Notes under the pieces: generated by a model
Databases searched by the model: none
What the model saw: the letters and a program-made list of their open reading frames with translations, nothing else
What the model was told of the DNA's origin: nothing
Source of the DNA: Caldilineaceae bacterium
Lineage (GTDB): Bacteria > Chloroflexota > Anaerolineae > Caldilineales > Caldilineaceae
Assembly (NCBI GenBank): GCA_020433455.1
Contig: JAGRCP010000074.1
Coordinates: 1-47,550, forward strand
Length of the DNA stretch: 47,550 bases
Direction: 5' to 3'
Shown here: piece after piece, positions 1-47,550 of the stretch
Position numbering within the stretch: position 1 is the first letter of the stretch
How the letters are laid out: the number at the start of each line of letters is the position of its first letter
Made by a program: the position numbers and the translations under genes

Positions 1-7
1 ACCGGGA

Positions 8-13
8 CCTCCT
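8..13 (-). promoter_or_regulatory. Ribosome-binding site of the next operon gene, which lies off the window
   Basis: On the minus strand, 57 bases past the end of the sugar-binding lipoprotein gene, the sequence contains AGAGGAGG, a strong Shine-Dalgarno. About 7 bases remain before the window edge, the usual distance to a start codon, so another gene of the transporter operon probably begins just outside. That gene is inferred and not seen. Confidence 0.45.
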
Positions 14-69
14 CTTTTTGTTTACCGCATCTCAAACATGCAGCTCTTTTAGAAGCCCGATGTCTGACT

Positions 70-1494
70 TTACTGCATGTCCGCCATCTGTTCGGCCAGG
101 ATGTCGTTGGCAGATGTGGTCAGCTCATCCAGAGACTCCTGAACAGGCGCGCCGTCTACGATAGCGGCCATGGTAACCTCGGCCTCGTCACGCACAAAGT
201 CGTAGCCGGGCACGGGCGGCTCGGCCACGCCGTATTCCAGCAGGTCGAAACCGGTCTTGTAGGTGGGGTTGCTGTCAAAGTAGTCGCTCAGATTTTCAGC
301 GACGCTCTTGCGCACCGGGAAGTAATTGCTGGCTTCCGCCCACTTGGCCTGGACTTCGGGGCTGGTGTAGTACTTGACAAAGAGCCACGCGGCCAGTTCT
401 TCCTCCGGCGTGGTCTTGGGGATGCTCACGCTGGCGCCGTAAACGTTCATGACCGGGTTCTCGGTGGTGCGGGGCAGCGGGGCCACGCTCCAGTCGAAGC
501 CCGCGCCTTCGCTCACAGCACTGTCGTAGAAGGGCAGGCCGGAGGTGGAGCCGACGGTAAAGAGCAGGTTGCCGTTACCGAAGTCGGTCTGATCGCCATA
601 GGCTTCGGCCACGATGGTGGCGCAACCTTCGCTGAAGAGGTCCTGCAGGAACTGCATCGAGGCGACCGCGCCTTCATTGTTGAAGGAGAAGACGCTATTG
701 TCATAATCGAAAATATCGCCGCCGAAGGCAAAGGCCCAGCTGGCCAGACGCGAAGCGTCTACGCTCAGTTGATAGCCCATGCTGGGCGCATCGCTGACCG
801 CGCCGCTGTAGGGCGTAGCCGTTGCGGCGCAGGCCATTTCCCTGAACTCTTCAGGCGTGGTCGGCGGGGCGTCATACCCCAGTTCGCTCAGCCAGGACTG
901 GTTGTAGTAGAGAACTTCCATGGAGCGATTGGGGGGGAAGCCCAGACGCTCGTTGTTGAAGCTCGGGAAGACGTCAGCGGCGAAGAAGCCGGGGAAGAAG
1001 TCATCCTGATCTTCCTGGCTCAGACCCCATTTTTCGCTGTTGACCAGCGGATTCATATCGACCAGAGAGTCAGCCAGCTGATAGGTAGCAGCCTGATTCT
1101 GGTAGGCAACCACGACGCTGGGCGCTTCCGGGCTGTTAAGCACGTTGAGCATCTTGTTGAAGATGTCGCCGTAGCCGCCCTGATACTCAGCGGACAGGGT
1201 GATGCCGTACTCGTTGGTGCTGTTGAACTCAGCTACGATCTCATTGAGCGCTTCTTCCCGCTCCTGGGTGTGCTGATGCCAGAAGACGATCTCCTGACCG
1301 CTGGGATCAACGCCTTCCCAATCCATGGCCATATCAGCATCCGTTCCCGTATCGGCGGCAGCGTCGCTGCTTGCATCACTGCTCGCGTCGCTCGAGGCGG
1401 CGTCATCGGCGGGGGCGACCGGGGCGGCGCAGCCGGCAAAAACGAGCGCAGCAATGAGCAGCAGCGCAGTCAGCCAAAACTTTCGGTTCTGCAT
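70..1494 (-). CDS. Extracellular solute-binding lipoprotein of a carbohydrate ABC importer
   Basis: Family 1 (MalE-like) substrate-binding protein that captures a sugar or oligosaccharide outside the membrane and delivers it to the two permeases encoded upstream. About 474 aa. The N-terminus MQNRKFWLTALLLIAALVFAGC is a lipoprotein signal with a lipobox ending in Cys at about residue 22, followed by a low-complexity Ala/Ser/Asp linker typical of a surface tether. The mature part has the family's features: EIVFWHQHT near the start, then a central YYNQSWLSELG stretch. The ATG at 1494 is chosen because AAGGAG lies 9 bases upstream; the longer frame from 1518 begins upstream of that site and would leave a poor signal peptide. 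It is the third gene of the operon, separated from the second permease by 245 bases with foldable sequence. Substrate cannot be read from sequence. Confidence 0.9.
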   Translation of the reverse strand: MQNRKFWLTALLLIAALVFAGCAAPVAPADDAASSDASSDASSDAAADTGTDADMAMDWEGVDPSGQEIVFWHQHTQEREEALNEIVAEFNSTNEYGITLSAEYQGGYGDIFNKMLNVLNSPEAPSVVVAYQNQAATYQLADSLVDMNPLVNSEKWGLSQEDQDDFFPGFFAADVFPSFNNERLGFPPNRSMEVLYYNQSWLSELGYDAPPTTPEEFREMACAATATPYSGAVSDAPSMGYQLSVDASRLASWAFAFGGDIFDYDNSVFSFNNEGAVASMQFLQDLFSEGCATIVAEAYGDQTDFGNGNLLFTVGSTSGLPFYDSAVSEGAGFDWSVAPLPRTTENPVMNVYGASVSIPKTTPEEELAAWLFVKYYTSPEVQAKWAEASNYFPVRKSVAENLSDYFDSNPTYKTGFDLLEYGVAEPPVPGYDFVRDEAEVTMAAIVDGAPVQESLDELTTSANDILAEQMADMQ

Positions 1495-1562
1495 AGATTT
1501 TTGCTCCTTATGGTGCAATGTTCAAATTGGTGATTGACAAACAACAGTTCCGACAATCATCA

Positions 1563-1611
1563 GCCGGGGCGGATGCCGAGGGGAAACGGCCCCCGGCGAA
1601 CAGAGCGCCGG
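1563..1611. promoter_or_regulatory. GC-rich foldable segment between permease and binding-protein genes
   Basis: The 245-base gap 1495-1739 has no gene. It contains two competing inverted repeats: GCCGGGG (1563-1569) with CCCCGGC (1591-1597), and CCGGCG (1593-1598) with CGCCGG (1606-1611). In binding-protein operons such hairpins often stabilise or trim mRNA so that the binding protein is made in excess over the permeases. That role is inferred; no U-run for a terminator and no good promoter for the lipoprotein gene were found. Confidence 0.35.
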
Positions 1612-1739
1612 CGTGATGAAACCGCTATATTGGGTAAATTAAGACACAGGTCGGGCAATGCCGGACCCGGCTCAATGAACCTACTGCATTACGGCGTAAA
1701 TACCCCGACGGAACCACTGCGAGTTTCCGCCGGAGTTCG

Positions 1740-2657
1740 CTACCCCTTCAGACCGGAGGTCGCAATGCCTTCGGTAAACTCCTTCTGCGTCATGAAATAG
1801 AGGATCAGGACCGGAATAATCGTAATCACCGACGCAGCCATGATCAGTTGGGTTTCCGGGCCGGCTTCAGACTGAAGCGTCCACAGGCCCACCATGAGGG
1901 GCCGCCACGTGTCTTTGGTGGTGATGAGCAGCGGCCACAGGAAGTCGTTCCACGAAGCGATGAAGCCGAAGATAAGCACGGTCAGGATCGGCGCCTTGCT
2001 GATGGGCAGGACGATGCGGCCCAGAAAGCGCAGGTGACCCGCGCCGTCAATCCGCGCCGCGTCCCACAGCTCCCAGGGAACCTGGGCGAAAAATTGGCGC
2101 AGGAGAAAGATGCTGAAGACGCTGACCATGTAGGGCACGGTGATGCCCTGCAGCGTGTTGAGCCACGATCCGCCCGGCAGCGGAATAAACGCAATGCGCC
2201 CGCTGATGAGTTGAAAATTGGGGATCATGGTGACGACCGCGGGCACCATAATGGTGCTGAGCATCAGCGCGAAGATGGCATCCCGACCAAAGAAACGAAT
2301 GCGAGCAAAAGAGTAGCCGGCCAAAATAGAGGTCGTCAACTGGCCCAGCATAGTGATGGAAGTGATGACCACGCTGTTCCAGAAATACTTGGAAAAATCC
2401 GCTTGCCGCCAGGCTTCAGCGTAGTTGCTGAATTGGGGAACCGCGGGCCACAGCTTGCGGGTGGCGGTTTCGCCATAGGTCATCAGAGAAGCCGACAGCA
2501 TCCAAAAGAAGGGCAGCATGGCCAGAATCAACCCAATAAACAGGATGGCGTACATGATGAAGAGCGCCCAAGGCAGACGCACGCTGCGGCGGGCCTTGGC
2601 TTCCAGAACGTTGCTGCGCCCCTCAGAGGCGGAGAGAGATTCTACGCGATTAGCCAT
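1740..2657 (-). CDS. Carbohydrate ABC transporter permease, MalG type
   Basis: Inner-membrane permease of a binding-protein-dependent sugar importer, 305 aa. A hydrophobic segment near residues 30-52 is followed by about five more membrane spans. The cytoplasmic coupling loop that docks on the ATPase (the EAA motif) is visible as EL-WDAARIDGAGHLRFLGRIVLPISKAPI around residues 195-225. The C-terminus KEFTEGIATSGLKG is typical of MalG-like proteins. Its ATG overlaps the end of the upstream permease gene by 8 bases (ATGGCTAA), so translation is probably coupled. It forms a heterodimer with that permease. No ATPase gene is in the operon as seen; a shared MsmX-type ATPase encoded elsewhere or a gene beyond the left edge would be needed. 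Confidence 0.92.
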   Translation of the reverse strand: MANRVESLSASEGRSNVLEAKARRSVRLPWALFIMYAILFIGLILAMLPFFWMLSASLMTYGETATRKLWPAVPQFSNYAEAWRQADFSKYFWNSVVITSITMLGQLTTSILAGYSFARIRFFGRDAIFALMLSTIMVPAVVTMIPNFQLISGRIAFIPLPGGSWLNTLQGITVPYMVSVFSIFLLRQFFAQVPWELWDAARIDGAGHLRFLGRIVLPISKAPILTVLIFGFIASWNDFLWPLLITTKDTWRPLMVGLWTLQSEAGPETQLIMAASVITIIPVLILYFMTQKEFTEGIATSGLKG

Positions 2658-3819
2658 AAAACACCCGCTTGCCGAAGATCTGATTTTGGACGAAGGTCAA
2701 AAAGAGTATGATCCCAAAAAGCAGCATGGCCTGAGCCGTGGCGTAGCCGAACTGGCTGGCCTTATAGAAGGTATTAAAGATGGCCACGCTGGCCGTCTCC
2801 ACCGTCCCCAAAGCCGAAGGCTGCTGCATGACGTAGATATGATTGAAGGCCTTGAAGGTGCCGATAAAGCCGATGAGGGAGAGGTAAAAGGTCACCGGCG
2901 AGAGGAGCGGCACGGTAATGTGGCGGAAAAGTTCCCAATCCGTGGCCCCGTCGATTTCGGCCGCCTCGTAGAGCGTGTCAGGAATGTTGCCCAACCCAGC
3001 CAGGAAGATGACCGTATTATAGCCTACGTAGGTCCAGATGCCGAAGAAGATGATGGAGACGAGCGCCAGACTCGGCCCGGCCCAAAAACCCTGAATCGCA
3101 TCGTTCCCTGTAATCAGATGCAAGACCGGCGTGGGCTCGAAGAGCCACTTCTGGGGCGCTATGCCAAACAGCTCCAAAAAGCGATTGGCGATAGAGGTAG
3201 GACGCGGACTGAAGATGACCCGGAAGACCAGGGCCGTAGCGATCACCGGTGTGACGTAGGGCAGAAAATAGGCCATGCGAAAAAATTCGCGCCCCTTGAT
3301 CTGCTGGAAGAGAATGTAGGCCAGCACCAAGGCCAGCGCCAATTGAATGGGGACGGAGCCGACGGCGTAGAAGAGGGTAATGGGCAACGAATTCAGGAAG
3401 TCATCATCGCCGGCATAAACCATACGCCCCCAGCCCATGCCCACAAGCGCAGCGCCGATCAGAAAGGAGCCGATCCACAGCGCAACGGTAGGCAGATTGC
3501 GGCCCGACCGATGCTCAAAAAAACGAGCCCAGATAAAATAGGCGGCCAGCCAGACGGCGAATCCGCCAATAAAGAGCGCCAGCCCTAACCAGTCTCCAAT
3601 CGCCTTATCGTAGTTGGCAAACCCGATAAATCCCCGGTCCACCACGCGCCAGCGGCGCAAACTCATATAAAAAGCATAACCGATAGGAAAAAGGCCAAAG
3701 AGCGAGACCAAAATTAAGGCCGGTAACACGAAGAGAAAGCCGGTAAGTTGTTCCTGGACGTCGATCCAGCGGGGGCCTTTACGACGCGAGCTGGAAGCCG
3801 GCGGGGATGAGACTGCCAC
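2650..3819 (-). CDS. Carbohydrate ABC transporter permease, MalF/UgpA type
   Basis: First permease of the sugar importer, 389 aa from the GTG at 3819. I chose this GTG because GGAGG lies 7 bases upstream and the operon promoter (3863-3891) lies downstream of the earlier possible start at 3945, so a start there could not be on this transcript. The protein begins with a basic stretch, then TM1 (LTGFLFVLPALILVSLFGLFPIGYAFY). Unusually, an extra pair of hydrophobic segments (WLGLALFIGGFAVWLAAYFIWARF and LPTVALWIGSFLIGAALVGMGW) comes before the normal TM2, which makes it longer than a typical ~300-aa UgpA-like permease. The EAA loop reads LYEAAEIDGATDWELFRHITVPLL. Partner: the MalG-type permease immediately downstream. 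Confidence 0.9.
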   Translation of the reverse strand: MAVSSPPASSSRRKGPRWIDVQEQLTGFLFVLPALILVSLFGLFPIGYAFYMSLRRWRVVDRGFIGFANYDKAIGDWLGLALFIGGFAVWLAAYFIWARFFEHRSGRNLPTVALWIGSFLIGAALVGMGWGRMVYAGDDDFLNSLPITLFYAVGSVPIQLALALVLAYILFQQIKGREFFRMAYFLPYVTPVIATALVFRVIFSPRPTSIANRFLELFGIAPQKWLFEPTPVLHLITGNDAIQGFWAGPSLALVSIIFFGIWTYVGYNTVIFLAGLGNIPDTLYEAAEIDGATDWELFRHITVPLLSPVTFYLSLIGFIGTFKAFNHIYVMQQPSALGTVETASVAIFNTFYKASQFGYATAQAMLLFGIILFLTFVQNQIFGKRVFYG

Positions 3820-3862
3820 AGATGGTCCTCCAGACAAACTGCCGAGTAACATTTCTGCCCAA

Positions 3863-3891
3863 AGTATACTAAGATGCATCCATTGCGTCAA
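3863..3891 (-). promoter_or_regulatory. Predicted sigma70 promoter of the sugar ABC transporter operon
   Basis: On the minus strand: -35 TTGACG (3886-3891), a 17-base spacer, and -10 TATACT (3863-3868). Transcription would begin near 3856, giving a leader of about 37 bases to the GTG at 3819. This is one of the two best promoter matches in the window. Confidence 0.7.
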
Positions 3892-4024
3892 CGTTCTCTC
3901 GGGGTTCCATTCATGTAAATGCCTCAGAGAGGGTAAAGTTAACACACAGCTTTTTAGATTACAGCGGGATTGTAAACGATTTCTAATGCTTTTGTTAATA
4001 TCTCTTCAACAATTTACTCCCCAA

Positions 4025-4060
4025 AATTTTTGACGGACAGTAAAGATTCCGTCAAAAATT
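4025..4060. terminator. A/T-rich 13-bp hairpin after the carbamate kinase gene
   Basis: AATTTTTGACGGA (4025-4037) and TCCGTCAAAAATT (4048-4060) form a perfect 13-bp inverted repeat with a 10-base loop, starting 18 bases beyond the carbamate kinase stop. On the minus strand the distal arm ends in AAAAATTTT rather than a clean U-run, so termination is plausible but not textbook. The palindrome could instead be an operator for the sugar operon, whose -35 box is about 135 bases further on. Confidence 0.5.
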
Positions 4061-4078
4061 CGCACAGCCTGCGCCCGC

Positions 4079-5044
4079 TTACGCCCCGTCCTGCACAATG
4101 AGCGTCCCCGTCTCGCCCTGAATCGCCCGGGAAAGATTTTCGGGATTGGTAATCAGGGCCTGGGCGCCGGTTGGCGCCTGCTTAAGGAAGCGAATGCACG
4201 CCTCGATCTTGGGTAGCATGCTGCCGGGCGCAAAGTGACCCGCTGCGGCATATTGCTCGGCCTGGGCCACGGTGATGCGATCCAGCTCCTGCTGTTCCGG
4301 CTTGCCGAAATTGAGGGCAACTCTTTCCACGCCCGTGCTGATGAGCAGCAAGTCGGCATTGAGCATCGTGGCCAGGAGGCTGCTGGCCCTGTCCTTGTCG
4401 ATCACGGCCGAGCGGCCGCGCAGCTCCCCTGCTTCATTGCGGGCCACGGGAATGCCGCCCCCGCCCACCGCAACCACGGCCCACCCCAGCTTAAGCGCCT
4501 GCTCAATGGCCTCAGCCTCGATGATCCGCACCGGTTCCGGCGAAGCGACCACCCGTCGCCATCCCCGACCTGCGTCCTCCACCACGTTCCAGCCTTCGCT
4601 TTCGAAGCGCCTGGCCGTCTCCTCATCCATAAAGCCGCCGATTGGTTTAGTCGGGTTTTGAAACGCCTTGTCCTCATCATCGACCAGGACCTGAGTGACC
4701 AGGGCCAGGCAATAATGGTCCACGCCTCGCCGATAGAACTCATTATTGAGCGCCTGCTGCAGCATGTATCCGATAGACCCCTGCGTGTCGGCGACGATGA
4801 GGCTGAGGGGCGTGGTGTGGACCTCGTGCGCGGCCAGTTCATTGCGTCGCAGGATAAAGCCGACCTGGGGACCGTTGCCGTGGGTGATGACCACATTCCA
4901 CCCCGCGGCGATAATATCCACGACATGGGCGGTCGTCTCACGCACGGCGTCCCACTGATGACGAACTTCAGGATGACGCTTGTCTTTGATGAGCGAATTA
5001 CCGCCGATGGCGATTACAGCGGTGCGGGATGGGGTATGGGTCAT
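4079..5044 (-). CDS. arcC: Carbamate kinase
   Basis: Transfers phosphate between carbamoyl phosphate and ADP, yielding ATP, CO2 and ammonia in the degradative direction (arginine deiminase, agmatine or allantoin catabolism). About 321 aa, normal for the family. The amino-acid-kinase fold shows at AVIAIGGNSLIKD (N-terminus), THGNGPQVGFILRRNE, KPIGGFMDEETARRFE, VVAVGGGGIPVARNE and VIDKDRASSLLATMLNADLLLISTGVERVALNFG. The ATG at 5044 is preceded by GAGG with 6-base spacing and is preferred to a TTG four codons earlier. It starts 38 bases after murA and may share its transcript. No arginine deiminase or ornithine carbamoyltransferase gene is near, so the source of its carbamoyl phosphate is unknown. 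Confidence 0.93.
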   Translation of the reverse strand: MTHTPSRTAVIAIGGNSLIKDKRHPEVRHQWDAVRETTAHVVDIIAAGWNVVITHGNGPQVGFILRRNELAAHEVHTTPLSLIVADTQGSIGYMLQQALNNEFYRRGVDHYCLALVTQVLVDDEDKAFQNPTKPIGGFMDEETARRFESEGWNVVEDAGRGWRRVVASPEPVRIIEAEAIEQALKLGWAVVAVGGGGIPVARNEAGELRGRSAVIDKDRASSLLATMLNADLLLISTGVERVALNFGKPEQQELDRITVAQAEQYAAAGHFAPGSMLPKIEACIRFLKQAPTGAQALITNPENLSRAIQGETGTLIVQDGA

Positions 5045-5082
5045 AGGTGGCCTCAAGAGAGTAAAGAATGAGAAATCAGAAA

Positions 5083-6393
5083 TTATGCAGTGCGTTCAAT
5101 CTGTGCGCCCAACAGGCGCAACTTGGCGTCAATATCCTGATAGCCCCGGTCGATCTGCTCCACATTGCCGATGGTCGTCACGCCTTCGGCAGCCAGCGCA
5201 GCCAGAACCAGGGCCATGCCGGCGCGGATGTCGGGGCTGCTGACAGGCATGCCGTGGAGCTGTCGGGGACCGACAATCACGACGCGATGGGGATCGCACT
5301 GAATGATCTGTGCGCCCATACTAATCAGCTTATCCACAAAGTAAAGGCGGCTCTCATACATTTTCTCATGGATAATCACCGTCCCCTGGGCCTGGGTTGC
5401 CGTCACCACGGCAATGCTCATAAGGTCGGGCGGAAAAGCGGGCCAGGGCGCATCGTCAATCTTGGGGACCGCGCCGCCGAAGTCTGACCGGACGCACAAA
5501 TTCTGCTCGGCCTCCACCACCAGCACGGAAGCAGGCCGCCCCGATGCGTCAAGCTCCTCTTCCAGGTGCATGGCCACGCCCAGACGATCGGCGAAGACCA
5601 TCTCCACCATGCGCAGATGCTCGGGCATGACGCCCTGAATGCGTAATTCGCCCGGCGTAATCGCGCCCAGTCCGATATAGCTGCCCACCTCCACAAAGTC
5701 GGGGCTGATGGTCAGCTCGCCCCCCTTCAAAGACCTTTGGCCGTGAACGGTCAGCGTATTGCTGCCAATGCCTTCGATATGGCAGCCCATCTTCACCAGC
5801 AGATTGCAGACATCCTGAACGTGGGGCTCGCTGGCGGCATTGCGCAAAATCGTCGTGCCGTGGGCCAGAGACGCAGCCATAACCGCGTTCTCCGTGGCCG
5901 TAACGGACGTCTCATCCATGAGGACATCGTGGCTGTGCAGACCTGAGGGAGCGCGCAGCTCGAAACGGCCGTTGTGAACCAACTCCGTTCCCAGCGCCTC
6001 AAAGACCTGAAGATGGGTGTCAATGCGTCGGCGGCCAATATCATCGCCTCCGGCCGCGCTGTCTACCCGAAAATGGCCGTGGCGAGCCAGCAGCGGCCCC
6101 ATGAGAGTAAGCGAGCCGCGGATTTGGGCGAACAGATCGGCGTCGGGCTGCGCGCTCTTGACGCCCGCGGCGCACAGGCGTACGCTCAACCCGTCCCGGG
6201 CTACATCGACGCCCAGCCCGGCCAGAATTTTCAACATGGTGCGCACGTCGCCGATATCGGGCACATTATGAAGCGTCACCGGTTCGTCGGTCAAAAGAGC
6301 GGCGGCCAGCAAGGGTAAAGCGGCGTTTTTATTACCAATGGGACGGATCGACCCATCCAGACGATGACCGCCTTCAATCACAAATGAAGTCAT
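5083..6393 (-). CDS. murA: UDP-N-acetylglucosamine 1-carboxyvinyltransferase with Asp in place of the catalytic Cys
   Basis: First committed enzyme of peptidoglycan synthesis: transfers enolpyruvate from PEP to UDP-GlcNAc in the cytoplasm. About 436 aa. Family landmarks are in order: [27 protein letters not shown] (substrate-binding Lys-Asn), [25 protein letters not shown] (general-base Asp), and [17 protein letters not shown]. The catalytic loop, normally GGCAIGxRxxD, reads [11 protein letters not shown], so the PEP-binding Cys (Cys115 in E. coli) is Asp117 here, codon 6043-6045. Cys-to-Asp MurA enzymes occur naturally in mycobacteria and chlamydiae, remain active and resist fosfomycin; the same is inferred here. 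The start at 6393 (MTSFVIEGG) has AAGG upstream and matches the family N-terminus; an ATG at 6414 would add seven residues. Confidence 0.93.
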
Positions 6394-6607
6394 AGAGCTT
6401 GCCTTGTTTCTCATGGGTAGTGCGCGACGCGGAAGCGCGCCAGCAGATTGTAGCGGATGCAGTGAACAAGGGTCAACTAAGCGGGGTTGCAGAAAAACAG
6501 ACCGGGATGCGAGCCCGCGCGGGCAAGAAGGTCAGCGTCATGGACGGCTTGCCGTTTGCGGCACGGTATTTTCACCGAACAAGCGTTCCATTCGCACCGT
6601 CGCAAAA

Positions 6608-6637
6608 TTCACATTTCCGGCCTGTTTGTGGTAAAAT
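6608..6637 (+). promoter_or_regulatory. Possible promoter for the 6695 membrane-protein gene
   Basis: In the 301-base divergent gap 6394-6694, TTCACA (6608-6613) and TAAAAT (6632-6637) are spaced by 18 bases, pointing at the downstream membrane protein. The rest of the gap shows no convincing gene and no clear promoter for murA. Confidence 0.35.
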
Positions 6638-6694
6638 TATTCCGTTGTGCCATGCAAGAATCATGCAATCAAACAGTAGCTGAAGAGGGATTTT

Positions 6695-7672
6695 TTGGGC
6701 GTAATTGACAGCTTATCGGCGGGCTATCGCATTCTGGGACGGCGGGTCGGATTGTTGCTGATTCCCATTCTGATCGACCTGGCAATTTGGCAGCTGCCGC
6801 GGCTGAGCATGGGCGTGCTTTTTGGCCGGATTGCCGACCTGTATATGTCTGCTTCTACGCTGGAAGGGATGCCGGCGGACTTTGCCGAAATGGCCGGACA
6901 GCTCGGTCCGTTTGTGGCGGAATACGGGAATTCCACCAACTTGCTGCGCATGACGGCCAATCAGACGCTGGTTCACGTCCCCAGCCTCATGCGGGTGATG
7001 GGACCGCTGCCCGGCGCGACAATCGTCCAGTTCAACAGCTGGGGCGCGCTCTTCTTCAGCTTTTTGGGTTTGGGCGCTCTGGCGCTGCTTCTGGGCGTCA
7101 TCTACCTGCGTCAGCTGGCTCAATACGTACCCATCGGCGAGGGCGTGAAGCAGGCATCGATCGGTGCATTTGCAGGAAGCGTAATCAGCGCCTGGCTGAA
7201 GATTCTGGCCTTTGTCGTGCTGCTGGGCGCAGGCATCGGTTCGCTCTACGTGATCGCCAATTTTGCGGCCATTCCCATCCTGCTCTTTGCGCCCGCCCTG
7301 ATCACGCTGATTGCGTTCGGGTTGTTCGTATTTGTTTTCTTGCTCTTTCTCTTTTTCTATTTTGTGACGGCGGCCATTGTGTTGGATGATCTTTCGCTAC
7401 GCGACGGCATTGCTCACAGCGTACGGGTTGTCCGCCACAACTTTGGCGCAACGGTTTTCTTTGTACTGATCAGCAACCTGATCACCGTGGGCTTCAGCTT
7501 AATTCTGGCGCCCATCGGCCAGCGGGGTCCGGCCGGCACGGCCGTCGCCATATTCATCAATGCCTATATCGGCACGGGATTGGCCATGGCGCTGCTGATC
7601 TTTTATCGCACCCGCTGGCTCAAGCTCGTCGGCGCACCGCCGGATTTATATGAGCAAATGCAGGAAGGGTAA
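6695..7672 (+). CDS. Uncharacterised multi-pass membrane protein
   Basis: 325 aa, no family I can name. It starts with TTG at 6695, with GAGGGA a few bases upstream. The N-terminus (GVIDSLSAGYRILGRRVGLLLIPILIDLAIWQ) resembles the opening of bacterial 'YIP1/DUF-type' integral membrane proteins that begin with a conserved amphipathic 'GYR-l-rr' segment. About six hydrophobic segments follow: residues ~20-40, ~112-130, ~160-185, ~190-225 (very Phe-rich), ~245-270 and ~280-305. Between the first and second lies an extracytoplasmic or cytoplasmic loop of about 70 residues. The short C-terminal tail is charged. It precedes gyrB by 128 bases; gyrB has its own promoter, so no functional link is implied. 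Confidence 0.7.
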   Translation: MGVIDSLSAGYRILGRRVGLLLIPILIDLAIWQLPRLSMGVLFGRIADLYMSASTLEGMPADFAEMAGQLGPFVAEYGNSTNLLRMTANQTLVHVPSLMRVMGPLPGATIVQFNSWGALFFSFLGLGALALLLGVIYLRQLAQYVPIGEGVKQASIGAFAGSVISAWLKILAFVVLLGAGIGSLYVIANFAAIPILLFAPALITLIAFGLFVFVFLLFLFFYFVTAAIVLDDLSLRDGIAHSVRVVRHNFGATVFFVLISNLITVGFSLILAPIGQRGPAGTAVAIFINAYIGTGLAMALLIFYRTRWLKLVGAPPDLYEQMQEG

Positions 7673-7683
7673 TGCCTACATAA

Positions 7684-9747
<2,064 letters not shown>

Positions 9748-9772
9748 GCAGCATCTATCAAGGCAATCACCC

Positions 9773-10339
9773 ATGAACATCAACAAGCAACTGGCGGATA
9801 TCCTGGCCCGAGACTGGTGGCTGCTATTGTTGCGCGGCCTTCTTGCGATTGCGTTCGGCATCTTCGCTTTTGCACAACCGCAGATTTCTCTGGTCACATT
9901 GGTGATTGTCTTCGGCGCATACGTCATGCTAGACGGCATTCTGACCGTCTGGTCCGCCTTTACCGGCCGCACGGAGCACGAAGACTGGTGGCTGCTTCTG
10001 CTCTGGGGATTGATGGGCATGGCTATCGGCGCCATCACGTTCCTGGCGCCGGACATCACGTCCTTTGCGCTGCTCTTCTACATCGCCGTCTGGGTGATTG
10101 CCACGGGCATTATCGAAATCGTCGCGGCCGTCCGCCTGCGCCAGATGATGGAAGGCGAATGGATGCTGATCCTAGCCGGCGTTATCTCCGTTCTCTTTGG
10201 CCTCTTCCTTGTGGCGCAACCGGGCGCGGGCGCGATCACCCTGCTGCGGGTAATTGCCGTCTATGCCATTATTTTCGGCGTCATTTTGGTGGGATTGGCC
10301 CTGCGGGTGCGCGGCTTTACCCGGGGGATGGTCGTATAG
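9773..10339 (+). CDS. HdeD-like (DUF308) membrane protein
   Basis: 188 aa with six hydrophobic segments arranged as three helical pairs, each beginning with a W-W-L/L-I-L-G/R-G pattern (DWWLLLLRGLLAIAFGIFAF, DWWLLLLWGLMGMAIGAITF, EWMLILAGVISVLFGLFLV). This internal threefold repeat is the hallmark of the HdeD/DUF308 family. HdeD is linked to acid resistance at high density in E. coli, but the molecular role of the family is not known. The ATG at 9773, 25 bases after gyrB, has AAGG 8 bases upstream; it may be read through from gyrB. It is followed by a strong terminator. Confidence 0.85.
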   Translation: MNINKQLADILARDWWLLLLRGLLAIAFGIFAFAQPQISLVTLVIVFGAYVMLDGILTVWSAFTGRTEHEDWWLLLLWGLMGMAIGAITFLAPDITSFALLFYIAVWVIATGIIEIVAAVRLRQMMEGEWMLILAGVISVLFGLFLVAQPGAGAITLLRVIAVYAIIFGVILVGLALRVRGFTRGMVV

Positions 10340-10371
10340 GCCGGCGCAATTCCAGAGCAAGCACCCAAAGA

Positions 10372-10410
10372 CAAATGGGGGCATTGGCTCAGAGCCAATG
10401 CCCCCATTTG
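10372..10410. terminator. Perfect 39-base palindromic terminator
   Basis: The segment is a perfect palindrome with arms CAAATGGGGGCATTGGCTC and its complement around a single central base; the working hairpin would have a loop of a few bases. It is followed on the plus strand by CTTTCATTTT. It lies between convergent genes (HdeD-like, plus; phosphodiesterase, minus) and can serve both directions. Confidence 0.75.
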
Positions 10411-10424
10411 CTTTCATTTTAGCG

Positions 10425-10487
10425 CCGGCTGACACTTTATCGCCGTGGGGTCTGTCCCACTCCCCACGGCGATAAAGCGTCAGCCGG
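10425..10487. terminator. Second long hairpin, 26-bp stem with one mismatch
   Basis: Arms 10425-10450 and 10462-10487 pair over 26 bases with a single A/G mismatch (position 10434) around an 11-base loop. It ends two bases before the phosphodiesterase stop at 10490. Most likely a terminator for that minus-strand gene, though no U-run follows; the length is unusual for one. Confidence 0.55.
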
Positions 10488-10489
10488 AC

Positions 10490-11407
10490 CTACCCGCCCG
10501 GCTCAATCGCCTCTTCCTGCACCAATTCCAGAAGCCGCTCAGGGTAATCGGTGTTGATTCCATCTACCCCCAGCCCAATGATGCGCTGCAAATCCGCGGG
10601 CTCATTGATGGTCCACGGCTGGACCGGAAGGCCGCGGGCGTGGGCGGCCCCGATAAAGCGCGGCGTTAAAAGATGAAAACCGCCGGCGGATTCAGGAATC
10701 TGAAACGACTGATAGGGCGGCGTGCGCGGGTCGCGCAATCCCAAACGAAAGAGAATATAAAACCAGCGGACCTCTTCCTCTGTGGCCGACGTGGCCACGG
10801 CCGGGCATTCGCGGCGAAACGCATCCATATTCGACTGGCGGAAGCTGCTGATCAGGACCTGATCTTCCATATCGTATTGGCGTATGAGCGCGCAAAATGT
10901 CCGGGCGGCAAGATCGGGATCGGCCTGCTTGATCTCGATTCCAAAGCGAGAATCGGGAAAGCGCACGAAGAGCGCTTCCAGCGTGGGTACGGTCAGCCCT
11001 TTGCCGCGCCAGGGAAAGGTTGAGCCGCCGTCCGGGCTGAAGTTATATCCTGCGTCAAACTGCTCCACTTGGGCCAGCGTCAGGTCGCGCAGCGCGCCGC
11101 TGCCGTCGGTAGTACGATCGACCGTTTGATCGTGAATGAGCACAGGCACGCCGTCAAGAGTGAGATGCATGTCCGCGTCCAGCACATCCGCGCCCGCGGC
11201 CGTAGCCTGCTCGAATGCCAACATCGTATTGCTGGGCCATTGCCCCTCGCCGCCCTGATGGGCGAAGACAAGGGGCGCGTGTTCGCCGGTGCGCGGGACA
11301 AACCAGGGATGGGGCGGGACGGGGCGAGCCAGCAGTCGGGACGCGGACCAGAGCAGGGCCAGAACGAGAACGCTTAGCAGAAGAGTCTTGCGCATCGCCC
11401 GCCCCAT
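10490..11407 (-). CDS. Membrane-anchored glycerophosphodiester phosphodiesterase family protein
   Basis: TIM-barrel phosphodiesterase of the GDPD family, expected to hydrolyse glycerophosphodiesters to glycerol 3-phosphate and an alcohol outside the membrane. 305 aa. Residues 6-28 form a signal anchor (RKTLLLSVLVLALLWSASRLLA). The barrel shows the family order: H50-Q-G-G, P-S-N-T (58-61), D77-A-D79, IHDQTVDRTT (H92), IEIK, and PWTIN / GVDGINTDYPE near the end. Several usual residues differ: the HRG Arg is Gln, the PENT Glu is Ser, and the ELD Glu is Asp, while both His and the later Glu are kept. The start may be ATG 11407 or ATG 11395; neither has a clear Shine-Dalgarno. Divergent from the flavoenzyme gene, 85 bases away. 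Confidence 0.85.
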   Translation of the reverse strand: MGRAMRKTLLLSVLVLALLWSASRLLARPVPPHPWFVPRTGEHAPLVFAHQGGEGQWPSNTMLAFEQATAAGADVLDADMHLTLDGVPVLIHDQTVDRTTDGSGALRDLTLAQVEQFDAGYNFSPDGGSTFPWRGKGLTVPTLEALFVRFPDSRFGIEIKQADPDLAARTFCALIRQYDMEDQVLISSFRQSNMDAFRRECPAVATSATEEEVRWFYILFRLGLRDPRTPPYQSFQIPESAGGFHLLTPRFIGAAHARGLPVQPWTINEPADLQRIIGLGVDGINTDYPERLLELVQEEAIEPGG

Positions 11408-11492
11408 AGATGAAAATTACGCACGGATAATCTCCCGTAATGAGTCAAAACAACAAATTCAAGCATAACCGGAAAATCCAGGGGAACCAACA

Positions 11493-12677
11493 ATGAACGT
11501 TGACGTAGCGGTGGTCGGCGGGGGCATGATAGGCAGCGCGGCGGCGCGCTATCTGGCAATGGGGGGCGCACGCGTGGCCATTATCGGCGCGCCCGAGCCG
11601 ACAAAGCCCCACGGCCCGGACCAGGTATACGGCAGTCACTATGACCAGGGGCGTCTGGCCCGACGGTTGAGCAAAGACGCGCTTTGGGTGCGCATGACCA
11701 CGCGCTCGCTGGACGTTTATCCCCGCCTGGAAAAGGCAGCGGGCATTCCCTTCTATCGGGCTGTGGGCTGTCTCCACGTAAGCGGAGAAGCGCCCGACGC
11801 ATCACGCGCGGTTGAGATGCGGGACGTGGCCGAAAAAGAGGCTATTCCCTACCGCTTCTACCCGGCCGGCGACGACGGTTGGAGAGAAAAGGCTTTTGGG
11901 TTGAATTTTCCGGCTGCTTGCCACGTGCTTTATGAACCGGCGCCCGCGGGCATGATCAATCCCCGGGCGCTGGTTCAGGCCCAGCTACGCGTCGCCGAGC
12001 AACACGGCGCGACGCTTTTGCGCGAGACGGTTATTGACGTGACGGAGAACGAACGGGGCGTCACGCTCGCCACGAGTCAAGGGACAACCCTCCACGCACA
12101 GCGGGTCCTCATCGCGGCGGGGGGCTTCACCAACTTTCACAATCTGCTGCCCTGTCCTCTGCCCCTTACCCTCAAGGGCGAAACTGTCATCCTGGGCGAA
12201 GTAACGGCCGAAACGGCTGCGGCCCTGGCCGACATGCCCATCCTGACCTATCAAATCGACCACCCCCAATTAAGCGGCATCTACATGACGCCGCCTGTTC
12301 TCTATCCGGACGGGCGTTTTTACGTGAAGATGGGCTGCAATTTTACAGGCGATATCCGGCCGCAAACGCTGGCGGAGGTGCAGCAATGGTTTCGCCGCGG
12401 CGGCGGTGAGGACCCCAAACCGGCCATGGCCCAGGCGCTGCAAGCCATTCTGCCTGACGTGGCGTTCATCAGCCTGGATACCCGACGCTGCCTCATCTGC
12501 TACACGCCCGGCGGCGCGCCCATCATCGATGCGCTCAGAACGAGGGTCTTTGTGGCCGCGGGCGGTAACGGCAGCAGCGCCAAATGTTCGGATACGCTGG
12601 GCCGGCTGGCAGCGGGCCTCATGCAGGGCGATCCGTGGCCCGCAGCATTCGATCGGGAACGGTTCAGGGCGTGCTGA
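11493..12677 (+). CDS. FAD-dependent oxidoreductase of the monomeric sarcosine oxidase (DAO) family
   Basis: Flavoenzyme expected to oxidise an N-methyl or secondary amine, releasing hydrogen peroxide. 394 aa, the usual size for monomeric sarcosine / N-methyltryptophan oxidases. The dinucleotide-binding motif VVGGGMIGSAAARYLA is at residues 7-22. The segment RRCLICYTPGGAPIID has Cys333 where monomeric sarcosine oxidase carries the Cys (Cys315) that binds FAD covalently, followed by FVAAGGNGSSAKCSDTLGRLAAGL, which matches the family's C-terminal FAD segment in altered form (GNGSSAK in place of GFSGHGFK). Substrate is not predictable. Start ATG 11493 with AGGGG upstream. The gene stands alone; no tetrahydrofolate enzymes adjoin it. 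Confidence 0.85.
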   Translation: MNVDVAVVGGGMIGSAAARYLAMGGARVAIIGAPEPTKPHGPDQVYGSHYDQGRLARRLSKDALWVRMTTRSLDVYPRLEKAAGIPFYRAVGCLHVSGEAPDASRAVEMRDVAEKEAIPYRFYPAGDDGWREKAFGLNFPAACHVLYEPAPAGMINPRALVQAQLRVAEQHGATLLRETVIDVTENERGVTLATSQGTTLHAQRVLIAAGGFTNFHNLLPCPLPLTLKGETVILGEVTAETAAALADMPILTYQIDHPQLSGIYMTPPVLYPDGRFYVKMGCNFTGDIRPQTLAEVQQWFRRGGGEDPKPAMAQALQAILPDVAFISLDTRRCLICYTPGGAPIIDALRTRVFVAAGGNGSSAKCSDTLGRLAAGLMQGDPWPAAFDRERFRAC

Positions 12678-12710
12678 TGGGGCGGTGATTTTCGCTGTAT
12701 GCATCCGCGC

Positions 12711-13022
12711 CTATTCCTGCTGCAAATAGATAAAGAGAAGCAAACTAAAAACCAGGGTAAATCCTGTGACCACGCCCGCGCCGGTGAGGAGTACGTGCGC
12801 GGCCGAACGCTGGTTAAAAAAGGTGGCAATAAGGGCTACCGCGCCAATCGCACTCAAAATGATGGTCACAAGGAAGAGATAAACAATGGGCACGGAGGTC
12901 GGTTCATCGTCTTCGCCTTGGGCCGCGGCCAGGCCGAACCAGTAAGAAAGGGCCGCGCCCAGAAGCGAAGCGCCGCCGCCGATAAAGAGACCGGTTAGAA
13001 AAACAGAGAGGGAAGAGGGCAT
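12711..13022 (-). CDS. Small membrane protein, third gene of the CHAT operon
   Basis: 103 aa beginning MPSSLSVFLTGLFIGGG. Three hydrophobic segments: ~7-32, ~44-68 and ~76-100; the loop between the first two is acidic (QGEDDEPTS). No family recognised. Its ATG lies 4 bases after the stop of the 2047-aa protein, so it is almost certainly in the same operon. A longer frame exists upstream in the same reading frame but runs inside the TPR gene and is an overlap artefact. A role as a membrane partner of the giant protein is a guess from position only. Confidence 0.7.
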   Translation of the reverse strand: MPSSLSVFLTGLFIGGGASLLGAALSYWFGLAAAQGEDDEPTSVPIVYLFLVTIILSAIGAVALIATFFNQRSAAHVLLTGAGVVTGFTLVFSLLLFIYLQQE

Positions 13023-13026
13023 AGGC

Positions 13027-16000
13027 TTAAGGTGAACTTTCCAGCTCTGCTTGGAGCATAGTAATAAAATTGACGCTGATATTTTGCGGATCAGCTGCGA
13101 TTGAGTGCAAGTCGTTGCGCGCTTCATCCAGGCGCTGCGTGCGCATCTCCTCATCTTCCAGCCTATTGGCCGCGTCAATGCCGGCAGCATAAGCGGCGGT
13201 TGCTCCATTGCCATCCCCCAGAGCCGTGAGCGCCAGCCCCAGGTTAAAATGCTCCCGGGGATCGTCAGCATCGATGGCGATGGCCTGACGTGAAGCCTGA
13301 ATAGAGCGGGCATAATCGCCCGTTGTATACGTGGCCCATCCCAAACGGGAGTAGGCATCGTGACTTGCGGGATCCAAGGCAACGGCTTCCTCCAATACCG
13401 TCACCGCGGTGTCGTGTTCACCCAGCGCAAAATAGGCTCGCCCGCCATAGTAAGCCAGCAGCGAATGTTGAAGACCCGCCTCTTGCGCGCGCTCATAGGC
13501 ATCACGCGCCAGGCGATAGCGCGCATTACGGTTGGGCCCGCCATGATATACCGCCCAGCGATAATAAGTTTCCGCCAGCGTCGCATACGCTGCCGCGTCA
13601 CCCGGATCCAGTATCAGCGCCCGCTCCATGGCCGCGGCGGCCAGGCCGAACTTATCGTCCGCCAAATCAAGTTCCGCCACCTGGTGCAGGGTAGTCACCT
13701 CATCCTGGTCCAACGTACCGACCAGCAGGGTCAAGACCGCCCGGCCTGACCCAACCTGACTCAAATTTTGACCGACAATCAGAGCATCGCGTAAAGAGTC
13801 CCAATAGGCATTTTCCAGCGGTTCCAGTCGCACGGCCTGGGTCAGGAAGGCCGTCGCCCGCGCGAACTGGAGATAGGCCGCGGTCCACTCATTCTTTTTA
13901 CGTGCCTCATCACCCAATTCATTCGCCTTGGCTCCCTCCTCTGCCAACGTCACGGCGTCGTTCGGGGCCAGTTCCGTCTGCCCGGTCACCGTCAATGCAA
14001 TCTCACCGGCAAATCCGGCGGCAAGGCGGGCATCATCGCCCGGCTGCATGAGCAGCTCTGTAATAGAGGTAGCCGCCGACGGAGACGACGCCGTCATGTC
14101 GGCCGCCCGCATTTCAGCATGGCCGCGTGCGTAGTAGACGGTTGCAGTTGCCGCGTCCCCATTCAGGAGGTAGGCATGAGCAATTGCATAGAGAATCTCC
14201 GGATCATCCGACGAACGCTGAAGGGCTTGTTCCAGCTCATCAAGCGCCGGCGCAATTTGGCCCAGGCGCAGATAAGTACGCCCCAGCACCAAGCGCATGT
14301 CGGCATCAAGCGGCCGTTGCGCTACAGCGTGTTGGGCAATCGCTAACGCCTCTCGCCGGCGCATGATGCGCACCGCTTCGTTATCGTTCAGAAGCGACCA
14401 CTTCTCATAGATGAGGGCAGCCAGGCGATTGGCGGTACGGCTATCAGGCACGTACGTCAAGGCCCGATCTACGGCTGTTTTGGCAAGAGGAATTGAATTA
14501 CGATCATATTCCGTTTGGGCAAATTCGATAAAAAATTGAGGGTTATCCGCCTGCCCGCCACGCGCCGCAATCAGGTCCAGCGTGGCCGCATGGGCGTCCG
14601 CAACCCCCATATCTGCACCGAAGTTGCTAAACAGATTCAGCAGCGCCGTACGCAAAATAATATCGCCCTGATAGGCAACATTTTCCTGCAATGCGCCGTT
14701 CGCGTACGCCTGCGCGGCCAGCCATCGCTCGGCGATTGCTGCATCCAAAAACCCTGCCTGAGCAAAGCTATCCGCCCGTACATAGCGAAGATTGCCTGCT
14801 GTCCGGTACCAATCGGCACGCGGCGTGATTTGCAGCGCCCTTTCATAGTCGGCCGCGGCCAGGCCCATGTATTCCCGGTAGTCAAAACGCTGCAAGGGGT
14901 CCTCATCACAGTTGGCCAAAATATAGCGCAACTGAGCGCGGGTACGATAAAAGGCAGCCAATGCCTTGCGGTCCAAATCGGTTAAACCATCCGCTCCCTC
15001 CGGGTAAGCGGCCAGTGCGGCAGACAGCGCTGATTCCGCCTGGAGATTCAGGTCAATATATTCGCCGACATATGCCGGATCATCAAAACTGTTAATACAA
15101 CTCCCCGGCAGCATGCGGCTTTGATACACAAGCGCCCATGCCAATCCGTTGTAGGCGGACAACGGATAATCCTTAATTCCGTTGGCGAATGCCTCCGCCG
15201 CAGCGCGTAAGCCGGCTTCATCCTCAGGTTTTCCCGACTCCCAGTTCACGCCGAGATTGATCTGCCCAATGCCGTAACCAATTTGGCTCAGGGCGGATAT
15301 ATCACGCGCGGACATGCTTCCCGCTCCTGTGGCGGCGAATATCCCCCGGGTCGATCTGCTGCGGGTTTGATCAAAGATTTGGCCGGCTTGCTCGAAGCGC
15401 GCGCGTGCCGCGTTCGGCGCGCTGTTTTTGTCCGGATAGGCCTGATTGATCAGGAGTGCGCCGTAAAACAGATCCCTCTCTCCGGCCGTGTGAAGCTCAT
15501 TTTCGTTTTCCGCCGCCACAGCAGCATAGCGCGTAGCGGCCAATCGCCAAATTTCCGCGCGCACGGCCGGTTCCAGGTCAAAGCCGGCGCGGTGAAGAGT
15601 TTGGGCAAGCTGTAATTTTTCGGTCGGCTTGAGCCACAAATCGGCCTGTTCAAGCTGTTGGATCGTCTCATTAACCCCCTCGCTCCTCCCCAGATAGGCC
15701 AACGCATTCAGCTTGAAGCGATACGCGCGCACATCGGGTTTCAGGTTAAGGGATTCATCAAATGCGGCAATCGCCCGATCATATCCGGAGCGAATGCGGC
15801 TCAAGCTGTTTTGCGCGCGGGCGAGCCGTTGTTGGGCTAATTCCAGCTCACCGGTCAAACGCACCTTTTCTTCAGGCAGCAAAAGCTGGGCATTAGCCAA
15901 ACCAATGCCGCGCGTATCGCTGATGGTTACTGCCGCGCTCAGCGGATCTTCTTCCAGTGTAACCAATTTTTGCTCCAGGTCGGCGATTTCCGCTTCCGCT

Positions 16001-19000
16001 TCGATTTGGCTGTTCCGGAAATCAGGCCCTTCGGCAGCAACGCTTGTCTGTGTGAGCTTAAACTCCTGATAGCCAATTGCCTGATAATGATAGCTGCGCA
16101 GCTCGAGCTGAATCTCATAGAGGGCGCCCACCATGACCAGCAGCGTCAAGGTAAGAAGGAGCGCCAGGCGCGATCGTTTACGCATCTGTTCCAGAATATG
16201 GGCCCGGTGATAACGCAACGTATCGTAGAGCACGAAGCTGCTGATGAAGAGGGCAATAACGCCCGCCAGGACGGCAGGGCGGCCCATGCGCATGGGCGAG
16301 GCGCTGATGAGCGCACTCAGCGCGGCCGCAGCCAACAATACGGGCAGTTGGCTGCGGCGATCGCGGGTATACAGGCGATAGCGGGCCGGCTGAATCAACA
16401 GCCAGTAGACCAGCGGCAAGGCCACGCCCAGTTCGATGAGGTTCCAGAGATCGGCAATGGTATAGATGCCGCTCCCGCCCAGGAGGCTGTAGCTGAGGAT
16501 GGCCTCATTTCGCAAGGCAACGAGGAGCAGCACGGTCTGCATGAGCAGGGCGCCGACGAAGACAAGCCCCCATCCCCGACAGAAGATGCTGATGCTCAAC
16601 TCCGTCACGCGCATAGAGAGGGATTTATCCCGGACGGGAGACGCGCAGCATGCGGCCACGCGCCCGCGAATCTGCTGCTCAAGCTGATCGTACCCCTGAG
16701 CCAGCCCGCTGATCTCCACCCGACCGCCGCGCGCGGGCAGGCCAATCGCCGAAAAGATGTCAATGGGCTCACGGCAGAAACGACGCGTGGAGTAGACCGC
16801 ACCGCGCAGATCGCGCCAGGCAATGCGCTCTCCAATGTTGTTGACCGTGCGGGAAATGCCCGCTTCGTCCAGGATAATCCGTTCCCGATTGCTCTCCTCC
16901 AGAGAGGCCAGAGGAAGCCTGCGTACCAAATACGCGCCCACGAACATATAAAACAGAATGAAGGAGGTAATCGCCAGGAGACCGCGCCAGAAAAGACTTG
17001 CCGGCGAAGGCAGTACGGCCAATTTTCGGCCCTGTTCAAGCTGTTGGAGAATCCGGAAATCCATCCATTCGAGCTGAGAGGCATCGATGATCAGATCAAA
17101 TTTCAGGCCGATATCCGGCTGAATCTCAAAGCTGAGAACGGAGAGCGCGCCGATGAGGAGCGCAAAAACAATGATCGCGGTCCGCTGATAAAAGAGCGAA
17201 ACAGGATGAACGTAGCGGGTGGCATAAACCCGTGCTTCTACGCTCCCGCTTACCGCCTGGATATCAGCCGTGGCCGCGGGGGGCAGTTCACCCGCTTTCG
17301 CCGGCCGCTCCAGGCGATTGAGCATCTGGGTCACGCGCACGTCATTGCCCGCGGATTGCCAGGCCTCAAGCGCAGCCCGGTAGTGAGAAGCCGCATCAGC
17401 CGCGTCGCGGCGCAGCTCGGCCAGCGCGCCCAGCCGGTTGTGACATTGGGCCGTACGCGCCCGCTGTCCCGCCTCGCGAAAAACGGGCAGGGCGCGGGTC
17501 AACAGGGCCAGGGCCTCGTCATGCCGGGCCCGGGCCAGATAGGCTTCCCCCAACATCAGATCGGCTTCGGCACGGGAAAAGCTCCCTTCGGGATAGGTCT
17601 GCTGCAGCGGTTCCAAATAGGCGACGGCACGCGCCGAATCATTCAGCACCCAGTAGAGTCGCCCCAACATCGCCCGAGTGCGATTGACGCCCGCCTCATC
17701 ATCCAGCGCCGCATACGCGCGTTCAGCCTGTCGCAGCCGGACGATGGCGTCGCCGAAAAGGCGGGCGATGATCCAATCCATGCCCTGGCCGAAGCGCAGC
17801 AAGTTGGGCAGAGGCCAGGCAACGCCCAGCTTAATCAGCAGATAGAAAACCAGGGGCAGGCGCACCAGCAGCGCGCCCAAAGACAAAGCCCCCATCCGGC
17901 CCGTGTACTCCTCCATAAGCGGATCGTATTCGCCCATGGACGCGGCGGCGATGCGCAAATAGGCGTCGCCGAAAAGTCCCAGAGTCTCCGCTTGCTCCCG
18001 GGGTTCATCCAGGCGCGCAAAGGCGGCCGCCGACTCCTCCAATCCCTCGACGCCTTCCACCCAGTCGCCCCGGGCGATGTGGACCATTGCCAGCCCCCGC
18101 GTCACCCGCGCGGCCAAATCGGGCGCAAGATCGTCTCGCTCGTTTAACCCTTCCAAAATAAGGTGAGCCGCGCTCTCATTGCCCTGGAGATGGTGGAACC
18201 AACCTTCCGCGTACTCGATGTGCGCGTATGCCGAAGGTGAAATCTGGTTGCGTAACCCCTGCAAAACAATGATGTATTGGCGGGCGGCTACGAGCCGACG
18301 ATCGTCTTCCGCAGCCTGGAAATAACGCGACAACAGCGCAGCGCCGACATCGCTGTCGGCCAGAAATGTGTGATAAAGATGGGCCTGACGCAGACGTTCC
18401 GTTCGGGCGGGATTCCGCGGCTGGGAACGGGGTGCGGACAGAGCAGGAGCAGCGGCCAGGCGCACGCCGAAGTGATGGGCCAGCCGGACGTTGACGGCCT
18501 GGTATTGTGCCGGGTTCGCCTGCCATCCGTGCAAAAGTTGTTCACGCACGTTCTCGCTCAGGGTATAGCGCGCCGACTCCCAGGGATAAATAAAGGAGAA
18601 ATCATTGAGCAGCGCAAGCGCCTCATGCTGACGGCCGTCGTCCTTCTGCCGCAGCACGCGCAGCACATCCGCATCAAACCAGCGGGGAATGGCGCATAAG
18701 GCCAGGAGACGGTGCATCTCCGGGCGGGTTACCTGCAAGTTGGTCAGCATGGATGCAGTATGCGCGTCTACCCCCTTGCCGTCACCGACCGGTTCGGTTT
18801 GGATGAAGGCATCAGACGCGTCATTGCGCAGTTGGGTTTCCAGCCGCTCAATGCGGGCGCGTACCCGCTCCTCGCATTCCGGCGTAAGGTGGGGCTGGGC
18901 CAAAGCCTGGGCATAGCGGCGCCGGGCGCGGTTGATGTTGCCTTCCGCCTGGGCCGCATCGCCCTGTGCGAGGAGTTCGCCGGCCTGCATGTCAGCCGCA

Positions 19001-19170
19001 CGCGACCGGGCTTCTATGGCCTGGGCGCGCAAAAAGGCCAAGGGAACGCCGTACCCCGAATGGGTCCGCCCCTGGACCGTCAGCTCATCGATGACGCGCA
19101 CCGCCCCGGTCCAATCTTCCTGCGCGGTCAGTTCGCCGATGCGCAACAGCAGGACGCCGGATTCAGTCAT
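13027..19170 (-). CDS. Giant winged-helix / TPR / multi-pass membrane / TPR protein
   Basis: 2047 aa from the ATG at 19170, which overlaps the upstream CHAT gene as ATGA. Order: helical N-terminus (1-140); a segment like the winged-helix part that normally follows a STAND NTPase (~145-250: MHRLLALCAIPRWFDADVLRVLR, then WESARYTLSENVREQLL); TPR-like helices (~280-640); two membrane spans (~655-675, ~725-750); a compact domain (~765-840) beginning ERIILDEAGISR and IAWRDLRGAV, reminiscent of bacterial PH domains; about five more spans (~870-1020); a coiled coil (~1060-1135, IEAEAEIADLEQKLVTLEED); then ~900 residues of TPR repeats to the end, for example YSRLGWATYTTGDYARSIQA and HFNLGLALTALGDGNGATAAY. 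It carries no enzyme motif. It is most likely the sensor or scaffold half of a system whose NTPase and protease lie in the preceding gene. TPR assignment is secure; the PH-like assignment is tentative. Confidence 0.85.
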   Translation of the reverse strand: MTESGVLLLRIGELTAQEDWTGAVRVIDELTVQGRTHSGYGVPLAFLRAQAIEARSRAADMQAGELLAQGDAAQAEGNINRARRRYAQALAQPHLTPECEERVRARIERLETQLRNDASDAFIQTEPVGDGKGVDAHTASMLTNLQVTRPEMHRLLALCAIPRWFDADVLRVLRQKDDGRQHEALALLNDFSFIYPWESARYTLSENVREQLLHGWQANPAQYQAVNVRLAHHFGVRLAAAPALSAPRSQPRNPARTERLRQAHLYHTFLADSDVGAALLSRYFQAAEDDRRLVAARQYIIVLQGLRNQISPSAYAHIEYAEGWFHHLQGNESAAHLILEGLNERDDLAPDLAARVTRGLAMVHIARGDWVEGVEGLEESAAAFARLDEPREQAETLGLFGDAYLRIAAASMGEYDPLMEEYTGRMGALSLGALLVRLPLVFYLLIKLGVAWPLPNLLRFGQGMDWIIARLFGDAIVRLRQAERAYAALDDEAGVNRTRAMLGRLYWVLNDSARAVAYLEPLQQTYPEGSFSRAEADLMLGEAYLARARHDEALALLTRALPVFREAGQRARTAQCHNRLGALAELRRDAADAASHYRAALEAWQSAGNDVRVTQMLNRLERPAKAGELPPAATADIQAVSGSVEARVYATRYVHPVSLFYQRTAIIVFALLIGALSVLSFEIQPDIGLKFDLIIDASQLEWMDFRILQQLEQGRKLAVLPSPASLFWRGLLAITSFILFYMFVGAYLVRRLPLASLEESNRERIILDEAGISRTVNNIGERIAWRDLRGAVYSTRRFCREPIDIFSAIGLPARGGRVEISGLAQGYDQLEQQIRGRVAACCASPVRDKSLSMRVTELSISIFCRGWGLVFVGALLMQTVLLLVALRNEAILSYSLLGGSGIYTIADLWNLIELGVALPLVYWLLIQPARYRLYTRDRRSQLPVLLAAAALSALISASPMRMGRPAVLAGVIALFISSFVLYDTLRYHRAHILEQMRKRSRLALLLTLTLLVMVGALYEIQLELRSYHYQAIGYQEFKLTQTSVAAEGPDFRNSQIEAEAEIADLEQKLVTLEEDPLSAAVTISDTRGIGLANAQLLLPEEKVRLTGELELAQQRLARAQNSLSRIRSGYDRAIAAFDESLNLKPDVRAYRFKLNALAYLGRSEGVNETIQQLEQADLWLKPTEKLQLAQTLHRAGFDLEPAVRAEIWRLAATRYAAVAAENENELHTAGERDLFYGALLINQAYPDKNSAPNAARARFEQAGQIFDQTRSRSTRGIFAATGAGSMSARDISALSQIGYGIGQINLGVNWESGKPEDEAGLRAAAEAFANGIKDYPLSAYNGLAWALVYQSRMLPGSCINSFDDPAYVGEYIDLNLQAESALSAALAAYPEGADGLTDLDRKALAAFYRTRAQLRYILANCDEDPLQRFDYREYMGLAAADYERALQITPRADWYRTAGNLRYVRADSFAQAGFLDAAIAERWLAAQAYANGALQENVAYQGDIILRTALLNLFSNFGADMGVADAHAATLDLIAARGGQADNPQFFIEFAQTEYDRNSIPLAKTAVDRALTYVPDSRTANRLAALIYEKWSLLNDNEAVRIMRRREALAIAQHAVAQRPLDADMRLVLGRTYLRLGQIAPALDELEQALQRSSDDPEILYAIAHAYLLNGDAATATVYYARGHAEMRAADMTASSPSAATSITELLMQPGDDARLAAGFAGEIALTVTGQTELAPNDAVTLAEEGAKANELGDEARKKNEWTAAYLQFARATAFLTQAVRLEPLENAYWDSLRDALIVGQNLSQVGSGRAVLTLLVGTLDQDEVTTLHQVAELDLADDKFGLAAAAMERALILDPGDAAAYATLAETYYRWAVYHGGPNRNARYRLARDAYERAQEAGLQHSLLAYYGGRAYFALGEHDTAVTVLEEAVALDPASHDAYSRLGWATYTTGDYARSIQASRQAIAIDADDPREHFNLGLALTALGDGNGATAAYAAGIDAANRLEDEEMRTQRLDEARNDLHSIAADPQNISVNFITMLQAELESSP

Positions 19171-21230
19171 AGCAGCCAATCCTCATCGGCGGCCGCGGCG
19201 GAGCGATCGATGTAGCCGTCAACCAATTCCGCCAGCATCACCGGCTTGTTGTGCGCGTTAAAGTCCATGACAAACTGGACGAAGTTCTCATGCTTATCTA
19301 AAATCGAGAGCGCACCTCGGCGTTGAATATATTCGCGAATGTGGCGCTCTTCAAAGCCGGATAACCCCGTGGCTGCGATGGAGCCGGTCAGGGCTGCGGC
19401 AAAGCCGGGATCGACGCGCCCGGCCAGCACCACCACCACATTCGACAAACGATCGTCGTGAATGCGCTGCAGGAGTTCCTTTTCAATCCACGCGCGGGCT
19501 TCCGGCTGGATCCGCTCCAGGCTGTCGAAGAGGAAGACCGCACGCCGATCCGCTGACTGACGCCTGACGCAGTCAAAAAAGACATCGTTGATCCGTGCGT
19601 CGATCAGGGCCTTGATGCGCTCATTCTCCGCCTGGATAAGCTCGTAGCGATCCAATACCGGGGCGGCCCCACTGTCGGTCGCTGCCTGGACGCGATGGAC
19701 GGAAACGCGCCCGCCGGTCACCTCGTTGATGACCTGGGTGAGGGGTCGATAGTGCTGCTCCCCCAGGATATCCCGCGCGCGGCGCACGATATCCAGCGTA
19801 TCGCGCCCGATGGCGTCCTTGAAGTCGAAGACGACTGCCCCATGTTGGCGGCGGCGGGACTCATGGGCCATGCGCTGGATGAGCCAGGTTTTGCCCATGC
19901 CTTCGGGCGCGGTAATCAGCATGACGCGCTTATTTACCTCGCCGGCCAGCATCTTCTGAAACCCCCGGTAGGTACGCTCGCGGTTGACAAACCAATCTAC
20001 GTACTTTTCGGTGGGCAGAGGCAACGCGTCGCCATTCTCCGGGATCGATGACTGGGCTGCGCGCTGGTCGGTTATGGCGTCAAGTGACGCCGGCGCCGGA
20101 CGCGCAGGCGCGGTCATGCCGACAGGGGGCGTAAAGAGCCGACCGTCGCCGCTGCGCAGGTAGAGAACGGGCGTGACCCATTCTATGGGATTGCCCGCGA
20201 AATAGACGGCATTGCGCGCTTCCGCCAGGGCCGCATCCACGGGATAATAGTCGGCCAGGGCGGCATAAAATTCGGCGGAAAACTGAAGTGCGGCCTCATC
20301 GGTGATGGGGTGGGCCATGGCCAAAACGGCCGGAAGGCGACGGCGAATGAGCGATTGGGCCACGCCGCTGAAGGCGTAGCGAAGGTCGCCCTGCGCGCCC
20401 TGGCAAGCGTTAAGTACGGCCAGGCGCAACGGCCCATAATCAGCCAGCAAATCGCCCAGCCGGCGTTCATTTACCCTGCGTGCGGAGCCGTTTTCATTTT
20501 CAAAAACCAGCGCCCCCTCGCCGCTTGTCGGATCGAATTCACCGTGACCGATAAAATGGAGCAGGTGAACCTGACCCTTGCGTAGGCGATTCTGGAGCGC
20601 GCTGAGCGTAGGCGGGTCCAGAACGTCGATTTCGACGCGTCCGGCTTCGCGCAGGGACGCCAACGCCGCGGTAAGCTGCGTGAGTTCGCCCGCAACATCC
20701 AACGCAGGCAAATCGTCCGGCGCAGGAGCGACGATCAAGATGGTGAGCGTGCCGGACGTCTCCAGAGACGCGACAGCGCCCGGCGCTTCCAAATGCCGCA
20801 CCACGGCCGTCGCTCGGGAACGGGCCAGGGAGTCCTCGGTCAGGGGATCCCGGAGAATCTCCCAAGGCCAAAGCGCGACCTCGGGCACGTCGGTCAGGCG
20901 CAGACGCAGGCGCAACCTCTTGCCCTGTTTGCCGCTGTGTATGATGGCGGCCTGCCAAAGGCGCAACACATCGCCGGCAAATACCCGCGTAAAAAGGGCC
21001 TGTCCCAGATCCTGAACCGCCGCCTCTATCTCCCCGACTGCCGCGCTTTCACCGGCTGCCAGCAATTCGGCGAACGCGGCGTCAAATGCCGCTGCCTCGA
21101 ACCATGCATCCGCTTGTCCTTCCGGCGAATCCACGACCAGCGCGCGCAGGCCATCATCCTCGCGCTGAAGGCGGAGGACAAAATCCATATATTCAGGAAT
21201 TGATGCAGGGGGCGGCTGGTTGTGGGGCAT
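19167..21230 (-). CDS. CHAT-domain protease fused to a STAND-type NTPase
   Basis: 687 aa. After an N-terminal alpha/beta region (1-125) comes a CHAT (caspase HetF-associated) domain, about 130-400, with both catalytic residues: His229 in FIGHGEF and Cys276 in LNACQGA, followed by the family's A-M--P-I-T-D-E-A segment and YYPVDAALAEARNAVYF. A linker leads to a P-loop NTPase (~425-687): WFVNRERTYRGFQKML, Walker A APEGMGKTW (Lys447), Walker B AVFLFDSLE (~565) and GFEERHIREYIQRRG. It stops right after the NTPase; the winged helix and TPRs expected next are in the following gene, joined by ATGA. The ATG at 21230 fits the promoter at 21271-21299; the frame continues upstream but beyond that promoter. 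Known CHAT proteins are caspase-like proteases in prokaryotic defence and signalling; the trigger and substrate here are unknown. Confidence 0.88.
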   Translation of the reverse strand: MPHNQPPPASIPEYMDFVLRLQREDDGLRALVVDSPEGQADAWFEAAAFDAAFAELLAAGESAAVGEIEAAVQDLGQALFTRVFAGDVLRLWQAAIIHSGKQGKRLRLRLRLTDVPEVALWPWEILRDPLTEDSLARSRATAVVRHLEAPGAVASLETSGTLTILIVAPAPDDLPALDVAGELTQLTAALASLREAGRVEIDVLDPPTLSALQNRLRKGQVHLLHFIGHGEFDPTSGEGALVFENENGSARRVNERRLGDLLADYGPLRLAVLNACQGAQGDLRYAFSGVAQSLIRRRLPAVLAMAHPITDEAALQFSAEFYAALADYYPVDAALAEARNAVYFAGNPIEWVTPVLYLRSGDGRLFTPPVGMTAPARPAPASLDAITDQRAAQSSIPENGDALPLPTEKYVDWFVNRERTYRGFQKMLAGEVNKRVMLITAPEGMGKTWLIQRMAHESRRRQHGAVVFDFKDAIGRDTLDIVRRARDILGEQHYRPLTQVINEVTGGRVSVHRVQAATDSGAAPVLDRYELIQAENERIKALIDARINDVFFDCVRRQSADRRAVFLFDSLERIQPEARAWIEKELLQRIHDDRLSNVVVVLAGRVDPGFAAALTGSIAATGLSGFEERHIREYIQRRGALSILDKHENFVQFVMDFNAHNKPVMLAELVDGYIDRSAAAADEDWLL

Positions 21231-21270
21231 GCAGCAATCGTCCGTCTCTCTCCAGATAATCAATGCTTTC

Positions 21271-21299
21271 ATTGTAGACGGCGGGATGCAAGTTGTAAA
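21271..21299 (-). promoter_or_regulatory. Predicted sigma70 promoter of the CHAT operon
   Basis: On the minus strand: -35 TTTACA (21294-21299), 17-base spacer, -10 TACAAT (21271-21276), giving a transcript start near 21264 and a leader of about 35 bases to the ATG at 21230. The divergent gap is 362 bases (21231-21592); no gene, tRNA or clear promoter for the plus-strand neighbour was found in the rest. Confidence 0.65.
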
Positions 21300-21592
21300 C
21301 AGAGAATTTACCCTCGCCGTGCATCGGTGAAAACGGAGACAAACGCGCCTCGTTTTTGGGCAAGCCCTGCTTATGGGGCTATGATAGGCAGTGGTTGTTT
21401 TCACCGGATGCAGGTAGAGACGGCGGAACAATATCGTGACTCCCGACCAACAATTCAATGGTAAGCTGATTGGCCGGGATCCGGACATTCTCCGACTATG
21501 CGCTCTCTGAGCGACCAGCAATTTATCTTCTCTCTTCTACCATTTGCAGCGAGCAGGTTAACGCCTGCATAGCCTACTGTGGAGTACATCCT

Positions 21593-23422
21593 ATGAGTAC
21601 ACTCACCTCAAATGATGCGTCACATGACGTGCGCGAAACGGCCGAAGACCAGGCGATGGGCCAGAAGGCGGGACAGGAAACGCCCCAACCCCGGAACCCG
21701 AATCGGGCGCAGTTGGATTCTTACGTTCAGACGCTGCAACAGCAGAAGGACATCTGGGCCAATCTGGAATTGCCGGAAAAATTCCATCACATCATGGAGA
21801 TGCGCCGCAAGCTGAAGGAAGTGGCCGAACGCTGGGTCTATCTCGCTGCCGAAGCCAAAGGGCTGACGCCCGACTCGCCCTTATTGGGCGAGGAGTGGGC
21901 GGGCGGCCCCTGGACCTTGGCCCACGGACTGAATCGCTATGCCGAAACTTTTTACGCATTGGAGCACGGCGACGATCTGCTGAAGAATGCAGGCGATATC
22001 CGCGTCCACAAGAACGGACAGCTCATCGTAGAGGTGGCGCCGGTCAATTTTTACGAGGAAATTTTCCTCAACGGCGTACGGGCGGAACTGTGGATGGAGC
22101 CGGGGATTACGCGTGACAACGTAAGCGAGAACATGGCTCATTTCTATCGCAATCCCGCGCCCGAGGGAAAAGTCGCGCTGGTGTTGGGCGCGGGGAACGT
22201 GGCCGGCATCGCCCCCCTGGACGTGCTCCACAAGCTGCTGGCGGAGGGGCAGGTTGTCCTGCTCAAGCTCAATCCGGTCAACGATTATCTGCTGCCGGTC
22301 ATAGAAGAGCTGTTCGAGTCGCTCATTTCCTACGGGTTTGTTCGCATCGTTACCGGCGATGCGGATGTGGGCGCGTATCTCACCGAACATCCGGGCATCG
22401 ATACCATCCACATGACGGGCAGCTCCCACACCTATGACGCCATCGTCTTCGGCACGGGCGAAGAGGGCGAGCAGCGCAAAGCCGCGGGGACGCCGCGCCT
22501 GGATAAGCCCGTCACCGCTGAATTGGGCAACGTCAGCCCGACTATCGTATTGCCGGGCGACTGGAGCGACGCGGACATACGCTTCCAGGCCGAAAATATC
22601 GTCACCCAGAAGCTCCAAAACGGCGGCTTTAACTGCGTCGCCTCCCAGGTGCTGATCCTGCCCGCCAATTGGGAAAAGACGCCTTACCTGTTGGGCGAGA
22701 TTCGCGGCCTTTTGCGGACCGTGCCCCAGCGTCCTTCCTACTACCCCGGGGCGATAGACCGGGCGCAACGCTTCTCCGCATCCCACGGTCGGGTTGAAAC
22801 CATCGGCAATCCTGACGAAGGCGTTTCTCATCGGGTGCTCATCACGGAAGTCGATCCGGAGGACAAGGAAGCGCTTATCTTCTGCGATGAAGCGTTTTCC
22901 ACCGTGCTCGCCCAGACCAGTCTGCCCGGTGACGATGCGACCGAATTTTTCCAAAACGCCATCAATTTCGCCAACGATACGCTATACGGCACCCTAGGGG
23001 CCAACATCATTGTCGATCCCAAAACCCTCCAGCAAATGGGGCACGTCTTTGACAATATGCTGGCCGACCTTCGCTACGGAGCCATCGGCGTGAATATCTG
23101 GATTGGCGGCGCGTTTTCCCTGACCCAGACGGCATGGGGAGCCTATCCCGGCCACACGCCCGATGACATTCAGAGCGGTACGGGGAAGGTCCACAATGCC
23201 TTCCTCTTTGATGCGCCGCAGAAGACAGTCGTGTACGCGCCTTTCCGCCCCTTCCCGCGCAACCTGCTCCACAGGGAGCGATCCGTTCTGCCCAAGCCGC
23301 CCTGGTTCGTCACCAATAAGACCTCAGCCGAAACCTTCCGTCGGCTGACTTACTTTGAACTCGATCCGAATCCGCGGCACTTGCCGGGCGTCGTCTTTTC
23401 GGCCATGCGCGGCGCGCTATGA
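21593..23422 (+). CDS. Divergent aldehyde dehydrogenase superfamily protein
   Basis: NAD(P)-linked aldehyde dehydrogenase fold, 609 aa, longer than the usual ~480-500 because of a ~110-residue N-terminal helical extension rich in charged residues. Superfamily landmarks: [28 protein letters not shown] (cofactor region), [13 protein letters not shown] (~281), [17 protein letters not shown] with Glu310, and [15 protein letters not shown] with the catalytic Cys348. A C-terminal extension ([30 protein letters not shown]) is also unusual. The ATG at 21593 has GGAG 8 bases upstream. It ends 70 bases before malate synthase, on the same strand. Substrate is unknown; glyoxylate or a related 2-carbon aldehyde would suit the neighbour, but that is only a suggestion. 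Confidence 0.82.
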
Positions 23423-23452
23423 TTACGTATTCGCCTGTTGCAACCTTATATT
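23423..23452 (+). promoter_or_regulatory. Possible promoter of malate synthase
   Basis: TTACGT (23423-23428) and TATATT (23447-23452) are 18 bases apart in the 70-base gap before malate synthase. The -35 match is weak, so the gene may instead be transcribed from upstream of the aldehyde dehydrogenase gene. Confidence 0.35.
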
Positions 23453-23492
23453 TTACCCACCCACCATTCATGCTTTATCACAGGAGGAACCC

Positions 23493-25076
23493 GTGACTGA
23501 ATCTTTACCTGCCGGCGTGGAAATTGTCGGCCCAGTTAGCGAACAGGTAGAGGAAGTCCTGACGTATGATGCCCTGGCCTTCGTGGCCGATTTGCACCGT
23601 GCGCTCAATCCCCGTCGCCAGGAATTGCTGGCCGCGCGGACGGAACGCCAGACCGCCATGGACAACGGCCTGACGCCCGGCTTTTTGGAAGAGACGGCCG
23701 CTATCCGCGCCGGAGACTGGCAGGTTGCGCCCACGCCTGCGGACCTCAACGATCGACGCGTGGAAATCACCGGCCCCACAGAACGCAAGATGATGATCAA
23801 TGCGCTCAACTCGGGCGCCAAGGTCTTTATGGCCGACTTTGAAGACGCCCTCTCGCCCACGTGGGAAAATGTTATTGCCGGCCAAATCAACTGTAGCGAC
23901 GCCATCCGCCGCACCATCGAATTTCAAAATCCCGACGGCAAGACCTACACGCTGAATGAGGAAATCGCCACCCTGCTGGTGCGGCCCCGGGGCTGGCACC
24001 TCAATGAAAAGAACGTGCTGGTAGACGATGAGGAGATTTCCGGCAGCCTCTTCGACTTTGGCCTCTACATGTTCCGCAACGGGGCCGAACTGTTGGCTCG
24101 AGGCAGCGGGCCCTACTTCTACCTGCCCAAGCTGGAGAGCCACCTGGAAGCGCGCCTGTGGAATGATGCGTTCGTCATGGCCCAGGACAAACTGGGCATT
24201 CCCCAAGGCAGCATCCGGGCGACGGTGCTGGTGGAAACGATTCTGGGCGCGCTGGAGATGGAGGAGATCCTCTACGAAATTCGGGATCACGCGGCGGGAC
24301 TGAATGCAGGCCGCTGGGATTACATCTTCAGCGCCATCAAAAAATTCGCCCGCAGCGAAGAGATGATCTTGCCCGACCGCGCACAGGTCACCATGACCGT
24401 GCCCTTCATGCGCGCGTATACGGAATTGATGGTCCGCACGTGTCACCAGCGGGGCGCGCACGCCATCGGCGGCATGGCGGCCTTCATTCCCAATCGCCGG
24501 GATCCGGAAGTAACCGAGATCGCCCTGGCCAAGGTGCGGGAAGACAAGCTGCGGGAGTTCGGCGACGGCTGCGACGGGACCTGGGTTGCGCACCCGGATC
24601 TGGTACCCACCGTATTGGAGGTCGCCGACAAGTTCTTCGGCGACAAGCCGAATCAGAAGGAGCGCATGCGGGAAGACGTGAGCGTGGAGGCCGGCGAGAT
24701 CACGGACGTGGGCGTCCCTGGCGGCACGATTACCGAGGCGGGGCTGCGCACCAATGTGAACGTCGCGCTCCAGTACATCAACTCATGGCTCAACGGCAAC
24801 GGCGCTGCCGCCATTCACAATCTCATGGAAGACGCGGCCACGGCGGAAATTTCCCGCTCTCAGATATGGCAATGGATTCACCATAACGCAGCGCTGGATG
24901 ACGGCCGCCCTGTGACCCGGGAACTTTATCAGCAGATCATGGCTGAAGAACTGGACAGACTGGGCGGGCGGGAAACGTCGCGTTACGCGGATGCGGCTGC
25001 GCTCATGGACCTGCTCTGCCTGAGCGATGAGTTCATCGATTTTTTGACTTTGCCGGCCTATAATTATCTGGATTAA
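23493..25076 (+). CDS. aceB: Malate synthase A
   Basis: Condenses glyoxylate with acetyl-CoA to malate in the glyoxylate bypass. 527 aa, the normal size of the A-type enzyme. Signature regions: [17 protein letters not shown] (~108), [15 protein letters not shown] with the catalytic Arg, [53 protein letters not shown] with the metal-binding Glu and Asp, and [18 protein letters not shown] near the C-terminus with the catalytic Asp. The GTG at 23493 follows AGGAGG with 5-base spacing. Isocitrate lyase is not in the window, so the glyoxylate could come from elsewhere. A strong terminator follows. Confidence 0.95.
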
Positions 25077-25091
25077 CGAGCACACAAAACA

Positions 25092-25129
25092 AAAAAGGGC
25101 CGGGCTTCCTGGGAAGCCCGGCCCTTTTT
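25092..25129. terminator. Bidirectional terminator between malate synthase and rsfS
   Basis: Perfect inverted repeat AAAAAGGGCCGGGCTTCC (25092-25109) with its complement (25112-25129), flanked by A-run and U-run on both strands. It serves the convergent genes malate synthase (ends 25076) and rsfS (ends 25143). Confidence 0.92.
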
Positions 25130-25142
25130 ATTTCGATAGCGG

Positions 25143-25496
25143 TTAAAAAACCTTCACCACTACATTCCCCTTGTTCCACAGCCCTTCCAGATCATAGTGC
25201 TCGCGCATGGCGGCCGTGAAAAGGTGTACGATAACGTCGCCATAGTCGAGCACGGCCCAGCCGCCGTTGTTTTGGCTGACGCCGTCCAGATGCAGCGGAC
25301 GAATATTCTGTTCGAGCTTGAGCTTTTCCAGCAGGTCGTTCTCGATGGCAGTCGCCTGCCGTTCGTTATTGACCGTGGCAATGATGAAGTAATCGGCCAG
25401 CGAGGAAAATTCGCGGATATCGAGCAGGACAATGTCCGAAGCCTGCTTGTCCTCGACGAGATCAATGATGCGTCGAGCGAGAGAAATGCTGTCCAG
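25143..25496 (-). CDS. rsfS: Ribosomal silencing factor, apparent CTG start
   Basis: RsfS/YbeB family: binds ribosomal protein uL14 and blocks subunit joining, lowering translation in starvation. 117 aa. The family core is clear: IIDLVEDKQASDIVLLDIREFSSLADYFIIAT, then LHLDGVSQNNGGWAVLDYGDVIVHLF and a C-terminal REHYDLEGLW. The frame has no ATG, GTG or TTG between its upstream stop (TAG just before 25560) and the conserved core. AGGAGG lies exactly 5 bases before a CTG at 25494-25496, which gives the usual family N-terminus (LDSISLARRIIDLVEDK). I therefore take CTG as the start; an ATT 9 bases later is the alternative. The predicted promoter at 25546-25574 fits. Downstream neighbours in other bacteria (nadD, yqeK) are absent. 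Confidence 0.88.
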   Translation of the reverse strand: MDSISLARRIIDLVEDKQASDIVLLDIREFSSLADYFIIATVNNERQATAIENDLLEKLKLEQNIRPLHLDGVSQNNGGWAVLDYGDVIVHLFTAAMREHYDLEGLWNKGNVVVKVF

Positions 25497-25545
25497 AAGG
25501 GCCTCCTGTGGAATACGGATACGCTTACCAACGATTGATAAGAGC

Positions 25546-25574
25546 AGTCTAACACAAATCTACGCGCTTCTCAA
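25546..25574 (-). promoter_or_regulatory. Predicted rsfS promoter
   Basis: On the minus strand: -35 TTGAGA (25569-25574), 17-base spacer, -10 TAGACT (25546-25551). The transcript would start near 25539, giving a ~43-base leader to the CTG start. The remaining gap to the permease gene (25575-25775) holds no gene or clear signal. Confidence 0.5.
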
Positions 25575-25775
25575 CCATTTTGGGCTGTTCTTTTCCCAGT
25601 CTTCTTCTCCCCGCCAGGGAGCATCTGCGCCAGGAGCGGAGCCGCCCCACACGGGAAACGTACCCGCAACTTGCCAAGCAGGCGGGAATGGCTGAAACTT
25701 TCCCTGTTCACCAACGATATCCAGACGTTGCGCCGACAGCCGGACGCAACTTGCAGAAAGGAAACCCGATCCGCC

Positions 25776-27086
25776 ATGGCCAAGCAAGTCAATCACAAAG
25801 ACCAAGTCAGCTTTTTAGGCGCGGTCGCCATCGGCATCGGCGGCATGGTAGGCGGCGGGATTTTCGCTGTGCTCGGTTTAGCGGCGGTTCTGGCCGGGGG
25901 CGCAACGCCGATTGCGTTCCTGATTGCGGGACTCGTGGCCCTGCTGACCGCCTACTCCTATGCGAAGCTTTCCGTTACCTATCCCAATAACGGGGGCACC
26001 ATCATTTTTATTGACAAGGCTTTTCACCGGAATTGGTATACCGGCGTTGTCAACAACTTGCTCTGGATTGGCTATATCGTGACCCTGGCGCTCTATACTG
26101 TCGCCTTTGGGAATTACGCAGCCACCTTTCTCCCCCAAAGCGCCCAGACGCCGTTGATCAATCACATGTTGATTAGCGTGGGCATTCTTTTCCCAACTCT
26201 GCTCAATCTGCTGAGCGCGGCGATTGTCAGCAAAACGGAAACCTACGTAGTCGCCATTAAGCTCGCCATTCTTGCATTGGTCATTGCCTTTGGATTGGGG
26301 GGCGTCGATACCGCACGCCTACAGCCGTCTACATGGGAGGCGCCGCTGCAAATCATCGGGGCCGGCATGATCATCTTCGTCGCGTTTGAGGGGTTCGAGT
26401 TGATTGCCAATACAGCGGCGACGGTTCGGAACTACAAGGTAACGCTGCCCAGGGCCTACTATTCTTCCGTGCTCTTCGTGATAGTGCTCTATGTTCTGAT
26501 CGCAATTGTTGTCGTGGGCTCTTTGCCCGCGGACAAAATTGCGGCCGCCCAGGACTTTGCATTGGCTGAAGCGGCAAAACCGTCTCTGGGCCAATTGGGC
26601 TTTTCGCTGGTGGGGATTGCAGCCGTTTTAGCCACTCTGTCCGCCATCAACTCCACTCTCTACGGCTCGGCGCGCCTCAGCTATGCCATTGCCACAGAGG
26701 GAGAACTGCCCGCGGCCCTGGAACGAAAGGTCTGGAATCAGCCCGTGGGTCTGTTGATTACAGCCGGAACCGCGCTGCTGCTGGCGAACACGGCTGACCT
26801 GTCCAGCATTTCAACCATGGGCAGCGCAAGTTTTCTCATCATCTTTGCGCTGGTCAATCTCGCCAATTTCGTAAAAGCGCCGGAGACAGGCAGCAGCAGG
26901 CTGATTGCCCTGGCCGGCGTTCTGGCCTGTTCTGCTGCACTCGCGGTTCTTCTTATCCATACAGCCGACCAAAACCCCGCTCAACTTTGGGGATTGGCCG
27001 GTCTGGCGGGCTCGGCCTTTGCCGTTGAAATTATCTACGTTCTGTTCCTCAAAAAAGATGATCAGAAGGAACGGATACGGAGTTAG
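25776..27086 (+). CDS. Amino acid permease, APC superfamily
   Basis: Secondary transporter, 436 aa, with about 12 membrane spans. The first span has the APC signature [17 protein letters not shown], with the unwound glycine-rich stretch that binds the substrate amino group. The sixth span region reads [26 protein letters not shown] and is followed by the family's [27 protein letters not shown]. The helix-8 region reads [31 protein letters not shown]. The ATG at 25776 begins [21 protein letters not shown] lies somewhat far upstream (13 bases), so the start is good but not certain. Substrate not predictable. Its stop overlaps the stop of the convergent glycyl-tRNA synthetase gene. Confidence 0.9.
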
Positions 27087-30000
27087 AACCCCTGCAACCG
27101 GCTCAGATCCACAATGCCTGCCGATAGTCCGGAAATATGCTGGGCCAGGGCCAGGCGCGCGGCGCGCAGCCGCTCCTCCTCAGCATTGACCAGTACGTTC
27201 TCGAAGAACGCGTGGATAGGCTGTTGCAGCGCGTGCAGTTGCGCGCCCAGTACGTCGGCCGGTTCATCCGCGGCGAGCAGCGCGGCGGCCGCAGCTTCAT
27301 ACGCAGCGTGGAGGGGCTGCTCAACCGGCTCCTGATACGCGGCCGCATCCAGTGCATATTCTTCGTCCAGGCTGCGGGTGATGCGTGCAGCGCGGGCGTA
27401 GGCGGTGAAGGCCTCATCCCACCAGGGCTGCTCGACCAGCGCGGCCAAAGCCTGGCAGGCGCGTAGGGCGGCCGCGGGGTTATCTCCCCGTTCGGCCAGA
27501 ACCGCGTCCACGATATCGTACCGGAAGCCCAGCTCCAACAGCACGCCCTGTAGCCGCCGGGTGATGAATGAAGCCGCTTCTTCACGCGCGGCAACGTCTA
27601 CTCCCACCGGCTGGCGCACCGCGGCGGCCGCCAATCCCCCGGCGAGGCTGAAGTCAGCGCCCCATTCCAACAAATTGTTGACGATCCCCAATGCAGCCCG
27701 GCGCAGGCCAAACGGATCGGCGCTGCCCGTAGGCTGCGCGCCCACCGCAAAGAGGCCCATGAGGCTGTCCAGCTTGTCGGCCAGGGAGAGGGCCAAGCCG
27801 GCCATGGATGCGGGGGCGGCGTCGCCGGCGGAGCGAGGCAAGTAGTGCTCGCGAATGGCCTGGGCGACTGCCGGCGATTCGCCGGCTTGCCGGGCGTAAA
27901 TTTCGCCCATGATGCCCTGGAGGCTGGTCATTTCCACCACCATGTGGGTGACCAGGTCCGACTTGCTCAATTCGGCGGCACGCATGACAATCTCACGTTC
28001 CGCTTCACTTGCGCCCAACATGGCGGCGATCTCCGGGGCCAGCGCTGTCAGCCGCTTCACCTTGTCCAGCATGGAACCGAGCCTGGCGTGGAAGGTCAGG
28101 GTGTCCAGGCGGGGCGTGTAGTCGCTCAGGGGACGGCCCGTATCCTGACGATAGAAGTAGGCCGCATCGGCATAGCGGGCGCGAATCACCCCTTCATTTC
28201 CCCGGATGACCACATCGGGCTGGGCCAGTTCGTGGCTGTTGGCGACGGTAACAAAGTAGGGCAGGAGATTTTCCTGGACCGCGTCGCCGCCCGCGTTGAA
28301 GACGGGAAAATAGCGCTGGTGTTTCTTCATGACCGCAATCAGCACGGGCATGGGCAATGCCAGATACTTCTCTTCAAAATGACCCAGGAGTGCGGTCGGC
28401 GCTTCAATCAGGTCCGTCACCTCGTCCAGGAGCGCGGGATCGTCGGGCGTGACGCCGTCAACCCGGGCCGCGACCGCCGTGACCTGCTCCTGCACCAATC
28501 GACGGCGCTCATCCCGGTCGAGGACGATGCCTTGCGCCGCGACGGCGTCAAAATAAGCGTCAGCCCCGGGAACGGAGAAGGTGGTAAAGCCGCCTGATTC
28601 CAGCTCCGCCGCGGCATCGGCGAAGCGCGGGCCCCGACTCACACGGCCGCCGGCGACGTCGGCCCAGGTGAAGGGGACGACCTCATCGCCGTAGAGAGCC
28701 GTCATCCAACGCAGGGGGCGGGGATAGCCGATGTTGCTGGCGTTCCAACGCATGGTCTTGCGCCAGCGCAGGCCGTCCAGCAGGCTCACGCACAGTTGGG
28801 GCAGAATCTCCGCCGCCGCTTTGCCTTCCACATGCTTGACCGCGTAGACGTAACCGTCCCGCTCTTCCAGCTCCTCAACGGACACGCCCTGCCCGCGGGC
28901 AAAGCCTTCCGCGGCCCGGGTGGGTTGACCCGCAGCGTCAAAGGCCCGATCCACGGACGGCCCCCGCTTCTCTACCGTCTCATCTTCCTGGCGCGGGGCC
29001 AATCCCGTGACGTAGGCAGCCAGCCGGCGGGTTGTGCCGGTGACGCGCACGTCGGCATAGGCCAGCTTGTACTCATCCAGCAGCATGCGCAGGTTGGCGT
29101 CGATCTGCGCGATGCCGTCCACCACATCCTGGGGCGGGAGTTCTTCGGAGCCCAGTTCGAGAAGAAAAGATTGAAGATTGGAAGATTGAAGATTGGGAGA
29201 TTGGGAGATTGGGAGATTGGTTTTCTCGCCCTCTGCCCCTTGCCCCTGATCAAGCCAGGGGTATTCTTCTCGTTCGCGCTGGGCGACGTAGAGTTCGGAG
29301 ACGGCGCGGGCCTGACGGCGCATGTCGGCGAAGAACTTGGCCCGCTCGGTGACGCCGATGGCGCCCCGGGCGTCCAGCAGGTTAAAAGTGTGGCTTTGGC
29401 GCAGGACGAAATCGTGCGCGGGAATAACCAGCCCCCGATCGATGCAGGCCTGGGCTTCAGCTTGGTAAATGTCGTACATCTGCTTGAGGCGCCCGACGTC
29501 GGCCAGCTCGAAGTTGTAGACGCAATGCTCCACTTCGGCGGGACGGTAGAGTTCGTCAAAAGAGTGGTTTTCATCGACCTCAATATCCCACACCTGACGC
29601 TTGTTTTGCAGGTACATGACGATGCGATCCAGGCCGTAGGTAATCTCTACGCTCACCGGGTCCAGGGGCAGGCCGCCCGCCTGCTGGAAATAGGTAAACT
29701 GGGTGATCTCCTGACCGTCCAGCCAGACTTCCCAGCCCAATCCCCACGCGCCCAGCGCGGGCGATTCCCAATTGTCCTCCACAAAGCGCACATCGTGCCG
29801 GGTAAGGTCCAGGCCGATGGCCTCCAGGCTGCCCAGATACAATTCCTGGGGATTGCCGGGGTCCGGCTTGAGGATCACCTGATACTGGTTGTGCATCTGC
29901 ATACGGTTGGGGTTTTCGGCGTAGCGACCGTCATCGGCCCGGAAAGAAGGCTCCACGTAGGCCACGTTCCACGGCTCGGGGCCAAGGACGCGTAGCACCG

Positions 30001-30124
30001 TGGCCGGGTTCATGGTGCCCGCGCCGACCTTTTCGCTATAGGGAAACCAGACCAGACACCCCTTACTTGACCAGTAGTCGTCCAGCCGACGGATAACTTC
30101 TTGCATGGTAGGATAATCGCGCAT
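27083..30124 (-). CDS. glyQS: Glycyl-tRNA synthetase, alpha and beta subunits fused in one chain
   Basis: Charges tRNA-Gly. The bacterial alpha2-beta2 enzyme is here one 1013-aa polypeptide: residues 1-~300 are the alpha (catalytic) part, with [40 protein letters not shown] and [13 protein letters not shown]; residues ~320-1013 are the beta part, with [23 protein letters not shown], the HD-like region and a C-terminal anticodon-binding end. The join (~302-320) is encoded by a 7/8-base tandem repeat (29168-29220). The ATG at 30124 has GAGG 6 bases upstream; the frame continues upstream without a ribosome site. It lies 110 bases after the site-2 protease gene and may share its transcript. Fused glyQS genes are known in chlamydiae and some other lineages. 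Confidence 0.94.
29168..29220 (+). repeat. Short tandem repeat inside the glyQS interdomain linker
   Basis: Seven units of AGATTGA, AGATTGGA or AGATTGGG (7 or 8 bases each) run without interruption on the plus strand. Because the unit length is mixed, the translated linker does not repeat simply; it is rich in Ser, Gln, Asn, Leu and Pro. The same repeat occurs at 33548-33581. Confidence 0.85.
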
Positions 30125-30154
30125 GAGATTCCTCAATTGATGATGAAACCAAGC

Positions 30155-30234
30155 AAAGAGGAAGGAGAAATGAGGAATGACGCTCTGCCCGCACAACCAT
30201 TCCTGATTCCTCTTTTCTGATTTCTCTTTTCTCT
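30155..30234. repeat. Degenerate GAGGAAT/GAGAAATC repeats between protease and glyQS
   Basis: The 110-base gap contains repeated purine-rich motifs on one strand and their complements on the other: GAGGAAGGAGAAATGAGGAA (30155-30174) and TTCCTGATTCCTCTTTTCTG (about 30203-30222), which can pair in part as a hairpin. A similar motif, AATGAGAAATCAGAAAT, sits at 5067-5083 between murA and arcC. It appears to be a dispersed short-repeat family; no function is evident. Confidence 0.45.
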
Positions 30235-31479
30235 CTAAACCGGCCGCAAGGGCACGGGCGTAAAGACCAGGATAAAAATGATGATGACCAGATAACCAAT
30301 GATGCGGCGGGTCCGGTCCAGCTCGGTAACGTCGTCCAGCGCGGGCGGATGAAAGGGCCCCACGATCCAGCCGATGAGCAGCAGCCAGAAGAACCAGCCC
30401 GTAAAGCCGATATTGACCAGCCAGGGGAAGGCGGCTTGCAGCGGAGCCAGCCCGGCAATGCCCAGCAGCGCCATAATCCCCAACGTCACCATATTGATGA
30501 TACGCGCCTTGTTGCCGAAGAGCGCGAAAACCGTGTGCCCGCCGTCCAGTTGGCCCACGGGCAGCAGATTCAGCGCAGTCACCAGCAGGCCGATCCAGGC
30601 GGCAAATGTGACCCGGTTCATCATTACGTCCATGCCCGTCACGGGATTGGGCAGCGCCTGACCGTGAACGAGAATCTTGGCGAAGTAATAGAGGATGCTG
30701 TTGCCCTCCAGCATCATGCCCTCCACATTGGGCGGAATCTGGACCGGGCTGGTGGCCAGGCCGATAAAAAGCAGCGGCACGGCAATGACTAGTCCAGCCA
30801 ACGGACCGGCCACGCCGATGTCAAAGAGCTTGCGCCGATCGGGCACCGGTTCCTTGAGGCGGATGAACGCGCCCAGCGTCCCGAAGCCCACGGGCAGCGG
30901 AATGAAATAGGGCAGCGTCACGGCAACGTCGTGGAGCTTGGCGGCAAAATAGTGACCAAACTCATGGGCCAACAGAATAGCCAGGAGCGTCACCATAAAG
31001 GGCCAACCCTGGAGCAAAAACCGGGGGGACAGAATACCCCACGCACTGTTCACCGGGACGTCATTGGCGCCGTACAGCGAACCGACAAACAGCGTACTCA
31101 GCACCGTTAATACAAAGAGCAGCCCGTTGATCCAGGCGCGCGACGGGCTCACCGGCACGACGCCCGCCATGATGTGAAGGACCACATCATCGTCGCCCCC
31201 CTGATCATCATGACGCAGGATGGGCGTGTAGCCCCGCTGATTCAGCATCTTGAGCCAGCGGGGAAAAAGCTCGGCGCTGGGCTGGAGCAGACGACCGCGG
31301 ATGACGACGGCGCCCTCTTCCGTCTGATTGCGCCCCAGCTTAACCGACTCGACGGCCAATTCGCCGTCCAGCAAAATTCGTAACTGTTCAGCCAGGGCCA
31401 TGGCTTCCGTCGGCGACACGGTCGGGCCGTTCGTCTGCACGGGCAGGGGCGCCGGGCGCTTTAAAGTTGATTCGTTCAT
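30235..31479 (-). CDS. Site-2 protease family (M50) membrane metalloprotease
   Basis: Intramembrane zinc protease, 414 aa. An N-terminal soluble domain (~1-110) with no recognised motif is followed by TM1 at ~118-135. The zinc-binding motif [13 protein letters not shown] has HEFGH at ~172-176, and the third ligand is in [18 protein letters not shown] at ~310 (N-x-x-P-x-x-x-L-D-G-G). Around eight membrane spans in all. The conserved [15 protein letters not shown] loop and the N-terminal domain resemble the plant/cyanobacterial EGY-type proteases more than RseP, and there is no PDZ domain. The natural substrate (an anti-sigma factor or membrane-tethered regulator) is unknown and none is encoded nearby. 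Start ATG 31479. Confidence 0.9.
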
Positions 31480-31641
31480 TCTCGCATTTTATCCCATAAT
31501 TTGCAGCACAAGGCAGGATTTTACCTTAAAGTTGCGATATGTTGTATATATTCGGGCGCGTAATCAAGTAATGACTTGCCCGGATTTGTAACGGCAAGTT
31601 TATCACGCCCGATTCCGTTCTGCGCTTACAGAGAATCTATT

Positions 31642-33561
31642 ATGCACCCATTCTTAACCAAATTACAGGAACGCCCCCTCCTCTTTGACGGCGCCATGGG
31701 CACATTGCTCTACGCGCGGGGCGCCAGCAGCGAACAGTGCCTGGAGCTGCTGGTCACCACCCGGCCCGGCTGGGTCACGGAGGTCCACCAGGCCTACGCC
31801 GCGGCCGGGGCCGACATCATCAAGTCCCATACGTTCGGGGCCAATCGGCTGCGTCTGGCCGAATACGGCCTGGCCGACCGGGTACGCGAATTTAACTTCA
31901 AGGCCGTTAAGCTTGTGCGGGACGTGCGCGAAGTGGCGGGTCGTGCGCTCTTCATCGCGGGAGACGCAGGACCCAGCGGCGTACGGCTTGACCGGCCCGG
32001 TTCGCCCGCCTACGCAAGCGTGCGCCAAGCTTATCAGGAACAGATCTCCGTGCTCTGGGAAGCCGGCGCCGACCTGCTCCTCTTCGAGACGTTCGGCAGC
32101 CTGGACGAACTGGAGTTGGCCGTCACGGTGGCCAAGGAGATTTGCGATTTGCCCGTGGTCGCTTCCATGACCTTTTCCGAAGACAATCGCGCGCCCGACG
32201 GCTCCACGCCGCAAGCAGTGGTTACGCGCCTGTCCGCGGCCGGGGCCGACGTACTAGGCGTCAACTGCTCAGTGGGGCCGGCCCAAATGCTGGAAACCCT
32301 ACGCCTCCTGCGCTCCGCCGCGCCGAACAGCGTCCTCAGCGCCATGCCCAACGCGGGCTTTCCCCAACGGGTGGAAGGACGCCTCTCCTATCCGGCCAGC
32401 CCCGAATATTTCGGCCGCAGCGGGGTTACCTTCCTGGATGAAGGCGCGCGGCTCATGGGCGGCTGTTGCGGCACGTCGCCCATGCACATCCGCCACATGC
32501 GTACGGCCCTGGACGCGGCCCTGGCCGGCAAGGCCGAGCGGCTGCCCGCTACGCTCGCCGGGGACGAGGAAGATGCGCCCGCGCTCCAGCTCAGCAGCGC
32601 GACCGACTACGCGGAAGGCGATGAAGGGCCCACGGCCCTGCTGCAAAAGTTGCGTGACGGCAAATTCGTCATCAGCGTCGAGGTGGACCCGCCGCGCGGC
32701 TTCACCGCTGAAAAGCAGATCGAAGGCGCGAAGCACGCCCGCACCATGGGCGCGGACGCGGTCAACGTGGCCGACAGCCCCATGGCCCGGGTGCGTATGG
32801 GAGCGCTTTCTCTCTGCACCCAAATCCAGCAGCAGGCCGGCATCGAGACCATCCTCCATTTCACCACCCGGGATCGCTCCCTCATGGGCCTGCAAGCCGA
32901 CATCATCGGCGCACGTGCGCTGGGCGTGCGCAATATCCTCGCGCTGACGGGCGATCCGCCCAGCCTGGGCGACAACCGGGCCAGCACGCCGGTCTACGAC
33001 GTGGACAGCATCGGCCTGGTGCGCATCATCGACACGTTCAACCAGGGCGTGGACCTGGCCGGGCGGGAGATGGGGCGCAAGGGCAACTTTACCGTTGCCG
33101 TGGCCTGCGATCCCACCCGCGCCGATCTGGCCGAGGAGGCGGACCGCTTCCATCGCAAAGTAAGCGGCGGCGCGCACTTCACCATGACCCAGCCCATCTT
33201 CGATCCCCGGCTTTGGCTCGACTTCCTGGAGGTGTACGAAGCGCGCCACGGGACCTTTCCCGTGCCCGTACTCATCGGCGTGCTGCCCCTGCAAAGCCAC
33301 AAGCACGCCGGCTTCCTCCATAACGAGGTGCCGGGCATCACCCTGAGCGATGAGGCCCTGACGCGCATGGAAAAAGCGGGCAAGCAGGGCCGCTACGAAG
33401 GCGTGACCATGGCCCAAGAACTGCTCGTTGACCTCAAGGGGCTGCCCTACGTCCAGGGCGTCTACCTCATGCCCAGCTTCGGGCGCTATGAGCTGGCCTG
33501 TCAGGTGCTGGAGGCGCTGACGCCGGAGGAGCGGGGGGAAAGAAGAAAGATTGAAGATTGA
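31642..33561 (+). CDS. Homocysteine S-methyltransferase fused to methylenetetrahydrofolate reductase
   Basis: Bifunctional enzyme of methionine/one-carbon metabolism, 639 aa, the arrangement seen in YitJ-type proteins. The N-terminal domain (1-~305) is a zinc-dependent homocysteine methyltransferase: [24 protein letters not shown] and [11 protein letters not shown] supply the three zinc Cys. The C-terminal domain (~325-620) is a MetF-type flavin barrel: [55 protein letters not shown] and [22 protein letters not shown]. It could transfer the methyl group made by its own reductase domain only if it accepts a folate or other methyl donor; that is not settled for this fusion class. The stop codon lies inside a tandem heptamer repeat. 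ATG 31642 has a weak Shine-Dalgarno (AGAGAA). Confidence 0.92.
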
Positions 33562-33581
33562 AGATTGAAGATTGAAGATTG
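33548..33581 (+). repeat. AGATTGA heptamer tandem repeat spanning the stop of the metF-like gene
   Basis: About 4.8 copies of AGATTGA. The reading frame enters the repeat and ends at the first in-frame TGA (33559-33561), so the repeat sets the C-terminus of the protein (RKIED). The unit matches the one in the glyQS linker. Confidence 0.85.
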
Positions 33582-33734
33582 GAAGGGAAAACAGCCACGC
33601 AAAAGCTTATCAGGAATATTGGCGGGCGGAGCGGCGGATATTGATGCTGCCGATATCACGGATGCCCGCCGTGATCTGTGGGGCGATTTCCCGCGCACAT
33701 CTCTTCTTCTGCGTTGATCGGAATGCCGACGTCC

Positions 33735-33784
33735 GCCCGGGGCTAAAGCCGCCGGGCTATTAAACAACGCCCCGTGAACGGGGC
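33735..33784. repeat. Double-hairpin REP-like element
   Basis: In the 343-base gap 33562-33904, two inverted repeats adjoin: GCCCGG (33735-33740) with CCGGGC (33752-33757), having GGC/GCC nested inside, and GCCCCGT (33769-33775) with ACGGGGC (33778-33784). The layout of a GGCTAAAGCC core followed by a CCCCGTxxACGGGG hairpin looks like a dispersed intergenic element. It lies between convergent genes and could terminate both. The rest of the gap shows no gene. Confidence 0.5.
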
Positions 33785-33904
33785 TGACGACTCAAACGCC
33801 ATCGGCCATTCGGTTATATTCTAAATCGGTCGGTGGGATCGCGGTCAGTCACAAGAGCGGCACCCGTCGCAATCCGCCCCTCTTAACTCGCCCCCCGCCC
33901 CGCC

Positions 33905-36307
33905 CTATTCATACGCAATCGTTTCGCGCACGCTGAGGCTTGCGGCGCTGCGCGCGGGGACAAAGCTGGCCGCGGCCGCAACGACCACGACGATGAGGAG
34001 CCAGAGAAAAGGCGCATCGGGCCGGAAGACGTAGCTCAGGGGCTGAGCGACCATGGTTTTGCCGATGCGCCAGGCCATGACTTGGCTCATGGGCACGGAG
34101 AGGATGAGCGCGCCTATCCATGAAATGACGCCGATCATGACGCCTTCGATGACAAAGATTTGCAGCACCGCGCGATCCGGCGCACCAATCGCGCGCATGA
34201 TGCCGATCTCCCGGGTGCGCTCCAGCACGTTGATGCTCATGGTGGCCATAAGGCCCAATCCGCCCACCGCGGCCAATAACGCAGCCATAAACGAGAGAAT
34301 CACGGTGATGATGTTGAAGCGCTCGGTGAAGATGGCCCGATCCTCGGCCGCAATGCGCGACGATTGAATTTCAATCCCCGCGTCCGCCAGGCGCGCGGTC
34401 ATCGTCTCGAGGACGCGCCGTTGGGTTGCAGCATCATTGGGCGCAACAATCAGGCGGAAGGTGTCGGCGTGATCCTGGCCGCCGTACGCGCGCCAGTACG
34501 CCGTATCGGGCAGATAGACAGCAGCCAGGGCAACGGGCGGCTGGAAAGTCTTGTAAACGCCCACAATTTCCCACTCCTCATCGCGCCCGCCGACGCGCAG
34601 GGTGACGGTCCGCCCCAGTTGCGCTTCGGGTTCATCCTCGGTGATGCTCACAGCCGCCACCAAACTGTTACGCTCGCCCGGCTCCAGCCAGCGGCCGGCG
34701 ATGATGTCCGGCTGAAAAAGTGCGGTCGCGGGCGGCAGGGCATAGACCAACAGGTCGTTGCTCTCGGTATCATCCCCGCGCACGATGACCCCCTCGCGAA
34801 TCGTCCAGCCTTCCATCTGCTGCACCTCAGGAATCCGGGCCGCTTCCTGGGCGATGCGCGCGGTGCGGTAGGGGCGGCCGAGGACGAGTTGAACATGATA
34901 GCCCTGGCTGACCAGCGTTTCCTCCAGCGTACGGAAAAGTGAGGCGCGTACGCTCAGCACGCTCATGAAGACGGCTCCGGCCAGGGCCAGGGGAATGAGG
35001 GTGCGCACGAGGCGGCCCCGGCGGCGCAGGGTGTTGCGCAGAGAAAGGCGCAGGGGCCGCTGGACACGCAGCCGATCCTGGATGCGCTTAATCAGGCTAT
35101 TGAGACGATTTTCCGGCGGCGGTTCGCTATCCATCCCCTGATCCTGAATCGCGGCGCGCACGGTCATCCGGGCGGCCCGGCGGATGGGATAAAGCGCGGC
35201 CAGGAGCGGGGTCAACAAGCCTACGGCAATTTGCAGCACGATGACCGACGGCGTCAACTGCAAGCCCGCCAAATCAAAATTGAGCTGGCGAGCCATGAAG
35301 ACGGCAAAGCGGCTTCCCCCCCAAATGCCCAAAGGCACGGCAAAAAGAAGCGCCAATCCGCCCAGCGCCAGCACCATGCTGATGTAGAGCGAGCGCACTT
35401 GACGCGACCGCGCGCCCAGCGTCTTCATAACGCCGATCTGGCGCGTCTGCTGGGTAAGCATGGCGGTAATCACGTTGATGATAAGAAAGGCGCTCAGCAC
35501 CAGGGTGAGCGCGGCCAGCAAGCCGAGAATGAGCAGGATAGTGGGCAGGAACTCCATGGCGAAGTGCTGATCGGGCGTGGGCACTTCGGTACGGAAGACC
35601 GTATGGCCGTCTTCCGCAACCCGGTCCGCTGCGTCCAACGCGATTGCCTCGATGTGCGCCTTATCCGTGGCGTCCTGGGCCACGCGCAGGTAGATGGCGT
35701 TAAAGTCGCGCGACAGCCCCAGCCAGGGCAGCGTATCCCGGCTCACGTAGGCGAAGGGGATGCCCGTGATGAAAGCGGGCGCCTGATTCATATCGTGGAT
35801 CAGGCCGGTGACGGGCAGAGTGCGCTGAAGACCCGAAGCCATTTCAATGGTCAGCTCCTGGCCGACCTCTACGCCCGTCAGCGCCAGGGAATTGCGTTCG
35901 ATGAGCAGCTCATGGTCGCCGGGCGGCCAGGTTCCCTGCCAGGGCAAGATCAAATCCGAAGTCTGATCCTGGTAATCATCCAACGCCAAAAGCTGCATAT
36001 CCTGCCAGACGCCGTCGGGCTGCTGATAGCGCACCCGGACAATCGTACGTCCCTGGGCCGTGGCCACGCCCGCCATGCGCGCAACCGCATCCACCGTGGC
36101 GTCGCCCACCGGCGCGGTATGAAGAATGGCGCTTGCCGGCAGAATGGCCCGATACTGGATGGGCAGCTCCCGAGTGAGGGCGTTGGCCGCGCCGCCGATG
36201 ATCCCAAAGGCAAAAACGCCCACCGCGATGGAAAGGATCACGGCCAGGGTGCGGGTTTTCTGGGACCAAAGGATGCGCCAGGCAAGGTGCAGACGCAGAC
36301 GGGACAT
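33905..36307 (-). CDS. FtsX-like ABC transporter permease, two-domain, no ATPase partner nearby
   Basis: Large permease of the MacB/LolC superfamily, 800 aa. TM1 (KTRTLAVILSIAVGVFAFGIIGGAANA) is followed by an extracytoplasmic domain (~45-255); then FtsX domain 1 (~265-400), with the charged signature QTRQIGVMKTLGARSRQVRSLYI; a second anchor (~445-470); a second extracytoplasmic domain (~475-660); and FtsX domain 2 (~670-800), with ERTREIGIMRAIGAPDRAVLQIF. Such duplicated permeases usually work as the sole permease of a lipoprotein or macrolide-type exporter, or of a regulatory complex. Its ATPase must be elsewhere. ATG 36307 has AAGGAG with 5-base spacing. The SARP-type regulator gene lies just upstream on the same strand. 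Confidence 0.9.
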   Translation of the reverse strand: MSRLRLHLAWRILWSQKTRTLAVILSIAVGVFAFGIIGGAANALTRELPIQYRAILPASAILHTAPVGDATVDAVARMAGVATAQGRTIVRVRYQQPDGVWQDMQLLALDDYQDQTSDLILPWQGTWPPGDHELLIERNSLALTGVEVGQELTIEMASGLQRTLPVTGLIHDMNQAPAFITGIPFAYVSRDTLPWLGLSRDFNAIYLRVAQDATDKAHIEAIALDAADRVAEDGHTVFRTEVPTPDQHFAMEFLPTILLILGLLAALTLVLSAFLIINVITAMLTQQTRQIGVMKTLGARSRQVRSLYISMVLALGGLALLFAVPLGIWGGSRFAVFMARQLNFDLAGLQLTPSVIVLQIAVGLLTPLLAALYPIRRAARMTVRAAIQDQGMDSEPPPENRLNSLIKRIQDRLRVQRPLRLSLRNTLRRRGRLVRTLIPLALAGAVFMSVLSVRASLFRTLEETLVSQGYHVQLVLGRPYRTARIAQEAARIPEVQQMEGWTIREGVIVRGDDTESNDLLVYALPPATALFQPDIIAGRWLEPGERNSLVAAVSITEDEPEAQLGRTVTLRVGGRDEEWEIVGVYKTFQPPVALAAVYLPDTAYWRAYGGQDHADTFRLIVAPNDAATQRRVLETMTARLADAGIEIQSSRIAAEDRAIFTERFNIITVILSFMAALLAAVGGLGLMATMSINVLERTREIGIMRAIGAPDRAVLQIFVIEGVMIGVISWIGALILSVPMSQVMAWRIGKTMVAQPLSYVFRPDAPFLWLLIVVVVAAAASFVPARSAASLSVRETIAYE

Positions 36308-36417
36308 AGCGACTCCTTATGCGTGACGCGTACTTCGTGACGGAGTTTGGCGCAAATCACGTGTCCTGCGGGCGCAGGCTATCCGGTTGAACCCATCTCG
36401 TGCGGGATTCATCGGGC

Positions 36418-37224
36418 TTATCGCACAAGAATTTTTTGATACAGGTCGGTCGTCTGGGGCAAGGGATCGATTCCCAGCTCTTCGGCCAGCACGGTGACGC
36501 AGCGCTGATAGGTGCGCAGGGCCAGGGGACGATTGCCGGTGGCGATATAGGCGCGCATCTGGGTGCGATAGGCGTCTTCCCAAATGGGGTCGATGGCCAG
36601 CACGCGCTCGGTCAGGCGGATGGTTTCCAAGGGCGAGCGGTCAACAAGCAGGCTGCCCAATGTGGTCATAAGGTTGAGGGCCAACACCTGCAAACGCTCC
36701 CGCTCCACGCTGCTCCAGTCCTCATAGCGGCGCTCGGGCAGATAGTCGCCCCGATAGTAGGCCAACGCGCGCTTGTAGCGTTCGATGGCTGCTTCCACTT
36801 CATTTTCCTGACGTAATTGATTACCCTGGGCGATGGCCGCCTCAAACGCATCGCCGTCGATTTGCACGCTTTCCCGGTGCAGGCCATAGGCCAGATCGTA
36901 CCGGCGCACAAAATGGGGCTCGCTGCGCGGCGCGCGTTCCGGCTCCAAAGCCTTGTGGACGGCGTTTAGCGCCACTTTAAAGTCCCGATCGCCTTTGTCC
37001 GGGTCATAATCGGGCCAGAGCTGCTCGATGATGGCTTCCTTATGCAGTCGGGCCGCCTGCTGGCGCATGGTAATGAAGAACTGAAAAAGCTGGACGGCCT
37101 TATCCCGCGTCCACGCGCTGGAGGGAATCTCCTCTCCGTTCCGCCAGACGCGAAAACCGCCCAGCGTCTGAACGCGCAGAATCTTCTCTTCTTCCCCTGA
37201 ATGATCGGGTAAGGCAGTGCTCAT
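36418..37224 (-). CDS. SARP-type transcriptional regulator with BTAD domain
   Basis: 268 aa from the ATG at 37224. An N-terminal OmpR/SARP-like winged helix (~15-105: LRVQTLGGFRVWRNGEEIPSSAWTRDKAVQLFQFF, then HKEAIIEQLWPDYDPDKGDRDFKVALNAVHKALEP) is followed by the bacterial transcriptional activator (BTAD) TPR-like domain (~115-268: RYEDWSSVERERLQVLALNLMTTLGSLL, YRTQMRAYIATGNRPLALRTYQRCVTVLAEELGIDPLPQT). No sensor, NTPase or receiver domain is attached. It lies upstream of the FtsX-like permease on the same strand with 110 bases between, so it may regulate it. A TTG at 37263 would add 13 residues; neither start has a good Shine-Dalgarno. Confidence 0.88.
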   Translation of the reverse strand: MSTALPDHSGEEEKILRVQTLGGFRVWRNGEEIPSSAWTRDKAVQLFQFFITMRQQAARLHKEAIIEQLWPDYDPDKGDRDFKVALNAVHKALEPERAPRSEPHFVRRYDLAYGLHRESVQIDGDAFEAAIAQGNQLRQENEVEAAIERYKRALAYYRGDYLPERRYEDWSSVERERLQVLALNLMTTLGSLLVDRSPLETIRLTERVLAIDPIWEDAYRTQMRAYIATGNRPLALRTYQRCVTVLAEELGIDPLPQTTDLYQKILVR

Positions 37225-37304
37225 GGGATGTGGCCAAAACCAATTCTCGGTGCTTGTCCTCAAATTGTAGGGTATGTTGGATAGGGCGGCAAAGCTGAGC
37301 AGGG

Positions 37305-38159
37305 TCAGGCGGCGTTGCGCGCAGTATCACCATTCTCCATCAGGCGATTACGCCCGGATCGAAGCAGAAATACCGCCAGAAAGACCGCGGTCATCACCAG
37401 CACCATGGCCGGACCCGACGCAATGTTGATGTAGTAGCTGACGTATAGCCCCGTAATGTTGGAGAGGGAGCCGATGGCCGCGGCCAGAAGCATCATGCGC
37501 CAGAGGCGGCGCGTCAGGAGTTGAGCCGTAGCCGCAGGCGTGACCAGCATGGCCAGCATAAGGGCTATGCCCACCGTTTGCAGGGCAACTACGATGGTCA
37601 CGGCGATGAGCACCAGCAACAGGTAGCGGAGAAAGGTTGCCGGCAGGCGCAAAACCACGGCCAAGGTAGCGTCGAAGGCCAGCACCATAAACTCTTTGTA
37701 AAAGGCCCCCACCGTGAGCAGCACCAAAAGCCCCAGCCCGCCGATAACCCACAAATCCTGGGCGGAGACGGCCAACACGTTGCCGAAAAGAATGTGGGAG
37801 AGATCGACCGCATAGGTGCTCACCGTGCTGAGCAGGGCCACGCCCAGGGCAAAGCTGCCGGCAAAGACGATGCCGATGGCCGTATCCTCCCGCAGTTCGC
37901 CCCGGCGACTGAGCGCGCCGATGCCCAGGGCGGCAATGATGCCCACAATGAGCGCGCCGACGGCTAAGGGCCATCCCACGAGGTAGGCCACGACAATGCC
38001 CGGCAGGATGATATGGGCCAGGGCGTCGCCGAAGAAGGCCATGCCCTGCAAGATCACGTAGACGCCAATCACCGAACAGATGACGCCCGTCATGGCGGAG
38101 GCCAGGAGCGCGCGCCACATAAACCCGTACTGGAGAGGTTCAAGCAACCATTCAAACAT
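37305..38159 (-). CDS. Metal ABC transporter permease, ZnuB/MntB family
   Basis: Inner-membrane permease for Zn2+, Mn2+ or Fe2+ uptake, 284 aa. Eight or nine spans. It opens with the family's FEWLLEPLQYGFMWRALLASAMTGVICSVIGVYVILQGMAFFGDALAHIILPGIVVAYL, and the Gly-Asp-Ala-Leu-Ala-His stretch is the characteristic ABC-3 motif. Later: LRREGELREDTAIGIVFAGSFALG (approximate) and ATAQLLTRRLWRMMLLAAAIGSLSNITGLYVSYYINIASGPAMVLV. It follows the ATPase gene by only 3 bases. Metal specificity cannot be read from the permease. Confidence 0.9.
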   Translation of the reverse strand: MFEWLLEPLQYGFMWRALLASAMTGVICSVIGVYVILQGMAFFGDALAHIILPGIVVAYLVGWPLAVGALIVGIIAALGIGALSRRGELREDTAIGIVFAGSFALGVALLSTVSTYAVDLSHILFGNVLAVSAQDLWVIGGLGLLVLLTVGAFYKEFMVLAFDATLAVVLRLPATFLRYLLLVLIAVTIVVALQTVGIALMLAMLVTPAATAQLLTRRLWRMMLLAAAIGSLSNITGLYVSYYINIASGPAMVLVMTAVFLAVFLLRSGRNRLMENGDTARNAA

Positions 38160-38162
38160 AGG

Positions 38163-38987
38163 CTATTCCACCGGAACCCGACCGCCGCTACAGCACGTAT
38201 CGGTCAGCACCAGCTCGCCCTGCTCTGCCGGAACAATGTGAAGGCGGCTGCCGTAGGCCCGACCCAGCGTCTCGGACGTCAGCACCTGATCGGGCGGGCC
38301 GTAGGCGATGAGGGTACGGTTGATCAGCATGACCAGGGGGAAGAGTTCCCCGGCCTGCTGCAGATCGTGGGTGGCGACGAGCAGGGTCGCACCCGCCGCG
38401 CACAGGCGTTGCAAGATGGTCAGGATGGCCTGGCGGCTGGGCTCATCCAGGCCGGTGAAGGGCTCATCCAGCAGGAGCAGTTCGGCTTCCTGGGCCAGCG
38501 CCCGGGCGAGGAAGACCCGCTGCTGCTGGCCGCCGGAAAGATCGCCGATGGGGCGATCCGCCAGGTCCAGCATGTCAACCTGCGCCAGGGCCCCGCGCAC
38601 CTTCTCCCGGTCCTTGCGGTTGGGCCAGCGGAAAAGGCCGATCTGGCCGATGCGCCCCATCATCACCGCGTCGAAGACCGAAGCGGGAAAGCGCCAGTCA
38701 ATGCGATTGCGCTGGGGCACGTAGCCGATGCAAATGTGGCGGTCCGGCCCGCTGCCGTAAATTTTGACCCGGCCCTGGGTCGGCTTGACGATGCCCGCGA
38801 CAGCGTTGAAGAGGGTGCTCTTGCCCGCGCCGTTGGGCCCTACCACCGCCGCCTGATCGCCCCGGCGCAGGATGAAGCTCACATCCTCCAACGCGGTTAC
38901 ATTGCCATAGCGGACGGTAACGTGTTCCATGCTCAGGGCGGGCGCCTGGGCGTCGTGGGGGGCGTCATTGCCGGTGAAGGAGTTCAT
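38163..38987 (-). CDS. Metal ABC transporter ATP-binding protein, ZnuC/MntA family
   Basis: ATPase that drives the adjacent permease. 274 aa from the ATG at 38987. Walker A VVGPNGAGKSTLFNAV; Q-loop region YVPQRNRIDWRFPASVFDAVMMG, which is typical of the zinc/manganese importer ATPases; signature LSGGQQQRVFLARAL; Walker B LLLLDEPFTGLD; switch VATHDL. The protein ends in DTCCSGGRVPVE. The start is uncertain: an ATG at 38987 has GAGGGG ~13 bases upstream, and an ATG at 39026 is also in frame. No periplasmic binding protein gene is present upstream; an insertion-sequence region begins about 220 bases away. Confidence 0.9.
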   Translation of the reverse strand: MNSFTGNDAPHDAQAPALSMEHVTVRYGNVTALEDVSFILRRGDQAAVVGPNGAGKSTLFNAVAGIVKPTQGRVKIYGSGPDRHICIGYVPQRNRIDWRFPASVFDAVMMGRIGQIGLFRWPNRKDREKVRGALAQVDMLDLADRPIGDLSGGQQQRVFLARALAQEAELLLLDEPFTGLDEPSRQAILTILQRLCAAGATLLVATHDLQQAGELFPLVMLINRTLIAYGPPDQVLTSETLGRAYGSRLHIVPAEQGELVLTDTCCSGGRVPVE

Positions 38988-39204
38988 GAAGGATGGTTTT
39001 CCCCTCGCATCTTGCGACGATTCCATACGTAACAAGGCAAGCAAAATCGATGGCATCGCTTGCCGGACCGGTCCAAACCAACGGTTCATTCTAGCGGATG
39101 GGGAAAGGGTTGCCCAAAATGAAGGGAGAGTCACGCCCGCTCGCCGGGCCGGCCGGAAAGACGGGGAGACCGGGGGCAGGGGACGTTATGGGGTATCGTT
39201 TAAA

Positions 39205-39251
39205 TAAGCATAGTTTGAAGCGTTGATTAGCAGTGCCCCAAACTATGCTTA
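39205..39251. repeat. 13-bp perfect inverted repeat upstream of the metal transporter
   Basis: TAAGCATAGTTTG (39205-39217) and CAAACTATGCTTA (39239-39251), 21 bases apart. It lies between the metal transporter ATPase gene and the IS982 fragment. It could be an operator or an insertion-sequence end; nothing decides it. Between 38988 and 39204 there is no gene; a 7-bp inverted repeat (GGCAAGC 39036-39042, GCTTGCC 39058-39064) is the only other structure. Confidence 0.4.
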
Positions 39252-39302
39252 CTTAATACTATACGGCTTATGTGAAATAGGGTGATGAATTTGACGGAAA
39301 AA

Positions 39303-39357
39303 GAAGTCCCCCTGAGAATCTAGAGGACGATCAAATCCAAAGATTCAGGAGGACTTC
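39303..39357 (+). promoter_or_regulatory. Hairpin that pairs with the transposase ribosome-binding site
   Basis: GAAGTCC-C-CCTGA (39303-39315) can pair with TCAGGAGGACTTC (39345-39357) with one mismatch, and ATC/GAT extend it across a bulge. The second arm contains AGGAGG (39347-39352), the Shine-Dalgarno 7 bases before the transposase ATG at 39360. When transcribed from outside, the site would be buried, a known way insertion sequences limit their own expression. Confidence 0.5.
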
Positions 39358-39359
39358 TC

Positions 39360-39770
39360 ATGAGTAGTATATCCTTTGAGGAACTGGCGACCATAATTTT
39401 CATATTAGTCGACGACTGGTATCAGATAGAAGGAGTAAAGCACCTGCAAGGCAAAGTTGGGCGAAAGCCGGTTTTCAGTGACAGTGAGGTCATTACCTTA
39501 TTGTTGCTCATGGATTATCTGCCGTTTCCAGGCGAGAATCAGTGTTTGGGCCTTATCCGCGCCAATTATCTTGCTCTTTTTCCCAAGCTGGTGGACCAGA
39601 GCCAATTTAACCGGCGAGTACGCAATTTGCGCTTTTTGGTTGAAGAGATGCGCCGCTCGTATCTGGGACAATTGGGCTATCTTCAACAGACAACCTACCT
39701 GTTGGATACCAAGCCGGTTCCGGTAGTTGGATATAAGCGGAGCAAGCGACATAGCGAATTCGCCGATTGC
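39360..39770 (+). pseudogene. IS982-type transposase, 5' fragment
   Basis: About 137 residues of the N-terminal part of an IS982 family transposase: SEVITLLLLMDYLPFPGENQCLGLIRANYLALFPKLVDQSQFNRRVRNLRFLVEE matches the family's segment around 'PSESQFLRYLR--LFP-L-SRSQFNRR', followed by YLLDTKPVPVVGYKRSKRHSEFADCA. IS982 proteins run to ~290 residues with a DDE catalytic core; here homology stops at about 39770, where the sequence becomes istB. The frame continues to 39815 into unrelated sequence. Start and ribosome site are intact, so a truncated protein could still be made. Confidence 0.75.
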
Positions 39771-40320
39771 GCGAACTGGCCGGACTCAGCTTCATCGAGC
39801 GCACCCACAATGTAGTCCTGCTGGGGCCCCAGGGGTCGGGAAGACCCATCTCTCAGTCGCGCTGGGCATCAAGGCGGCCGAGGCCGGCTATTCGGTTCTC
39901 TTCCTGACGCTGGAGACGTTGATGACCCGCTTGATGAAAGCCCAGGCTGAAAACCGTCTGGAGCGGGCGCTCAAACAACTAGTCTATCCCAAGTTGCTCA
40001 TCGTCGACGAAATCGGCTACCTGCCTCTCAGCCGCACTGAAGCCAGCCTCTTCTTTCGTCTGGTTGTGCGCCGCTACGAGCGGGGCAGTCTGATTGTTAC
40101 AAGCAACAAGAGTTTTCTGGATTGGGGCGAAGTCTTCAACGACCATGTGCTGGCCACTGCCATTCTCGACCGCCTCCTTCATCATGCAACGACGCTCAAC
40201 ATCAAGGGCGAGAGCTATCGACTCAAGGAGAAGCGTCGTGCCGGTCTGTTGGGGCGTCCGCCCGTCGAAAATCGCGCCGAGTCGGACTTGACCACGGTGG
40301 AGGCAGAGGGTGTTGGGTAA
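39771..40320 (+). pseudogene. istB: istB (IS21 helper ATPase), 5'-truncated and frameshifted
   Basis: The remaining part of an IstB AAA+ ATPase that normally assists the IstA transposase. The first piece (39773-39826, ELAGLSFIERTHNVVLLG) and the second (from about 39829, GVGKTHLSVALGIKAAEAGYSVLFLTLETLM) are in different frames: the run at 39827-39830 has four C where five would give LLGPPGVGKTH, so one base is lost in the Walker A region. The rest is clean: Walker B LLIVDEIGYLPLSRTEASLFFRLV, SLIVTSNKSFLDWGEVFND, LDRLLHHATTLNIKGESYRLKEKR. The first ~90 residues of IstB are missing, and no istA is present. Confidence 0.85.
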
Positions 40321-40346
40321 CTTTTTCACCTTCCCGGCGATGCTGA

Positions 40347-40724
<378 letters not shown>

Positions 40725-41000
40725 AAGGAGCGAATGGTCATTTCTGATTGACATTGACAGGCCTGCGGTGTTATCCGGCAGCGCAGCACTCAAAGAGCGC
40801 ACCGGCCCGATTAACATAGTGACGGTCTTTTTTGCCAAGCAGCAGAGCGCCCATTGTAGCCAAATGCTCGGATGCGTCAAGAGTGCGCTGCGCCGGAGCA
40901 TACTGCCGCTCCGCCCTTGACACATCCTGCGCGTTTGGCTTCTGCTTCCTTGCTGCTGCTCGCAAAAAAATGTGAGGGGAGGGTACTGACATGACTTAAC
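40725..41000. other. Stretch with no recognised gene
   Basis: Between the orphan domain protein and the IS21-type end. Short frames exist on the minus strand, none with recognisable similarity or a good ribosome site. Probably decayed insertion-sequence or regulator sequence. Confidence 0.3.
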
Positions 41001-41004
41001 TTTT

Positions 41005-41076
41005 CAGCGGACATTTTCGCCGCGATTTAGGGGACATTTTTGATCGCGATTCCGCGGACATTTCATCCCGCGCTTG
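41005..41076. mobile_element. IS21-type element end with three tandem binding-site repeats
   Basis: Three spaced copies of a (G)CGGACATTTT-type motif start at 41007 (GCGGACATTTTCGCCGCGATT), 41031 (GGGACATTTTTGATCGCGATT) and 41054 (GCGGACATTTCATCCCGCG), 23-24 bases apart. Multiple repeats at the termini are typical of IS21 ends, where they bind IstA. This agrees with the istB remnant 700 bases to the left; the other end of the element is not visible. Confidence 0.65.
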
Positions 41077-41077
41077 A

Positions 41078-41224
41078 CAAGGGACCCTCTACGCCGCCAC
41101 CGTGACGCAGAACGATGATGCCTTCGCCATCGAGTGGATCGAGCTGGGCGCCAGCGACGACGATACCATCTACGAGACCATCCGCAGCCTGGACGAACAA
41201 ATCACAGCCGAGGCAGGCGAATAG
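41078..41224 (+). pseudogene. 3' tail of a gene disrupted by the IS21-type element
   Basis: Directly abutting the element end is an open frame without a good start: GTLYAATVTQNDDAFAIEWIELG, then ASDDDTIYETIRSLDEQITAEAGE, stop at 41222-41224. It has normal protein composition and is followed by a strong terminator at 41271, as expected for the end of a real gene. About 48 residues remain. Family not recognised; the beta-strand-like pattern would suit a beta-propeller or secreted protein, but this is a guess. Confidence 0.55.
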
Positions 41225-41270
41225 CGCCGGCCGCGCACCATGCTGAGCCGCGCGACCACAATTTGATAAC

Positions 41271-41313
41271 CGCAACAAAGAGCCGCCTCTTACTGAGGCG
41301 GCTCTTTGTTGCG
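41271..41313 (+). terminator. Intrinsic terminator with a 19-bp stem
   Basis: CGCAACAAAGAGCCGCCTC (41271-41289) and its perfect complement (41295-41313) around a 5-base loop TTACT, 46 bases after the stop of the truncated gene. It lacks a long U-run but the stem is strong. Confidence 0.7.
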
Positions 41314-41434
41314 TCTGTACATTTCTTCTCACGCTTCACACAGCGGTTCGCTAAATCGTAAATGCCTTCACAGAAAATCCAAAACGAGGATCATAAAAAG
41401 GCAGATGAAGTTCATCTCAAGCCTCGAATCCCTA

Positions 41435-41463
41435 TTGAATGAAACCAACTCGGCGTATATAAT
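41435..41463 (+). promoter_or_regulatory. Near-consensus sigma70 promoter, antisense to a small minus-strand frame
   Basis: -35 TTGAAT (41435-41440), 17-base spacer, -10 TATAAT (41458-41463): the best -10 in the window. The transcript would start near 41470. It would run antisense through the 41515-41697 frame, or it could give a nearly leaderless mRNA for a 92-residue plus-strand frame starting at 41473, which has no recognisable similarity. Confidence 0.55.
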
Positions 41464-41514
41464 CTATCGACCATGATGTCGCAAGACTTCCAATTGGGTG
41501 TGTTCAGTATGGGC

Positions 41515-41697
41515 TCATATGACCCTAAGCTGACGTGTTTCCTTTTTCTGGTCATAGAAATTCTCAAAGTGCATCTGCATTTGCTCAAAAAGCGTCCGAA
41601 CTACGATTTTCGACACGTTGAAGTCGCTTTGCAGCTTTTCAACTATCGCTTTCCCAGCCGTTTTCGCTTCCAGTCGCTCGATTCCGTCTTGTTTCAT
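41515..41697 (-). CDS. Small protein, possibly a truncated DUF1670-like element protein
   Basis: 60 aa, MKQDGIERLEAKTAGKAIVEKLQSDFNVSKIVVRTLFEQMQMHFENFYDQ and a short basic tail. The ATG has GGGAGGG about 5 bases upstream. The opening I-x-R-L-E-A-K-T...A-I-V-x-x-L...D-F and R-T-L-F-E-Q-M resembles my memory of DUF1670 proteins, which are ~250 aa in Chloroflexota and transposon-like; if so, only the N-terminus remains. Low confidence in the family, moderate in the frame being coding in origin. Confidence 0.4.
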   Translation of the reverse strand: MKQDGIERLEAKTAGKAIVEKLQSDFNVSKIVVRTLFEQMQMHFENFYDQKKETRQLRVI

Positions 41698-41798
41698 CAG
41701 ACCCTCCCCATGGTTTCTGGTTTAGTCTACCATGCTGAGGGTCATATATGAGCTTATGCTGAACACACTCGATACAATTCCTGCCTTCGACAAGGCTG

Positions 41799-41981
41799 TC
41801 AAGCGGTTAAAGCGAAAGTAAAGAAACCCAAGGTCGCCGTCAACATGCCGATTTGTCCACTCAGTGCCGGCGTACAGCGCTCATAGATGCCCAGCAAGAC
41901 CCCTTCGGCATAGAGTCCGGCATGACGTCTGCCTTTGCGTCGGTCACAGTTACGGCGACAATAGCGTACTCGCAACGTCAA
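41799..41981 (-). pseudogene. Possible transposase N-terminal remnant
   Basis: 60-residue frame, RVRYCRRNCDRRKGRRHAGLYAEGVLLGIYERCTPALSGQIGMLTATLG, ending FFTFALTA. The Cys-containing basic start followed by GLYAEGVLLGI-E-C-PAL looks like the N-terminal zinc-ribbon and helix region of a transposase, but no start or remainder is present. The flanking non-coding stretches (41698-41798, 41982-42068) show nothing else. Confidence 0.25.
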
Positions 41982-42068
41982 GTTGCTTCCGTGCGTTGTA
42001 CGAATTATGACCTCATTTTTTTCCTTCGCTCTTCATGCACTTGGGGTGCTGCCTTACGCGCCCGGTGA

Positions 42069-45000
42069 CTATTGCATTATAATTGGCAGGAATAAACTGC
42101 TTTCACTGCTCTGGAGTTCGACTGCGATACTATCGCTGATGTTGCCGGTATGCGCTGTAATCGTTATCGTTCCGGGAACCGTATCTGAAGTCAATCGAGC
42201 CCTAGCTACGCCGTTGGTATCTGTGCTGACAGGACTCTCGATCTTGCCCAATGTAGAGGTAAAAACGACCGATTGATTGGCCAGTGGATTACCACTCTGA
42301 TCCCGTACTGTGGCGCTAATTTCACCGGTGGAAATTCCGTCGGCAATGAGGCCTTGCACATTCGACGCCAGATCGATTGAGGTTGGGATCGGCGTCAAGG
42401 CTGTAATGTAGGTCGTGCGCGTAAGCACGTTCTCGCCCCCCAATCCAGTTACCGCCAGTGAGACCGAATATACTCCCGGCACCTCGTAGATGTGAACCGG
42501 ATTGCGGACGCTGCTTGTCGAACCGTCCCCAAAGTCCCACAACCACTTGGCGATATCACCGACAGACTGATCTGTGAATTGAACGGTTAGCGGGGTTAGA
42601 CCGGAAGCTGTTGTCGTGCTGAAATTGGCTTGAGCGGCTTCATATATTTGTACCGTATTGACGACAGTTACACGATCCGATTTTTCTCCGGCATTGACCG
42701 TTAACGAAACAGTATAGCTCCCCGGCGTGTCGTAGGCGTGTGACGGATTCTGCTCGGCGCTGGTAGAACCATCGCCGAAATCCCATAGCCATGACGAATT
42801 ACCGCCCGTGGAGGTGTCTGTGAATACAACTGTCGCTGGAGCAGTTGCAGAGACAGGATTGTTGATAAATGATGCGCACTGTCCGCCTGGTGCGGGCAAA
42901 TAAGCCAGATTATTCGTTGTTGACACCTCGGCAACAGTGTCGGCAGCAGCCGCTTGAACATAAAGTCCGCATCCTAATGGGCCGTCTACCGAATCCGCCA
43001 ACACGAAGAATTCGTTTACGCCCAGATTGTCTACATCATAGCTACCGATCAGGGAAGCGGGCTGCAAATCACTTCGCCGGTACAGCGAGACAGTCATATC
43101 CGCCACAGAATGCGTACCGATATTGAACACGGTCGCGGTGACTTGCGTCGTCGGCGAAAGCATGGATTTGGCCGTAAGATAGTATGGACTCACCTGCAAA
43201 TCAGGGCCAACGCGCAGCGTTGTGGTGTACACATTGTTGCTCGTATTCAATTCCGGAAAACCGTCTGCCTCCGGATTGGCTGTTGCAATCAGCTTATACT
43301 GCCCCGCTTGCCAAAGGCTAACGTTCGATGGCGTCGTCAACGAGATTGTTTCTCCGGGAGCCAGCGATGGCAGGTTTGTACTGGCAATCGTCGAACCGAC
43401 GATATCATCTTGGTAGTAGTTGAACGTTGTAGCCAAGGTATCTGCCGTACCTTGGTTTGTGACTTGTGCGATGAGATCAACATCGCCGCTATCCCAGTAA
43501 TCGACTGAAATGTCGGTGATCATTAAGTCTGGGCCAAAAGTGTCAAGCGCGATGCTATTATTCTGCTCCTCGCTTTCCGTAATCGTATTATCAGGATCCA
43601 ACACGAACGCCAACGTACGCGGCCCAAATTCATTCGGTGCATGATAGATCGTGGTCACGGAAACTGCCTGCCCTGCAACCACAGGACCTGCCATGGTGAA
43701 GCGCTCGAAAGTGGCGCCATTGTCTTGGAAGGCGATAGCTATGTCCATCAGCGGCTTGTCGCCCTGATTGGTCAAGACGCCTGTGACAGTCACCGCCTCA
43801 CCGGGGGGTGGCATTTCATTGGAGACCGTTATCGACTCTGCGGCAATATCTTGACGCAGATTGTGGGCCAGCGTATACAGATCGGTCCGCCCTTCTACTG
43901 GAACCGTGAAAGTGACGGTTTCGCCGCTCTGCAATGTCGTTGTTCGCTCTGCATCGCTAGTAAGCGTGCTAGCATAGGCCATACGCAGTTGGCCGTTGCT
44001 GTCCAAGCTCACAGCGGGGTAGCTCTCACTGGCACTATCGTCGCTGAGTTGCTGCGGATACCCCCATGCCCCAGCATCTACATCATAGTATGTCAGAAAG
44101 ATATCTCTTTGGATTCCCTGTTGCCCGGTAAAGACGGCAAACAAATTACCGGCATCGTCCTGCAGCATCCGGAATTGATCGACTTGTATATTGCTCCCCA
44201 GCCGTACCGCTTCTCCATCATCCAACAACGTAGCGCTCTGCCTGCTGAGATATTTCTGGCTTTCCAGATTGGCAATCCGTTGCAAGGCAAGTACATCGTC
44301 GGCGAGCCATGCCACATAGGGCTGACCTTGTCGATAGACGAGTTGCGGTCGCGTATGTTCTTCAGGACTATCGGTCAACTGCCGAGGAGGACTCCACGAG
44401 GCACCATCAAACCTGCTGATGAAAAGTTGAAGCGTCGGCGTAATACTACCCGTGGGGAGGGCTTCGGCTGTCCAGGCCAGAATGCCTTGATTTCCTTGGT
44501 GAGCAAGCGCGATATCTACGACGCTTGGGATTTGTGAAACGACAACCTGCGGCGTATTCCAGCCGCCATTATCCCATTGAGCCGCCATAATCTGATCGGG
44601 GAAATTATCATTGCCGCTCAAAAGGCCATGCGGGTTGCTGCGCCAAGCCGCCCATATATCGCCATCCGCCCAACGCGAAAGCACAGGCGTTTGTGCATTA
44701 GCATCGCTGTCGCGCGTTAGCCAATGCGACTGGCTCCAAGCGTCCGTTGCAACATCGTAGGTGGCCCAGGCCAATTCAAGCTTCCGCGTTTGTGCGAGAT
44801 CCAGCGTTGCATCTGGCGTAAGTGTCGAGTCATCCAGCCGCTGCCACACAGCCAAGGCGGTTTCATCATTGAGCCACGCAATCTTCGCCCGTCCATCAGG
44901 ATAGGCATCGTCTGTAGCCGAAGCCGGCGTTTTCCAATAGCTACCATTCCAAAAACTGTAACGTAGATCGTATCCCTGTCCCGTAGCGCGTGAGAGATCG

Positions 45001-47498
45001 TCATGTGTCCAGAGCAGCAATGCCTGATCGCGCTCATTCATCATCAGATCGGGTTCAGGATAGGGAAAGACATTGGTCGAAAGCGGATCTGCTGCCGTTC
45101 CCTGCGTCACGTCTGCGATTGCGAACGGCTGGCTGATGCCCTCCTTACGCACCGCATTGAATATTGTATAGCTGTCGTCTGCGTATGTGCGCGGAATTAG
45201 TTGCCAGTCGGTGTTAGAAGTCGTTTGCAATTCCTCTTGCAAGCGTGTTTGGATCTGTTGATTGCCTGCCTCGTAGGCGATCCACTCGAAGTTGCCTTCC
45301 GTTGACTGTTCAAACCATCCTGTCTTGAGTTTATATCCGGCAATGCCGTAAAACACCCATCGTTCCATCCCAAACTGGGGAACCAAGCCCCATTCGAGCT
45401 GGCTGCCACCTCCCAGATAGACTTTCCCCTCCGTCACGAAAATATCGATCTTCATTCCGCCTTCAAGATCGACGCGGGCGTAGAGCGCGGTACTGTCGGG
45501 GATCAGATCTCGATCTTGAAATTTGAAAGTCAGATCGCCGCCGAGTTCAGGCGTCGCCTCCACATAGAATTTGGCGCGATCTTTGACCCAATCGTAGACG
45601 GGCGGTACGCTTTTGAGCGCGCCGACGATTGTGGTACCCACCGGTGCCAAAGGTTGGATAACAATCAAGACGCTTTCTGAGATGTCAAACGTCACCTGAC
45701 CTCTTGCCATAACCTTGATGGAATCCGGTACTGAGAGATAGGGCGGCTGTGACGAAAAATTGCCTTGCGCCAAGCCGGTAAAGTCGGCCTCCAAATCATT
45801 GTTCCCGACAAAAGAAAACATGCCTCGCCCATACCAGGGCTTTGCGCCCGGTACGGAACTGTCTCGCACCCAGCCTGCACCCAAACCGATTTCATAGCGG
45901 CCATCGGAAAGGGGAATCGTTGCCTGTCCAACAGCTTGCGGGCCCAGGGTTGTTCGTTTGCCGGGAATCCAGCTTTTAATTATTTCGGACTCGAGGGGAT
46001 AACTCGGTACACGAACGATAACCTCCACCTTATCTTCATCCATATAGACCAGACTATCCAATAACGCCTGAAGCCAGCCGGACTCAGCCGTCCATCCAGT
46101 CATTTGAAAAACGCGTGGTTCTGATCGCGTGCCGTCCTGCGCCTCCGCTGTAATGGCTAGCGTATTTTGTCCTTCACGAAGCAAGGCACCAAAATCGAAC
46201 GTGCGCTTCACATATTGACCATGGGCGTTCTGTATGATCGGAGCTCGATTGTCAAACTGATAGATGATCGAACCAGGCGTTTTCCCGCCCCAATCCACGC
46301 TTGTACGAATTTCGTTTTCAATCTTGCCGATTCCAATCGGAAATAGCCCCTGTAGTTCCAGATCGGCAGAAACACCCAGAAGTTCGATAGTGCCCGGCTC
46401 TCGTACCGGCGGTGGCTCAGGTTGTCCTGGATGTACCGCTGTGAAAGTTACCTGTACCGCGGTCGGTAGCGTCTGCTGTGCCGTCAGATCCTGTGCGGAC
46501 AGCACAGCTTCGCCCGGCGTCGAAGAGTGTAGCTTCGTGGAAAAACGTCCCTGGGCATCGACAAAGCCTCTACTTGCCTCAAAGACATCTATGCTGCCGC
46601 GACTCGACAACAGGCGCACCTGGTGTCCAGGTTCAACACCTGCCAGGGTAACATTGATGGGCGTTACGCCATCCGCAGGCACGGAAGATGGAACAATATT
46701 GAACAGACCATCGATAACGCCACTTTGAGAAAAGGCGTAGAGAAAGAGATCGTCCAATGCTTTACGAGCAAAGGGGCCATACCCATCATCGCCTATATGA
46801 TATGCCCAATTATGCTCCCACGTTTGCGTCGATGCAATGACGCGGCCAGTCCCAATTGGGTACTCGATGAGCGTGGGCTGTCCGTGAGATTCTTCTAGAA
46901 TTACATTTGTCCCCGGCGGTAGGCCGGAAAAATACCCATGGCTGCAATAATTACTAAAAAGGTCTCCGTTGCTCAACGAGATTCCTTCAGATAACTGTCT
47001 GCTGACAATCGGATGATTAGAATTGACCACGTAATTGTAGTTTTCATATGCTGGTGTCGTAAGCCGCACACCGCCGGGCAAAGGGGCTAGCAGCGTTCCT
47101 TCCGCCCACCCGTCGCTCGCAGCGAAGAAGACGAGCAGGCCGCCGTTGCTGACGTAGTTTTCAAATGCTGCAATCTGCTGTGCATACTGATCATAAAATG
47201 CCTGTACTTGGTCGTTGACAATCAGCATGACCGGATATCGAAAAAGATCGACGCCATCGATATTTCTCATGTCGACAACGTCATAAGTGTAGCCTAACTC
47301 AGCCAACACCTGCGTATTTGCCGATGAATTCCAGGGAAGCGAGGTTTGAATCAACAGGATGTCAGAGCCGCCGGCATTCGATGCTAATCTGGATTGGACG
47401 CGCGAGAGCTGATACCCTTCAGGTTTTTCGGCGCTGGAGGGCACGGAGGGAGCCTCTTGTGCGTGGATCTCATGTGCGCCAAACAGGCTAGTGACCAA
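42069..47498 (-). CDS. Giant secreted multi-domain surface protein (amidotransferase-like, CARDB, PKD, Ig-like)
   Basis: At least 1809 aa, exported. The hydrophobic stretch before residue 15 (IFLLCLVTSLFGAHEIHA, partly upstream of 47498) is the signal peptide core. Residues ~45-265 resemble a class I amidotransferase-like/ThuA-type fold (DILLIQTSLPWNSSANTQVLAELGYTYDVVD; GGLLVFFAASDGWAEG; GTGRVIASTQTWEHNW). Then: an Ig-like stretch (~265-350); a long middle with beta-propeller-like repeats (~780-1200, e.g. SASESYPAVSLDSNGQLRMAYAS); three CARDB-like domains (~1214-1540, e.g. VTVTGVLTNQGDKPLMDIAI); two PKD domains (~1543-1700, WLWDFGDGST twice); an invasin-like Big_1 domain (~1706-1795); and the end LFLPIIMQ. 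Adhesion or surface display is inferred. The start is unclear: TTG at 47498 cuts the signal peptide, and no ATG/GTG/TTG precedes it before an in-frame TGA at 47547-47549. Confidence 0.85.
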   Translation of the reverse strand: MVTSLFGAHEIHAQEAPSVPSSAEKPEGYQLSRVQSRLASNAGGSDILLIQTSLPWNSSANTQVLAELGYTYDVVDMRNIDGVDLFRYPVMLIVNDQVQAFYDQYAQQIAAFENYVSNGGLLVFFAASDGWAEGTLLAPLPGGVRLTTPAYENYNYVVNSNHPIVSRQLSEGISLSNGDLFSNYCSHGYFSGLPPGTNVILEESHGQPTLIEYPIGTGRVIASTQTWEHNWAYHIGDDGYGPFARKALDDLFLYAFSQSGVIDGLFNIVPSSVPADGVTPINVTLAGVEPGHQVRLLSSRGSIDVFEASRGFVDAQGRFSTKLHSSTPGEAVLSAQDLTAQQTLPTAVQVTFTAVHPGQPEPPPVREPGTIELLGVSADLELQGLFPIGIGKIENEIRTSVDWGGKTPGSIIYQFDNRAPIIQNAHGQYVKRTFDFGALLREGQNTLAITAEAQDGTRSEPRVFQMTGWTAESGWLQALLDSLVYMDEDKVEVIVRVPSYPLESEIIKSWIPGKRTTLGPQAVGQATIPLSDGRYEIGLGAGWVRDSSVPGAKPWYGRGMFSFVGNNDLEADFTGLAQGNFSSQPPYLSVPDSIKVMARGQVTFDISESVLIVIQPLAPVGTTIVGALKSVPPVYDWVKDRAKFYVEATPELGGDLTFKFQDRDLIPDSTALYARVDLEGGMKIDIFVTEGKVYLGGGSQLEWGLVPQFGMERWVFYGIAGYKLKTGWFEQSTEGNFEWIAYEAGNQQIQTRLQEELQTTSNTDWQLIPRTYADDSYTIFNAVRKEGISQPFAIADVTQGTAADPLSTNVFPYPEPDLMMNERDQALLLWTHDDLSRATGQGYDLRYSFWNGSYWKTPASATDDAYPDGRAKIAWLNDETALAVWQRLDDSTLTPDATLDLAQTRKLELAWATYDVATDAWSQSHWLTRDSDANAQTPVLSRWADGDIWAAWRSNPHGLLSGNDNFPDQIMAAQWDNGGWNTPQVVVSQIPSVVDIALAHQGNQGILAWTAEALPTGSITPTLQLFISRFDGASWSPPRQLTDSPEEHTRPQLVYRQGQPYVAWLADDVLALQRIANLESQKYLSRQSATLLDDGEAVRLGSNIQVDQFRMLQDDAGNLFAVFTGQQGIQRDIFLTYYDVDAGAWGYPQQLSDDSASESYPAVSLDSNGQLRMAYASTLTSDAERTTTLQSGETVTFTVPVEGRTDLYTLAHNLRQDIAAESITVSNEMPPPGEAVTVTGVLTNQGDKPLMDIAIAFQDNGATFERFTMAGPVVAGQAVSVTTIYHAPNEFGPRTLAFVLDPDNTITESEEQNNSIALDTFGPDLMITDISVDYWDSGDVDLIAQVTNQGTADTLATTFNYYQDDIVGSTIASTNLPSLAPGETISLTTPSNVSLWQAGQYKLIATANPEADGFPELNTSNNVYTTTLRVGPDLQVSPYYLTAKSMLSPTTQVTATVFNIGTHSVADMTVSLYRRSDLQPASLIGSYDVDNLGVNEFFVLADSVDGPLGCGLYVQAAAADTVAEVSTTNNLAYLPAPGGQCASFINNPVSATAPATVVFTDTSTGGNSSWLWDFGDGSTSAEQNPSHAYDTPGSYTVSLTVNAGEKSDRVTVVNTVQIYEAAQANFSTTTASGLTPLTVQFTDQSVGDIAKWLWDFGDGSTSSVRNPVHIYEVPGVYSVSLAVTGLGGENVLTRTTYITALTPIPTSIDLASNVQGLIADGISTGEISATVRDQSGNPLANQSVVFTSTLGKIESPVSTDTNGVARARLTSDTVPGTITITAHTGNISDSIAVELQSSESSLFLPIIMQ

Positions 47499-47550
47499 AC
47501 ATAACAGAAAAATAGTGATGGTATAGATGACTTCACTGCGAGAAGGTCAG

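What the first reader, a model, noticed from the sequence alone, without database searches (positions are those of the whole stretch)
12711..21230. Three-gene CHAT protease operon with a membrane-embedded TPR giant: candidate undescribed signalling or defence system
Seen: one promoter (TTTACA-17-TACAAT), a CHAT-STAND NTPase with intact His229/Cys276 and Walker A, then an ATGA overlap to a 2047-aa TPR/multi-pass membrane protein, then 4 bases to a 103-aa three-span protein. Established: CHAT domains are caspase-like proteases that act in type III-E CRISPR and in gasdermin and other STAND-based defences, often with TPR partners. Inferred: a membrane TPR protein senses a stimulus, the NTPase oligomerises, and the CHAT domain cleaves a target, possibly the giant or the small membrane protein. 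I know of no described system with this three-gene layout.
Basis: partly seen in the sequence, partly recalled or inferred. Interest (0 to 1): 0.8.

Follow-up and report, generated by a model that had tools for sequence, protein, structure and literature searches.

The report
Membrane-linked split NLR-like protease switch
Two adjacent genes encode what looks like an NLR-type molecular switch cut in two, with a caspase-like protease and its ATPase on one protein and a huge membrane-spanning sensor on the other; the ATPase-sensor pair recurs across the Chloroflexota, while the protease attached to it changes, and what it cuts is unknown.

Summary
In detail: a CHAT-NTPase (687 aa), a 2047-aa TPR/membrane protein and a 103-aa three-span protein lie on the minus strand with the stated junctions. 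The conserved unit is not the three genes but the NTPase plus its membrane TPR partner. Of 37 Chloroflexota NTPase loci with downstream sequence, 34 have the partner next on the same strand, 2 have it fused, and 1 lacks it. The third gene has no convincing relative. CHAT is linked in 4 of 40 loci; elsewhere there is an EAD1-trypsin or no adjacent effector. The pair reads as a STAND/NLR-type protein split over two chains and tied to the membrane by seven predicted helices, with the C-terminal TPRs probably outside the cell. New finding: the NTPase has an adaptor slot, filled in relatives by a Death-like EAD7 domain or a beta-arch motif. Where CHAT is a separate gene, its tail carries its own NTPase's motif (2 of 3 loci). 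In the window the slot is empty and CHAT is fused directly. The mechanism is inferred; defence is unproven, and stable synteny in one family argues against a pure defence role.

The parts
20199..21011 (-). CHAT (caspase-like) protease domain, residues 74-344 of the 687-aa protein; catalytic dyad His229 and Cys276
   Evidence: Pfam PF12770 E 9.7e-26, 91.3 bits; residues checked; Foldseek matches SAVED-CHAT filament 8tl0, Craspase complex 7zoq and transmembrane anti-sigma factor DdvA 8rw5
19170..19997 (-). STAND-like P-loop NTPase, residues 412-687; Walker A GMGKT 444-448; adaptor slot between about residues 505 and 535 is short and empty here
   Evidence: weak AAA_16/NACHT hits; 41-44% identical to stand-alone NTPases of G044 and G034; AAA+-type Foldseek matches
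13027..19170 (-). Membrane TPR partner, 2047 aa, ATGA overlap with the CHAT-NTPase gene
18520..18738 (-). Winged-helix-like region of the partner, residues 145-217 (H-H-H-E-E-H), at the place where a STAND winged helix follows its NTPase in the fused homologues
   Evidence: AF2 model, pLDDT about 83-94; order NTPase - this region - TPR in the single-chain homologues L123 and L148. Fold itself not matched to a solved winged helix
17242..18411 (-). Cytoplasmic TPR solenoid, residues 254-643
   Evidence: AF2 model; Foldseek/VIA match to LGN and Rap-type TPRs, Z about 20
16111..17205 (-). Seven predicted TM helices (residues 656-1020)
   Evidence: AF2 helices and hydropathy; positive-inside rule holds in 21 of 21 homologues
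16642..16881 (-). PH-like beta domain (residues 764-843) between TM2 and TM3, predicted cytoplasmic
   Evidence: AF2 secondary structure: six strands plus a C-terminal helix; no Pfam hit
13030..16083 (-). C-terminal TPR region (residues about 1030-2047), predicted outside the cytoplasm; candidate sensor
   Evidence: Pfam TPR; topology
12711..13022 (-). 103-aa three-span membrane protein, orphan; not part of the conserved unit
21271..21299 (-). Promoter-like site TTTACA-17-TACAAT
   Evidence: consensus match only

Best explanation
The CHAT-NTPase and the TPR/membrane giant form one receptor-like switch: a STAND (NLR-type) protein split over two chains and tied to the membrane. Shown by computation: domain content, pairing and gene fusions. 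Inferred: the C-terminal TPRs outside the cell (or the membrane domain) sense a stimulus; the change passes through seven helices to the cytoplasmic PH-like, TPR and winged-helix parts; these normally hold the separate NTPase in its off state; release lets the NTPase bind ATP and oligomerise, which clusters and activates the N-terminal CHAT protease, which then cleaves an unknown substrate. Relatives bring in their effector through an adaptor in the NTPase slot (EAD7 Death-like domain, or a beta-arch motif also present on the CHAT tail); the window's version has replaced that recruitment by direct fusion. The 103-aa protein is a lineage-specific passenger or accessory.
For: Pairing: 34 of 37 loci with downstream sequence have the partner next on the same strand, and in 2 (L123, L148) the two are one protein; 13 of these partners were not in the profile that found them. 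CHAT is fused in the window, immediately upstream in G034, and in the same run of genes in G145 and G042. Effector exchange at the same place: EAD1-trypsin 9 bases upstream of the NTPase in G029. Adaptor slot: EAD7 above Pfam cut-off in 7 of 10 NTPases scanned, weak in an eighth; CHAT-EAD7, caspase-EAD7 and TIR-EAD7 proteins occur in genomes of the same EAD7-bearing group, the CHAT-EAD7 one in G391, whose own NTPase carries EAD7. Motif match: G034 and G145 CHAT tails score 85 and 84 against their own NTPase, rank 1 of 39, 0 of 500 shuffles; 15 other CHAT tails score only 19-43. Topology: K+R 15.5% on inner and 5.0% on outer flanks, 21 of 21 homologues; AF2 mean pLDDT 78.
Against: No experiment. 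CHAT linkage is rare (4 of 40), and many pairs have no protease next to them, so protease output may not be general. The winged helix is inferred from predicted secondary structure and gene-fusion order only. A hydrophobic helix at 428-446 could change the topology if it crosses the membrane. The third motif pair (G042) is weak (rank 7 of 39, 3 of 500 shuffles). The window's own NTPase sits on a long branch without firm placement. Contact between the two chains was not modelled.
Confidence: 0.55

Rival explanations
1. An anti-phage (abortive infection) system: the giant or the NTPase senses infection, CHAT then kills the cell by cleaving a host or partner protein.
For: STAND NTPases, CHAT/trypsin/caspase effectors, EAD adaptors and BASS-like motifs are hallmarks of bacterial conflict systems (PMC7159879, PMC8195603, PMC7889193); patchy presence in the window's family (5 of 46 at E<=1e-8) and in f71 (14 of 41); the CHAT part matches PADLOC SAVED_CHAT (51.5 bits).
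Against: Neighbours of the window are housekeeping genes; the NTPase is single copy in 8 of 9 genomes of family f81, with the same upstream gene in the loci examined; no known defence partner, no CRISPR-like repeats nearby; the predicted sensor faces outward.
Confidence: 0.27
2. A regulated-proteolysis pathway for envelope or nutrient stress: an outside signal activates CHAT, which cuts a regulator such as an anti-sigma factor. It works like membrane-signalled proteolysis, not immunity.
For: Transmembrane sensor topology; stable single-copy presence and synteny in f81; an extracellular fasciclin lipoprotein sits in the run of genes where the partner lacks its outer TPR domain (G042; a similar fasciclin protein in G145); top Foldseek match of the CHAT-NTPase model is the transmembrane anti-sigma factor DdvA.
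Against: No sigma or anti-sigma gene among the window's neighbours that were identified; EAD and beta-arch adaptors point to effector deployment more than to transcription; effector identity varies between relatives.
Confidence: 0.33
3. The trio is a true three-gene system in which CHAT cleaves the 103-aa membrane protein (or the giant) to make a pore, as with bacterial gasdermins.
For: 4-base gap and same strand; gasdermin operons use CHAT-like proteases (own knowledge).
Against: The 103-aa gene has no convincing homologue and no family match; no similar gene was found next to the other pairs examined.
Confidence: 0.06
4. The CHAT-NTPase fusion is incidental and the giant is an unrelated transport or secretion scaffold that merely neighbours it.
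For: TPR and multi-pass proteins are common; many loci lack a protease.
Against: 36 of 37 loci adjacent or fused across several Chloroflexota families, two single-chain fusions.
Confidence: 0.05

Closest known systems
CARD-NLR systems (Lysobacter; LypABC of Caulobacter, PMC13236601)
   Same: Protease joined to an ATPase domain, a separate NLR-like TPR component, Death-fold adaptor (here in relatives), adjacent genes
   Different: There the NLR-like protein keeps ATPase and TPR on one chain and the adaptor is an N-terminal CARD; here the ATPase is split from winged-helix/TPR, the TPR chain spans the membrane, and the adaptor is an insert inside the ATPase
EAD-coupled conflict systems (Kaur et al. 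2020/2021, PMC7159879, PMC8195603)
   Same: EAD7/EAD1 adaptors, CHAT/caspase, trypsin and TIR effectors, STAND NTPases
   Different: The core there is vWA-MoxR-VMAP, GAP1 or STAND-FGS; I found no membrane TPR partner or EAD inserted within the NTPase in the passages read; the window protein has no EAD
BASS amyloid signalling pairs (Dyrka et al. 2020; review PMC7889193)
   Same: Matching short beta motifs on an effector C-terminus and an NLR-type protein of neighbouring genes; CHAT is a reported BASS partner
   Different: Reported BASS lie at the N-terminus of the NLR; here the motif is an insert inside the NTPase, and amyloid behaviour is untested
Craspase TPR-CHAT (Csx29, type III-E CRISPR)
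   Same: CHAT fold and dyad, TPR association
   Different: No CRISPR repeats nearby, TPR on another chain, NTPase present
STAND TPR sensor PH0952 (6mfv), Avs proteins, MalT
   Same: NTPase, then winged helix (inferred here), then TPR sensor
   Different: Single chains; here two chains and seven TM helices
Transmembrane anti-sigma factor DdvA (8rw5/8rot)
   Same: Best Foldseek match of the CHAT-NTPase model, membrane signalling protein
   Different: Matched by fold only; no sigma-factor partner seen here

Membership tests
CHAT protease | CHAT domain above the curated score with His/Cys dyad | tested here: met
   91.3 bits vs 24; His229 and Cys276 present
CHAT protease | Proteolytic activity | not testable with these tools
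   needs purified protein and a substrate
STAND/NLR-type NTPase | P-loop NTPase with Walker A and B | tested here: met
   GMGKT 444-448 and FLFD; AAA+-type fold matches
STAND/NLR-type NTPase | Curated Pfam score for AAA_16/NACHT | tested here: inconclusive
   window below cut-off; relative L043 passes NACHT 28.9 vs 26.7
STAND/NLR-type NTPase | Winged helix and repeat sensor on the same chain as the NTPase | tested here: not met
   in the window they are on the second chain; single-chain order occurs in L123 and L148. I therefore call it STAND-like and split
EAD-coupled conflict system | EAD on the core and on an effector | tested here: not met
   no EAD in the window proteins; met in relatives: EAD7 in the NTPase and CHAT-EAD7 in G391
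BASS pair | Matching motif on effector tail and NLR of one locus | tested here: not met
   motif absent in the window; met in G034 and G145, weak in G042
Type III-E CRISPR (Craspase) | CRISPR array near TPR-CHAT | tested here: not met
   no spaced direct repeats in 8000-27000; genome-wide search for Cas7-11 not done
Bacterial gasdermin operon | Gasdermin-like target next to the protease | tested here: inconclusive
   P0003 has no significant Pfam, PADLOC or NCBIfam match; fold of P0003 not predicted
CARD-NLR | CARD on the protease and an ATPase-TPR single-chain partner | tested here: not met
   no CARD hit; partner lacks an ATPase hit

The most novel reading that the evidence does not exclude
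A membrane-spanning NLR-like receptor family of Chloroflexota in which an outward-facing TPR sensor controls a separate cytoplasmic STAND NTPase that carries an exchangeable adaptor slot (Death-like EAD7, beta-arch motif, or none with the protease fused). This would be a bacterial 'transmembrane inflammasome' able to turn an outside signal into caspase-like proteolysis.
Probability: 0.35. Interest if true: 0.85.

Novelty: new variant of a known kind. Interest (0 to 1): 0.62.

Why it matters
Known bacterial NLR-type proteins are, as far as I could find, mainly single chains that sense things inside the cell. A version split in two and anchored by seven helices, with a large domain predicted outside, would extend this class to transmembrane signalling. 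The slot in the NTPase, filled by either a Death-like domain or a beta-arch motif and bypassed by fusion in the window, lays out in one family three ways to couple a switch to a protease, and gives direct, simple tests of the adaptor idea. Neither the NTPase nor the membrane partner has a named family in NCBIfam.

Tried and rejected
Three-gene unit: rejected because the small gene is an orphan and CHAT is rarely linked. Upstream 565-571-aa and 385-aa genes in relatives looked like conserved partners but are AMP-binding enzymes and FAD oxidoreductases, so stable neighbours and not effectors. Secreted subtilase upstream of L125: same strand, but 339 bases away with a signal/TM anchor, so not counted as an effector. 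First joint CHAT+NTPase alignment (A3) misplaced the NTPases and was discarded for A4. PDB sequence search with the NTPase profile gave mostly Rab-type P-loop hits. VIA-align of the giant's model tested mainly the TPR part, residues 266-831, so it says little on the winged helix or TM domain; no winged-helix entry was listed. G029 NTPase insert as EAD7: 7.1 bits, 0 of 200 shuffles reach it, suggestive only. A genome search around G117 was aimed at the wrong family and is not used.

Full report
OBSERVATION. All three genes exist as described on the minus strand. The CHAT-NTPase is 19167-21230 (687 aa), the TPR/membrane protein 13027-19170 (2047 aa) and the small membrane protein 12711-13022 (103 aa). 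The first two share ATGA; the third starts 4 bases after the second. Pfam gives CHAT at 91.3 bits and many TPR hits, with NTPase hits below cut-off. His229, Cys276 and Walker A are intact. The promoter-like site is real as a pattern, but such patterns occur by chance in this stretch.

WHICH PART IS CONSERVED. CHAT proteins are paralogue-rich in the window's family (42 of 46 genomes), so CHAT alone says little. The giant has detectable relatives in only 3 of 46 genomes by single-sequence search, its own included. The relative in G044 lies next to a stand-alone homologue of the NTPase half of the window's first protein. Using an NTPase profile (A1) I searched 46 genomes of the order, 396 of the class and 400 of the phylum, plus named genome contigs, which show that relatives include Caldilineaceae, Thermoflexales and Chloroflexales. 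Genes were called in 40 loci. Of the 37 with sequence downstream, 34 have the partner next on the same strand (33 by profile, L042 by BLAST), 2 are single-chain fusions (L123, 1315 aa; L148, 953 aa), and 1 (L115) has an unrelated gene there. Many partners were part of the profile used; 13 were not.

THE THIRD GENE. P0003 has no convincing homologue in 46 genomes of the family (one fragmentary hit at E 0.007 with a stop inside) and no family match. It is not part of the conserved unit.

EFFECTORS VARY. CHAT is fused to the NTPase in the window, directly upstream as a separate gene in G034, and two genes upstream in G145 and G042. G029 has an EAD1-trypsin-like protease 9 bases upstream instead. 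The other upstream genes scanned in relatives are mostly housekeeping genes. The tree of NTPases puts CHAT-linked members in separate places and the EAD7 members mostly in one group (99/96) that includes G029; the window is on a long branch without firm support.

ADAPTOR SLOT. Between the first part of the NTPase fold and Walker B the family has an insert. In 7 of 10 NTPases scanned it is EAD7, a Death-like adaptor, above the Pfam cut-off, and in an eighth it is weak. Genomes of this group encode EAD7 on other effectors: CHAT-EAD7 in G391 (whose own NTPase also has EAD7), caspase-EAD7 in G240, TIR-EAD7 in G339. In other loci the insert is a beta-arch motif of the type VGDVAGRDIIKDN. Where CHAT is a separate gene, its tail carries the motif of its own NTPase: G034 DSTISIGDVAGRDL against DSTVSMGDVAGRDI (score 85) and G145 ITGDIVGGNKTI against IGGDVVGGDKIT (score 84), both rank 1 of 39 NTPases and reached by 0 of 500 shuffles; G042 is weak. 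Fifteen other CHAT tails score 19-43 and only one carries a similar motif. The window has no insert and no tail motif. The simplest reading is that recruitment through a shared motif was replaced by fusion; this rests on few loci. (In one search the window's own row overlaps itself and is not evidence.)

ANATOMY OF THE PARTNER. The AF2 model of residues 1-1060 (mean pLDDT 78, pTM 0.72) shows a winged-helix-like element at 150-217, a TPR solenoid at 254-643, seven long hydrophobic helices between 656 and 1020, and a PH-like beta domain at 764-843 between TM2 and TM3. TPR matches are strong, and the STAND protein PH0952 (6mfv) is among the matches. In the single-chain relatives the NTPase precedes this region, as in ordinary STAND proteins. 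Positively charged residues are enriched on the predicted inner flanks in 21 of 21 homologues (15.5% against 5.0%). With the N-terminus inside, seven helices put the C-terminal TPRs outside. A hydrophobic helix at 428-446, within the TPR region of most relatives, is taken as peripheral; if it crosses the membrane the topology changes. In G145 and G042 the partner ends at the TM region, and a fasciclin-domain protein (a clear lipoprotein in G042) sits in the same run of genes, which fits an outside sensing role.

MECHANISM. Shown: domain content, pairing, fusions, adaptor exchange. Inferred: sensing outside or in the membrane, release of the NTPase, oligomerisation, activation of CHAT, cleavage of an unknown target. 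I rate this mechanism at 0.55.

ROLE. Defence is possible but unproven. For it: the component types and patchy presence in some families. Against a pure defence role: housekeeping neighbours and single-copy presence in 8 of 9 genomes of family f81, with the same FAD-oxidoreductase gene upstream in most of the loci examined. Regulated proteolysis for an envelope or environmental signal is at least as likely.

KNOWN SYSTEMS. The nearest are CARD-NLR/LypABC (PMC13236601), EAD-coupled conflict systems (PMC7159879, PMC8195603) and BASS pairs (PMC7889193). None described in the passages read has a split STAND with a seven-helix TPR partner or an adaptor inside the NTPase; the library holds only open-licence papers. 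I therefore rate it a new variant of a known kind.

Noticed in passing
L126:9682-15595 (-) and L130:3267-9477 (+): Four-gene run CHAT, fasciclin-domain protein (lipoprotein signal LTAC in L130), NTPase, TPR/TM protein that ends right after its TM helices; the fasciclin protein may replace the outer TPR sensor.
   Followed up: partly
L153:1471-3183 (-), L173:298-1707 (+), L162:1474-2847 (+): CHAT-EAD7, caspase-EAD7 and TIR-FGE-EAD7 proteins in genomes of the group whose NTPases have EAD7 inserted; G391 alone has 24 EAD7 matches.
   Followed up: partly
L124:5960-8220 and L128:299-4398: Relatives of the pair in which the TPR partner has no predicted TM helix, so soluble versions seem to exist.
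   Followed up: no
window 42069-47498 (-): 1809-aa protein with PKD, CARDB, Big_1 and invasin-type Ig-like domains, probably a large surface protein.
   Followed up: no
window 39919-40320 (+): IstB-like ATP-binding protein fragment (133 aa matching the last part of the 238-position family), likely an insertion sequence remnant.
   Followed up: no
L174:199-1722 (-), own genome contig C28: EAD1 protein whose C-terminus ends in GGGAYIAGDVHTGGDFVGRDKK, combining an EAD with a beta-arch-like motif in the window's own genome.
   Followed up: no
G752, G757, G766, G764, G459 NTPase matches: Several f71 NTPase matches have one in-frame stop within the matched stretch, possibly a split gene or a downstream start.
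   Followed up: no
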